A stretch of 64,000 bases of DNA, taken from assembly GCA_949130485.1 (NCBI GenBank), contig OX422201.1, positions 6,854,091 through 6,918,090 on the forward strand, in the 5' to 3' direction. Positions 1 through 64,000 of the stretch are shown one piece after another; the first letter of the stretch is position 1, and each line of letters starts with the position of its first letter. The position numbers and the translations under genes were made by a program. The notes beneath the pieces were generated by a model. The model did no database searches. It was not told the origin of the DNA and was given only the letters and a program-made list of their open reading frames with translations. Origin of the DNA: Agelas oroides (taxonomy: Eukaryota; Porifera; Demospongiae; Agelasida; Agelasidae).

Positions 1-70
1 AACTGTATACTCTCTTCTTTGAGGTCCTCTCATTTCAGGACCTTGGCATCTCTGTGTTTTTGTTTCCCAG

Positions 71-569
71 GTTGCACATGAGCGAAAGGAGAGTCACATC
101 ACGCCAGAGAGCGGAGTTTATCGTTGTGAAAAACCCGGCACTTGTGAGCACATAGCAACAATAAATTGGCTGGTATCCACCTGTGACCCCCCCCCCCCCC
201 CTCCTCTCCTCGCTCCTTTTCCCTTCTCCTTCTCTCCCTTCCCTCCTCCCTTCCTCCCTCCTCTCCTCCTCTGCAGATGTGCTCAAGTTTGACAACTCGT
301 ACAGTTGGACACGTCCCAAGGAGGTGTTCTACTCAGTGAAGGTGCTCCCCCCGGACACAGAGCTCCCTCTCCCTACCGTCCCCAACTCTGGCTCCGCCCA
401 CGCCAGCGACTCAGAAGATGAGTTCTTTGACTGTATGGCAGATCCCCTTGACCAGCCTGTTCTACAAACTGGTCTGACCAGTAGCGCTGAGGTGACAGAG
501 GTGGAGCCTGAGGGAGCCACAGGAACTAGTGCCACCATCCTAAGGACATCCATTTCCACCACAGTATGA
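71..569 (+). CDS. C-terminal end of a GOLD-domain protein (5' part outside window)
   Basis: Two exons are visible: 71-143, after a TTTCCCAG acceptor, and 277-569, after a long pyrimidine tract and CTGCAG. They join in frame to read ...KPGTYVLKFDNSYSW..., followed by RPKEVFYSVKVLPP. This is the last strands of a GOLD fold (the LKFDNSYS...R.K.V.Y pattern) as in the C-termini of SEC14-like, TMED8 and ACBD3 proteins. GOLD domains mediate protein-protein contacts in Golgi and lipid-trafficking proteins. After the domain lies an acidic, Ser/Thr-rich tail of about 70 residues with a DSEDEFFDC stretch, ending at TGA 567-569. The 5' part is missing, so the exact family member cannot be named. ESS2 follows on the opposite strand, with converging 3' ends. 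Confidence 0.7.
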
Positions 570-1002
570 CAGCCAAACATGCAGGCTACAATGCTACGTT
601 TTGGCTGCAAAAATTGTATGTTTTTTTCCCGAAAAATTGAAGTGACTATAAGTGTGTGAACTGCTGTACTGCATACACACAGAATCTATCATTTGGATCA
701 TGTACTTGTGTTTGCTAGCATGTATGCATGGACAGCTTCTCCTGAGTATAATCTGCATGGTTTCATCCCGCTATGGGCTTTGCTGTGCCATCACATCATG
801 CAGCCATCTTGGACCCTCATTCCCAGGCTCTCCCCACTGGAACGAGGCCTACTTGAACCCAACTTCAAATTCTGTGTTCCTGCAGTCACCACTCCAGCTT
901 GGTCATGATCACAGTGTAGGACTGCCATAAATCTTTGAAGTTCAAAGGTTGCAAGGGTATGGTATAAACGCTGATGGGAAGGTGAATTGGTACAAAAAAA
1001 CA
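570..1002. other. Convergent 3' intergenic region
   Basis: This 433-bp gap lies between the stop of the GOLD gene (+) and the stop of ESS2 (-), so it holds both 3' UTRs. I see no clear canonical poly(A) signal, RNA gene or repeat in it. Short open frames here have no recognisable protein features. Confidence 0.5.
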
Positions 1003-4000
1003 TCATCTTTTTCTGAGGTTCAATAGGTTGTCAGTCAGTGAGGGAGTGGAGCTGCCAGATGCCTTGTGTCTTGGTGTGGCATTAGAATCAGACCTCTGTG
1101 GAGTGGACTGGAGACCAGAGAGAGGGGTGTGCTTGGGGGTGTAGCTAGCTCTAAGGACCTTGTCAGCTCCACGGATGCTGCCAGGAGTGGTGGCTCTGGA
1201 GACCAGCTTTTGAGCAGCAGGAGAGAGAAGCTGGAGTCGTTCTGAGGCACTTGGGGTTGCACCAAGTTTCTGCCTTAAGACAGCAGGGCTGGAGGGAGAA
1301 AGAACAAGACCCCTTTAGTCAATGAAATGCTGGAGCACTTTGAAAAGTTGACACAATTTTCGTAGCAGACACATCCTTCAACTAAGCACAGATCTTGAGC
1401 TTACAAACTGCCTGAGGGCTTACCTAGCTGCCAGTTCAGCTGCCTTCTTTCTCTCCTTGTTGGCTTTTGCAGCCTTCTCTGCCAGTCTCAGCGCAATCTG
1501 CTCCCTCTTTGGGATCTTGGGCATCTTGAAAGACGGACCAGCACTGGGGATGACGTCAGTCTCCAGTTGAAATGGAGTGCCCTCGATCGTACCCCAGGTC
1601 ATCAGCGGAGAGGCGTCCACACCTGAAGACAGCACATCCAGGAAGAACTACATAACTACACCAGGAGCGCAATGACTCACTGGCTCCATACACTCCACCA
1701 GGAGCGCAATGACTCACTGGCTCCATACACTATACCAGGAGCGCAATGACTCACTGGCTCCATACACACCAGGAGCGCAATGACTCACTGGCTCCATACA
1801 CTCCACCAGGAGCGCAATGACTCACTGGCTCCATACACTCCACCAGGAGCGCAATGACTCACTGGCTCCATACACTACACCAGGAGCACAATGACTCACT
1901 GGCTCCATACACTACACCAGGAGCACAATGACTCACTGGCTCCATACACTCCACCAGGAGCGCAATGACTCACTGGCTCCATACACTCCACCAGGAGCGC
2001 AATGACTCACTGGCTCCATACACTCCACCAGGAGCGCAATGACTCACTGGCTCCATACACTACACCAGGAGCACAATGACTCACTGGCTCCATACACTAC
2101 ACCAGGAGCACAATGACTCACTGGCTCCATACACTCCACCAGGAGCGCAATGACTCACTGGCTCCATACACTACACCAGGAGCACAATGACTCACTGGCT
2201 CCATACACTACACCAGGAGCACAATGACTCACTGGCTCCATACACTCCACCAGGAGCGCAATGACTCACTGGCTCCATACACTCCACCAGGAGCGCAATG
2301 ACTCACTGGCTCCATACACTCCACCAGGAGCGCAATGACTCACTGGCTCCATACACTCCACCAGGAGCACAATGACTCACTGGCTCCATACACTACACCA
2401 GGAGCGCAATGACTCACTGGCTCCATACACTCCACCAGGAGCGCAATGACTCACTGGCTCCATACACTCCACCAGGAGCACAATGACTCACTGGCTCCAT
2501 ACACTACACCAGGAGCACAATGACTCACTGGCTCCATACACTCCTGCCCATCTACACACACTGTTTCACTGTTTATGTGTGTACTCACCTGGATGGATCT
2601 GGGGGGTGGCAACAAAGCCGTATCCATTCACCTTCGGGGACTCGGCAGGCCCAAATGTCTTCCCATCAATGCCGATCTTGTCATTTGAGCCCTGTCCCTT
2701 GCCAGACGCCTCGGTGCTGCCTGCAGCCTTCAGAAGTGCTGCCTGTGTCTTCTTTAGAAAGTCATGAGAGAGCCGTGTGTTTGCATGCACGACCTCCCTC
2801 CCCTTGGAGGCGTTCTCCACCTTCTCCTTCACGCTCTCCTCCACTCCCTCTGGGATGTACATCAGTGAGTTCTTGTTTGTGTAACCCCATGTCTTAACCG
2901 AAGCAGATCTTTGCTCAATCATCTTGGCTCCCTCCTTCTCACTACCATCCATAATGGCCAACCTTTCTTCCGGGGCTTCCAAGGCCATCTCGTTATTGTA
3001 CTCTTTCTCTTTCTCATACAACCATGCGTGCTTTTGTCTGTGTTCCTCTCTAGCCTTGTCCATCAGTTCACTAAACGAGGCGTCATCTTCACTCTGGTAT
3101 TGTGAGAAAAATTTGTCCATGCCCTTCCCATCCGATAGCTTCTGTTTCTTGAGGTCAGAGTTCTCTGCATGAGCACTGTCATGGAGGCCACCACTCCGTT
3201 TGAGTCTGCCTCTCACAAGAGGAGTGGCACCAGTAGCCGGGGTCTCGAATGTGGCAGGAGTAGAGGCTACAGGACACGAAACAAGAGGATCAACCAGACT
3301 TGTCAATCAGGCGGTGTGTATATACATGTTCTAGTTATTACATGAGCACGGTCTCTGATACACCATTGGGATGATACACTGGTCAAGGTCATATCTGTGT
3401 ATATAGCTTTCCTTCAGAGTATTCCGGTTTACATGGTATTATTTGACAGGTGATATTATCAGAGGTTGCATATTGAGTGTTGCACAGCAGAGGAGACAGG
3501 GAGCGGTATGGGAGGAAGCTCTACATTGAGCGTAACAAGTCACTTCTTATGATCACTGAATGAATTTTCAGTCGATCACACCTTCCTTGATGTAATACCA
3601 TGGAAATGAAATGCTCAGAAAGAGGTCTATATGTGCACACCTACAGGGTGCTGGTGTGTGTGTGGTGGTGTTGGCAAAACGTTCCGATATCTCCCTCAGT
3701 TTCTCATGGTCGTTGTTCTGAGAGGCCTCGATAAACTCCAGCTGTGCCTCCAGTTTGGGAATGTCAGGGAAGAAATCTCGCTGAATGATCTCTGTCAGGG
3801 CCTGTGTGAGTGTGTGTGTGGGGGGAGGGGAGGGGAGGGGAGGGGGAGGATATGATGACCTGTTTAACCCAGGGGTTAATTAACTTAATCACTTACCTCT
3901 GTAAACTCATCCTCCTCCAATGCTTTTTTGATGGGTTTCTTTCTACCACTTTGTCCCGAGGGTACTGCCAGGGCCCCGGAGGGCTGCCTCACCGATATCT

Positions 4001-4010
4001 GTTTAGACAT
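1003..4010 (-). CDS. ESS2: ESS2 splicing factor homolog (DGCR14/ES2, Bis1 family)
   Basis: Nuclear protein associated with late spliceosome (C complex). Exons on the minus strand: 4010-3897 (start MSKQISVRQPSG), 3801 to about 3645 (IIQRDFFPDIPKLEAQ), 3266-2589, 1622-1424 and 1288-1003. Diagnostic ESS2 blocks appear in order: EEDEFTE, IIQRDFFPD, STPATFETP, FSQYQSEDDASF, HAWLYEKE, KNSLMYIPEGV, VHANTRL, GYGFVATP, SPLMTWGTIEGTPF and a C-terminal SPAVLRQKL...LVSRAT...LRASYTP...TDNLLNLRKR. The order and spacing match human DGCR14. The start is the first ATG in frame with the conserved EEDEF segment. The donor of exon 2 is not resolved: the phase needed by the 3266 acceptor is not given by the obvious GT sites near 3645. 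The intron between 2589 and 1622 is nearly filled by a minisatellite. Confidence 0.93.
1656..2543. repeat. 37-bp minisatellite, about 24 copies, in an ESS2 intron
   Basis: The unit starts ACCAGGAGCGCAATGACTCA and continues with CTGGCTCCATACACTCC, 37 bp in all. About 24 near-identical copies run head to tail, varying mainly at GCGCAA/GCACAA and ACTCC/ACTAC. One copy near 1760 is shortened. Every copy contains TGACTCA. The array lies inside the ESS2 intron between exons 2589-3266 and 1424-1622 and creates only spurious short ORFs. Confidence 0.95.
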
Positions 4011-4294
4011 GGCAAGTGGGGTTTGGAAAGTTAATTTCCCTTAGAGGCAGTTCTGTTGCTCTGTTCTGTTGATACACACACACTGAAGTACAACACCACA
4101 AGAGTTGAATCGTGTAGCCGATTATCCGGGAGAAGGCTTCAGCAAAACGCTTCTACGGTCTTGTACACAGTCGGAGGATGAACTTTGAACCGCAACGCAG
4201 CAGCGACGTTTAACCTCTTTGTCACTGAACGACCATGGTCGCGTTGACATGATAAACGTTGCTATCCGATGACGTCATCACCTGAAGATCAAGA
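4011..4294. promoter_or_regulatory. Bidirectional promoter ESS2 / DNAAF11
   Basis: Only 284 bp separate the two divergent start codons. A perfect palindromic CRE/ATF site TGACGTCA sits at 4270-4277, 18 bp upstream of the DNAAF11 ATG. It overlaps an RFX X-box-like sequence GTTGCTATCCGATGAC at 4258-4273, whose spacer is one base longer than the usual 1-3. X-boxes drive ciliary genes, which fits DNAAF11. No TATA box is evident. The site calls are by motif reading only. Confidence 0.5.
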
Positions 4295-7200
4295 ATGCCC
4301 AGAAGTAAGTTTCCACGATCCTGACACTCATGTGTTCCACTCCCTGACATTCCTTCCTATTCTCTCTTCTGATGTGGCAGTCACGGAGGACCTTGTGCGT
4401 CGCCGGGCCGAGCACAACAACCGGGAAATCACCACACTGGAGGAGCTCTCCCTCCACCAGCAGGAGATAGAGCGGTGAGGACCCACTGCCACAGCTACAT
4501 GGCCACACCCCCTTTCCCTTCCTCCACCACACCCTCTTTGCTAGCCTTGTTTTTCCTATTTGGGCTGGATGCAATGCTTCCCTTTTGCGTGGTCACCTCC
4601 CCAACAAGCTTTAATTTGGTCTTCCTCAGCCACACCCCCTTGTATTTCCCACCTACCTCTTATACTCCTGCATCCTAATCTCTCACACATTTCTGTTAGC
4701 CTTGTTTTAGGCTTACACTTCCGGACTCTTCCTCATTATTCGAGCCATACTAGTACTGCAAGCAATATGAATAGCTGGGTGGGACAAGACCATTAATATA
4801 TAGCCGGCCTCATTTTTATTTGTGTATTAGTTTTTAGAGGACACCTACTCCTCTCTTTCTCCGATGTCACGTGCAGGATTGAACACCTGGACAAGTGGTG
4901 TAGAGACCTGAAGATTCTCTACCTGCAGAACAACCTCATACCAAAGATCGGTAAGCTTGCAGTGCAGCCATCATCAGCTGAATACACATTAGAGTCTGCA
5001 CCAACTGTCCTGCAGAGAATGTGGGTCGACTGAAGCAGCTACAGTACCTCAATCTTGCTCTCAACAACGTGGAGAGGATAGAGAACCTAGAAGGTATCAT
5101 ATACCCTGTAGCCTCCTTACTAGGCCATGAACCTAGCTAGAAGGTATCATATACCCTGTAGCCTCCATACTAGGCCATGTCAAGCCACACAAATTGTAGT
5201 TTCAGATGCCAGTGGAACCAGGATACATGAACTGAAGAACTATGTCTCCTGAAAGTGATCTTCAAAGTCTTCCCACACTATGTGTCCTAGTATAAAGTGA
5301 ACCACAGATCTTCAAAGTCTTCCCACACTATATAAAATCCAATTTTTGAAGCACCTCAAACCTTGAGTCACTCTACTGGACGCTTCTTGTGTCATAATCC
5401 CACCATTAAGATGTTTTGGTTTGTTTGTTTGTTTGTTTGATTTTAGCGTGTGAGTTTCTGGAGAAGTTGGACTTGACTGTTAATTTTGTTGGAGATCTTC
5501 TGAGTGTTGAGAGCCTGAAGCACAACTGCCACCTGAGAGAGCTGTAAGTCAATATGAGCATTTTCTAGATGCTTCATGTAAAGAATGTGTTGTCATGGCA
5601 ACCTGACACTGCGTGTTGTTGTCATGGAAACATGGAGAGATATAGACAAACACGTGCTTCGCTCTGAACCTTCCCAGCTACCTGACTGGCAACCCCTGCA
5701 CAGACTACGAGGGCTACCGAGAGTTTGTGGTGGCCTCGCTGCCACAGCTGCGATGGCTGGATGGACGAGAAGTCTCCAAGTCTGAGAGAATACTGGCTAC
5801 TCAGGTACACCAGGGCCACCCCGTGGTCGTGAGAAATGTGACTGTTGGGTGTGTTCAGACGCTACATACATCACTCATTTGTGCAGAGATACAATGAACT
5901 TCGGCAGAAGATCATCGGACAGCAGCAGGAGTATCTGACAAAACGAGTGGGTTTCCAGCTAGCTCATGATCAGCCTGATGATCAGCCTGATGATCAGTCA
6001 GACAATGTGATGGTCTGTTGTGTTCACAGGAGAAAGAGAAGAGAGAACATGAGCTGAAGAAGGCACAGCAGAAAAAGCCGGGGTTTGATGGCCGATGGTA
6101 CACTGACCCTAATGCTCACTTGTCCCACGAGTGAGTGAGTCACAAGGATGACTGGTTGGGGGTCAGTTTGACAGCTACAAACTTTCATTCTTCAGGAACG
6201 GTACTGGTACCCAGCCCCCAGCTGAACAGAATGGCTCGTGTTCAGCCTGTGAGGAAGAGGATGGTGAGGGGGAGGAGAGGTTCTGGAAAGAACTCGTGCC
6301 CTACACCCCCGAGTCTCGCACCGAGATGCACAGCTACATGGCTGAGAAGATGAAGGAGAAGAACAAGGAGGCCGAGTAAGAGGGCTGTTGTACATACCCT
6401 TGTGTGGAAGGTTCAGTGGTGGTTCTCTCTGCTGCAGCACCAAGGGTCCAGACCCTCCCAAGAGGGTGAGGAGATTGGAGAGAGATGGCAAGATGCTCAA
6501 CGTGAATGAGGGAAAGTACGGAAGGTACCTCTGGTCAGGACTGAGGTTTACTGTTTGTGTCCTGTTCGTCTGACAGGTACGATTTTCATTTGCAAGATGA
6601 CGAAGACAACAGCCAGTACCTGCTTGAGGTGGCTTGCCCAAGGTATCTAGACTACCTCACAACCAGTCACACAAGCTCAGTATCACTGTCGTCTATCACA
6701 GGTTCATGGACACGTCTCTCATTGACTGTGACATGCAGCCAACGTACGTCCGTCTGACCATGAAGGGCAAGGTCAGCTTACCACAACCCCAACAACCAGT
6801 CACATTTTACCCTAGCCAGGGTGTAAGGTCTGCTCACTCCAACCCATTGTGTATGTAGCCTCGTACCCAGGCTCTTTTCTTTAATTCTGCATGTGTGAAA
6901 AGCTGGCTATTCCGGCCAGTGACAGTTTACTGGCCATGTTTGCAGGTGTTACAGCTGGTTCTCCAGGAGGAGGTGTCTCCGGACAGCAGCACAGTGAAGA
7001 GGTCACAGACTACAGGCAAACTCCTTGTCACCATGCCAAAGGTATGTACAGCTACGTAACCCTGTGTAGTATACAACTGAACCGTGATACAGCCAGGCTG
7101 GGTGGGGCCGGGGGTGATATTTAGTTACATTACCTTGGTTTTGGATTTGGACACAGGTTAAGCAAATTGTGAGGCCTCAGATCACTTCAACCAGACTCAT

Positions 7201-7533
7201 AGCTGGTGGAAGACGGGGTCAACAATCCCACAGAGTGAGGTAAAGACTATGTGAAGTCAAGGACTTACCAAGCTGCTTTGTGGTTGATGCACCCCTTAAT
7301 AAGTAAAGTGTGTTGCTCTCTGTACATATTATCACATTCATTTAATTAGGTCTGAGGGTGAGGGTCATCCCCCTCTGCTAGAAGTGGACCCAAGAGTCGG
7401 CAAGAAGGTGGACTTCTCCAATATTGTCCCACTGGAAGCAGGAGGCCCACAAACTAACCCCAGCAATAGTGCAATGGAGGAACAAAGTAACAAAGAGTTT
7501 GTTGATGACCCTGACGTGCCTCCATTAGTATGA
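4295..7533 (+). CDS. DNAAF11: Dynein axonemal assembly factor 11 (LRRC6/tilB/seahorse)
   Basis: Cytoplasmic factor needed to preassemble ciliary outer and inner dynein arms. Fifteen exons give 468 aa, close to the 466 aa of human LRRC6: 4295-4304, 4381-4474, 4877-4950, 5016-5093, 5447-5543, 5678-5804, 5887-5946, 6030-6130, 6196-6375, 6438-6524, 6577-6642, 6702-6771, 6946-7041, 7157-7239, 7350-7533. The tiny first exon (MPR) splices to give [17 protein letters not shown], matching the vertebrate N-terminus. LRRs follow ([61 protein letters not shown]), then the LRR cap ([18 protein letters not shown]). A coiled region and GFDGRWYTD come next. A CS/p23-like domain follows ([19 protein letters not shown] in a slightly varied form), and the end is DDPDVPPLV, matching PEVPPLI in human. 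The gene implies a ciliated or flagellated animal. Confidence 0.96.
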
Positions 7534-7700
7534 ATTTGTACAGTGGAATGTAAATATTATTCATCAATCATATGACTCCATCTTAGAATGCTGCGTCACC
7601 TATCAAGGTATGTTACATACTACGGAAAATTATGGACAATTAAACAATTACAATGTGACATACTTCAACTGTTGGAACATCTGGTACAACACAAACAAAG

Positions 7701-10700
7701 CTAAGAGTCTGGAGAGACTGACTTGAGGCAGAGCTTGGCCAACAGTGCTGAGAGCTGCAGGAGTGAGTCCACACCCTCCGTGATCCTCATGTGTGTGAAC
7801 CCAATCTCCTGTGGAGAAAGGAAATGCCAAACAGTGCCTTGAACAAACAGGTCAAGAGTTCAGGTAGTAGAGTTATAAGTGGTTCAAGAATTCATAGTAC
7901 TACTTGTAGAATTCACAACTAACAATGGTATGATGATATTCCCCTGTGGTGGCCAGGTATGCGCAGGAGTGTAGGAAGTGTCACCAGCTAACAGAATTCA
8001 CCACCTCTACATTCATTACACACACACACTCAAATAACTATGTAGAATTAAAAATCACTTTAACGTCGGTTTGTTTATCGTACCTAGAAAAATTAGAACA
8101 TATATCCAATAGCAGTATCAGCACACTTTACATCATCCTACACAGACATGGTAGAATTGTGTCTCCTAATTGACTATTATCTGAACAGTACTATATATGT
8201 TTCTAAGTAATGTTGTGTGGTACTACCAGGAAACCCCACAGGGTAGTAAAGAGTTTGTAAGTTCCCAGTCTATGACTACTGCGCTTTGCAGGTAGGTTGT
8301 CAGAAGGAAACGGACAGCGTGTATCTGTGGTTGATTAAAGTCCTTTGAAGAAACCATAAAATGTGACTGTCAGTCCTTGTAGCCTAAGAAGCCATTGATT
8401 GACCTGGTAAACCACAAGTTTACTTTACTCTAACATGACAAACCACTAATTGGGTATGTCAACGCCTATTGCTAGCAGTCACTGGGCAAGCAACTTGCAA
8501 AGCTCTGTATGTATACCTTCAAACAGAAGTCTGAACATGAAACTCAACTTTTGTGGGAAGCATATTGTGCACGTATCCCTCACGTGACCTGGGAATGAGG
8601 ATGTATGTTGTGGTACTACTGAACCAAACGTTTGTTGGGTGGTGTCCGTTACCAAGTAGTGACATTTCAGTTCATTGCAAAACTTAAGATGTTCATCAAA
8701 ATAGTTCTAAAGTTTGTTCTAAAGTTGGTCGCAAAGAGTTTCTCTTTTGTTTGTGTTCTAAAGTTGGTTGCAAAGAGTTCCTCTTGTTTGTGTTCTAAAG
8801 TTGCTCGCAAAGAGTTTCTCTTGTTTGTGTTCTAAAGTTGGTCGCAAAGAGTTCCTCTTTTGTGTTCTAAAGTTGGTCGCAAAGAGTTCCTCTTGTTTGT
8901 GTTCTAAAGTTGCTCGCAAAGAGTTCGTCTTGTTTGTGTTCTAAAGTTGCTCGCAAAGAGTTCCTCTTTTGTTTGTGTTCTAAAGTTGGTCGCAAAGAGT
9001 TCCTCTTGTTTGTGTTCTAAAGTTGCTCGCAAAGAGTTCCTCTTTTGTTTGTGTTCTAAAGTTGCTCGCAAAGAGTTCCTCTTTTGTTTGTGTTCTAAAG
9101 TTGCTCGCAAAGAGTTCCTCTTGTTTGTGTTCTAAAGTTGCTCGCAAAGAGTTCCTCTTTTGTTTGTGTTCTAAAGTTGCTCGCAAAGAGTTCCTCTTGT
9201 TTGTGTTCTAAAGTTGCTCGCAAAGAGTTCCTCTTGTTTGTGTTCTAAAGTTGCTCGCAAAGAGTTCCTCTTGTTTGTGTTCTAAAGTTGCTCGCAAAGA
9301 GTTCCTCTTTTGTTTGTGTTCTAAAGTTGCTCGCAAAGAGTTCCTCTTTTGTTTGTGTTCTAAAGTTGGTCGCAAAGAGTTCCTCTTTTGTTTGTGTTCT
9401 AAAGTTGGTCGCAAAGAGTTCCTCTTTTGTTTGTGTTCTAAAGTTGGTCGCAAAGAGTTCCTCTTTTGTTTGTGTTCTAAAGTTGGTCGCAAAGAGTTCC
9501 TCTTTTGTTTGTGTTCTAAAGTCGGTCGCAAAGAGTTCCTCTTGTTTGTGTTCTAAAGTTGCTCGCAAAGAGTTCCTCTTGTTTGTGTTCTAAAGTTGCT
9601 CGCAAAGAGTTTCTCTTTTGTTTGTGTTCTAAAGTTGGTCGCAAAGAGTTCCTCTTGTTTGTGTTCTAAAGTCGGTTGCAAAGAGTTCCTCTTGTTTGTG
9701 TTCTAAAGTTGCTCGCAAAGAGTTCCTCTTGTTTGTGTTCTAAAGTTGCTCGCAAAGAGTTCCTCTTGTTTGTGTTCTAAAGTTGCTCGCAAAGAGTTTC
9801 TCTTTTGTTTGTGTTCTAAAGTTGGTCGCAAAGAGTTCCTCTTTTGTTTGTGTTCTAAAGTTGGTCGCAAAGAGTTCCTCTTTTGTTTGTGTTCTAAAGT
9901 TGGTCGCAAAGAGTTCCTCTTCTTTGTGTTCTAAAGTTGGTCGCAAAGAGTTCCTCTTCTTTGTGTTCTAAAGTCGGTCGCAAAGAGTTCCTCTTCTTTG
10001 TGTTCTAAAGTTGCTCGCAAAGAGTTCCTCTTTTGTTTGTGTTCTAAAGTTGGTCGCAAAGAGTTCCTCTTGTTTGTGTTCTAAAGTTGGTCGCAAAGAG
10101 TTCCTCTTGTTTGTGTTCTAAAGTTGGTCGCAAAGAGTTCCTCTTGTTTGTGTTCTAAAGTCGGTCGCAAAGAGTTCCTCTTGTTTGTGTTCTAAAGTCG
10201 GTCGCAAAGAGTTCCTCTTTTGTTTGTGTTCTAAAGTCGGTCGCAAAGAGTTTCTCTTTTGTTTGTGTTCTAAAGTCGGTCGCAAAGAGTTTCTCTTTTG
10301 TTTGTGTTCTAAAGTCGGTCGCAAAGAGTTCCTCTTTTGTTTGTGTTCTAAAGTCGCTCGCAAAGAGTTCCTCTTGTTTGTGTTCTAAAGTCGCTCGCAA
10401 AGAGTTCCTCTTGTTTGTGTTCTAAAGTTGCTCGCAAAGAGTTCCTCTTGTTTGTGTTCTAAAGTTGCTCGCAAAGAGTTCCTCTTGTTTGTGTTCTAAA
10501 GTTGCTCGCAAAGAGTTCCTCTTGTTTGTGTTCTAAAGTTGCTCGCAAAGAGTTCCTCTTGTTTGTGTTCTAAAGTTGCTCGCAAAGAGTTCCTCTTGTT
10601 TGTGTTCTAAAGTTGCTCGCAAAGAGTTCCTCTTGTTTGTGTTCTAAAGTTGCTCGCAAAGAGTTCCTCTTTTGTTTGTGTTCTAAAGTTGCTCGCAAAG

Positions 10701-13227
10701 AGTTCCTCTTGTTTGTGTTCTAAAGTTGCTCGCAAAGAGTTCCTCTTGTTTGTGTTCTAAAGTTGCTCGCAAAGAGTTCCTCTTGTTTGTGTTCTAAAGT
10801 TGCTCGCAAAGAGTTTCTCTTTTGTTTGTGTGACGTAACAAAACAACATCTTTACCTTAATGAACTCCAGCTTGAGGTATTCGGGCATTTGGTGGTTCTT
10901 GCAAACACGGAAAATGTTGGTGATGATGTCGTGTTGTGAGTATCCCTTGTCCCAGAGGGACTTGAGGATCTGGTAAGCCTTGTCAATCTTGCTCTCTACA
11001 CAATAGCCAAGCATCTCCTTGATCAGCAAGGGATGAGGCTCATCACACACCTGAAGAAGATAGCCAGAAGATATACACACTACATGTGTAGTGCAATTGT
11101 GGCCGGTGTGGTAATCCAACATGCGTGCATTGTGGAACAAGGTTGGGGGGGGGGAGGTAGGGGGAGTTCACCAGGGTCATCATCTAACCTTGAACACATT
11201 TTCAGCATTAATAAATCCAAACCCAGCATAGGTAGACTGAAGATTGTTGAGAGCCTATGAATAAACAAACAACAAACAACAAACAAACAAATAAACAAAC
11301 ATGTAAAGTCAAAGCATGTTAGTTACTAGTCTCGTCCCCAGACCTCATACAGCGCGTACATCGCGATAACGCGCGGGAAAACGCGATACTGAAAGTGATC
11401 CGCGCTGGGGTTGGTTTTGGGTCTGGGACCGAGACTAGTTAGTTACTGACTTGTCTCATGTCTCCCTGAGCAGTGAACACAATGGCCTCTAACCCATCAT
11501 CAGTGCGGGGTATCTACACAACAGAGCCAAACATGGCGCTGAATAACAAGCAACCAGCACAGGCTTGTTGGTAGGATACCTTTTCTCTGTCGCAAACCTC
11601 CAGAAGGCGTGTCAAAATCTGAGCATCACTGAGTTTTGAGTACCTCAACACAGCACACCGAGACTGGATAGCCTCTGAAGTTGAAGCAAGAATTAAGGTC
11701 AATCCTCATCCCAAACACTCCATTGGAAAAATGGGGTAGGGAGCCTAGGGTGCTGGTGGTGATTGTCGTACCAATAATCTTATCAGAGGTGTTGCAAGCA
11801 AGGGCAAATCTAGTTGTCTTCGAGTAGATCTCCATCGTTCTTCTGAGGGCTTGCTGTGCACCCTCCGTCATACTAGCAAAAGAAACATAGGTTGGAACAC
11901 GGGCAATGACAATAAGTGGATGTGTCCTGTGGTATTGCTGTACCTGTCAGCCTCGTCTAAGATGATGATCTTGTGCCGACCCTTTGGTAGTGTCACTTTC
12001 TGGTGAGCAAACATCTTGATTCTGTTGCGAACCACATCTATACCCCTGCAAAGGGTGCATAAATATTGTAGGACTGTACAAACAAGGAGCACATGTAGGT
12101 CTACTTATGTAGTTTAGTCCTCTTCTCCTCCCCCATCTTCTCCACTAGTCTCGTTCCCAGACCGCATTTTTCGCGCCCGCCGGAAAAAAGGGTCTGGTGA
12201 ACTGCCTATTCCATTTTCGTTCAAGTGTGCCAGAATGCTGGCGCATTGTTCTTTTCTAATTTAACACTTGACGTCATTGAAGATTGCATTCCACATTGCG
12301 TGTCAACGATTTACCAGCGAAATGGACATTGATCGGGCAACCCTAGCTGCCGTGAGTAGACTAGGCTATTATATCTTTCGAAAGGAGTACAAGTAGGCTG
12401 TCTTGGAGTTCGCTGTTTACTAGAGGGTTTTTGAATTCACAATCCAGCTGACGTGACGTCACGGTGGTTTCAAAATATTGGAACCAAAACGGTATAGGCA
12501 GTTCACCAGACTATTTTCCCGCTGGGCGAAAAGTAGTCTGGGCACGAGACTACTTCTCCTCCCCCCCTTTTCCCCTCCCCTCTTCCCTCCCTCCCTCCCT
12601 TCCCACTACAAGGAGAAAAGAATTACCTGTCGTTAGATGCATTGAGTTCTAAAACTGCGTCTTTGTAAGCCACTCCCAGTAGTGCTCTGGCCAAGCAGAG
12701 AATACTGGTAGTCTTGCCAGTTCCAGGAGGACCCTGAAACAAGGACAAATATGAAATCTTCCCATCTCAAATAGTTTCATTGGTACACTTACTGCTATAA
12801 TGAGGTTGGGGACATTCCCTTCTTTGGCAAACACCTAAATACATGAAGTAAGCTACATCATTACTACCAGCCAAACTCCTTCGCTATGAAAGTTCACGTA
12901 CACCCAGTCTGCTGATTGTCTCCTCGTTACCCACCACTTCACTGAGTTTAGATGGACGATACTTCTCAATCCTGTAGCAAGTAGGAAAGACGAGACTAGC
13001 TCGCATGGGGAGACCCGGTCTGGCTACGCAAACCATTTTAAAAGACTATTAAAACTGAATGCAAAGTAAGGCGGCACCCAAGCTCTTTCTCTTCTCTATT
13101 TATCTTCTCACCACGGTAAGTCATGAGTTGGTTTCGCAGATGCACTCGTCTTCTCTGAACCCTTGGATGGGGAGGATGAAGAGATGTCCATAGGTTCACT
13201 AGTGGCTAGCGACAGGAACGTTGCCAT
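7701..13227 (-). CDS. RFC2: Replication factor C subunit 2
   Basis: AAA+ clamp-loader subunit that helps load PCNA at primer ends. Exons (minus strand): 13227/13191-13112, 12971-12902, 12834-12793, 12733-12627, 12045-11944, 11872-11772, 11674-11580, 11513-11451, 11254-11189, 11050-10856, 7808-7701; 342 aa from the ATG at 13191. Motifs: [20 protein letters not shown], Walker [30 protein letters not shown], Walker B IIILDEAD, sensor 1 [11 protein letters not shown] box [50 protein letters not shown]. All match RFC2. The first coding exon is interrupted by a DNA transposon at 13198-14525. The current N-terminus probably uses the ATG at 13191, or an in-frame ATG at 13227 supplied by the transposon end. 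The penultimate-to-last intron is 3 kb and mostly minisatellite. Confidence 0.95.
8703..10829. repeat. 37-39-bp minisatellite, about 56 copies, in the last RFC2 intron
   Basis: The unit reads GTTCTAAAGTTGCTCGCAAA then GAGTTCCTCTTGTTTGT (37 bp). A second form is two bases longer (CTCTTTTGTTTGT). Variants differ at TTGCTC/TTGGTC/TCGGTC and in C/T changes, and the same variants cluster locally, for example TCGGTC around 10160-10320. The array ends a few bases before the donor side of exon 10856-11050. Open frames made of the repeat run in several phases on both strands and are not genes. Confidence 0.95.
11327..11437. mobile_element. Short hairpin MITE with TAGTCTCG termini (RFC2 intron)
   Basis: A 111-bp element has termini TAGTCTCGTCCCCAGACC and GGTCTGGGACCGAGACTA. 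It is flanked by perfect 9-bp duplications GTTAGTTAC at 11318-11326 and 11438-11446. No coding capacity. It is one of a family scattered through this window. Confidence 0.8.
12146..12552. mobile_element. MITE with about 60-bp terminal inverted repeats (RFC2 intron)
   Basis: The left end begins TAGTCTCGTTCCCAGACC and runs to GGTGAACTGCCTAT. The right end is its imperfect inverse (ATAGGCAGTTCACCAGAC...GTCTGGGCACGAGACTA). Flanks show a 9-bp duplication with one mismatch: CTTCTCCAC at 12137-12145 and CTTCTCCTC at 12553-12561. About 280 bp of unique interior separate the repeats. It is the longest member of the TAGTCTCG family here and lies in the intron between RFC2 exons 12627 and 12045. Confidence 0.8.
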
Positions 13228-14525
13228 CGTTATGCGCATGCGCAGTGTCTCGTTCCTGGCGCTAACCGCTACACGTATTGCGAGCTAGCGACAGGAACGT
13301 TGCCACTCATGCTAAGTTGCGTTCCTGGCGCTAACCGCTACGTGTATTGCGGGCTAGCGACAGGAACGTTGCCACTCTGTATTATGCATGTCCAGTAACG
13401 GTATCTTTCCCGTGGTATTTTTCTCAGTATGGAGAAACTAAAATTAACATAGAAGAGATTAAGTCTCATATTGCTACTTGAGAACCTAGGCAAAACATGT
13501 TTCGCAAGTTCAAGTGAAGTGATAAGTAACTATCAATGCAGCTGATAGTACACACTCTCTAGAAAGCTTTGATGTATACTGACCAGAAGTGCTTGCAACA
13601 TATAAAGTCCTCATGATGTAGTCTCTCTCAAGGAAAAGGCATTTCAAGTGACAACGTACAGTGACAGAGAGCAACAACAATAATCGAATTCAAGAATAAT
13701 TTGTAATGGCCTCGGCAAGGGTGAGGGAAATGTGCAAGTGAAACTAAATTTGTCAATAAGTGTAAGGGAGTTAAAAGAAGTATCTAATTAAGTCGTCAAA
13801 AAGATCTTAAAACAATACCAAAAAAATGAGGACATGGAACTGCAACATGTTGTAAAAGAGAATGAGTTTTATTGAGTTCCATGAGCCATCCATCCTCATG
13901 CTGCTTACAGAGACCATGTGAAGTTACAACAACCTGAAGGGTAGACACACATAATTTGACAATATACTGGCTGATGAAGCAAGTGTTTCATCTATTGTGA
14001 CTGTTTTACCTGCATGAGCAGTCTTGTTCAATACCGTCGAAAAAAGGGCCTGGGATATTGGGGTGATTTATGAAAAGCAACACAAGCAGTGTCTGTGTAG
14101 TTCATAAGTAGTCTTGTGCCCAGCCTATTTTCAGTGTAGAATACTAGTCGGGGAACTAGACTAGTTCATAAGACTGCATTAAGCTGGTAAGCTTTCTAGG
14201 TCACTGTACGTCAAACTCAATTTGGCAAGGTTTGCAAAGTACACAAATTTAGGACAGTGCTCTTCAATTAGAAAACAGTGCGCAGCAATCATATCATATG
14301 TTTCCGGCTACTCCCAGTTTCATATCTAACACTAAACTACTGCATAGCAAACTGATATTGAATATTGAGCCTACCTGTTGCTTTCTCCTTTGTTTCCCCT
14401 GGTTCTAGAGACTAGCTAAAGCCTAAACTATGTCAGTGCTGTTCGAATTTCACTGTTTCACGTGAGCTAAATCTTGTATTACGTCATTTTTTGAGATGGC
14501 AACGTTCCTGTCGCTAGCCGCTAGT
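13198..14525. mobile_element. 1,328-bp non-autonomous TIR DNA transposon (hAT-like) inserted in RFC2 coding exon 1
   Basis: The element has inverted ends of about 31 bp with one mismatch. The left begins ACTAGTGGCTAGCGACAGG; the right end read in reverse begins ACTAGCGGCTAGCGACAGG. It is flanked by a perfect 8-bp target duplication ATAGGTTC at 13190-13197 and 14526-14533, which suggests the hAT superfamily. Subterminal repeats of about 70-80 bp near the left end (13205-13385) carry GCTAGCGACAGGAACG and its partial inverse CGTTCCTGGCGC. No transposase frame is visible. The near-identity of its ends and the intact duplication suggest a fairly young insertion. An NRF1-like palindrome TGCGCATGCGCA lies inside it at 13233-13244. 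Confidence 0.85.
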
Positions 14526-14545
14526 ATAGGTTCCTCTTCAGCCAT
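14526..14545 (-). other. RFC2: Displaced original 5' coding end of RFC2
   Basis: On the minus strand this reads ATGGCTGAAGAGGAACCTAT, that is MAEEEP plus the 8-bp target copy. Joining it to the sequence after the other target copy gives [13 protein letters not shown] in frame with RFC2, comparable to the acidic N-terminus of other RFC2 proteins. Reading through into the transposon from this ATG meets a stop after about 30 codons. This start is therefore useful only if the transposon is removed by splicing or is absent on another allele. Confidence 0.8.
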
Positions 14546-14783
14546 TTTCGTTTGCCGCGTTGTTCCCGGCAGATTTGTACTACTGCGCATGCGTAGTATT
14601 GGCGCGCGCCTACTTAACAATTCCACAAGCTAATTAATATTGTCCGGCCGCATATAAATACACCGTGCACCCATTTTTTTTTTTTACTTCCTCACAACAA
14701 ACACGTCGTTGAAGGCGTGTGTAAACTGTAGATTGTGTGTAAATAGAGAAGACTTGACGATCAAGGACATAGGAGGAAGGAAG
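14546..14783. promoter_or_regulatory. Divergent promoter RFC2 / Ig adhesion GPCR 1
   Basis: It contains an NRF1-like core TGCGCATGCG at 14584-14593, close to the original RFC2 start. A TATA-like ATATAAATAC near 14652 lies about 130 bp upstream of the receptor ATG. The arrangement suggests a TATA-type start for the receptor and an NRF1-type start for RFC2. Assigned by motif only. Confidence 0.45.
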
Positions 14784-17700
14784 ATGTCCCCGGTTGCCTT
14801 TCTGGTACTAGCGTGTGTTCTCACATGCGCTACCGACCTCTCTTTCGCCCAGACTAGTAAGCAATAAAACCGGCGGTACCATTGTACTTTTGTAGCGCGA
14901 TCCTTTTACTCCCTGTTTGTCTACTTATGCAGATGCTTCTCGGATTGTGATCATCTCCGACAGCGCTACAATCGCCGCTGCCAGGACGGGAGTGTTCGTG
15001 TGTGTTGCGTCAGGTGACCCCGCACCGTCCATCTCTTGGAGTAGAGGTGGCGCTCCCCTGAGTAATGGTACCCGGTTCACCATCTACGAGGAGCTGGTGA
15101 CTGTGAATGGGGTGACATTTGTTGAGTCCATCTTGGAGATCTGCAGTGTAGAACAAGGAGACGCCGCGCAGTACTCCTGTGTTGCAAGCAACTCAATCGG
15201 ATCGGACACGGCTAACTTCAACTTGACCGTGAACCGTATGTTCCTTAACTAAATGTAGTCTCGCACGCCAGACCCAACCAACCCCAGCGCGGATCGCTTT
15301 CAGTTCCCCATGCATGATACTGAAAGCGATCCGCGATGAGGTTGGTTAGCCTGCGCGACTATAAACTATAGATGTGATGGTTCGTTTGAAGAAGACTCCA
15401 GTATGTTTGCATGCGATATGGAAGTCTGCCGTGAATCTGAACTCATCTTACCCCAGTTTGTGTTTTCCCTTCTAGAGACACCGCCACAGATTGTTATTTC
15501 TCCAGACAATGGCACTGTCACTACTGGCAATACTGTAATCTTTGCATGTGTGGGATATGGTACACCTAACCCAGACATCACATGGGCCAAGAGTGGCTCT
15601 CAGCTTAGCAATGGCTCTCGTATCACCATCTACGAAGAAACAGTTGTGGAAAATGGGGTGGCATTTACACAGTCCATCTTAGAGCTTTGCAGTGCTGAAG
15701 AGACAGATGCTGGGGAGTACAGCTGCACTGTCGCCAATTCTTTTGGCAACAGTTCTGTTAACTTTGAACTGGGTGTCACCTTGCAAGGTATAGAACCAAG
15801 GCATTAATATTGCTGCGATATGAAGAATGTACTTAAATTGTGCTTTATGCTTTGTTCTAGGTCGAGCTCAGGTTGTGCTTGCCCCACAGAATACATCAGT
15901 GGTAGCAGGCAACACAATTGTGATGGCTTGTGTGGGTTCTGGGTCACCTACACCCTCGCTCAACTGGAGCAGAAATGGCATGGAGCTGACAAATAGCTCA
16001 CGGTTTACCATCTACAATGAGCTGGTGACTGAGAATGGTGTGACTTTTATCGAGTCCATTCTTGAGATCTGCAGCATTGGTGAAGCAGATGCTGGGGAGT
16101 ACACTTGTGCTGTAGCGAATCAAGCTGGCTCAGATGCTGTTACAGTTCAGATTACAGTAACAGAAAGTGGAGGTGAATGTGATATAGATTATCAACTGTT
16201 ATTTATGTTATAGCCTCAATATAGGTTCTCAGTATCATGTTCATTTTGAAAGCTGTTTCAGTTTCAACACATTAATTGTGTTAATTCTGTCTTTGATACA
16301 CCTCCAGCCCCAGCTCAGATTGTGATTCGCCCTAACCAAACAACCAATGTGGATGCTGGCAACACTATCGTCGCTGTCTGTGTGGCTTATGGAGACCCCA
16401 ACCCTTCCATCACTTGGAACAGAGGAGGCACTGTACTGAGGAATGACTCCCGAGTTACCATCTATGAAGAACTTGTGACAGAAAATGGAGTAACATTCAC
16501 ACAGTCCATCATAGAAGTGTGCAGTGCAGAAGTGAGCGATGCAGGACAGTACAGCTGTTTCGCAGAGAACACCTTTGGCAATGACACAGCAGTTATTGAA
16601 CTAACTGTGAATGCAGGAGGTAAAGCAATAGTATTCACATGTGTATGAGCCTCAAATATTGACTCAATCAATCCTATATCTGCAGCTTCGCCTCAGGTTG
16701 TGATATCTCCGAGGAACTCCACTGTGAATGCTGGTAGTACAACGATACTCACCTGTGTAGGGTTTGGTAATCCAACACCATATATTACTTGGAGAAGAGG
16801 GGCTACTGAGCTTAGCAACGGCTCTCGTACCACCATCTACGAAGAGCTAGTGACGGAGAACGGGGTGAGGTTTGTGCAGTCAATCCTGGAGATCTGCAGT
16901 GTAGGGGAGGCTGACGATGGACAGTACAGCTGTACAGTGGGCAATGCACTTGGCAATGCCAGTGTCAACTTTGAACTATCAGTCACTGGTGCAGGAGGTA
17001 AGTGTGACATTCACGTGCATGACAATGTGGTAATAATAGCATGCCATATTGTGCTTGTATAAACTGCACATTCCTTTGGAAGTAGGAGTGTAGTATTACA
17101 GAAGAAACCTTCACCCCTCCAGCCCCAGCTCAGATTGTGATTCGCCCTAACCAAACAACCAATGTGGACGCTGGCAACACTATCGTCGCTGTCTGTGTGG
17201 CTTATGGAGACCCCAACCCTTCCATCACTTGGAACAGAGGAGGCACTGTACTGAGCAATGACTCCCGAGTTACTATCTATGAAGAAATAGTGACAGAAAA
17301 TGGAGTAATGTTCGTGCAGTCCATCATAGAAGTGTGCAGTGCAGAAGTGAGCGATGCAGGACAGTACAGCTGTTTCGCAGAGAACACCTTTGGCAATGAC
17401 ACAGCAGTTATTGAACTAACTGTGAATGCAGGAGGTAAAGCAATAGTATTCACATGTGTATGAGCCTCAAATATTGACTCAATCAATCCTATATCTGCAG
17501 CTTCGCCTCAGGTTGTGATATCTCCGAGGAACTCCACTGTGAATGCTGGTAGTACAACGATACTCACCTGTGTAGGGTTTGGTAATCCAACACCATATAT
17601 TACTTGGAGAAGAGGGGCTACTGAGCTTAGCAACGGCTCTCGTACCACCATCTACGAAGAGCTAGTGACGGAGAACGGGGTGAGGTTTGTGCAGTCAATC

Positions 17701-20700
17701 TTGGAGATCTGCAGTGTAGGGGAGGCTGACGATGGACAGTACAGCTGTACAGTGGGCAATGCACTTGGCAATGCCAGTGTCAACTTTGAACTATCAGTCA
17801 CTGGTGCAGGAGGTAAGTGTGACATTCACATGCATGACAATGTGGTAATAATAGCATGCCATATTGTGCTTGTATAAACTGCACATTCCTTTGGAAGTAG
17901 GAGTGTAGTATTACCAAAGAAACCTTCACCCCTCCAGCCCCAGCTCAGATTGTGATTCGCCCTAACCAAACAACCAATGTGGATGCTGGGAACACTATCG
18001 TCGCTGTCTGTGTGGCTTATGGAGACCCCAACCCTTCCATCACTTGGAACAGAGGAGGCACTGTACTGAGCAATGACTCCCGAGTTACCATCTATGAGGA
18101 ACTAGTGACAGAAAATGGAGTAATGTTCGTGCAGTCCATCATAGAGGTATGCAGTGCAGAAGTGACCGATGCAGGACAGTACAGCTGTTTCGCAGAGAAC
18201 ACCTTTGGCAATGACACAGCAGTTATTGAACTAACTGTGAATGCAGGAGGTAAAGCAATAGTAATCACATGTGTATGAGCCTCAAATATTGACTCAATCA
18301 ATCCTATATCTGCAGCTTCGCCTCAGGTTGTGATATCTCCGAGGAACTCCACTGTGAATGCTGGCAGTACAACGATACTCACCTGTGTAGGGTTTGGTAA
18401 TCCAACACCATACATTACTTGGAGAAGAGGGGCTACTGAGCTTAGCAACGGCTCTCGTACCACCATCTACGAAGAGCTAGTGACGGAGAACGGGGTGAGG
18501 TTTGTTCAGTCAATCCTGGAGATCTGCAGTGTAGGGGAGGCTGACGATGGACAGTACAGCTGTACAGTGGGCAATGCACTTGGCAATGCCAGTGTCAACT
18601 TTGAACTATCAGTCACTGGTGCAGGAGGTAAGTGTTATATCTGCTGTGTTTAACTATAGATGGTAGTGACATGCACCATTTTGCTGCACAAACTTGTTGG
18701 AAGTGGGGAAATATAGAAGAAACTTTTGCACCTCCAGCCCCAGCACAGATTGTAATTCGCCCTAACCAAACAACAAATGTGGACGCTGGGAACACTATCG
18801 TCGCTGTCTGTGTGGCTTATGGAGACCCCAACCCTTCCATCACTTGGAACAGAGGAGGCACTGTACTGAGCAATGACTCCCGAGTTACCATCTATGAAGA
18901 AATAGTGACAGAAAATGGAGTAATGTTCGTGCAGTCCATCATAGAGGTGTGCAGTGCAGAAGTGAGCGATGCAGGACAGTACAGCTGTTTCGCAGAGAAC
19001 ACCTTTGGCAATGACACAGCAGTTATTGAACTAACTGTGAATGCAGGAGGTAAAGCAATAGTATTCACATGTGTATGAGCCTCAAATATTGACTCAATCA
19101 ATCCTATATCTGCAGCTTCGCCTCAGGTTGTGATATCTCCGAGGAACTCCACTGTGAATGCTGGCAGTACAACGATACTCACCTGTGTAGGGTTTGGTAA
19201 TCCAACACCATACATTACTTGGAGAAGGGGGGCTACTGAGCTTAGCAACGGCTCTCGTACCACCATCTACGAAGAGCTAGTGACGGAGAACGGGGTGAGG
19301 TTTGTTCAGTCAATCCTGGAGATCTGCAGTGTAGGGGAGGCTGATGATGGACAGTACAGCTGTACAGTGGGCAATGCACTTGGCAATGCCAGTGTCAACT
19401 TTGAACTATCAGTCACTGGTGCAGGAGGTAAGTGTTATATCTGCTGTGTTTAACTATAGATGGTAGTGACATGCACCATTTTGCTGCACAAACTTGTTGG
19501 AAGTGGGGAAATATAGAAGAAACTTTTGCACCTCCAGCCCCAGCACAGATTGTAATTCGCCCTAACCAAACAACCAATGTGGACGCTGGCAACACTATCG
19601 TCGCTGTCTGTGTGGCTTATGGAGACCCCAACCCTTCCATCACTTGGAACAGAGGAGGCACTGTACTGAGCAATGACTCCCGAGTTACCATCTATGAAGA
19701 AATAGTGACAGAAAATGGAGTAATGTTCGTGCAGTCCATCATAGAAGTGTGCAGTGCAGAAGTGAGCGATGCAGGGCAGTACAACTGTTTCGCAGAGAAC
19801 GCCTTTGGCAATGACACAGCAGTTATTGAACTAACAGTGAACGCAGGAGGTAAAGCAATAGTGTTCACATGTGTATGAGCCTCAGATATTGACTCATTCA
19901 ATCCTATATCTGCAGCTTCGCCTCAGGTTGTGATATCTCCGAGGAACTCCACTGTGGAAGCTGGCAGTACAACGATACTCACCTGTGTAGGGTTTGGTAA
20001 TCCAACACCATACATTACTTGGAGAAGAGGGGCTACTGAGCTTAGCAATGGCTCTCGTACCACCATCTACGAAGAGCTAGTGACGGAGAACGGGGTGAGG
20101 TTTGTTCAGTCAATCCTGGAGATCTGCAGTGTAGGGGAGGCTGACGATGGACAGTACAGCTGTACAGTGGGCAATGCACTTGGCAATGCCAGTGTCAGCT
20201 TTGAACTATCAGTCACTGGTGCAGGAGGTAAGTGTTACATCTGCTGTGTTTAACTATATATGGTAGTGGCATGCACCATTGTGCTGTACAAACTTGTTGG
20301 AAGTGGGGAAATATAGAAGAAACTTTTATACCTCCAGCCCCAGCACAGATTGTAATTCGCCCTAACCAAACAACCAGTGTGGATGCTGGCAACACTATCG
20401 TTGCTGTCTGTGTGGCCTATGGAGACCCCAACCCTTCCATCACTTGGAACAGAGGAGACACTGTACTGAGCAATGACTCCCGAGTTACCATCTATGAGGA
20501 ACTAGTGACAGAAAATGGAGTAATGTTCGTGCAGTCCATCATAGAGGTGTGCAGTGCAGAAGTGAGCGATGCAGGACAGTACAGCTGTTTCGCAGAGAAC
20601 GCCTTTGGCAATGACACAGCAGTTATTGAACTAACAGTGAACGCAGGAGGTAAAGCAATAGTGTTCACATGTGTATGAGCCTCAAATATTGACTCAATCA

Positions 20701-23700
20701 ATCCTATATCTGCAGCTTCGCCTCAGGTTGTGATATCTCCGAGGAACTCCACTGTGAATGCTGGCAGTACAACGATACTCACCTGTGTAGGGTTTGGTAA
20801 TCCAACACCATACATTACTTGGAGAAGAGGGGCTACTGAGCTTAGCAACGGCTCTCGTACCACCATCTACGAAGAGCTAGTGACGGAGAACGGGGTGAGG
20901 TTTGTTCAGTCAATCCTGGAGATCTGCAGTGTAGGGGAGGCTGATGATGGACAGTACAGCTGTACAGTGGGCAATGCACTTGGCAATGCCAGTGTCAACT
21001 TTGAACTATCAGTCACTGGTGCAGGAGGTAAGTGTGACATTCACGTGCATGACAATGTGGTAATAATAGCATGCCATATTGTGCTTGTATAAACTGCACA
21101 TTCCTTTGGAAGTAGGAGTGTAGTATTACCAAAGAAACCTTCACCCCTCCAGCCCCAGCTCAGATTGTGATTCGCCCTAACCAAACAACCAATGTGGATG
21201 CTGGGAACACTATCGTCGCTGTCTGTGTGGCTTATGGAGACCCCAACCCTTCCATCACTTGGAACAGAGGAGGCACTGTACTGACCAATGACTCCCGAGT
21301 TACCATCTATGAAGAAATAGTGACAGAAAATGGAGTAATGTTCGTGCAGTCCATCATAGAAGTGTGCAGTGCAGAAGTGAGCGATGCAGGACAGTACAGC
21401 TGTTTCGCAGAGAACACCTTTGGCAATGACACAGCAGTTATTGAACTAACAGTGAACGCAGGAGGTAAAGCAATAGTGTTCACATGTGTATTAGCCTCAA
21501 ATATTGACTCATTCAATCCTATATCTGCAGCTTCGCCTCAGGTTGTGATATCTCCGAGGAACTCCACTGTGGAAGCTGGCAGTACAACGATACTCACCTG
21601 TGTAGGGTTTGGTAATCCAACACCATACATTACTTGGAGAAGGGGGGCTACTGAGCTTAGCAACGGCTCTCGTACCACCATCTACGAAGAGCTAGTGACA
21701 GAGAACGGGGTGAGGTTTGTTCAGTCAATCCTGGAGATCTGCAGTGTAGGGGAGGCTGATGATGGACAGTACAGCTGTACAGTGGGCAATGCACTTGGCA
21801 ATGCCAGTGTCAACTTTGAACTATCAGTCACTGGTGCAGGAGGTAAGTGTTATATCTGCTGTGTTTAACTATAGATGGTAGTGACATACACCATTTTGCT
21901 GCACAAACTTGTTGGAAGTGGGGAAATATAGAAGAAACTTTTGCACCTCCAGCCCCAGCACAGATTGTAATTCGCCCTAACCAAACAACCAATGTGGACG
22001 CTGGCAACACTATCGTCGCTGTCTGTGTGGCTTATGGAGACCCCAACCCTTCCATCACTTGGAACAGAGGAGGCACTGTACTGACCAATGACTCCCGAGT
22101 TACTATCTATGAAGAACTAGTGACAGAAAATGGAGTAATGTTCGTGCAGTCCATCATAGAGGTGTGCAGTGCAGAAGTGAGCGATGCAGGACAGTACAAC
22201 TGTTTCGCAGAGAACGCCTTTGGCAATGATACAGCAGCTATTGAACTAACAGTGAACGCAGGAGGTAAAGCAATAGTGTTCACATGTGTATGAGCCTCAA
22301 ATATTGACTCATTCAATCCTATATCTGCAGCTTCGCCTGAGGTTGTGATATCTCCGAGGAACTCCACTGTGGAAGCTGGCAGTACAACGATACTCACCTG
22401 TGTAGGGTTTGGTAATCCAACACCATACATTACTTGGAGAAGGGGGGCTACTGAGCTTAGCAACGGCTCTCGTACCACCATCTACGAAGAGCTAGTGACG
22501 GAGAACGGGGTGAGGTTTGTTCAGTCAATCCTGGAGATCTGCAGTGTAGGAGAGGCTGACGATGGACAGTACAGCTGTACAGTGGGCAATGTACTTGGCA
22601 ATGCCAGCGTCAACTTTGAACTATCAGTCACTGGTGCAGGAGGTAAGCATGCCACCTATGTGCATGAATGTGTTAATAGCATGCCACATCGTGCTTATAT
22701 ATACCTTTGGAAGTGGGGAGTGTAGTAGCACAAAACAAAACTGTCACCCCTCCAGCCCCAGCTCAGATTGTGATTCGCCCTAACCAAACAACAAATGTGG
22801 ATGCTGGGAACACTATCGTCGCTGTCTGTGTGGCTTATGGAGACCCCAACCCTTCCATCACTTGGAGCAGAGGAGGCACTGTACTGAGCAATGACTCCCG
22901 AGTTGCCATCTATGAAGAACTGGTGACAGAAAATGGAGTAATGTTTGTGCAGTCCATCATAGAGGTGTGCAGTGCAGAAGTGAGCGATGCAGGACAGTAT
23001 AGCTGTTTCGCAGAGAACACCTTTGGCAATGATACAGCAGTTATTGAACTAACTGTGAATGCCCAAGGTAAAGTATTGATGTTTACATGTGTTTGAGTAT
23101 TTAATATTGACTCAATCAATCCTGTACATACAGCTCCACCTCAGGTTGTGATATCTCCAAGGAACTCCACTGTGGAAGCTGGCAGTACAACGATACTCAC
23201 CTGTGTAGGGTTTGGTAATCCAACACCATACATTACTTGGAAAATGGGGGCTACTGAGCTGAGTAACGATTCTCGTACCACCATCTATGAAGAGCTAGTG
23301 ACTGAGAACGGAGTAAACTTTGTGCAGTCCATCCTGGAGATCTGCAGTGTAGGAGAGGCTGACGATGGACAGTACAGCTGTACAGTGGGCAATGAACTTG
23401 GCAATGCCAGTGTCAACTTTGAACTATCAGTCACTGCCGTAGGAGGTAAACTTGACATACTAGTTTAGTAGGACATTGTGTTTGTACGCACATCCTCTGA
23501 GGGAAGGTAGTAACTCATTGTTGTGTTCACAGATCCAGCTCAGATTGTGATTCGCCCTAACCAAACAACAAATGTGGATGCTGGCAACACTATCGCCGCT
23601 GTCTGTGTGGCCTATGGAGACCCCAACCCTTCCATCACTTGGAGCAGAGGAGACACTGTACTGAGGAATGACTCCCGAATTACCATCTATGAGGAACTGG

Positions 23701-26700
23701 TGACAGAAAATGGAGTAATGTTCGTGCAGTCCATCATAGAGGTATGCAGTGCAGAAGTGACCGATGCAGGACAGTACAGCTGTTTCGCAGAGAACGCCTT
23801 TGGCAATGATACAGCAGTTATTGAACTAACAGTCAATGCCCAAGGTAGAATACTAGAACATACATTGAACAACTTCAGTGGTTTATTTGCATACTCTCTC
23901 AAATTATCTGCTGACTCTCTGCATTGCAGTTCCTGTGATGGTAGCAACCAGTCCAGAGCCAGCTACTCGAGTGGTGGGAAACAGTGTCACTTTCACCTGT
24001 GCTGCTAGTGGCACACTGCCCCTGACTTTCATGTGGTACAAAGATGGAGAGGGTGCACCTCTTATGGCTGGAAGCAATGTCAGATTCATCAATGAAGCTA
24101 ATGAAAGCAGCCTCGTCCTTACAAACATTGCACCCTCTGATGCTGGTTCATACTACTGTGTGGCTTCCAACACTCTTGTTGGAGGGGTATTCAATTCAAC
24201 TTCCAGTCTGGCCACTCTCACTGTACAAGGTATAACTGCCCCAGTATTAGTGTAAAACTGACCTTAGCTTGAAGTGTCATGGTGTTTTTCTCCAGCTATT
24301 CCAGTTGTGACGCCAGAAAGAGGGAACACCGTCATTGGTGTTCAAGGCAGGAGAGTATCACTGCGCTTCATCATCTCGAATGCTCTCCCTGAAGTCATTC
24401 CTGCCAACATCCAGTGGTTCTTTGGTAGTTCACAGAGAGAAGTGACACAAGATTCCCGGCATACTTTCTCATCTAACAGGCAGACACTTACAATCAACTC
24501 CCTAGTACTTTCTGATCAAGGGAACTACACTTTCCAAGTCAACCACATCACAGGAGCTGTGACTGCTACTGTCTTCTTGGAAATACAAAGTCAGTACAAA
24601 CTATAGGAATTTTGAATGAAACTGCTGTTCTTTGTAATATTATCCTCTAATTGTCTCCTGTGCAGCTCCTGCTATGATTATTGAACTTGAGGATCAGACT
24701 GTTGTGGAGGGAGGCAATGCCATCTTCAATTGCACCGCACCATCTGAACCATCTGTTCACACTCTGACGTGGGAATTTATGGGAACTGTCATCTCTAATG
24801 ATAGCAAGCATGTCATTACAAGTGAGGGTGCAGATACCAGTCTGCTGACCATCTTCAGTGCGACCACCTCTGATGCTGGAGAGTACACCTGCTTTGTGGC
24901 CAATCAACACGCCAATGACTCAGCAACAGCTGAACTGGACGTGCTCAGTGAGTACTAAGTTAGAATGAATAGCAGTCAGTTGGTAGAGCTTCAGTAACTC
25001 GTGTTCTGCATTCAGTGTGTATGCAACAAAGTATATAAACACTGAAGTACTTCAGTGTTCATATTCTGATTGCATACTGTTAAGTGCAAGTATTCATTAT
25101 AAATCGCTGATTCTCTGTGTTGCAGTTCCTGTGGTGATAGCAACAAATCCAGAGCCAGCTACTCGAGTGGTGGGAAACAGTGTCACTTTCACCTGTGCTG
25201 CTAGTGGCACACTGCCCCTGACTTTCATGTGGTACAAAGATGGAGAGGGTGCACCTCTTATGGCTGGAAGCAATGTCAGATTCATCAATGAAGCTAATGA
25301 AAGCAGCCTCGTCCTTACAAACATTGCACCCTCTGATGCTGGTTCGTACTTCTGTATGGCTTCCAACACTCTTGTTGGAGGGGTATTCAATTCAACTTCC
25401 AGTCTGGCCACTCTCACTGTACAAGGTATAACTGCCCCAGTATTAGTGTAAAACTGACCTTAGCTTGAAGTGTCATGGTGTTTTTCTCCAGCTATTCCAG
25501 TTGTGACGCCAGAAAGAGGGAACACCGTCATTGGTGTTCAAGGCAGGAGAGTATCACTGCGCTTCATCATCTCGAATGCTCTCCCTGAAGTCATTCCTGC
25601 CAACATCCAGTGGTTCTTTGGTAGTTCACAGAGAGAAGTGACACAAGATTCCCGGCATACTTTCTCATCTAACAGGCAGACACTTACAATCAACTCCCTA
25701 GTACTTTCTGATCAAGGGAACTACACTTTCCAAGTCAACCACATCACAGGAGCTGTGACTGCTACTGTCTTCTTGGAAATACAAAGTCAGTACAAACTAT
25801 AGGAATTTTGAATGAAACTGCTGTTCTTTGTAATATTATCCTCTAATTGTCTCCTGTGCAGCTCCTGCTATGATTATTGAACTTGAGGATCAGACTGTTG
25901 TGGAGGGAGGCAATGCCATCTTCAATTGCACCGCACCATCTGAACCATCTGTTCACACTCTGACGTGGGAATTTATGGGAACTGTCATCTCTAATGATAG
26001 CAAGCATGTCATTACAAGTGAGGGTGCAGATACCAGTCTGCTGACCATCTTCAGTGCGACCACCTCTGATGCTGGAGAGTACACCTGCTTTGTGGCCAAT
26101 CAACACGCCAATGACTCAGCAACAGCTGAACTGGACGTGCTCAGTGAGTACTAAGTTAGAATGAATAGCAGTCAGTTGGTAGAGCTTCAGTAACTCGTGT
26201 TCTGCATTCAGTGTGTATGCACCAAAGTATATAAACACTGAAGTACTTCAGTGTTCATATTCTGATTGCATACTGTTAAGTGCAAGTATTCATTATAAAT
26301 CGCTGATTCTCTGTGTTGCAGTTCCTGTGGTGATAGCAACAAATCCAGAGCCAGCTACTCGAGTGGTGGGAAACAGTGTCACTTTCACCTGTGCTGCTAG
26401 TGGCACACTGCCCCTGACTTTCATGTGGTACAAAGATGGAGAGGGTGCACCTCTTATGGCTGGAAGCAATGTCAGATTTACCAGTGAAGCTAATGAAAGC
26501 AGCCTCGTCCTTACAAACATTGCACCCTCTGATGCTGGTTCATACTACTGTGTGGCTTCCAACACTCTTGTTGGAGGGGTATTCAATTCAACTTCCAGTC
26601 TGGCCACTCTCATTGTACAAGGTAAAATTTTATGAATGTTGCTTAATACGTTTTGACAGTGTGCTGCATTTTTTTCAGCTGTATTGAATACTGAATAGGT

Positions 26701-29700
26701 TTGTATCCTTTAAGTTCATACTGTAGCTGCACTCTCTGTGTTGCAGTTCCTGTGATGGTAGCAACCAGTCCAGAGCCAGCTACTCAACTGGTGGGAGAAA
26801 GGGTCACTTTCACCTGTGCTGCTAGCGGCACACTGCCCCTGACTTTCATGTGGTACAAAGATGGAGAGGGTGCACCTCTTATGGCTGGAAGCAATGTCAG
26901 ATTCATCAATGAAGCTAATGAAAGCAGCCTTGTCCTTACAAACATTGCGCCCTCTGATGCTGGTTCGTACTTCTGTATGGCTTCCAACACTCTTGTTGGA
27001 GGGGTATTCAATTCAACTTCCAGTCTGGCCACTCTCACTGTACAAGGTATAACTGCCCCAGTATTAGTGTAAAACTGACCTTAGCTTGAAGTGTCATGGT
27101 GTTTTTCTCCAGCTATTCCAGTTGTGACGCCAGAAAGAGGGAACACCGTCATTGGTGTTCAAGGCAGGAGAGTATCACTGCGCTTCACCATCTCGAATGC
27201 TCTCCCTGAAGTCATTCCTGCCAACATCCAGTGGTTCTTTGGTAGTTCACAGAGAGAAGTGACACAAGATTCCCGGCATACTTTCTCATCTAACAGGCAG
27301 ACACTTACAATCAACTCCCTAGTACTTTCTGATCGAGGGAACTACACTTTCCAAGTCAACCACATCACAGGAGCTGTGACTGCTACTGTCTTCTTGGAAA
27401 TACAAAGTCAGTAGTGAAATGCAGCTGCTGTTTTCCAGTCATCTTATCTACTATCATCTTGTATACATGTCTCATGTCTGAACTGCAGCTGCTATTTATC
27501 TTATTATCCTCTAATTGTCTCCTGTACAGCTCCTGCTATGATTATTGAACTTGAGGATCAGACTGTTGTGGAGGGAGGCAATGCCATCTTCAATTGCACT
27601 GCACCATCTGAACCATCTGTTCACACTCTGACATGGGAATTTATGGGAACTGTCATCTCTAATGATAGCAAGCATGTCATTACAAGTGAGGGTGCAGATA
27701 CCAGTCTACTGACCATCTTCAGTACGACCACCTCTGATGCTGGAGAGTATACCTGCTTTGTGGCCAATCAACATGCCAATGACTCAGCAACAGCAGAACT
27801 GGACGTGCTCAGTGAGTACTAACCTGGACCTTGATTTTAGCATGCAAACTAGGGTAGCCATTTATTTTATAAGTGCTCTTGAATCCCCTCTCTTACAGCT
27901 GTTCCTGTTGTTTCTGCACGTGATGGAAACTCGGTTACAACTGTTATTAGAAAAAATGTCACCCTCTCCTTCACTGTAACCCGTGACAACCCTACCATAC
28001 GCCCTAAAAATATCACCTGGCTGTTTACCAGCAGCTTAACCCCCAACACCACTCGTGTTCTCACTGTGGATGTCGACTCTCGATATAGCTTCTCCCCTGA
28101 TCGACGATCACTTACCATCAGAAATGTCACACTGACGGACGATGGAGAATACCAACTAGTGGCTGTTAATCTGGCTGGAAACAACTCAGATTACATCACA
28201 CTTTCTGTCAATGGTATGTATGTATTTGTTTATGATATATTGCACAATGTGATTTAGTCGTGTCCCACTTCAGCTGAGCCCTACATTATGGAGAATGGTG
28301 GCACCACCTCGACACGTGAGAGTGGTGAAACGGTCTCCTTCACTTGTACGGCTGATGGTGTTCCAGCCCCAGCCATTGCTTGGCTGCGAGATAACAGAGC
28401 ACTGCTGGTCAACCTGGACAACAGGCTCAGTGTTGAGACCCGCACTACCTTACCTGGACTGCGCCCATACATTACTGAGAGCAGGCGGAGTGTCCTCACT
28501 ATCTCTGACCTCACCGTGAAGGACAGTGGGAGGTACTCCTGCAAGGCCACCAATGGGATTGGTACAGATGCAGTGCTTCAAGATCCTTACCAACTGGACG
28601 TCTCTGCAGGTATAGTAACAAAGTAACCACCCGTATCAGCTGCCATTCTTCTGTCATGACATCACTGTGACATTACCTGCCTTGTAAAAATGATTATGTC
28701 ACCATGACATAAATAAGCAAAGTTACTGTACATTAATCATATATATATATATATGTCTGCACAGCACCACCACCGAATTTCTGTGGCAGTTCTCCCTGCC
28801 AGAATGGAGGCACCTGCTCCAACCAACAGTCCTCGTACAGCTGTAACTGCCCTGCAGGATTTGTTGGAAGAAACTGCGAGCTGGGTAAATGGTATTAGCT
28901 AAAATATTGTTTGTACTCAATTGAGAATGTCCATGTTCTCTTTATGCAGCTGTTCAAGTCCAGAGTGCACCATCAATCAGTGTTGGTCCAAGCCGTGTCT
29001 ATGTGCCTATTTATGAGCAAGCTAGCTTTCTTTGCCTGGTTGATGGCAGCCCCAAACCCAGTATAGCCTGGTTCAAGGATGGTGTGGAGATCCCAGGAGA
29101 GAAGTCACAATTCTTGATCATTCCCAGTGCGACATTGTCTGACAGAGGAAATTACCACTGCACAGCAACCAATGTCCTGGGAACTGCCACCTCCAACATT
29201 GGCTACCTTGGCCTATATGGTATGTATACTCAAATTTGTATGGTATAATAGTTACGTGGCTATGACAATTAATTAACCCTTTAACCACTGATGATGAGTG
29301 TACTCGTCATGCAACTTTGGCAGCATGTTATCAGTTGGAGTAATCCATTTTGAAAAAAGGTTTTGCACTAGCAAAAAAGGTGGGATAGAGGGAGGTGGGT
29401 GCGCATATTCACGACATGCCGTGCACATGGCAGTTGTCTTGGCTGGCTGTAGAAAGGCCTTGGTTGGCACTGGCTGGGCCATTTCTCTCCTTTTTAGCAC
29501 AAATGGGTGTAGAAACTGCTCCTCTGCCTTTGTAGGGGCTCCATTTCTGACACTGTAGACAGTTTTCAGTCAGGAGAAGCATTTGCTTGTTGGAGAGCTC
29601 TGACCACTGTAAGCTCGCTAATGAGTGGGTGTGGTCAAGGTCATAAACCCCAAGAGAATTGATGAAAAACCCTTAGCTCAAGTTTCCAGTGCTAGCTCAC

Positions 29701-32700
29701 AGCAGAAGTGGAAATACGGATCTTACCATAGCTTCAGAAAAACTTCGAGAAAATGAAACTCAGTGTATAATGGGTTTAACTTGTTGGATTTAGAGCAGCA
29801 TTTCACAAGACACTGATGCTAAAAGCTGTTTGTTTTGCCTTTGTAAGACATAGACTGTCTCATTCTAAAAGGTTGCAAGTCGCTCAACTGCTCGACTATA
29901 CTGTGTGTTTCTCTCCCCACACACCAAAGGGGTCTATGTGATTAGGATCGTCATCGAAATTCCACTGGACTCGAACATCTTTGCTGGCGTGGGTCCGCGT
30001 CAGAACGACCAGGATCAGGAGAGGGTGGATAACTTTGTGAATCAGGTACGCAAGATAGAGGTATAGATATGTGATCACTCCCTGATCGATTTCACTGTCT
30101 TTCCTCAACAGTTGAATGACCAGACTGCAGGCACTGAATTGCCCGGAGGCCGCAACAACTCATTCCTGATTGCCTCTCTGGGTGTTCCTCAGAATACCAC
30201 ATTCAAGTAAGGAGAACCTACATGGCTACCATCACTGTCACTCACATACCAAGATTGACTGATCTAATACTCCTCCTTTTCTCTCTCCCTTCCTCCTACT
30301 CCTCTTCCTCCTCCCCCTCTCCCTTCCTCCTCTCCCTCTCCCTTCCTCCTCCCCACTCCCAGCTCTAGCACAGGAGAACTGAGTGTCCTGGTGACAGTTG
30401 TCGATGAGGAAGCTGCCCGCACCAATGCCTCTGACCCAGGACCTAGTGGAACCGTCCTGGAGGAATTAGGAGATACAGTTGTGGAGGAGGCAGAGGAGCT
30501 GGGTGTGAATGTTACAGTGGAAAACATTGCAAGATTTGGTGAGTGAGTTGGGGGGGGGGGGGGTGGAGTAAACCTTCAGTGAGTGGAGAGAACTTTGGAG
30601 TTGGAAGCTGCAAACTCCATTTTGTTCCTGCTTTCCAGATGGCTGTCTGATGGAAAACACCACCCTTAACACTTCTTCTGGACACCTTCTGAGCTTCCAG
30701 TGGTCTGAAGTAGCCATTGGGATAACTACTATGCACCAGTGCCCGTGCAACGTCTATGGCTGTGATCAGGTGACCGTGCCACGAACTGCTTCCCGTCTGT
30801 GTGGCGGAGACATCATCTCTGGAGGACGATGGAACCAGCCCTCAGACTCCCGCTGTCGTTTCAGTAAGCTTGAGACCACTCACTAAGAATTACTCACTTG
30901 CTCTGTTTTGGTTGTGTATCCAATACAGAAATACTTTAGCGCTATGGAAATATTTTGACTATGTAAACACGTTACTAAGGAATGCACCGCAGGCCACTCA
31001 CTTGGAACGTGTGGTACTCCCCTACAGCTCGGCCAACTGTGACCGGAGACACTGCCACTGCCATTGCTGGGAGGGCTGTGACCCTCACGTTCTCCATCAG
31101 TGGGGACTATCCTCCCGTCTCCCCGAGCAACATCACCTGGGAGTTTAATGATAACACCATCAGTGTGGGAGCTGACACAAGATACACCTTCTCTGCCAAC
31201 CGACTCTCACTGACAACCTCCAACGTGTCTCTGACAGACCGAGGGTCTTATAGTCTCACAGCTAACAACCCTGCAGGGGCGAACTCGGCCTCAGTAATAC
31301 TCAATGTGAACGGTGAGTAGTGGGCAACTTAGCTACCCCACATGCAACTAACCGTTCAAATTTGGCTTTCTTTGTCTCACTTCAGCTGAGCCCTACATTA
31401 TGGAGAATGGTGGCACCACCTCGACACGTGATAGCAGTCAAACGGTCTCCTTCACTTGTACGGCTGATGGCATTCCAACTCCGGCCATCTTGTGGCTGCA
31501 AAATGGTTCCCTGCTTCAGACCAGCCAGAGCCCCAGGTTTAGTGTGTCCAACGAGACAGTGAGACCCGGACTGCGTCCAGACATCACTGAGCGGAGGCGG
31601 AGTGTCCTCACTATCTCTGACCTCAGTGAGAGGGACAGTGGGAGGTACTCCTGCAAGGCCACCAATAGGATTGGCATGACAGCTGAACTTAGAGCACCAT
31701 ATCGGCTTACTGTCAACCCTGGTGAGTAATTTGTTTGACTTGTTGCAGGTATTTAACTTAACACCCGTGTCAGTTGTTCTGTCATGACATCACTGTGACA
31801 TCATTTATGTACTCCCATGGTAAAAATGATTACATCACCATGATGTAATGGAAATGGTTATCATATTATAGTTGTTGTGTCATCATACAGCAATGTAATT
31901 GGACACGTTCATTCTGTCTGCACAGCACCACCACCAAACTTCTGTGCCAGTTCTCCTTGCCAGAATGGAGGCACCTGCTCCAACCAACAGTCCTCGTACA
32001 GCTGTAACTGCCCTGCAGGATTCAATGGAAGAAACTGTGAAAACGGTACAAGCCAACAACCCAGCTAGACTAGGACCTAAGAGTTCATCTTCTTGTCTCT
32101 TTCTCATGCAGTTGTCCAGGTTCTCTCACGACCAGTCATCCTGGCTGGACCATCCACCATCTTTGCCTCTCTCTTCCAGTCTGTGAACTTCACCTGCAAT
32201 GCCATCGGCAATCCCCAGCCCACAATCACCTGGTTCAAGGACAGCGAGACGACTCCAGTGCAGAGCGGTCCAGTCCTCATAATTCCAGAGGTGAGGCTCT
32301 CTGATAGGGGAACCTACCGTTGCAGTGCAAGGAACACTCAGGGCTCCGCCACGTCTACAGATGCCTACCTCAACATCAAGGGTTAGTCCTTCCTCCCTCT
32401 CTCTTTCCCTTCTTCCTCCCTCGTCCTCCCTCTCCCTCCCTTTCTCCCTTCCCTCTCCCCTCTCTCTCTTTCTCTCTCTATTTCTCTCCATCTCTCTCCT
32501 CTCTCTCTCTCCATTTATCTGTGTTTCTCCCTCATGAATTCTGAAGTAAGATTTGCAGTTTAGTACTTTGCTAGCACTAATATTTATCATACACTGTAGC
32601 TGATGTTACATACCATTTTTTGTACACAGGAGTCGTCCAGCTGTTGTTCACCATTATGATCCCCTCTGGCACTGCCACGGATAGAGTGCAGGGTCTCATG

Positions 32701-35700
32701 GAGGAGGTATGGTGGGAGTGTATGTATAGATGGATGGGTGGGTGGTTATGGCAGTGTATGTGATAGAGTGATAGAGTGCAGGGTCTCGTGGAGGAGGTAT
32801 GGTGGGAGTGTATGTATGGTGGGTGGGTTGGGGGATAGAGTGCAGAGTCTCGTGGAGGAGGTATGGTGGGAGTGTATGTATAGATGGATGGGTGGGTGGT
32901 TATGGCAGTGTATGTGTATGTGATAGAGTGATATGTGTTCGACCTCATTTCAGATAAACCAGCAGATTGCTGGCACCATTGTGACTGTTGGTGACACCTC
33001 TGTTACTCTCAACTCTGTTGAGCTGCCCCAGAACCCACAAATAGAGTAAGCACTTACTACCCACCAACCTGGGGTCTCTCTGTACTAATTTTTAAGCTCT
33101 TCTCACACCTCCCTCCCCCTTCCTCTCCTCTCTCCCCCACTGTCCTCCTCCCTCTCCCTCTCCCTCTCCCTCTCCCTTCTCCCCCATCTCTCAACCTCCT
33201 TCCCTCTTTTCTTTTCTCATCTCCCCCTCTCCCTCTCTCTCCCCCTCCCTCTCTCCCCCTCTCCCTCTCTCCCCCTCTCCCTCTCTCTCCCTCTCCCTCT
33301 CTCCCCCTCTCCCTCTCTCTCCCCCTCTCCCTCTCTCCCCCTCTCCCTCTCTCTCCCCCTCCCCTCTCCCCTCCCCAACATCTCTAGTCCGACCACAGGG
33401 CGAGTGCCTATCGTGGTCACAGTCTTGTCAGACACATCACCTCTCAGTGACTCCATAATCCAAGCCATCTCTGATGCTCTTGTCCAGGCTGGACAAAACC
33501 TGAACATAGCGTTGACGGTGACTGGTACCCAGCGGTTTGGTAAGTGGAGATACGGATGATTGGCACAACTTAACATCACAACTAACTTGTCTGAGAGACT
33601 ACTATCTTCAAAATTTACTCCGTCATGTTTGATGTCTCTCTCCAGATGGCTGTGGTGCAAGTACTACCCCTCTCAACAGAACCTCTGGAGAACTGCTGTG
33701 GTCTGAGGTGGCCATCGGCACGGTGCAGGAGATCATGTGTCCATGTGGAGTCCCCGTGCCCTTCACTGCCACCCGACTGTGTGCCGGAGACTTTGCGTCT
33801 GGAGGAGAGTGGCAACAGCCGTCAGACTCAGCTTGTAACTTTGATGACCAGGCTACCCAGCTTTGCCAGCTGCCTGAGGTGACCTCTCTGTCTTTTAGTG
33901 GTTTACTTCTTAGGCTCTTTAGTAAGCAAGCTAGCTCCTGTAACGAGTACATTTCTGTATTGAGAACACTAATGTCACAGAGACACTTTCAGAAGGTAAA
34001 TTAAACCGTGAACCGAGGACACCTTTCTGATCAGGACGACACTTTGGTCCTAAGATGTCCAGAATAGAGAGGTTCCAGTGTACCCCATGCAACTTTCTGT
34101 ATCTGAGGTTTATAGACTGTCAATGTAGTGTAGCCCAGTTGAAAGGGCTTGGAGGGAACATACCTCCACATGCAGCTGTGCCTCTATCCATATAAATGAG
34201 GTTTATATTACAGATATGGTTGTATAATTATGTGTTGTGTTTTCTTGACTTGCAGACTGGTATCGTGAGTCGTATTGTGTCCATAACAAACAGTTCTGAT
34301 CAGCTGGGGAGGGATGAGATTGCCATCGTCACCTCCCTCCTGGAGAACCAGACTGACATTGCCGCTGGGAATGCTACCGTAAGTGAACCACAGGACATGA
34401 TGAGCTCCTTGAAACTATAGGGCCACTGTAACTATGAGCATATGTAAATTAGTAAAAACACTACAAGACAAAGTAGTTGATGGTGGTAGCTCAATAAGGG
34501 TGTGGCAGACACTCGTAGCCCAATAAGGGTGTAGCAGACACTCCTGGACAAGGGGTCTCTTGGTGTGTGCTACCAGCTGTTGGCTCCTGGCTGCCTCTTG
34601 TGTAATGTGAAATTGAAAACTGTGTACTGGTGGTTTGTGTACTTCCCCTGCAGGTGAGCAACCAGATGTTTGATGCCATTGACAACGTACTGAAGGCTCC
34701 AATGAACAGCCTGCAGTCCAGCCAGGAGCAGTTTAACACCTCAGGAAGGTAACTATGGTAACATTCTGCTGCTTTCAACATTACTGATGTACTATCCCTC
34801 TTTGTTACAATACTCCTGCTTAAATATACTGCCATTCTTGTTCCTCAGAATCCGGTCTATGCTTGATCAGCTAGCAGACGCTTATCCTCTCACAAGGAAC
34901 CCGACCATCATCCCAAGAGACACGTTTGCCATTGTGATATATTCTGGAGTCAACCCGGCATCGTTCACTGGTCAAACTGTCACCGCACTGATGGGGAACA
35001 CCTTCCAGTTCCCTGGCTTTACCAATGAGAACGTTGGCCTGCAGGCCTTGAATGAAGCTACCGGGTCTATCACCCTTCCACGGACACTGTTCAATGGACG
35101 CAACCTTGTCAGACCAGTCAAACTGGTCTTCAATATGTACCTGAGAGAAAGTCTCTTTGTGCGGAGGCAGCAGTACCTGGTGCAGACCAACCGAACCTAC
35201 AACAGACTCGGGAGCATTGTGATGGCCGCAAGGATCAGTGGAGTTGTCCGTATCAGTGGATTAGAACAGCCAGTGCAGCAGAGTTACTACAAGAACCCTG
35301 TAAGTAGCATATTAGGCAGCCAGTGCAGAAACAATGCACCAGTCAATATGAAGAAGACCTGTTGTTCACAGTGTGGGTGGGAGAGGCACTGTGTTACCCT
35401 GACTACAAATGTCACATGCTTAATTGGGCTTGTAATTCTTTTGTGGGCAATTACTCCTGCAGTTCTTCCTCGGTCACCACCTGTTGAGTGGCCATTACAG
35501 CAGTGACCATATTGCTTGCACATACCTGGTTTCAGGTCATCTCTCTCCCTCTCTCTCTCCCTCTCTCTCTCAGGTGGTAAAGAACGGCAGGGATACCGAG
35601 TGCTCCTACTGGGACCAGGCACTAGACGGAGGCTATGGGGCATGGTCCACTGAAGGGTGCAGCCTTGTTGAGGAGAGCTATGACAAAGCTACATGCGAGT

Positions 35701-36131
35701 GCAACCACCTCACCAACTTTGCTGTTCTTCGAGTTAGCCTGCATGCTTTAAGTTAAAGTCATTTTGCAGTTGTTAGGTGTTTCTTGCAGTGTATGATGCT
35801 AATGGTGTCTGACTTATGATTACCATTTCTCCCCCTCCTCCCTCCCCCTCCTCCCTCCCCTCCCTCCCTCCCTCCCTCCCTCCCTCCCTCCCTCCCTCCC
35901 TCCCTCCCTCCCTCCCTCCCTCCCTCCCTCCCTCCCCTCCCTCCCTCCCTCCCTCCCTCCCTCCCTCCCTCCCTCCCTCCCTCCCTCCCTCGCTCAGGAT
36001 GTTAGAGTTCCGAATGAGCCTGGCATCAGTCCTTACACCATCCTGGGATGTGCATTGTGCATCCTCTTCCTCCTCGTCTGTCTCTTGACTTACCTCATCT
36101 TCAGGTACAACCACACATAGCACGTTGGTAC

Positions 36132-36166
<35 letters not shown>

Positions 36167-37587
36167 TGCAGGAGTACACTTTTCTTCAATGTTAGTCAGC
36201 TTGCAGTAACCCCCCCCCCCTCCCGCCTTGTTCTGCAGTTCACTGCGGTCCTCCATCACTGGTGTGCTGCTGATCAACCTCTGCTCGGCTCTCATTGCCC
36301 TCAACATCTCGTTCATCATCTCTACCTTTGCCCAGCCCTCTCTCGGAGCCTGTGCAGCGTTCTCTGCTGTGTTCCACTGCCTTGTGCTGGTCAGCTCGTT
36401 TGCTTTCACCACCATGGCATTGTTTAGAGCCTGGGAGCCATCCAAGTGGAGGAAGATAACTATTGGCTTTGCCATCCTAGCTGACTGGCGTAAGTTGGAA
36501 TCTTCCAATACTCACAATTGCTTGTATCATTTCTGTTTGCTCAATGATTGTTTGCTGCAATGAATACCTCTGTCTGTTTCTCTGTGCAGTGGTTGCCGTG
36601 TTGATTATGGGCGTATCTCTGGGCCCTGACCATACCAGCTACATTGTGAACATGCCTGGCGAATTGTAAGCATTCTGCAGTAATTTTACAGCAGATTGCA
36701 AAAGTCTTGCAACACGCAAGCGGAACAGTGGAAAACCACAATTGATTTACCACATATGAATCTGATTATCTTTCCCGCCTCAGCATGCCCTTCCTCTTCA
36801 ATTATGTCCAATTATGGTTTTGCACTTGCTTGTTGCAAGACTTTTGCAATCTGCTGTACCAGTAATCTACTCAGTAATCTACTCAGTAATCTACTCAGGT
36901 TGAAGTGGCACTATTTAACTGTTGTTTCTCTCCAGCTGTCGTCCAAGTGGTCTCCCCTATCAGCTTGGTCTGCTTCTGCCCAGTTGCCTCAGCCTGGCTG
37001 TGGCATTCATTCTGCTCTTGGTGGCCCCATGCATCCGATCACGCCACCCCAATGGCAAAGATGACAGCAGCACCTGGGTGAGGGAGTACATCGGGCTGTT
37101 TGTGATTGTCGTCCTGTTCTGCATCGCCTGGGGCTTTGGCATCCCTGCGACCCACCCCCTCGAAAGGGGCAACTTACTCAGGACTGCCTTCCAGATCATC
37201 TTTATCGCTGGCTGCTTCCTATTGGGGATCACTGTGTTCCTGTTCTTCTGTCTCCTCTCACGGGAGGTGAGGGAAAATTGGTTGAAGCTGCTTCCCCGTG
37301 TGTGTAGGAGTAAACGTGGCGGGTACGCATTCACCGACAACACTCGACTTTCAGCGGATGAGAATCTCTACATGACACAGTATGATACAACAAAGCCTAC
37401 TGAGATGGAAACCAAAGGTGCATCCCCTGAAGCTGGTGAGATGGGTGAGAAACGTCTGAGTAGTGACGTGGTGATTCCTAACCCTGCTGCTGCTGCTGCT
37501 GCTACTGCTTCTGGGGATGAGACCAAGGTTGATCTGGCAATGGAAGGGACCTATGAAGAAATCGACAACAAAGATACCAAGCTGTGA
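14784..37587 (+). CDS. Giant adhesion GPCR with 38 Ig-like domains, 2 EGF, 2 HormR-like domains, GAIN/GPS and 7TM
   Basis: 57 predicted exons sum to 14,988 nt without a frame break (4,995 aa). Exon 1 (14784-14856) encodes a signal peptide [15 protein letters not shown]. Ig1-3: 14933, 15476, 15861. Then A/B Ig exons alternate from 16308 to 23844. C-D-E Ig exons run from 23930 to 27811. Two stalk blocks follow: Ig 27899, Ig 28274, EGF 28765, Ig 28950, SEA-like 29930-30538, HormR-like 30639; and Ig 31028, Ig 31386, EGF 31926, Ig 32112, SEA-like 32630-33539, HormR-like 33646. GAIN region 34256-35299. GPS exon 35574-35732 (ECSYWDQ...AWSTEGC...[12 protein letters not shown], with the HL^T cleavage triad). 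7TM from 35998-36104 (TM1) through 36239, 36590 and 36936-37587. The tail contains TYEEIDN and ends DTKL. Family B2 receptors sense adhesion through a tethered agonist after GPS cleavage. Ligand and role are unknown. Confidence 0.88.
15256..15361. mobile_element. Short hairpin MITE between receptor exons Ig1 and Ig2
   Basis: It begins TAGTCTCGCACGCCAGACC and ends GCCTGCGCGACTA. The inner arms AGCGCGGATCGCTTTCAG and CTGAAAGCGATCCGCGATG fold into a strong hairpin. Target duplications are not clear. By its terminal sequence it resembles the TAGTCTCG family. Confidence 0.6.
16308..23844 (+). repeat. Alternating A/B Ig-exon array (10 A, 9 B exons)
   Basis: A exons (312 nt, start G|CCCCAGCTCAGATTGT): 16308, 17123, 17938, 18738, 19538, 20338, 21153, 21953, 22756, 23533. 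B exons (312 nt, start G|CTTCGCCTCAGG): 16686, 17501, 18316, 19116, 19916, 20716, 21531, 22331, 23134. Every exon is 104 codons and phase 1-1. The A-to-B intron is 66 bp in the nearly identical copies. The unit repeats every 815, 815, 800, 800, 800, 815, 800, 803 and 777 bp. Units 1-8 differ by only a few bases; unit 9 and A10 are more diverged. All encode I-set-like Ig domains with C...W...D.GQYSC plus an extra Cys (EVC or EIC) before the F strand. Confidence 0.95.
23930..27811 (+). repeat. Repeated C-D-E Ig-exon block
   Basis: Three Ig exon types recur in order: C (300 nt) at 23930, 25126, 26322, 26747; D (294 nt) at 24296, 25492, 27113; E (282 nt) at 24666, 25862, 27530. The first two C-D-E units are spaced by exactly 1,196 bp and are almost identical through the introns. 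C3 stands alone, followed by a fourth C with a full D-E. D reads [20 protein letters not shown] and looks like a V-set-like form without the canonical cysteine pair. C and E have the usual C/W/C pattern. All exons are phase 1-1. Confidence 0.9.
27899..33878 (+). repeat. Tandem duplication of the receptor stalk (Ig-Ig-EGF-Ig-SEA-like-HormR-like)
   Basis: Block 1 (27899-30863) and block 2 (31028-33878) have the same exon order and, for four exons, identical lengths: second Ig 336 and 336 nt, EGF 120 and 120, third Ig 270 and 270. The HormR-like exons share the DGC...L.WSEVAIG...CPC...R.C.GD...GG.W.QPSDS.C.F pattern. The EGF exons share [21 protein letters not shown] almost exactly. Only block 2 leads into GAIN, GPS and 7TM. 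Confidence 0.85.
29220..29929 (+). other. 710-bp intron of the receptor gene without recognised content
   Basis: It lies between the block-1 Ig exon (28950-29219) and the SEA-like exon (29930). I see no exon, RNA or clear repeat; short open frames have no protein features. Confidence 0.5.
35826..35995. repeat. (CCCT)n-type microsatellite directly upstream of the TM1 exon
   Basis: Nearly pure CCCT/CCTCC repeats fill the intron between the GPS exon and the TM1 exon and serve as the pyrimidine tract of the acceptor at 35996-35997. Confidence 0.9.
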
Positions 37588-38060
37588 TCACAATTCTTTC
37601 AACGGACTTTGGACAATGATTTTTGGAACAATATCTTTTGTAGTTGTAGCTTACTCCCTTATGCTGATTTGTGAGGTAGAAAAAAAAGCCAAATAGTTGT
37701 TTTTTTTGTTTGTTTGTTTGTTAGGCTTGAGTTTTTATCATTTTCAGGGTTTTTTAAAATTATTTTTCCCCTAGCTTTTTTTTATTTTGTTGTTTTTTGC
37801 TTTTGTTAGGCCCTGTACAAACTTAGAATGTTTTCAGCAATGGGTCCAGTTGCGATTGCTACACTGCGCTACGCTCGGCCCCTCGGGATGTGTGAGGATA
37901 TTTGGCAAAGTTGACCCTTATATGTAGAGCTAGAGGATCCCGGCCCTATAAGCATCCCAAAATGTACGTTGGAGGCGTGGGCCGGGTGAGATATAAGAGC
38001 GCAATGCGCGCATGTATACTCGTCGCATTGCGAATTGCGTGTAGGGGGCGTGCGAGAACC
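37588..38060. promoter_or_regulatory. Intergenic region between the two adhesion GPCR genes
   Basis: 473 bp. It holds the 3' UTR of receptor 1 (T-rich, with a GTTTGTTTGTTTG run near 37706) and the promoter of receptor 2. A TATA-like GATATAAGAG lies near 37988, about 70 bp upstream of the ATG at 38061. No other feature seen. Confidence 0.4.
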
Positions 38061-41000
38061 ATGCCGAGTGACAGATCGTCTGTACTAGCACTATTTGTGC
38101 TAGTAGCTGGCTGTGTGTCTTTTAGCGCAGAAGCTCAGGGTACTGGTAAGCCATCAAACATGACATACTAGCCTGCAAATTTGGTGTTTTATGGATTGTT
38201 CTGCAGTACGTACGTCGTAGATCTTGGCCTGCACGCACCTATATACCTGGCTAGCTACATACTGTCTGAGCTTCTCTTGCAGGCATCGTGATTGCGCCGC
38301 CAGCAAGTGTGTCGGTGGCTCAGGGCAACACCGTGGTGTTCGTCTGTGTGGCCTACAGTCGCGATCTTCCAGAGCTGGCAACACCCCGCATTGACTGGAG
38401 GCAGGGGCAAGAGGTGCTGAACAGCGCGGTGCATCCAAGAGTTAACGTAACTGAGACGCTAGTAAATAAAAGTGGGACTGTGTTCGTCAAGTCTGTGCTG
38501 CAACTGTGCGGTGTGAAGGAGGTGGATGCTGCGAACTACAGCTGCAGTGCAGCGGGCACCAACGACAGTGTCAGCTTCGAGCTGGTGGTGACATACAGGC
38601 CTGGTAATTTGGATTCTATACCTCTTTAACAATAGCTAAAACTTGTTAAGTAAGAATTGTTTTAGCTGGAATGTTTCCCACGGATTTTCGTGTTGTTTGA
38701 GTGAAGAGTGCAATGGGGCAGTTGAAAAATAAGTGTAAGGTATTCCAACAATGTCCTGTGCTATCGGTAGTGCCGTCATGCACAGTGGGAGGACAACTAA
38801 CATAACCCTCCTCCGCAGCCTCAAATTCCAAACATGCAGTATAATATAAACAAGCTACGTGGATTATATAAGCAACATGCAACTACTTTAGCTTGCATGC
38901 TACATAAGATAGGTGATGACTCAATACCACCTGAAGCATTGACAGTGTGATCCAGTAGCTAATCCTATAGTGGTACGGTGTTCTGAACCGTGCATTAACC
39001 ATTTCTTTCATACTCCATTGGAATTTCCTTCATACCAAGCAGCAATGGAGTGTGCTGCTATTTGACATTGTTCACTCACTTGGGACAGTGAAACAACACT
39101 GTCCTTGTCAAATGATATAGTGTGCATGTGCTGTAAAATACAAATGCTGATACAATTCAGCAACGAGCCACATCTCCCTGTTAATCTGCCATTGCTTCCT
39201 CCCTCCAGTCCCTGCCCAGATTGTGATCAAACCTGCTGACAAGCAGTTGTACCGCAACAGTACAGTGTTGCTCACCTGTGTAGCTTATGGCTTCCCACTG
39301 CCAACCCTTACCTGGAGCAAAGCTGGAAATAACGTGACAAATGGCACAGTTCGTAATGACATGGTGGTGAAGGGAGGGGTGACATTTGTCCGATCCATCT
39401 TACAGCTCTGCAAAACCACAGTTGCTGACAGTGGCCAATATACTTGTACTGCTGATAATGAAATCACCATCGCTAACACCAATTTTCGCCTGACTGTTGA
39501 AGGTATAGAGAGACCACACATACATGAAAGCAGGAGGAAGGGATTATGAGTTATTATGTGTACATATCTTTCTACAGTTCCCTTGCCAGCTGAGGTTGTG
39601 CTCTTGTCCGAGGACACGCTGGTGTCTGCTAGGAGCACGATCCTCCTGACCTGTGTGGGTGTTGGATACCCTCTTCCCTCGCTGTCCTGGGAGAGAGAAG
39701 GCCTCACCACGCTGCAGAACGGCAGCCGAACAACAATCTTTGAGAGTGTGGTAGTGAAGAATGGGTTCATGTTTACTAGGTCTGTTCTGCAGATCTGCCG
39801 AGTCACAGTCGGAGGTGACACAGGAAGCTACAATTGCACTGCAACCAACATCTTTGGCAATGATAGTGCCAGGGTTGAACTCACTGTGCATGGTAAGTAT
39901 TACAGTTTCTTTTAATCATGACACCCTCACGCCACTGGCGGTTCCAGGCCCAGGCATTGCCCGGGTAAAATTCTGGTCAATTGTGGTTATTGCTTACGGA
40001 AACTCAAAGCGCCTCCGCCACGCGTATCACCTGCCTGGGTAACCTGGTAGCTCTGAAACTGTAATGTCTCACACACAAACACTCTCCCCCACCACAGTAC
40101 CAGTTCAGGTTGTGCTCTCACCCAGTGATATTCGTGTTCATGGAGGCAGTACTCTGCTACTGACTGCCATTGGGTATGGCTCCCCTCTGCCAACTGTGTC
40201 ATGGATGCACCTGGGAGAGAACCTGACAAACTCTAGCCGGATCAAAATCTATGAGAGTGTTGTGACAAAAAACGGAAGTAGCTTTGCAAAGTCAGTCTTG
40301 GAAGTTTGTGGTGTGGAGTATAGCACCATTAGCGAGTACACTGTATCTATGAGTAACAGAGTAACAGCTGCCTTTGCCAGTTTTAACATCTTTGTGCGAG
40401 GTAAGAGATCTACAAGAACCTGTATATGTACAAATACCTACTTGTATTGAAGCTATTGCTACATCCATATATAGACCCAGTTCAAATTGTACAGTCTCCT
40501 GAAGACCTGATGGTTGCTGCTGGGAACTTGCTGGGGGTGGCTTGTGTTGCTTTTGGGGACCCCCTCCCATCCATCTCTTGGAGCAAAGACGGAGCTGCTT
40601 TGGAAAACAACACACAGATTACAATCTTGGAGAACCTTGTGGCTACAACGGATCCCGACATTACCGTCTACGAGTGTCGTGTAAACAAGAGTGGTGTGAT
40701 GTTTGTGCGCTCTGTGATGAGGATACGTCACATGAGGCTGATAGACCGAGGGCAGTATAGCTGTAGTGCGTACAATGGCTTCACTAATGCAAGTAGCAGC
40801 GGCTTCCTGGTGACTGTGACAGGTAAAAAGGGGCTTGGGCCATTTGTAGGGGGGTGTTTGTAAGGGGCCTTTTTGTAAGGGGCCTTTTTGTAGGGGACCA
40901 TTTGTAAGGGGCCTTTTTGTAGGGGACCATTTGTAGGGGGCCATTTTGTAGGGGGCCATTTTGTAGGGGACCATTTGTAGGGGGCCATTTGTAGGGGGCC

Positions 41001-42056
41001 TTCAGCTGATGACTGGGGGTCTGAGTAAGGGGCAAACTGCTCTATTTTTTGTTTTTTGATTGCAATCATTCCAGCTCCCCCAGAAATTCTGGTTTCTCCT
41101 CCAAATGCCACTGCATTCTACGGAACAACTATAATGTTCTCCTGCATAGCATATGGTGTTCCACTGCCGAAATTTTTATGGACACGAAACAGCCATTCTC
41201 TGTTCAACGATTCTTCTACCGTCATTTATGAGAACAAGACAACAAAAGAAGGGATAGTTTTTGTCAAATCTGTTCTTGAGATCTGTAACCTGCGAGTAGT
41301 TGAGGACAGTGGGGTGTACAGCTGCAGGGCAGAATCTGTGAACAGCAGTACAAACGCTAATTTTGAGCTAGCTGTTCAAGGTAAGTTTTTGTCTTCGTTT
41401 TGTTTCCTTGTTTTTGTGTTTTTTTGCTTGTTGTTTATTGTTGTTGTTTTTTGTTGTTTTGTTGTTTTGTTTGTTTGTTTGCGTGATATGTAGCAATGAT
41501 GCTTGTTCTGTAGTCTTTGTTTTGTTTCCTTGTTTGTTTGTGTTTTTTGCTTGTTTATTGTTTTTTGTTGTTGTTGTTTTGTTTGTTTGTTTGTTTGCTT
41601 GATATGTAGCAATGATGCTTGGTCCACCACAGTGCCAGTCAGTATAGTCGTATCGTCTGGGAACATTGGGATTGACCCTGGCCAGTCTGTGCTCCTCACC
41701 TGTATCAGCAGAGGGCTCCCTGTGCCCTCCATCATGTGGACTGACCCCAGTGGAAGTGTCATCACCAGGTACACGAACCCCCGGATCAAAGTGTTTGAGA
41801 GCACTGAGACCAGGCAAGGAGTTACCTTTGTCCGATCAGTCCTACAGCTGTGTGACATCAACCGGATGGACTCGGGGGAGTACACATGCATCGCAGACAA
41901 TACCTTCTCCAATGACACAGCTACAATCAGTGTCTGTGCTCTAGGTAATGTTCATACCATATTTGGAATATGTTAGAGCTGCATTTTATTACGTTTCTGT
42001 ATTTGTGAGGATTTTTGGCAAATGGGCAAAACTTTATTTGCAATCAGCTCTCTTTG

Positions 42057-42146
<90 letters not shown>

Positions 42147-45100
42147 TTTATTTGCAATATATCAAGGGTACATCGACTCTCTTCGTCACGCATGGCTTAG
42201 TACAAAACATTGCAAAAAAGTTTTGTGCATATACTGTCATTGTTAAGAATTCTACAAATTTTCTGGTAAGATGTCCTTCAAGAATCTTTCTGGATCCTCT
42301 GCAGAGCCATCAGGGCTGGTGGTTCACCCCGAAGACACGGTGGTAATCGCTGGCAGCACAGTGATGCTGGCATGCGTTGCTTTCGGAGAGCCTCTTCCAT
42401 CCATAACTTGGAGTCTTGATGGAGCCAACGTGATAAATAATACTAGAACAGAGATAATAGAGATGCGAACAAGCAGAAACGGGACACCATTTATAAAGTC
42501 AGTCTTGCAGATTTGTGGAGTAGGTGAGAGTGATGCTGGCCGATACAATTGCACTGCAGTAAATGTAGTGAACACGGACAGCGCTGACTTCTCTCTGACT
42601 GTCATATCCGAACCTGCAACTCTTGTTTTGGTCCCGGAAGACATTGTGACTCTTGCAGGCGTCAGTGTAACCCTGACGTGCGTTGCTTTCGGTTACCCTA
42701 TCCCCACAATCAGGTGGGAGAAAAGCGACCACATCACCCAGACAACAGTGCAACATACCAACACAACTCGAATCATGAATCGGGTGATAAGCAGAAATGC
42801 GACACAGCTCCACCATTCCACCCTCTTCCTCTGTTCTTCTGAGGTCATCTCCACTGCCACATACTCCTGCATTGCTGACAATGGGTTGGACGGTGGAGAG
42901 ACGACCAGAGTCGACGTTACTGTGGATGTTAGAGGTGAGACCATTGGTGAATTACTCGTGACAACTCATCAGCCATTTTTTTCTCTATTCCCCTCAGTTC
43001 TGCCCACCATATTGGAGAGTGTAGGGGGCAATGTTTCACTGCAAGTTGGCCAAAGTGTCCCTTTTGTGTGTACAGCAGACGGTGCTCCCATACCTTCCAT
43101 CACCTGGTTTAAGGATGGCTGTCGGGTGCAGGCAACTTTGAACAGGAGGTTCGACATATCTGGGAATCTGGTGTCAGGGTTCCAGCCCCATCTCCCCCAG
43201 GCCAGGAGGAGTGTGCTCACCCTCTCAGAACTCCGGGAGGAAGACGCTGGGAACTACTCCTGTGGAGTGTCTAATGAGGTGGACACGGCCATCCTTGCCG
43301 AGCCATACACACTCATCGTTTCTAGAGGTAAGGCTCCATTAGCTCAGAGTGTACAGCCTCTCTTACTGCATCACATCTCCACAGACCTGCCCAACTACTG
43401 TCTTGGTCTTCCCTGCCGGAACGGAGGCACCTGCTCAAGTCACCAGTATTCCTACAGCTGCAGCTGCCCGTTGGGAGTCAACGGAGTGAACTGTGAGAAC
43501 AGTACGTCTTCCCTAATGTTTGGCAAATACAACTTTATTACGAAATTGTAATACAATATACTCTGGCTGCAGGGTGTGCGGTAGATTACTGGCAGCTCAA
43601 GCCAGGTAGCCTGGGTTGGATCCCTAGTGACTACTGGCTTTCGCTTCTTGCCTCATGACATCAAATGTACTCTGTGTACGCAGGAAATCCAGTTTTCTCT
43701 GAGCCAAGCATCGTGGAGGCGCCGCAGACAACCTTTGTGGAGCTCCACCAATCAGCAAGCTTCACCTGCACTGTCAGTGGCAACCCACAGCCCAACGTAA
43801 AGTGGTATAAGGACGGGAGGGAGATCCTGGGGCAGAGGTTACCTCGGTTGCGTATTCCAGAGGTTGACCTGGGTGACAGAGGGGCCTACCACTGCACCGC
43901 GTCTGCTAGGGAGGGCAGTGTCACATCCGATCCTGCATTCTTAAACATCATGGGTGGGTCTTGACTGTAGGCAGGGTCGTATTCCTAATACATTATGCTG
44001 AAAGGGCATTCTGGGGTTGAATGACATCATCATCATAACCTTTGTGTGCAGGGATCACGCAGTATACCGCCACCATCCAGCCGGCTTTATCTACTGGACA
44101 GGCAGAGCTGAACGCGTCCTTACCAAAGGTGACCATTTTACACTTCTACATAATGCATGTGACATTGTCTTCCCACAATAATAGTAGTAAGTTCTGAGCT
44201 GCTCATGTGACTGCTCATGTGACTGATCATGCGACTGATCATGTGACTGATCATGTGACTGCTCGTGTGACTGCTTGTGTGACTACTCGTGTGACTGCTC
44301 ATGTGACTGCTCATGTGACTGCTCATATGTGACTGGTCATGTGATTGATCGTGTTAATGATTGTTTTATAGCTGAAGTTCCGAGCAGCTGGCCGGCAGCT
44401 GAGTGTGATGGGAGACAACACTGCAACCATTCACTGCATTGAACACCACAACTCCCTGTAAGTGATGTCACATGACTTGTGAGTGATGATCTGTTATATC
44501 CTTATATGGTGGTGTGTTAACACCTCTTCCCTAAATGAAGTTTAAAATCATCCTCCCGCCCATCCAGTGGTGGGGTACAGCTGATAGTGACACTGCTCTC
44601 AGAGGCCAGCCTGGACAGTGCAAGGGTGGAGACAGCATTGACCAGCACCGTGATGCAGGTGGGGCGGGAACTGGGGCTCAACGTCTTGCTCAGCAACTTG
44701 CAGAGATTTGGTAGGTGACACATGTAGGAGTTTGAAATTTTCTAATGCACTTCATGAAATACTGTGCCTCCCTCTCTCTCTCCCTCTCCCTCTCCCTCTC
44801 CCTCTCCCTCTCCCTCTCCCTCTCCCTCTCCCTCTCCCTCTCCCTCTCCCTCTCCCTCTCCCTCTCCCTCTCCCTCTCCCTCTCCCTCTCCCTCTCCCTC
44901 TCCCTCTCCTCCTCCCTGGTTAACGTTACAGATGGTTGTAGAGGGGAGACGACCATCGTTCCTCCATCTTCCATCATCATGAATGACCTAGACACCTCCC
45001 TGACCTGGTCTGAGGTCCCCATAGGGACAGTGGCCGAGGTCCGGTGCGTGTGTGGGATCCCCCTCCCACGCACGGCCACTCGGTTGTGTGCAGGGAACTT

Positions 45101-48100
45101 TGTCACTGGGGGACAGTGGAATCAGCCACTGGACATGAAGTGCAACTTCACAAATGTTGTCAGAGAGCTCTGCCTGATGCCTGAGGTACATACACTTGCT
45201 GCTGGTCTATCTGACATAATCTGTTTCTCTGTGTTTCGTTGCGTGCTACATGTGTTGTGTGTTCCTTTCTTCAGAACAACGAAGTGGCAGACCTCACGGC
45301 TAACACTGACCAACTTGGGAGCCTGGGAATCCACCTAGCTACTGAGATTATGTGGCAGCGGCTACAGAATGTTACTGGACATCCAACTGTATGTGCTACT
45401 CGAAACTAGCTTGCGCGTTTACAGTCACAATCAGAGTGGCTACCGGGGTGTATGACAGTACCATTTGTGCACTATGCCATCTGTGTAGTGTTCTCTGTTG
45501 GAGACAAATATCTGTCTTTGGTCCTCCATGACGACTTTATGGTTCCCTTCACCACTGCAGGAGAGCGGCCACTTCTTTACCATCATTGACAACATTCTGT
45601 CTGCCCCATTGGAGCAGCTGCAGGCTAGCCACGAGGAGTTTAACACTTCAGGAAGGTATAGGCATGCCTTGTTCCCAGGTCACAGACATGTGCTAAATGT
45701 CGTCTGAGAATGAGGCTAACAAACCTTATCCCCCTTCCCCCTCCCCCTCCCACACACACACACACACACATGCACAGACTCCTAGTTGCTATTGATGAGT
45801 TAGCAGACAGCTATCCTGTCACAAATGAAACGTTTGTAATCACCAAAAACAATTTTGCCATGGCGATATACCCAGAAGTAAACACCTTTGGGTTCCCAGG
45901 GGAGGGATTCAGTGCCAACCTGGGGAACACATTCACTTTCAATGGGACGAAGGTCCTACTAGTGGCATCAGATGACGCAACCGCTTCTATTAGTCTCCCT
46001 GCAACACTATTGGACGGTCTGAATACCAGACTGACACCAAGGCTCGTCTTCAGCTTCTTTCTGAACGAAGGTCTCTTTGTGAGGAGACGAGAGTATCTCC
46101 AGAACAGCAATGTGTCTGCCATCAGGCTGGGGAGCATTGTGATTGCATCCCACATCACAGGTGGAGTGAGCGTCTCTGGCCTGCAGGACCCCGTGCGGAC
46201 AACATTCATCACAAAACCAGTGAGTGGAAGACAGTTACTGTAGTACGAGGCTACCACTTCCCAGGCCCCACCTAGCTTTCTGTCACCTGGAGAGTAGTCT
46301 TGTGCCCAGGCCCCACCCAGTCATGCGTGAACTGGGTGGGGTCTGGGCACGAGACTACCTGGAGAGCAATGGAAAGTTGAGTGGGTTATGACTGTGCTAT
46401 GTGCCCTCAATCCCCTCCTTCCCCTCCTGCTCCCTCCTCCCTCCTCCCTCCTCCCTCCTCCCTCCTCCCTCCTCCCTCCTCCCTCAATCCCCTCCTTCCC
46501 CTCCTGCTCCCTCCTCCCTCCTCCCTCCTCCCTCCTCCCTCCTCCCTCCTCCCTCCTCCCTCCTCCCTCCTCCCTCCTCCCTCCTCCCTCCTCCCTCCTC
46601 CTCCCGCCTCCTCCCACTGCCAGGAGCTACTTCCTGCTGCCCATGTGGAGTGTTCCTATTGGGACCTTTCTCTGGATGAGGGTTTTGGGGCGTGGTCCAC
46701 AGAGGGATGCTCTCGTGTGGTGCGGGTGGAGGACGATGCTGGGAAAGTAGTGTGCGACTGTGATCACCTCACAAACTTTGCTGTCCTGTTGGTATGTCAA
46801 CAGACCTAGTCAGCCTTATCATTGTTGTATGTCTGATTGTGTTCTCAGTCTAGCCACGTTCTCAGTCTAGCCGCGTTCTCAGTCTAGCCTCGTTCTCAGT
46901 CTAGCCCTGTTCTCAGTCTAGCCCCGTTCTCAGTCTAGCCGCGTTCTCAGTCTAGCCGCGTTCTCAGTCTAGCCTCGTTCTCAGTCTAGCCTCATTCTCA
47001 GTCTAGCCGCGTTCTCAGTCTAGCCCCATTCTCAGTCTAGCCGCGTTCTCAGTCTAGCCGCGTTCTCAGTCTAGCTGTGTTCTCAGTCTAGCCACGTTCT
47101 CAGTCTAGCCCCGTTCCCATGCCCTCCGCTTATTTTGTCACATGCCTCGTAATGAGGCTATATTCACAATCATTTCTTGGGCTAGGGTGGTACTAATGTG
47201 TTTCTCTTTGCTTGCTTCAGGACATGACTCCTACTGGCATTGGTGAACTCTCGTACATAGGAGGTGTGATCTGCATCGTGTTCCTCATCCCCACCATCAT
47301 ATTCCTCACAGTGAGGTAGGACCTCCCTCCCTCCCACCCGTGGTCCCATTTCATCAACAGCCTGCTTCTCTGGCTCTCATACGGTCCTAAAGCAGTTTAT
47401 TACTAGCTTGTACTAGCTCACCTCCCACTGTGTCCTGCAGGTTACTGCGGCCCAAGGTTCAGCAACAGGATACAGGCAGTTCTACTACCCAGAGTTCCAC
47501 TACCCCGAGTTCCATTGGAGTGCTAATGATCAACTTTTGCGTAGGTCTCACTGCTCTCTACACTTCATTCATCATCCCAAACTACGTCACCCGCTCCTCC
47601 TCCTCTGACGTTGCCTGTGCTGTGCTCTCGGCCACGTTCCACTATTTCTTCCTGGTCAGCACCCTTGCATTCACAATGATGGTGTTTGTGAGGTTCAGAA
47701 AGTTTGAGAAAAAAAAGAATGTGATGGTGCTCGTTACAGCTGTGGTTATAACATGGGGTACGTGGATGCAGAGAAGTGTGTCCCCACTGTTGTATCATGC
47801 ACATGACTGTCTCTCCTTCAGTGGTCCCACTCGTCATTGTGATGGTGTCCATACTACCAGACTATACTAACTACGTCAGTGATGAATTGTAAGTGTGAAA
47901 TAAGTTTGTTCTCCCACCACGCCTCATGATGTTAATTGTTGACCTTTGACCCCCAGCTGTCGTCCAGTCAAGTGGCCCTACTGGATCAGTCTGCTAGGAA
48001 TCAGTGGACTCCTCCACCTGCAGACCTGGATTGGACTGGTTGTTGCCCCTTGTTTCAAGCCCCCCATGAGCAGACGTAGTGAGATCGACTCACGCTTGTG

Positions 48101-48539
48101 GCTGAGAGAAACTGCTGGCCTTATTACCTCTCTTCTCCTCTACGACATTGCCTGGGGATTTGGCCTCCCCGCTACCCACACCATAGGAAGGCCTTACATA
48201 CTTCGAAGCTTCTTTCAAGGAATTTTTATCACAGCAAGTGCACTGCTTGGTTGCACCATTTTTGTCTTCTTACTTTCACGAGAGCTGCAGGAGAAATGTG
48301 GAAGGGGAGACAAAGTGTCGACAAAGAAAGCTGAAGAACACATCTACGATGAACCTGGGCCTACCCCTGCTAAGATTGACCCTCTGCCATTAAAGTTGGA
48401 GGAAGTTGAACTTGAATCCAGTGGATATCCAAATCCAAATGATAAGAGTCCAACGTCCATAACGATGGAGGCTGCGTCAGAGGAAGCTCCTCTCAAGAAT
48501 GCCCCAGAGAAGGCTTGTGAAGAATCTACCGAATTCTGA
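38061..48539 (+). CDS. Ig-rich adhesion GPCR 2 (11 Ig, EGF, HormR-like, GAIN/GPS, 7TM), paralogue of receptor 1
   Basis: 24 exons sum to 6,072 nt in frame (2,023 aa). Signal peptide exon 38061-38145 ([19 protein letters not shown]). Ig exons: 38283, 39209, 39578, 40098, 40475, 41075, 41633, 42305-42934 (two Ig domains fused), 42998. EGF 43385-43501 ([19 protein letters not shown]), Ig 43684. SEA-like 44052, 44372, 44568. HormR-like 44932-45185. GAIN 45275, 45561, 45778-46219. GPS exon 46624-46791 (ECSYWDLS...AWSTEGC...[14 protein letters not shown]^T retained). TM1 47221-47315, then 47441, 47822 and 47957-48539. Intron positions in the 7TM part match receptor 1. The cytoplasmic tail has HIYDEPGP and ends ESTEF. 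It is the smaller, less repetitive tandem copy and may show the ancestral form. A likely poly(A) signal AATAAA lies near 48570. Confidence 0.88.
38604..39208 (+). other. 605-bp intron of receptor 2 without recognised content
   Basis: It lies between Ig1 (38283-38603) and Ig2 (39209). No exon with Ig features, RNA gene or clear repeat was found. Confidence 0.5.
40853..41000. repeat. Short G-rich tandem repeat in a receptor 2 intron
   Basis: Imperfect copies of TTTGTAGGGGACCA, TTTGTAAGGGGCC and similar run for about 150 bp after the Ig5 donor. Minus-strand open frames of [10 protein letters not shown]-like sequence come from this repeat and are not coding. Confidence 0.85.
42059..42143. repeat. 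(GT)n microsatellite in a receptor 2 intron
   Basis: About 42 uninterrupted GT dinucleotides between the Ig7 and Ig8 exons. Confidence 0.95.
44771..44910. repeat. (CTCCCT)n microsatellite in a receptor 2 intron
   Basis: Near-perfect CTCCCT repeats form the long pyrimidine tract before the HormR-like exon at 44932. Confidence 0.95.
46295..46357. mobile_element. 63-bp hairpin MITE with perfect 9-bp target duplication
   Basis: Termini TAGTCTTGTGCCCAGGCCC and GGGTCTGGGCACGAGACTA surround a tiny loop. Flanks are CCTGGAGAG at 46286-46294 and 46358-46366. This is the smallest clear member of the TAGTCTCG family and lies in the intron before the GPS exon of receptor 2. Confidence 0.85.
46430..46610. 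repeat. (CTCCCTC)n / (CCT)n repeat before the receptor 2 GPS exon
   Basis: Low-complexity CTCCTCCCTCC tract that acts as the polypyrimidine stretch of the acceptor at 46622-46623. Proline/serine-rich frames here are not genes. Confidence 0.9.
46836..47107. repeat. 17-bp tandem repeat resembling a MITE end (receptor 2 intron)
   Basis: About 16 head-to-tail copies of GTTCTCAGTCTAGCCNC lie between the GPS and TM1 exons. The unit resembles the TAG(T/C)CTCGTTCCCAG terminus of the window's MITEs. Confidence 0.85.
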
Positions 48540-48784
48540 ACTTGTAACGTATGGAGTGTACCCCAACAATAAACAATTGTTTGTAGTTGACCCTTTATAA
48601 GTCCCACGTTTGGGTATTGAATATGTATTCTACTCTACTGTCTGTGGTGTGCGCGTGCGCATGCGCATGAATCTTGAACCGCGAATCGCGTGACTAATGA
48701 CCTTTGCCTTCGAGGACCCTAAACCTTGCATCGTACGATCTGTAGCGTTGTTGGCGGGTCTTTGAGTCTTCTGAGAAACCCACG
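48540..48784. promoter_or_regulatory. 3' end of receptor 2 and promoter of the first ependymin-like gene
   Basis: AATAAACAATTG near 48570 is a plausible poly(A) signal for receptor 2. An NRF1-like palindrome TGCGCATGCGCA at 48656-48667 lies about 120 bp upstream of the next ATG. Confidence 0.5.
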
Positions 48785-49926
48785 ATGCTGAAGCTTGCAG
48801 TGTTTGTTTGTCTCGTAGTGCTATGCGCTGCGCAGACTCCTACCCGGCCCAACATTCCGGAAACCTTTATATCTCAGGTAACGTAAACTTTTTTTGTAGT
48901 ATTTTGCACATTTTTGGTTAATATTGTGTAAACGTCGTTTGCAGAGCAATGTGGACTTGCACCGCGGTGCTAGCGAAACTCTCTTTGGCAAAGGTAAATA
49001 TAATAGTGGAATGTACCTGCAAATGTGTATAGTATAATCACACCCCTTTAATACCGCCCCATTCCTTGTACATGTGCTTTTATGCAGGCTCCATTGGACG
49101 TGATATGTCAACAAACGAGGGTATGGAACTGACCATGTTTGTAGATGCAGACAAGAACAACCTCACATTTGAGTTTCTGGAGCGCTACGATAAGGGGATG
49201 GAGTACATTATCCGGAAGTAAGTCTGTCACATGATGTGCATTACTGTGTCAGTTTGTCAAGTTTATTGTCAAGTTTATTGTAGATTGGACGTAAACTGAG
49301 GATGTTATTGCAGGCTTAAAAAAAAACACTTTTTGTAAACTGAGTATGTTTATTGCAGGCTTAAGAAATCCTTTTTGTATCCTTGTATTAATCTAAACCA
49401 CAAGCTAGTACTTACTACCCCAAATTTCTACTTTGGTTAATTTTCTTTGCTGTGTTTGCATATTTGTATACACACCTGGCACCCTACTGCAACTCTAGTG
49501 CTGTTGTTAGACTTCAGGAAACATGTCCAATTTCTATTACAGTGAAAATGATGACAACCACTGTGAGCCTATAAAGCGAACTGGTTCACTTCCTCCCTAC
49601 TGGGGTTGGGTGCAGCAGGCCACTTACGTTGGCAAGATGATGCAGAAGCACGTGGAACTGGACAAGTGGGAGTTTTCCGTAAGTAGATGTATTCTGTTCA
49701 GATGGTGGAGCCAGACATACATGGTGTAGTATTACCAGTTTTGCTCTCAATCTCTCAGGCAGGGGGAACTCGCCTGGAGGTGGGTGTGTCAGAATCTGAC
49801 CCAAACACTCCCCACTATTTTGCTCGACGTATGCCTACGGAAGTGATCATGTTTGAAATACTGATCTTCAATGCCACTGCCCCCTCAGCAAGTATCTTCA
49901 ATGTGCCATCAGAGTGCTCGGCGTGA
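48785..49926 (+). CDS. Small secreted protein, ependymin-related-like (copy 1)
   Basis: Five exons (48785-48877, 48945-48993, 49088-49217, 49543-49678, 49759-49926) give 191 aa. It starts with a signal peptide, MLKLAVFVCLVVLCAAQTP. The remainder has F..LERYDKGMEYI, a C-E-P segment (HCEPIKRTG), PPYWGWVQQATYVG, KWEFSAGGTRLEVGV and a C-terminal FNVPSEC. A short signal-led protein with Y..G..Y.I, a conserved Cys and a terminal F..P..C fits the ependymin-related family of secreted calcium/lipid-binding glycoproteins. The family call is moderate; the secreted nature is firm. One N-glycosylation site (NLT) is visible. Copy 2 follows with the same exon plan. Confidence 0.75.
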
Positions 49927-50227
49927 ATGAGGCCTGAATACTGACTGAACAAACTTCCTCTAGAACTTAGTGTTTGCTTTGCATTTATGTGTATTTGGAC
50001 CCCCTCCCCCATACTAAAATAATACCTGCTATCCAGGCTATGAATACCACTGTTAGGGTCAGTGCATGCAGTACCAGAGCTCACACGCCACCTGAGATTC
50101 TCGTGACGCTTGCATGATTTTTGTTACACGTTGCAATCATAGGGTGGAGCTCAAACCCAGATCCTCCCACTCGCCTTGTTGCTGTCGCCGTTGCATTACC
50201 GACTTTCTCTCGACCGACAATCGCACG

Positions 50228-51480
50228 ATGCTGAAGCTTGCGGTGTTGGCTTGTCTCGTAGCGCTGTGCGCCGCGCAGACTCCCACCCGGCCCAAGATCC
50301 CGGAGACTTTCATATCTCAGGTAGACGGAACATGTGTTGCAAAGTCAGAGGTGGCATTGTATAAATAAGGGTGGTCGCATCCTCTCATGCAGGGTGAAGT
50401 GGAGTTCCACCGGGAAGATAGAACACTCATGGGCAAAGGTGAAGATTTGTACCTCAGTTCACTTTCGAGCATAGCCTCGTTCCCAGGCCTTCCCACCGTC
50501 TACAATATGCATACTGTAGAAGGCCTGGGAACCGAGGCTACCTTGTGTCGTGTGATGAAGATAGGCTACAGCATTGTTTCTTATGCAAACCCTAGCTCGA
50601 ATTGAACGTGATCAGGAGGCCATGAAGGGGCTGGAGAGAAGCGAATATGCAGAGGATCATTTAGTGTTTGAGCATCTGGAACGCTACGACATGGGAGAAG
50701 AGTACACTGTCAGAGAGTAAGTTATATGACTGACACAGCTCCCGGCCCATGCAGGAGAAAGAATTAATTTACAACTTCAATTGTGCAAAGTGCACATTTT
50801 CATTTTGAAATGATATTCACCTTCTGAACTTAACTGCAATTGGGTCACATGATGATTGCAATGACAGTCATTTAGCCAGCCCTACACAATTCCACTACTG
50901 TATTTGCAGTTGTATGTATACCACTATAAATTTTTATGTGCAGAAATGGAAGTTATTTTAGTTGTCTTCACCATAAATATTAAGTCTATACGTAAAAAAA
51001 AATTTAGCCACTCTATATACATGCATACTGATCTTGTGTGTACCACTAAAATCATTAACAATATTATGTGTAGAAATGGTACGGACCATCATTGTGAGCC
51101 CGAGAAGGTGTCGGGTGGGCTCCCCCTTTTCTGGGACTGGCTGATGTATGCCAAGTACGCTGGCACCAGGAAGTATCATGAGAGAACACTCGACATATGG
51201 CAGTTTGAGGTATGTACACACAACCAGGTACGTAGATCAATAAGTAGAAGGATGTTTATTGCCTTCTACTCCACACTAGGCTGGTGGTGCACGCCTTGAG
51301 CTGGGTGTGGCACAAGACGCTCCGAACCAGCCTGTGGTCTTCAACCGTCGGGAGTCCCATGGTGATGTTGGCTTTGCATTTATGGCATTCAATGCCACCA
51401 AGCCCCCCACGGATGACTTCAACATCCCCTCTGACTGTGAGACAAGGATCCACCCCATGTCCAACCCGAAAAAGATGTGA
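50228..51480 (+). CDS. Small secreted protein, ependymin-related-like (copy 2)
   Basis: Five exons (50228-50320, 50393-50438, 50596-50716, 51074-51209, 51280-51480) give 198 aa, with the same intron positions and phases as copy 1. The signal peptide MLKLAVLACLVALCAAQTP is almost identical to copy 1. The mature part has diverged: FEHLERYDMGEEYTVREN, HHCEPEKVSGGLPLFWDW, YAKYAGT, IWQFEAGGARLELGV, FNIPSDC and a basic extra C-terminal tail. Tandem duplication is clear. Expression or function cannot be read from sequence. Confidence 0.75.
50472..50540. mobile_element. Hairpin MITE in the second intron of ependymin-like copy 2
   Basis: TAGCCTCGTTCCCAGGCCTTC is mirrored by GAAGGCCTGGGAACCGAGGCTA with a short loop. 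It is a variant of the TAGTCTCG family. A target duplication is not evident. Confidence 0.65.
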
Positions 51481-52703
51481 CCTCTTTAAGAACAACTTTT
51501 TAATTGCTTAGTGCAACATTAGTAGTGTGCCAATGCATGGATCCATAGGTTTCATAGTAGAGGTTAATTGTGTTTAGTTTATATACGCATTCGTTTTTCT
51601 GTCATATCCCCCAGTAATGTAACCTCAAGGCTTTGAAGATAGAATAAAGATGTACAAAAATAAATCACCACATGAAATGTCCCGCAATAAACACGTGGAG
51701 TATGTCCCATGATGCCACCATGGTACACCATAGCCCTCTCTACTGGTAAGACAGTTTCCTGAAGATGCGGTCAGTATATTGGTATGGAGCCACTTCCATG
51801 AGAGTACACTGTTCCAAGCACCAAGATGACCCACAATGGCAAAAGCAGTCCAACAATACACTCTTCAAGCATGTTCCACTTGCCTGGAGTGGGGGAATTG
51901 ATTGCATGAGGGCTCACCGCCAGGTCTAGTCTTGTTCCCAGACCAAATTTTTTGTGTGCACATCCTGTGGCCTCGTCAAAAATAGAGTCTAGACACTTTC
52001 ACTAGGAAATTTTCGCGGGTCTTTAATTTCACGAATTTCGCAAATTTTCAACCGTTCAGGAAAATATTTCAACGAAAATTTTGAAACGTGACACACTGTT
52101 TCACCAAGTAATAAAGTATCCTTGGTTTCACGCTCTGACTGCAAGAGCGTCGATGGACAACATCCCGGGGCTAAGCTGCCAAATCTGCAAGGATCTCTCT
52201 CCAAGGAGATACCTTCAAAGTAGGCATTGGTGTGCTGACAGTTGCGAGCTCGAGCGGATGACGACAGGGTGACGGTGCTTGTTAGATAACCAGGCTTGTA
52301 TGCCACGCCCATTGTATATTACGTTTGCGGCATGCGCATGCAGCAAATTCGCGAAATTATTTCAACGAAATCTTCAAAAATCACTATTCGCGAAAATTTA
52401 GACCCTCGAAAATTTTGCGCTATATGGTATGTGCATACGTCACCACAGATAGCCAGCTTGCAGATTTCTTGAACACCAAGACCAAATGCTGCCAGTATCT
52501 GATAATGCCATTAACACCTACAACTACTCACCGCTATGTCAACTGGCCCCAGTTTTCCTAGTGAAAGTGTCCAGATCCTATTTTTTACAAGGCCGCAGGG
52601 GATGTGCGAAAAACATGACTGTGCCAGGTCTGTCTCTGATTGCATGCTCACCTGTCATTCACTTCCGGTAGGAGAGTGGGCGTGTCTGTTCCATAGCAGT
52701 ACT
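51481..52703. other. Intergenic region with AT-rich inverted-repeat element
   Basis: About 1.2 kb. A half-like MITE end TAGTCTTGTTCCCAGACC starts near 51929. From about 52005 to 52420 an AT-rich element shows imperfect inverted ends: GGAAATTTTCGCGGGTCT on the left, and the inverse of AGACCCTCGAAAATTTTGCG on the right. It looks like a MITE of another family. No coding region seen. Confidence 0.5.
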
Positions 52704-52740
52704 TACTCTGGGGATTTCTGTACGTGTTTTCATGTTGCAC

Positions 52741-52743
<3 letters not shown>

Positions 52744-52785
<42 letters not shown>

Positions 52786-53042
52786 GCAGGTGTGTGTGTG
52801 TGCGTGTGTGTGTGCACGTGTATGTGTGTGTATGCAGGTGTGTGTGTGTGTGCATGTGCGTGTGTGTGTGCGTGTGTGTGTGTGTGCATGTGCAGGTGTG
52901 TGTGCGTGTGTGTGTGCATGTGTGTGTGTGTGCATGTGCAGGTGTGTGTGTGCGTGTGTGTGCATGTGTGTGTGTGCATGTGCAGGTGTGTGTGTGCGTG
53001 TGTGTGCATGTGTGTGTGTGTGTGTGCGTGTGTGTGTGTGCA
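52744..53042. repeat. Degenerate (TG)n repeat, about 300 bp
   Basis: A pure (GT)n core followed by TGTGCATGTGCAGGTGTG-like higher-order units. Cys-Val and His-Thr frames over it are spurious. Confidence 0.95.
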
Positions 53043-53130
53043 AGTAGTAAACAATTCTAATATGGGTGAAACTATGATGGTGGAGCTGTGTGGTGTGATG
53101 GTGTGAGGGTGTAATGGAGAGGGTCTCCAC

Positions 53131-54039
53131 CTGAGAGGATGTCCGGCATTTGGCAAGACAGAGCTCAAACTGGTCTCTGATGGAGGAGTAGAGTGGGTTG
53201 AAGCTCTCAGTGCTGCGGCTCAGAATACTGCGTAGCAATGGTTGCTATGTGTGTGTATGTGTGTTAACACACAGTCACATTCCAACACATGGCAATGATG
53301 TGTTTAGCCTTGAACCCAGGCTTCCATTTCCACTTTTCTCCAGAGCTATGTGACAAACAGAAACCCTGGGTTCAAGGCTATGAAGTGCCTGGTCACATGT
53401 GTCATACTTTGTCAGGATGCAGACAGCATGAGACACAGTGCTCAAAAATAGCACAGCAGCCATTGTCAAGGCAACCACTGCAGTCATATCTTCTGGCCTT
53501 CTCAATGCTACAGCATCCAGATGGAAGCACACTGACCAGGGAACAAAGAAAGCCTAGTGTGTGTGTGTGTGTGAGGGAGAAGGGGAATCAAATAACAGAG
53601 AGGTAGGAGGTGTGTGTATGAGGGAGAAGGAGGGATAAGGTAGCTAGCCCTGAGAAGCTCAGATGTCTCTCAAGTGCTTTAGTGGTTGTCTCTCACCCAG
53701 CTCATCAACAATAATGGTGTGTCCTTGGCGGGAGTTCCTACAGTGCTCCAACTGAGTCATATTCTCCACTGGGATCCAGTGGAACACTGGTAACACACTC
53801 GGCAGCTCATGCTCACCTCCATACTGCAACATAAAGACATTGGTGGATTAGTATAGACAAGCCAGATCCAACCAACCTCATAACTGTTTTTTCTCCTCAG
53901 AGAACAACCCCCCCCCCCCCCCAGCAATTACCTCCCTGAAGCTAATGTAGAAGTAGAATGCAGCCACCAGTATCAACGAAACAGTTCCAATCCACAACCG
54001 CTTTCTCAGCAGAAGCTTGGGAAACGGCACATGTGCCAT
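53131..54039 (-). CDS. Unrecognised small two-pass membrane protein (C-terminus unresolved)
   Basis: Four phase-compatible exons on the minus strand: 54039-53932, 53823-53697, 53507-53408, 53218-53131 (141 codons, open). Residues 1-36 are [16 protein letters not shown] followed by a TM segment, [18 protein letters not shown]. The loop has [16 protein letters not shown], an NMT sequon and [16 protein letters not shown] second TM ([17 protein letters not shown]) follows, then [21 protein letters not shown] possible next exon AAATCCCCAGA starts at 52717 and is followed by a GTAAGT donor. I do not recognise the family. Basic residues before TM1 suggest the N-terminus is cytosolic and the loop lumenal or extracellular. 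It shares an upstream region of about 600 bp with RNFT on the other strand. Confidence 0.6.
53305..53380. mobile_element. Hairpin MITE variant in an intron of the two-TM gene
   Basis: TAGCCTTGAACCCAGG is mirrored by CCCTGGGTTCAAGGCTA across 76 bp. Related by its ends to the TAGTCTCG family; target duplication unclear. Confidence 0.6.
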
Positions 54040-54643
54040 CTCCACCAGCTGCCACACTTCGGATAATGAGCAGGAAAGTCCCCACTATTAAATGTGGGGT
54101 GACCGCATTCCCATATTACAAAATTCCAGTACTCATGTGATTCGCTGGCTGCCTAGCCTGTGCTTGTTAGTCGTCACTGTCCTACCTTCCGCATGTGTCG
54201 CTTTCACGATCCCTGGAGACGCCAGCTAATGTGTGTGAAGATCCGACCGAGTGTTTTCAAAGGTATATAATGTGATGGCGGGGGTTTCTGTCCTTTACTC
54301 TATAACTTGACAGGTGTAAGCCTATGTAGTGGGTGTGCACGTAGAACAGTATGGCTCCACGTGTAGCCCTGTACTACACCAGTTGCCAATCTGTAAGGTT
54401 CTCTGATTGTTAGATAATTTGTTCTCCACATGGACTCTCCGAACCTAGCCTCCTCCCCCTCCCCACCCCCTTCCCATTCTCCCTTTTCCATCCCTGAAAA
54501 TTAAGGCCCAAACTAACTTCTTTTATCTTATGCCTTGAGGGGGGCACAGGCTGGTGAGGGACTGTGCAACCCTGAATCTGTGATCATTTCACAGATCCAA
54601 TTGCACTAATTGATAATTTGTGGCAACTTGGTATGTCTTCTGA
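54040..54643. other. Divergent upstream region, two-TM gene / RNFT
   Basis: About 600 bp between divergent starts. TATATAATG near 54264 could be a TATA-like element. No exon or repeat with support was found; a non-coding first exon of RNFT may lie here. Confidence 0.4.
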
Positions 54644-57502
54644 ATGAGGAAACTGGCTTGTTTCACTTCCTTATCAACCAGGACTGATATGAAGGCTTCC
54701 AGATTGCTGGACATGTCTGAGAGCCATGAAGTCGGCATTGAACTGGAGCCATCCCCCCCTCCGACCCCCAGAATTGGACAGAGAGTCTTTCCCCATCGAA
54801 TACACTCCAGAAGTGCGTCTTGGTCTTTTACAGGTGGCCAGAGACCAGGCAGTAGAGTAGCTTCATTGAACCCTATCACTCCCATAACCTCTGTGATCAG
54901 AGAGTTTGTTGGGCAGGAGCGAGATAGAGACTTAGCCAGTAACCCCGGGATGAGTAGAAGTTCGTCTGAAGTGTCAGTGCCACTAGCCAGGGGACCTTCG
55001 TATGATGACGAGCTGTCGGATACTCCTCTTCACCACCATCTGGGCTCCCAGCAGGATGGGAGGGGGTGGGAGACAGGAGATCGACTTCACTACCAACCTC
55101 CCCCCGTCAATGATGAACAGAATATTGGGTTTGAAGTCAGTGATGGGATTCGATGGCTGGAGCAAAATGCCATCTTCATCATTCTCCTGCTAGTCAAGTT
55201 TGCTTGGTACCACCGATCAGGTATGACCCTAGACTAGTATGACCCCCTTCTGCTCAGGAAGGTAGAAAGAAGGATTTTATCACCAAATCTCCAGTGTTTC
55301 CTAAGGGCTTTAGGTCAGCCCTCATTAGTGGCTGGTTTTCCTGTGAGTGTTTGCCTCACAGCTGTTCTCAATGGTATCGAGATTGCAAGTGATAAATATA
55401 AAAGGCTACCTTTTGAAGCCAGTAAAAAACAGCTTGGACATGTGGAGAATGCTTCTTTTGTCATTACACAGCGATCCTACTTGCTATGTTCTTTATGTGT
55501 GTACCCTCCCCCCTCCCACACGTGCACACACACACCCCATATGTCCCCTCCTCCTTTCTCTTCCTCTCCCCTCCCCTCCCCCTGACACACACAAACAGGT
55601 CTAATGGTGATCCTGGGCATGTTTGGGACCTACTTACAATGCAACCACACAATAAAGAACCAAGTTGCTCGGAAGGTTTGTAGCTGCTATCAACACTGTT
55701 GTGACATAGTCCAACATAAGAATGTTGCTACAGTGGTGAATATTGCACAAAATGCAGACAGAGTACCGTGAATCATTCCCTGTGTCATGTGAATATCTTG
55801 GCACTCCCATAGAGTAATGATTATCCCTAACACTGTAATGTCACCTTTAACATACCCCCACTCCCACACAACATACACACCCCCCACCCACCCCCACCCA
55901 CCTCCACACAACACACATACACAGAATAAAAGAGAGAAAAAAGTTCTCCTTTTGATCGTGGTGTTCTTAGCTCTCAATATCTCCTTCCTCTACTACGTAT
56001 TCTGGGATCAACAATTATACAGCTGGTAAGTCCCTGTACGATTTATGGCTAGCCACGATACATTGCCACTAATTTCCCCTCCTTCTCGCTCTCAACCCCT
56101 TCTCCCCTTTCCCTCTGTCCTCCCCTCCCTCTTCCACCCCCCTTCCTTGCCATGCACACATGCAGTTTAATATTCCAGTCACCGCACTTCACTGTTGATT
56201 TATGGAATCTCTTGTGGTGTATTTGGGTCACGGGTGAGTCACATCACTGCCTTATATGGTAACTACAGGTGAACAATGTTAATGTATCTGCATTTCAGAT
56301 TACATCATTCGATTTGTCACCATGGCACTCAAGGCCTTGATTGCTGCATCTTTTCTCCGTATTTTACCCAGCAGAAAAAAGGTAAACTTGATGATTTGAG
56401 ATACACCACTTTCCCTCCACAATACTCCCACCTTGATCAATACTCTCCTCCCCCACTCACACACTCACACACTCACACACACACACTCACACACTCACAC
56501 ACACACTCACACACTCACACACTCACAGAGCAAATACTACATGCTGCTAGAGTACCTCTCAAAGTTCTACCGCACATTAGTGTCCACACCCCCCTGGTTC
56601 CGCTACCTCTCCAATGCACACAACTCGGGGGCAGTCTTTGCTGTCATCATAACTGCTGCATACCTCATGATAAAGGGAGGGGTCATCTTCTCCCGGCTCA
56701 GAGAACTGTTCAGAGCTTTCGTCAACTTCCTACAAGATCCAGTGAGTACCTACAATTGATCTACCATAGTTCTATAGAAGTGAATGCTTTTTGTCGTTTT
56801 CTTTGCATGAGTTTGAACAAGGTATTGAACCTAGCCATAGTCTTCTCATGCTATTGCAAATGATAAAGAGTTGGGGCAAGGCCAGGGAATGAACCCATTC
56901 AATATATTGTGGTCTTGATGGTACTGGCCCTTGCAAAACAGTTGCTGACAGGACTTCCTCAGTTGTTGGGGGCTTTAGTGGGAAGAGTGACCTGAGGAGG
57001 AGGATGTACTTGTAGACTATTCGACTTCTTTCCTGCAGATGTATGGTACAACTGCCTCAAGAGAGGAGCTCTCAGCATGCAACAATACATGTGCTATTTG
57101 CCAGGAAGACTTTACTGCTCCTATCATGCTCAAGTGTCGAGTGAGTAGTTGGGAGGGAGGGGGAGAGTCGTGATATAATGATGGTGCATTATCTCGTCCT
57201 GTTGTATTACATGAGAAGGCAATCAGCTATCTCTTGTGGATGCATTTCATGGTTACTTTACATATCACATGTCTCATGGCATGTATCAACATTCTGAACT
57301 CTCTCCTTTCTCCACACACACACACACATATATACATATGCACATCACATGCACATCACATGCACACCAGCACATATTCTGTGAGGACTGTGTATTGCAA
57401 TGGTTTGACAAGCAGACAACGTGCCCACTGTGTCGAGCACCCATTGCAAGTGATCCCAAATGGAGAGACGGCTCGACAACCACATGGCCTGAACTCTTCT
57501 GA
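54644..57502 (+). CDS. RNFT: RING finger and transmembrane domain protein (RNFT1/RNFT2-like E3 ligase)
   Basis: Membrane E3 ubiquitin ligase of the ER. Exons: 54644-55220, 55599-55675, 55925-56025, 56166-56233, 56299-56381, 56529-56741, 57039-57140, 57371-57502 (450 aa; the ATG at 54689 is an alternative start, since an acceptor-like ATCAACCAG precedes it). The N-terminal 160 residues are Ser/Pro-rich and disordered. A multi-pass region follows (AIFIILLLVKF, LMVILGMFGTYL, VLLLIVVFLALNISFLYYV, LLWCIWVTDYIIRFV, AVFAVIITAAYLMI). The C-terminal C3HC4 RING is CAICQEDFTAPIMLKCR, then HIFCEDCVLQWFDKQTTCPLC. The order, with RING near the C-terminus, and the DYIIRFVTMALKA segment match RNFT proteins. 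Which vertebrate paralogue is closest cannot be told. Confidence 0.9.
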
Positions 57503-57682
57503 ATTCCCACCCTCCTCCCTCCCTCCCTCTCTCTCTCTCTCTCATCACTCATTCCTCACTCATTACAGTCTCATCACAGCCATATTACCATGAGAGCATA
57601 TAATATATATATGTATACATTGTGATTCTATATGCAATTTTGTGTTACCAGCCGCATCACGTGACATGTATGTCACGTGCCT

Positions 57683-58648
57683 ATGGCTCTCACGAGTGAA
57701 GGCTGCGGTTGTAAGGGGATAAGGACGTGCCTTGTGTGTGAAGGACAGAATACGTCTATTCATGTCGCGAAGGAACCAGTTGCGAGTTTCTACCAGTGTC
57801 ACAACTGTGGAAATATTCTCAACGAAGAAAAGGTTTGCGTTGAGCCTAGTGCCCCGCCTCTCTTTACCTGCGGCAGAAGTCTGCACTGCAGGCCAACCGC
57901 ACCCGCCCTGCAGGCTCGTTGTACCGTAAAGGGATTACCGTTCGAGGGGGTCACGGTGGTGAAGGAGTTTGTCAGCTGCGAAGAGGAAGAGAAGATTACC
58001 AACGACATTGATAGGAGTGCCTGGGCGGAGTCTCAGTCAGGGAGGAGGAAGCAGGTGAGACGCGCAGTCTAGGAGGGAAGCCTGTCAAGTGGGTTGGGGG
58101 GAAGTTCATCTCTCGTTCTTTTTCCTCAGGACTATGGTCCAAAGGTGAACTTCAAACGGCAAAAGGTGAAACTGGGCAGTTTCAATGGCCTCCCTCCGTT
58201 CAGCAAGCCACTGGTGGAGCACATGCATCAAAGTGTGCCAGAGTTACATGACTTTGTTCCTGTTGAGCTGTGTACTCTGGAGTACTGTCCCACAAGAGGA
58301 TCAGCCATTGATCCTCACCTAGATGATGAGTGGCTGTGGGGGGAGAGACTGGTCACCCTCAACCTCCTTTCCTCCACAATTCTCACCTTCTCCTACCCTC
58401 CCATTGAGGTTCTTGTGCCCCTCCCACAGCGGGCATTGGTGGTGGTAAGTGGCCCTGCTCGTCACACATGGCTACATTCCATCAAGCGGCAGCATATTGT
58501 GTCAAGGAGAGTGGGGATCACACTGAGGGAGCTGTCTTGTGAGTTTTTGCCTGGAGGAAAGGAGGAGGAGATGGGGAAATATGTGTTGGAAATTGCAAAG
58601 CACTTTCAGGGACAACCTATCAATTTCAGACCTGCTATACTTCAATAG
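57683..58648 (+). CDS. ALKBH4: ALKBH4-type Fe(II)/2-oxoglutarate dioxygenase
   Basis: Two exons, 57683-58054 and 58130-58648 (296 aa; human 302). The N-terminal GCGCKGIRTCLVCE and YQCHNCGN form the Cys cluster typical of ALKBH4. SQSGRRKQDYGPKVNFKRQK bridges the exons and is nearly identical to the vertebrate segment. The iron ligands are HLD in IDPHLDDEWLWGERLVTLN and a distal His in ARHTWLHSIKRQHI; the 2-oxoglutarate-binding Arg lies in RRVGITLRELS. ALKBH4 is known to demethylate actin Lys84 and affect actomyosin dynamics, and N6-methyladenine activity has been reported. The start ATG at 57683 lies next to the conserved CGCKG motif. An actin-regulating gelsolin gene lies about 4 kb downstream, which is probably chance. 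Confidence 0.96.
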
Positions 58649-58995
58649 CGTACTGTATTAAAGATACCAACTTGATGACTGAGTCAGAGGAAGAGAGCTT
58701 GGATGGTCCGATTCATCAACCCAAACACGTTGGGGGTCCAAGATGGTGTGGGAAAACAATTCAAAGAAAGACATTAATTTACATGGACCTATGTATGGGC
58801 ACACAGTAGAACTACATCAATAACCATTAAAAGGCCTGCATGTACAGCGACCCACTGCACACAGGATGTGTTTCAGCCAATGCCGTTATCAGCTATATAC
58901 ACACCAGCATGCATAGTTTGTAATACTTCTTGAACATAGGTAGAGCAGAGATTGCAAATTATGAAAAAGAGAGAGTTTGTGCATGAGCATCTTGA
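58649..58995. other. Convergent 3' region ALKBH4 / BRAP
   Basis: 347 bp holding both 3' UTRs. No repeat, RNA gene or coding frame is supported. Confidence 0.45.
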
Positions 58996-61900
58996 TCATT
59001 TCTTCTTCCTTGATTTGCGTGTGTGGGTGCCTCCCCCTCCAGAGGCACCCTGTGTCACCACCACTTGCCCCTCCTGGATCTCCTGAGGAATTGGACAAGA
59101 AATCTGAGCCTTAAGGGGATCAGTTTTCACAGGTGACAGACAGTAATGTAGGACATGCACCAAGTTTACTAGAGCCACTAGGTGTACTGATCTGGTAATA
59201 CTCATAAGGTGGGGGGCAAGGAGACCAGTATTAGCTACTGAGCAATGAGGTATAGGTAGCATTGACCTATCCCTCCTGATCAGCACCTGCTGGTCATTGA
59301 GGTCTGACCTGTCTCGTCTCTTCTGGGGAGTCTGCAATCTTCTTCTGAGTCTCAAGGTAGAACATGAGGTCCCTCACCTGGTCCTGCAGCTCCTTCATCT
59401 CCTACAGGTCAAGTATCAACCCACCTACGTGACACCTGGTCACATTGAAAGCTGAAGTGAGGGGCGGACCTGCTCTTTCTGTTGGATGGTGACGTCAATC
59501 TTCTTCTCGAGTTCACTCACACGGTCTCTCCATGCCTTCTGATTATCAGACAGACACTTGTTCATCTGTAGACAGAAATAAAACAAATTGACCCCCACTC
59601 CCTTCCTCCTCCTCAAAACAGACCTCCTTCTCCTCTTTCAATTCAGCTGTTAGCTTGGATACTTTTGCCTGTAGCTGAAGAGAATACATCAACACTGCTA
59701 CACAGGCTAATTTTGGGCCGGATACTTTAGTCACACAACACAACTCTTAGAATAAAATGCACCCCGTGATTCACCCCGTGGTTCGTTACCTTTGCTGTTT
59801 TCTTTTCGTTGCTCTTCTTTTCTCTCTCTAGTTCAGTCAAGTATTCTTCCAATTTCTCTTTGTCCATTACCGCACTGCGACAACGTGATTCCATCACTGT
59901 TAGCTATGTGTGCATGTGTGGTGTGTGTGCATCAATGATCTAGGTGATACACAGAGGTTGTCCTACCTCCTCTGGGTAAAGCATGCTCCAGTACCAGACA
60001 CCAGTACTGACCTTATCATTGGCCTCCTTTTCCACTCGCAAGAGTTTCTCTTCAAAGAACAGCCTCTGGGACTCCAGCTGGCTAGTCAACAGGTATGTGT
60101 ACTGAGAGAGAAACAATCTGTTCAGACGTGATCAAACCACACGCTCAGTCTCCCTATGTACCTCCAGCTGTAGTGAGTCAATCTTTTCATCATCTGCAAT
60201 CTGCAGTGTGGAATGCACAGTACATGATATCTTATACTTACATACAACATACCATGTATGCTCAGCCTCATTCCCAAACTGTTTGGAAATGAGGTGCCAG
60301 TCTGGGAATGAGGCTGGTAACCCACCATGCCACCCTGTCCAGCTACTTCGACCAGCTTCCCATCCTCCTTGTTCTGGACCAGCCTGTGCACATAGTTGTC
60401 TAGAAGACAGAGACGGGGGGAGGGGAGGTGATGCAATGACCTCCATTAACAACACACAATATTCACCTCCAATGTAGTCCCATACTCGCTGTGTGCCCAG
60501 CTGCATTGAAAACGTGTGCTGTGTTTCCACAAAGTGGCTGTGGGGTAGTACCAAGTAACAGTGCATAAGAATGGGCGGATAGAGTAAGAGCATGTAACTA
60601 CGTAAAATTCGAAACCGGGCGGAATTTACCGCAAGTACAAAAAATAGTAACATTTACTGCACAGCTGTGCATAGACATAAGCCATTGTTGCTAAGCATGT
60701 GACCAGGTGTTCCTGGACTACGGGCTTCTATTGGAGTTACACGTTCTTACTCTAGTCACCCGTTCTTATGCGCTCTTGTACCAAGCAGTGATGTGGTATA
60801 GAGTTGGTATGCTTACTTGCGTGAATGGCCGCCCACGTATCTCCCACAGCCAATGTGACCACATATTAAGCATATCCACAGATCCTGTAAATCAAAAAAG
60901 TGCTCAGTGAATGTAACACTGTTCTGATCCATGGTGTAACACAACAGTATGGAGACACTACCTCTTTAGAATCACACGAGAAGCACGTATTGTCTCCACT
61001 GGGTTCCGGAGTCTGGGTGTACCGACACACGGGACATCTGGGAGCAGTTTGTTTACGCAAGACTGAACGGGGCACAATGGCTAAATGGAGTCTAACTTAC
61101 GTTGAGTCCTCCCAGTGTGTCAGACAGTCTGTATGGAAGCAGTGGTTGCAGAGGATTGTCAGAACTGACTCATCCTAGAAACGGGATGGAGGGGGGATAG
61201 AAAGGTCACTGAAAAGTTACTGTAGAATGAGACATGCAGCCTTCCCCGCTCACACTCCCCTCCTCCCCTCCTCCTCCCTCCTCCCTCTTCCCACTTTCCC
61301 TCTCCACATACCAATCTCTCCAAGCACACAGGGCAGGAGGGCAGCTCTGTCAGGCCAGGGCTCGCCAGTGCTGCTCCTTGTGAAGACTTTAAAATCTCCA
61401 GCCGGCTGACATACACCAACTGACAAACTGTCTTCTCCAGTGAGTTGTACCGGCAGCCATTGTATGTGCTGTAGAACTGCTCTGCTAATGACTGCATGCA
61501 TTGTGTTGAGTAATGGTAACACACTTTTGACTTACCACCTGAAGTAGAAACGTTTGCAAGAGACAACTTGGATTGATGACAACAGACGCTATACCTTTTC
61601 CTTGAATTTGATAAGCAGCATGTACTGATTGGGAGTGGAGTCTCGGATGACTCGTAAACTGTGGATATTTGCTCTGTGCACACAGTGGAGGGTACTGGGT
61701 CAATATTAGCGAGTACATCTTCTACCGTGTTGCTTACTTTGCAGGAGAGAGAAATTCAAGCATGTCTGACAGTTGCATGTGAGCAGGAACACACAAAATG
61801 CACACCAGCTCGCTCACGGGTTGCTCTACAGAGGGGCTATGTGTGTGTGTGAGTGTGGGAGGTGGAGGGGAGAGGGAGGGGGGGGGGGGGGGGGGGGGGG

Positions 61901-62714
61901 GGGCATGAAAGGCAACATCAAGGTTTAGTGAACTCTCAGTGGGCTCCCACCGGTGCGTGTACAGGTGCAATACGCCCTTGATGCACTCTACTGCAGGTAT
62001 GCCGGAGAAGAAGGCTATTCTGTCTCGTGGAAGAGGAGGGGTGCCCTCCCTCTTCCCCCCGGCCATGCCCAAAGACGGGGTGGTGGATGTGGCTTCGGCG
62101 TAAGTCATCTCATCAGCTGTGTAGGAATGAGGGAGACTATGAGATGGGCAGTAAAAAGTACTGTGAGTGTACTAGCCACACTGGTACACAAAGACGGTAC
62201 ATAACGTTTCCCTGCCTTTTGGGGTGTACGTTTCAATGCTAATGTCACACAGACTTCTCTGGCCGAGTGCCTCTCTCACTGTTTCAGCTGTTGTACCTAC
62301 ATGTGTGTGCATGTGTGCACCTGGGATCCATAATCTAAATCTACACATTACAACAGCATATCATGCATAACTGCCCCCCCACTTCACCCCATCCCACCAA
62401 GGTGGTGGATCGATTTCCATTAATAGCAGAACGTTAGCATCCGTAAGCTATACAGTGATTTATACGGTTAGGGTAGGGTTAGGGTTGGGTTAGGGCTGGT
62501 ATAAATACCGTATAGCATACGGCTTGTGGTGGATCAAGGTACCTTGAGACTCGTCTTGCATGTCAGCGTTAAAAAGCAGGTCTTTTGTGCCTTGTGGCAA
62601 GCTGTCCACTTCAAATCTGATCACAATACAGTCTGGTACAACAGTACTGGAGTCGCAGAGATAGGTTGCAAGAGATTCCTGGCTAAGCTTCTGCTTTTCA
62701 GCCATCAAGGACAT
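58996..62714 (-). CDS. BRAP: BRCA1-associated protein (BRAP/IMP), RING, UBP zinc finger and coiled-coil E3
   Basis: Ras-responsive E3 ligase that restrains KSR/MAPK scaffolding in vertebrates. The minus-strand order follows human BRAP: the first exon begins at 62714 ([19 protein letters not shown]); [21 protein letters not shown] near 62020-61955; RRM-like [21 protein letters not shown] near 61640; [17 protein letters not shown] and [14 protein letters not shown] near 61420-61310; [24 protein letters not shown] near 61160 and [19 protein letters not shown] near 61040; UBP finger [16 protein letters not shown] near 60880; [20 protein letters not shown] near 60530; coiled coils from 60200 to 59400; [19 protein letters not shown] (59401-59309); last exon 59082-58996 ending [10 protein letters not shown]. 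Not every splice site was resolved. It is divergent from gelsolin with about 210 bp between starts. Confidence 0.93.
61878..61903. repeat. Poly-G tract (26 G) in a BRAP intron
   Basis: An uninterrupted run of 26 G on the plus strand (C on the coding strand), able to form a G-quadruplex and prone to length variation. It lies between the exon at about 61955-62020 and the RRM-coding exons. Confidence 0.9.
62466..62496. repeat. Interstitial telomere-like repeat
   Basis: GGTTAGGGTAGGGTTAGGG followed by TTGGGTTAGGG, about four to five degenerate TTAGGG units, in the first BRAP intron. Confidence 0.7.
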
Positions 62715-62926
62715 GTGTCGATATCATGAGAGGGTGGTCCCTTCGCGATAGTCTCGTTCCGCAGCCGTCAGTGTTCTGGGAACAAGAGCGTTAATAATTA
62801 AGGTTGACTGCGCATGCGTAGCCGATGCTATAAAATCAAAATTCTTGTCATTCCGACGCTCCTGCCCGCAAGGTCTTTTGCTGTTAGATCTGAGTGTTAC
62901 TTTGCGTGCAGTACAGTAGTGCAGCT
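62715..62926. promoter_or_regulatory. Bidirectional promoter BRAP / gelsolin
   Basis: 212 bp between divergent starts. It contains an NRF1-like TGCGCATGCG at 62809-62818, followed closely by TATAAAATC near 62829. A MITE-end-like TAGTCTCGTTCC lies near 62750. Confidence 0.5.
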
Positions 62927-64000
62927 ATGGCTGGTCTCGTGAAGGCAAAGAAGTATGACTGGAAGGACAGTAACCTCGCCCTGTTTGGCTCTGACACGGA
63001 GCGCAAGGTAAAACGTGTGCGCGATCGCTATCCGCCAATCCTAGCATGAGCTTTTACCTCCTTTCCACAGGTGAAGAAAGATGCTGCTGAGACCGAAAAG
63101 GCATGGAGGGGAGCCGGTCAGGATGTCGGAATCAAGATCTGGAGGATCGTCAAGTTCAAGGTAGGTGCAGCCACGGACTGCCTGTTGCATGATCACAATC
63201 CTCCTTGATGCATCTGGTATCTCGTGTTGTGTGGCTCTATGCAGGTGAAGGATTGGCCCAGGGAAGAGTATGGCAAGTTCTACAATGGCGACTCTTACAT
63301 TATCCTCAACACATACAAGGAGGCTGACTCGGACGTAAGATGGTGCTGTTTGGCTGTTTGTGTCTCGTTTGCGGCATTCATATATAAACCACCTGATTTG
63401 GTTGTCAAACAGTGGGGCACTATTTCTCTTTTGCTGTTGTCAAGTGAATTTATCACTTTAATCCTTTCTTGTATAGGAGCTGCTGTACGACTTGCACTTT
63501 TGGATTGGCCAATACTCGACGCAGGACGAATATGGGACGGCTGCCTACAAGACAGTCGAGCTAGACACGCTGGTGAGGCCACAAGAATTCTCATACCATG
63601 TCTGCCAAATTACATTACCCCAACTCAAAGTTTATGTGGTACATGATCAAAGTATTGTACTGTGATTTCCATGGAGTGCCCTCAATGGTGTTCAGGTATG
63701 CTATTATACTATGTGGCTTTCCAAGTTGGCACTGCACAAAATGTCCTTATAAGCTATCGTCCAGGCTGTGTACTACTATATCTATGTTGGTACCAATTGT
63801 TTGTCCAAATGTATGGTTTCAATTGAAGCGCATGAAAGCTCTCCTGTTCCCTCCCTTGTAGCTGGACGACAAACCAGTTCAGCATCGTGAGGTCATGAAT
63901 CATGAGTCGGACCTCTTCAAAACATACTTCAAGTCCATCACCCTTCTGGAGGGAGGGTAGGTCTCCCCCACATACACACACACAGTCACATACACACAAA
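62927..64000 (+). CDS. Gelsolin/severin family actin-binding protein (5' part; continues past window)
   Basis: Calcium-regulated actin severing and capping protein. Exons: 62927-63007, 63071-63160, 63245-63334, 63477-63572, 63862-63956, all frame-consistent. The N-terminus is [20 protein letters not shown], then [15 protein letters not shown], and the first gelsolin repeat [74 protein letters not shown]. These are the classic gelsolin-domain 1 blocks. The N-terminal extension of about 45 residues before domain 1 resembles invertebrate gelsolins and severins. Total domain number is unknown because the gene runs off the window. The last visible donor is GTAGGT at 63957. Confidence 0.93.

Follow-up and report, generated by a model that had tools for sequence, protein, structure and literature searches.

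A predicted adhesion GPCR with recently duplicated Ig exon arrays and a tandem paralogue in the sponge Agelas oroides

Ig-bearing adhesion GPCRs are already known from sponges. For Amphimedon queenslandica, the legend of a domain figure lists Ig, I-set, EGF, HRM and GPS, and GPS was assigned to 28 of 40 adhesion GPCRs and HRM to at least eight; unlike the gene described below, which is an extreme variant of such receptors, these proteins are not credited with a large Ig array in the excerpts of that paper (PMC4302439). A literature search that covered titles and abstract openings, with most subscription journals outside its coverage, found no paper on an Ig-array adhesion GPCR. Judged by analogy of layout, the nearest precedent appears to be the vertebrate receptor ADGRG4 (GPR112), which combines a tip domain, a very long glycosylated stalk and a SEA-HRM-GAIN-7TM part and has been proposed as a distance or force sensor; the excerpts of the same paper, which also assign a SEA domain to ADGRG6, mention no exon array for ADGRG4 of the kind present here (PMC10687090). 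The tip of ADGRG4 is pentraxin-like and its stalk is a mucin-like Ser/Thr repeat, whereas the sponge gene has three Ig domains at the tip and a stalk of folded Ig domains.

The window analysed in the present study, a stretch of 64,000 nucleotides, contains this gene (gene 1; 14784-37587, + strand), whose model comprises 57 exons with consistent phases, joined into one chain from the start ATG at 14784 to the stop codon finishing at 37587, and encodes a predicted protein of 4,995 aa. An earlier note on this DNA had proposed a 38-Ig adhesion GPCR in one open frame, and the predicted model recovers the same span and protein length, with the GPS and the 7TM region. A signal peptide is followed by 38 Ig exons, two EGFs and two SEA-like/HRM-like units, and then by GAIN, GPS and 7TM. 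Directly downstream lies a paralogue (gene 2) with the same membrane-proximal layout, a feature absent from the earlier note. The features are as follows:

14784-14856, +: exon 1, start codon and signal peptide (hydrophobic stretch, residues 4-22)
14933-16172, +: Ig1-Ig3, three unique A/B-like Ig exons, membrane-distal tip (Pfam I-set 3.7e-16, 1.1e-17, 7.4e-16)
16308-23844, +: A/B array A1 B1 ... A9 B9 A10, 19 Ig exons of 312 bp each, phase 1-1
23930-27811, +: C-D-E array C1 D1 E1 C2 D2 E2 C3 C4 D3 E3, 10 Ig exons
27899-30863, +: module copy 1, Ig F1, Ig G1, EGF1, Ig H1, SEA-like (3 exons), HRM-like
31028-33878, +: module copy 2, Ig F2, Ig G2, EGF2, Ig H2, SEA-like (3 exons), HRM-like
34256-35299, +: GAIN domain, three exons (profile match to ADGRG6 6v55)
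35574-35732, +: GPS exon, HL|T tripeptide intact, start of the putative tethered agonist (Pfam GPS 4e-15)
35998-37587, +: 7TM region (4 exons) and cytoplasmic tail ending DTKL (7tm_2 2.3e-6, hydropathy)
38061-48539, +: gene 2, tandem paralogue, about 2,000 aa, without the array

The 38 Ig exons of gene 1 comprise the three unique ones, ten A, nine B, the ten of the C-D-E array and F-G-H twice, and each has phase 1 at both ends. When A1, B1, C1, D1, E1, Ig1-3, F1, G1, H1, F2, G2, H2 and A10 were run singly through Pfam, all 15 passed the I-set cut-off; the remaining 23 are copies of these tested Igs, 0-9% different. The gene-finder score of the chain is 1052, whereas 12 dinucleotide shuffles scored 54-101 and the reverse strand reached 163, so the chain is not due to chance; the reverse-strand reading, a 64-exon score-best chain in the same region, was rejected because of its far lower score. 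Strict gene-finder settings split the locus into several genes, relaxed splice thresholds gave one chain, and this was then edited manually, guided by phase, by splice scores and by the second copy of the module. The ATG exon took the place of a start at 14812 and of spurious exons further upstream (13059-14461), A2 was cut to 312 bp, H1 was merged, the starts of SEA1a and EGF2 were set, the GPS exon was added, the last exon was extended to the stop, and small exons at 29559, 31872, 32767 and beyond 37587 were removed.

The GPS/GAIN region with its HL|T tripeptide lies next to TM1, followed by a class B2-type 7TM region, and the adhesion GPCR identity claimed in the earlier note is well supported by the GPS and 7tm_2 matches (the latter with 27.5 bits against a cut-off of 20.6) and by the alignment of GAIN and 7TM with ADGRG6 and ADGRL structures. 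The profile of the part from SEA-like to GPS gave one continuous match to ADGRG6 (GPR126) 6v55, from HRM to GPS (E 4.8e-20), the best solved HRM-GAIN-GPS match to gene 1; the GAIN region also matches ADGRL structures. ADGRG6 has CUB and pentraxin domains in place of Ig. The 7TM profile alignment runs with the ADGRG2, G6 and L3 structures through 7TM, and seven hydropathy peaks of 1.9-2.8 follow the GPS, against an ectodomain maximum of 1.54 past the signal peptide. The donor of the GPS-TM1 intron is weak (GTTAGC). Autoproteolysis and tethered-agonist activation of the gene 1 product are predicted from the motif.

The membrane-proximal module is duplicated in gene 1, which the earlier note had not described. 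HRM is the sole Pfam match in its region, and its three copies scored 19.5, 24.2 and 21.4 bits, below the cut-off of 26.2, hence "HRM-like". The SEA-like region of the receptors had no family match; the label "SEA-like" comes from a β-α-β-β-α-β order in a low-confidence model (mean pLDDT 53, about 40-86 over that stretch) of the relative P0001, and a whole-protein fold search, with only Ig matches among the 50 rows listed, has no bearing on it. P0001, a JGI metagenome protein of 1078 aa known only from its first Ig onward, resembles gene 1 in its order Ig-EGF-Ig-SEA-like-HRM-like-GAIN-GPS-7TM, shares 37% identity with the C-terminal 1,064 aa of the gene 1 product, and has the same HL|T and the same DTKL end. 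The earlier note held that adhesion GPCRs seldom have more than a few Ig domains; the full-length search with gene 1, aimed at proteins of its size, listed a single protein, an ADGRG4, and no Ig-rich relative. One of the four proteins listed for gene 2 is named ADGRG4. A profile search with alignment A1 gave 163 matches, the best 120 of which are mostly EGF and Ig proteins, include PF00002 in six cases (P0022, P0061, P0070, P0071, P0073, P0074) and contain no sponge receptor by name.

Repeat families duplicated within the gene account for 29 of the 38 Igs, and this duplication is mostly recent. Ten A and nine B exons followed by repeated C-D-E exons, as previously described, were recovered as tandem copies. 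The description of the units as nearly identical including introns applies to units 1-8 (A exon, intron and B exon), which differ from one another at 11-31 sites per 690 bp, but it fits neither unit 9 (53-62 differences per 690 bp) nor the B-to-A introns, seven of nine of which sort into two types, 32-41 of 109 sites apart, while the last two match neither. The exons themselves differ at 6-19 (A1-A8) and 1-11 (B1-B8) sites per 312 bp, and the A-to-A spacing is, in order, 815, 815, 800, 800, 800, 815, 800, 803 and 777 bp. In the A-B units, the four-gamete test gives an Rmin of 10 over 690 bp, with incompatibility at 126 of the 231 informative site pairs. This mosaic structure, together with the two old intron types sitting beside little-differing A and B exons, points to repeated unequal exchange or conversion within the array. 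The claim of a recently copied array is borne out, also by the close similarity of C-D-E copies 1 and 2, and since it is both recently copied and recombining, variation in Ig copy number is plausible. Scans for the A-B unit in viral contig and genome contig collections gave 8 and 48 pattern matches, with no relative among them.

The assembly of near-identical units is difficult, and C-D-E copies 1 and 2 differ at only 8 sites in 1,196 bp (seven of them inside exon C), a level that would allow two alleles set in tandem; the copy number might thus be partly an artefact of collapsed, duplicated or haplotype-joined repeats. We consider this very improbable, since every pair of the nine A-B units has at least 11 differences per 690 bp, N is absent from the window and the frames are all intact. 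It is also doubtful, if less so, that the length has no specific role and that symmetric exons and unequal crossing over produced both the A/B and the C-D-E expansion as tolerated, near-neutral by-products. The symmetry of the Ig exons throughout and the intact frame of the array-less paralogue are consistent with such instability, but the frame and the GT/AG borders are kept in 29 of 29 repeat exons, and pN/pS in A and B is well under 1.

Among the copies A1-A10, pN/pS is 0.21 (95% 0.10-0.40), and among B1-B9 it is 0.21 (95% 0.08-0.45); for C1-C4 the value of 0.74 (0.27-2.81) has too wide an interval to decide. The A-versus-B difference and the pN/pS of the pairs Ig2-Ig3, Ig2-A1, Ig2-B1 and A1-B1 were left out, since the comparison is ungapped and the classes are out of register. 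The differences among A and among B copies are purifying rather than diversifying, and the positive selection predicted earlier is not supported, as far as copies compared within one genome can test it. These values weigh against a self/non-self or immune recognition receptor with an Ig array varying between individuals, the view of the earlier note, which we regard as improbable. A recent, mosaic and probably length-changing array and the tandem gene pair speak in its favour. Alr1 and Alr2 of Hydractinia are noted for allelic diversity rather than for internal Ig arrays, and they are not known as 7TM receptors. They offer a parallel as Ig-superfamily surface proteins of a polymorphic gene cluster and are regarded as acting in homophilic adhesion (PMC11876637). 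Excerpts on other sponges report an Aplysina aerophoba gene for a GPS-bearing adhesion GPCR, upregulated after exposure to microbial patterns (PMC6208332), and SRCR repeats in some Amphimedon adhesion GPCRs, linked by the authors to immunity (PMC4302439). In the Amphimedon graft response, however, cell-adhesion genes were not significantly enriched, and the main text of that report contains neither "GPCR" nor "immunoglobulin" (PMC5450542).

Gene 1 seems closer to a tether of great length that is still changing than to a diversified self/non-self receptor. Our tentatively preferred reading, held at slightly less than an even chance, is an adhesion GPCR of the tethered-agonist kind, whose short tip would sit on an N-glycosylated Ig stalk of exceptional length. 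The 19 array Igs contain 57 N-glycan sequons, compared with 30.8 +/- 4.7 in shuffles, a surplus that reflects three sites copied 19 times and not 57 independent events. The 29 repeated Ig domains would hold the short divergent tip (Ig1-3) away from the cell, at a distance of ~150 nm if extended, with ~4 nm per Ig domain. Tip binding and pull, or an altered tension of the rod, might be passed on through the module-HRM-GAIN region and uncover the agonist peptide that follows the HL|T cleavage site, with a putative G-protein-coupled output. Given phase 1-1 symmetry in every Ig exon and recombination within the array, the stalk could change its length by whole domains with the frame unbroken. The homogeneity of the array may, on the other hand, stem from young age and conversion more than from a mechanical role, and the Ig rod need not be uniform, since five Igs of gene 1 (D1-D3, F1 and F2) are cysteine-free. 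If the model holds at the RNA level, the receptor would owe its ectodomain length to an exon array that recombines and was copied recently. That would provide a natural means of varying stalk length on one signalling core, with the array-less paralogue adjoining as a control, for testing distance and force reading by adhesion GPCRs, and also a locus to type for individual Ig copy number.

Counting against the tether, the array Igs themselves could be binding sites. A multivalent adhesion rod, in which binding, perhaps homophilic, takes place on the A/B Igs themselves and avidity depends on how many copies there are, is possible but unlikely. Such a rod is suggested by the 19 A/B Igs, similar within each class, and by the conserved extra cysteine and sequons, which could link or glycosylate side-by-side chains; ADGRE5, where a change in EGF-repeat number alters CD55 binding, provides a precedent in the part of the source drawn on (PMC13197933). 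The domain composition of gene 2, which has an intact frame, comprises nine divergent A/B-like Igs, Ig G, EGF, Ig H, SEA-like, HRM-like, GAIN, GPS and 7TM (11 Igs), and the presence of A/B-type Igs in this array-less paralogue indicates that the basic function needs no repeat. Arthropod Dscam-hv likewise has similar Ig exons arrayed within one gene, and Dscam is the best sequence match of the A4 Ig among solved structures. In Dscam, the exons have diverged from one another and are used in a mutually exclusive way, whereas the gene 1 copies are 0-9% different within a class, symmetric and all in one open chain.

The tether reading also draws on a third cysteine just past strand E, which all 22 A/B-type Igs of gene 1 carry. 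In the model of A4 (pLDDT 94), a strand ends at residue 70 and this cysteine is residue 71. Its presence in every such Ig is a structural feature open to direct test. The control set, 63 Ig domains of 12 proteins from the profile search (some of them isoforms of one gene), has a mostly polar column at this position, with one Cys among the 43 domains that have a letter there, and that one (P0093) looks like a strand-F Cys misplaced in the alignment. The titin I-band resembles gene 1 in its long Ig tandem and in the third cysteine of some domains, but the titin triad is buried and occupies strands B, F and G according to the excerpt used (PMC5766482), while that of gene 1 occupies B, F and the end of E. 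A length-coded receptor, with copy number and mosaic make-up varying by unequal exchange between individuals or cell lineages and with the match or mismatch of two side-by-side Ig rods read through linkage or registration by strand-E cysteines and glycans, is the least probable of the readings, a long shot; if true, it would tie G-protein signalling to individuality or to the distance between tissues. In gene 2, the strand-E Cys is present in eight of nine A/B-type Igs, and one of these eight has lost both canonical cysteines and retained the strand-E Cys.

In the gene model, which was predicted from genomic DNA and finished by hand, the 57 exons of the Ig-array adhesion GPCR gene (gene 1) form a single plus-strand chain with all junctions in phase, running from the start ATG at 14784 to a stop codon ending at 37587 and encoding a predicted product of 4,995 aa. 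The gene finder scored this locus at 1052; 12 dinucleotide shuffles gave 54–101 and the reverse strand 163. All 38 Ig exons have phase 1-1. The predicted protein begins with a signal peptide, the unique distal domains Ig1–3 and an array of alternating Ig exon types, A1 B1 to A9 B9 and A10, followed by the Ig exons C1 D1 E1 C2 D2 E2 C3 C4 D3 E3; a membrane-proximal module, F-G-EGF-H-SEA-like-HRM-like (F, G and H being Ig exons), then occurs twice ahead of GAIN, GPS, 7TM and a tail ending in DTKL. Pfam searches supported an Ig assignment in 15 of 15 exons tested among the 38 and indicated two EGFs, the GPS (4e-15) and 7tm_2 (2.3e-6), which, together with the in-frame chain, bears out the description of a 38-Ig adhesion GPCR in the earlier note. 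Hydropathy analysis gave seven peaks of 1.9–2.8 in the 7TM part (eight windows, two adjoining ones being counted as one helix), whereas no ectodomain value past the signal peptide exceeds 1.54. HRM was the sole match for the three HRM-like copies, each below the Pfam cut-off, and a profile built on three sequences, spanning the SEA-like part through the GPS, aligned HRM-to-GPS unbroken with ADGRG6 (6v55, 4.8e-20). The weakest junction of the model is the donor GTTAGC after the GPS exon; gene 2, the tandem paralogue, has a splice junction at the equivalent place (NFAVL, then D one residue later). The DTKL C-terminus (37573–37584) is also found in P0001, a JGI metagenome protein related to both genes, while gene 2 ends in STEF; DTKL matches the class I PDZ-binding pattern.

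Units 1–8 of the array, each composed of an A exon, an intron and a B exon, differ pairwise at 11–31 positions per 690 bp (unit 9: 53–62), and the mean divergence of their 66-bp A-B introns is 2.8%. Seven B-A introns fall into two types, of 125 bp (B1-A2, B2-A3, B6-A7) and 110 bp (B3-A4, B4-A5, B5-A6, B7-A8), with at most 8 differences inside a length type versus 32–41/109 across types; introns B8-A9 and B9-A10 belong to neither. The flanking exons hardly separate these types (3.3 and 4.2 differences within versus 5.1 between for B exons, 7.3 and 9.8 versus 10.6 for A exons), except that two sites at the extreme start of the A exon track the intron type. The four-gamete test on units 1–8 failed for 126 of 231 informative-site pairs, requiring at least 10 exchanges, part of which recurrent mutation could imitate. 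Gene conversion or unequal crossing over would produce such a mosaic. Between C-D-E copies 1 and 2, exons D and E and two of the introns show no differences, the third intron shows one and exon C seven. The gene 1 EGF exons (28765–28884 and 31926–32045) are 90% identical to each other, exceeding F, H, the SEA-like and HRM-like parts (37–56%) and G (75%) of the same module copies, which hints at local gene conversion of the EGF exons.

The earlier note also named positive selection on exposed Ig faces as a sign that would support its reading. Within this one genome, pN/pS between copies was 0.21 for A1–A10 (95% 0.10–0.40), 0.21 for B1–B9 (0.08–0.45) and 0.74 for C1–C4 (0.27–2.81, an interval spanning 1), the intervals being bootstrapped over codons, with copy pairs not independent and the measure blurred by conversion. 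These between-copy values give no sign of diversification among A or B copies in this genome and speak against a diversified recognition face; the interpretation in the earlier note is supported in part, for a recently copied Ig array on an adhesion GPCR.

Gene 2 (38061–48539, plus strand), a second Ig adhesion GPCR gene, begins about 470 bp downstream of gene 1. It carries nine A/B-like Igs followed by Ig G, EGF, Ig H, SEA-like, HRM-like, GAIN, GPS (HL|T) and 7TM, with one copy of the membrane-proximal module versus two in gene 1, and shares 44% identity with gene 1 across the last 1,064 aa. Pfam detects its GPS and listed no 7tm_2 at E 0.01, so its 7TM was assigned by aligning gene 2 to gene 1 and P0001. 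The nine A/B-like Igs diverge strongly among themselves and cluster together, apart from the gene 1 Igs (support 87/95 in a single tree of 23 rows, 15 of whose 19 inner branches are weak); the Ig array is therefore confined to gene 1. P0001 (1078 aa) shows the gene 1 layout from Ig G through the DTKL end (37% identity). A full-protein search scoring HRM to tail in 1,225 candidates of about 2,750–8,740 aa, which may miss distant relatives, listed one match, a rodent ADGRG4.

Each of the 22 A/B-type Igs in gene 1 contains three cysteines, the third within the motif I/L-E-I/V/L-C; it recurs in eight of nine such Igs of gene 2, including one lacking both canonical cysteines (40098–40400). In another gene 2 Ig (40475–40822) the third cysteine is lost and a cysteine sits in an insertion. 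In the A4 model (pLDDT 94) a strand, which by strand order would be strand E, ends at residue 70, and the third cysteine is residue 71. The same profile matched 63 Ig domains in 12 other proteins, several of them isoforms of one another; of these domains, 43 carry a letter in the corresponding column (S 16, K 5, H 4, R 3, others, and C 1), and the single C looks misaligned. Judging by these letters, the position is probably surface-exposed, and within its own domain the cysteine is probably unpaired. The titin Ig triad differs, being described as buried and on strands B, F and G (PMC5766482).

The 19 A/B array Igs contain 57 N-X-S/T sequons, three per Ig, versus 30.8 ± 4.7 in shuffles; the surplus does not represent 57 independent events, since much of it is three sites copied 19 times. 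Five gene 1 Ig exons have no cysteine whatsoever:

Cysteine-free Ig exons of gene 1
24296–24589, plus strand, D type
25492–25785, plus strand, D type
27113–27406, plus strand, D type
27899–28213, plus strand, F type
31028–31312, plus strand, F type

We favour a reading in which the three-Ig tip would be borne on a long glycosylated Ig stalk belonging to a tethered-agonist receptor. ADGRG4 has the most similar layout, a tip domain carried by a very long stalk and followed by SEA-HRM-GAIN, and has been proposed to be a distance or force sensor (PMC10687090). The main rival is a multivalent rod, in which the Ig repeats themselves would bind; for repeat-number tuning there is a precedent in ADGRE5, whose affinity for CD55 reportedly changes with EGF number (PMC13197933). 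Immune or self/non-self recognition is possible, given that in the sponge Aplysina aerophoba an adhesion GPCR gene is upregulated upon exposure to microbial patterns (PMC6208332), but no feature of the gene 1 locus shows it. The compact introns and the type of gene make a sponge the likely source. Sponge adhesion GPCRs bearing Ig, EGF, HRM and GPS domains have been published (PMC4302439), and gene 1, with its glycosylated stalk as the favoured reading, is a variant of that type, notable for its scale, a recombining array adjoining an array-less paralogue, and the putative strand-E cysteine; the third cysteine and the sequons were absent from the earlier note.

The surroundings of the two genes contain the following features; the small predicted gene had no Pfam match at E 0.01, and the two minisatellites are unlike in sequence, the best rotation matching 14/37.

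Features neighbouring the tandem genes
within about 1000–13000, minus strand, ES2-like gene (PF09751)
within about 1000–13000, plus strand, DNAAF11-like gene (PF23602)
within about 1000–13000, minus strand, AAA-domain, clamp-loader-like gene (PF00004)
48785–49926, small predicted gene with a secreted-looking start, MLKLAVFVCLVVLCAAQ
1651–2544, minisatellite, 37-bp period, 24 copies
8715–10831, minisatellite, 37-bp period, 56 copies
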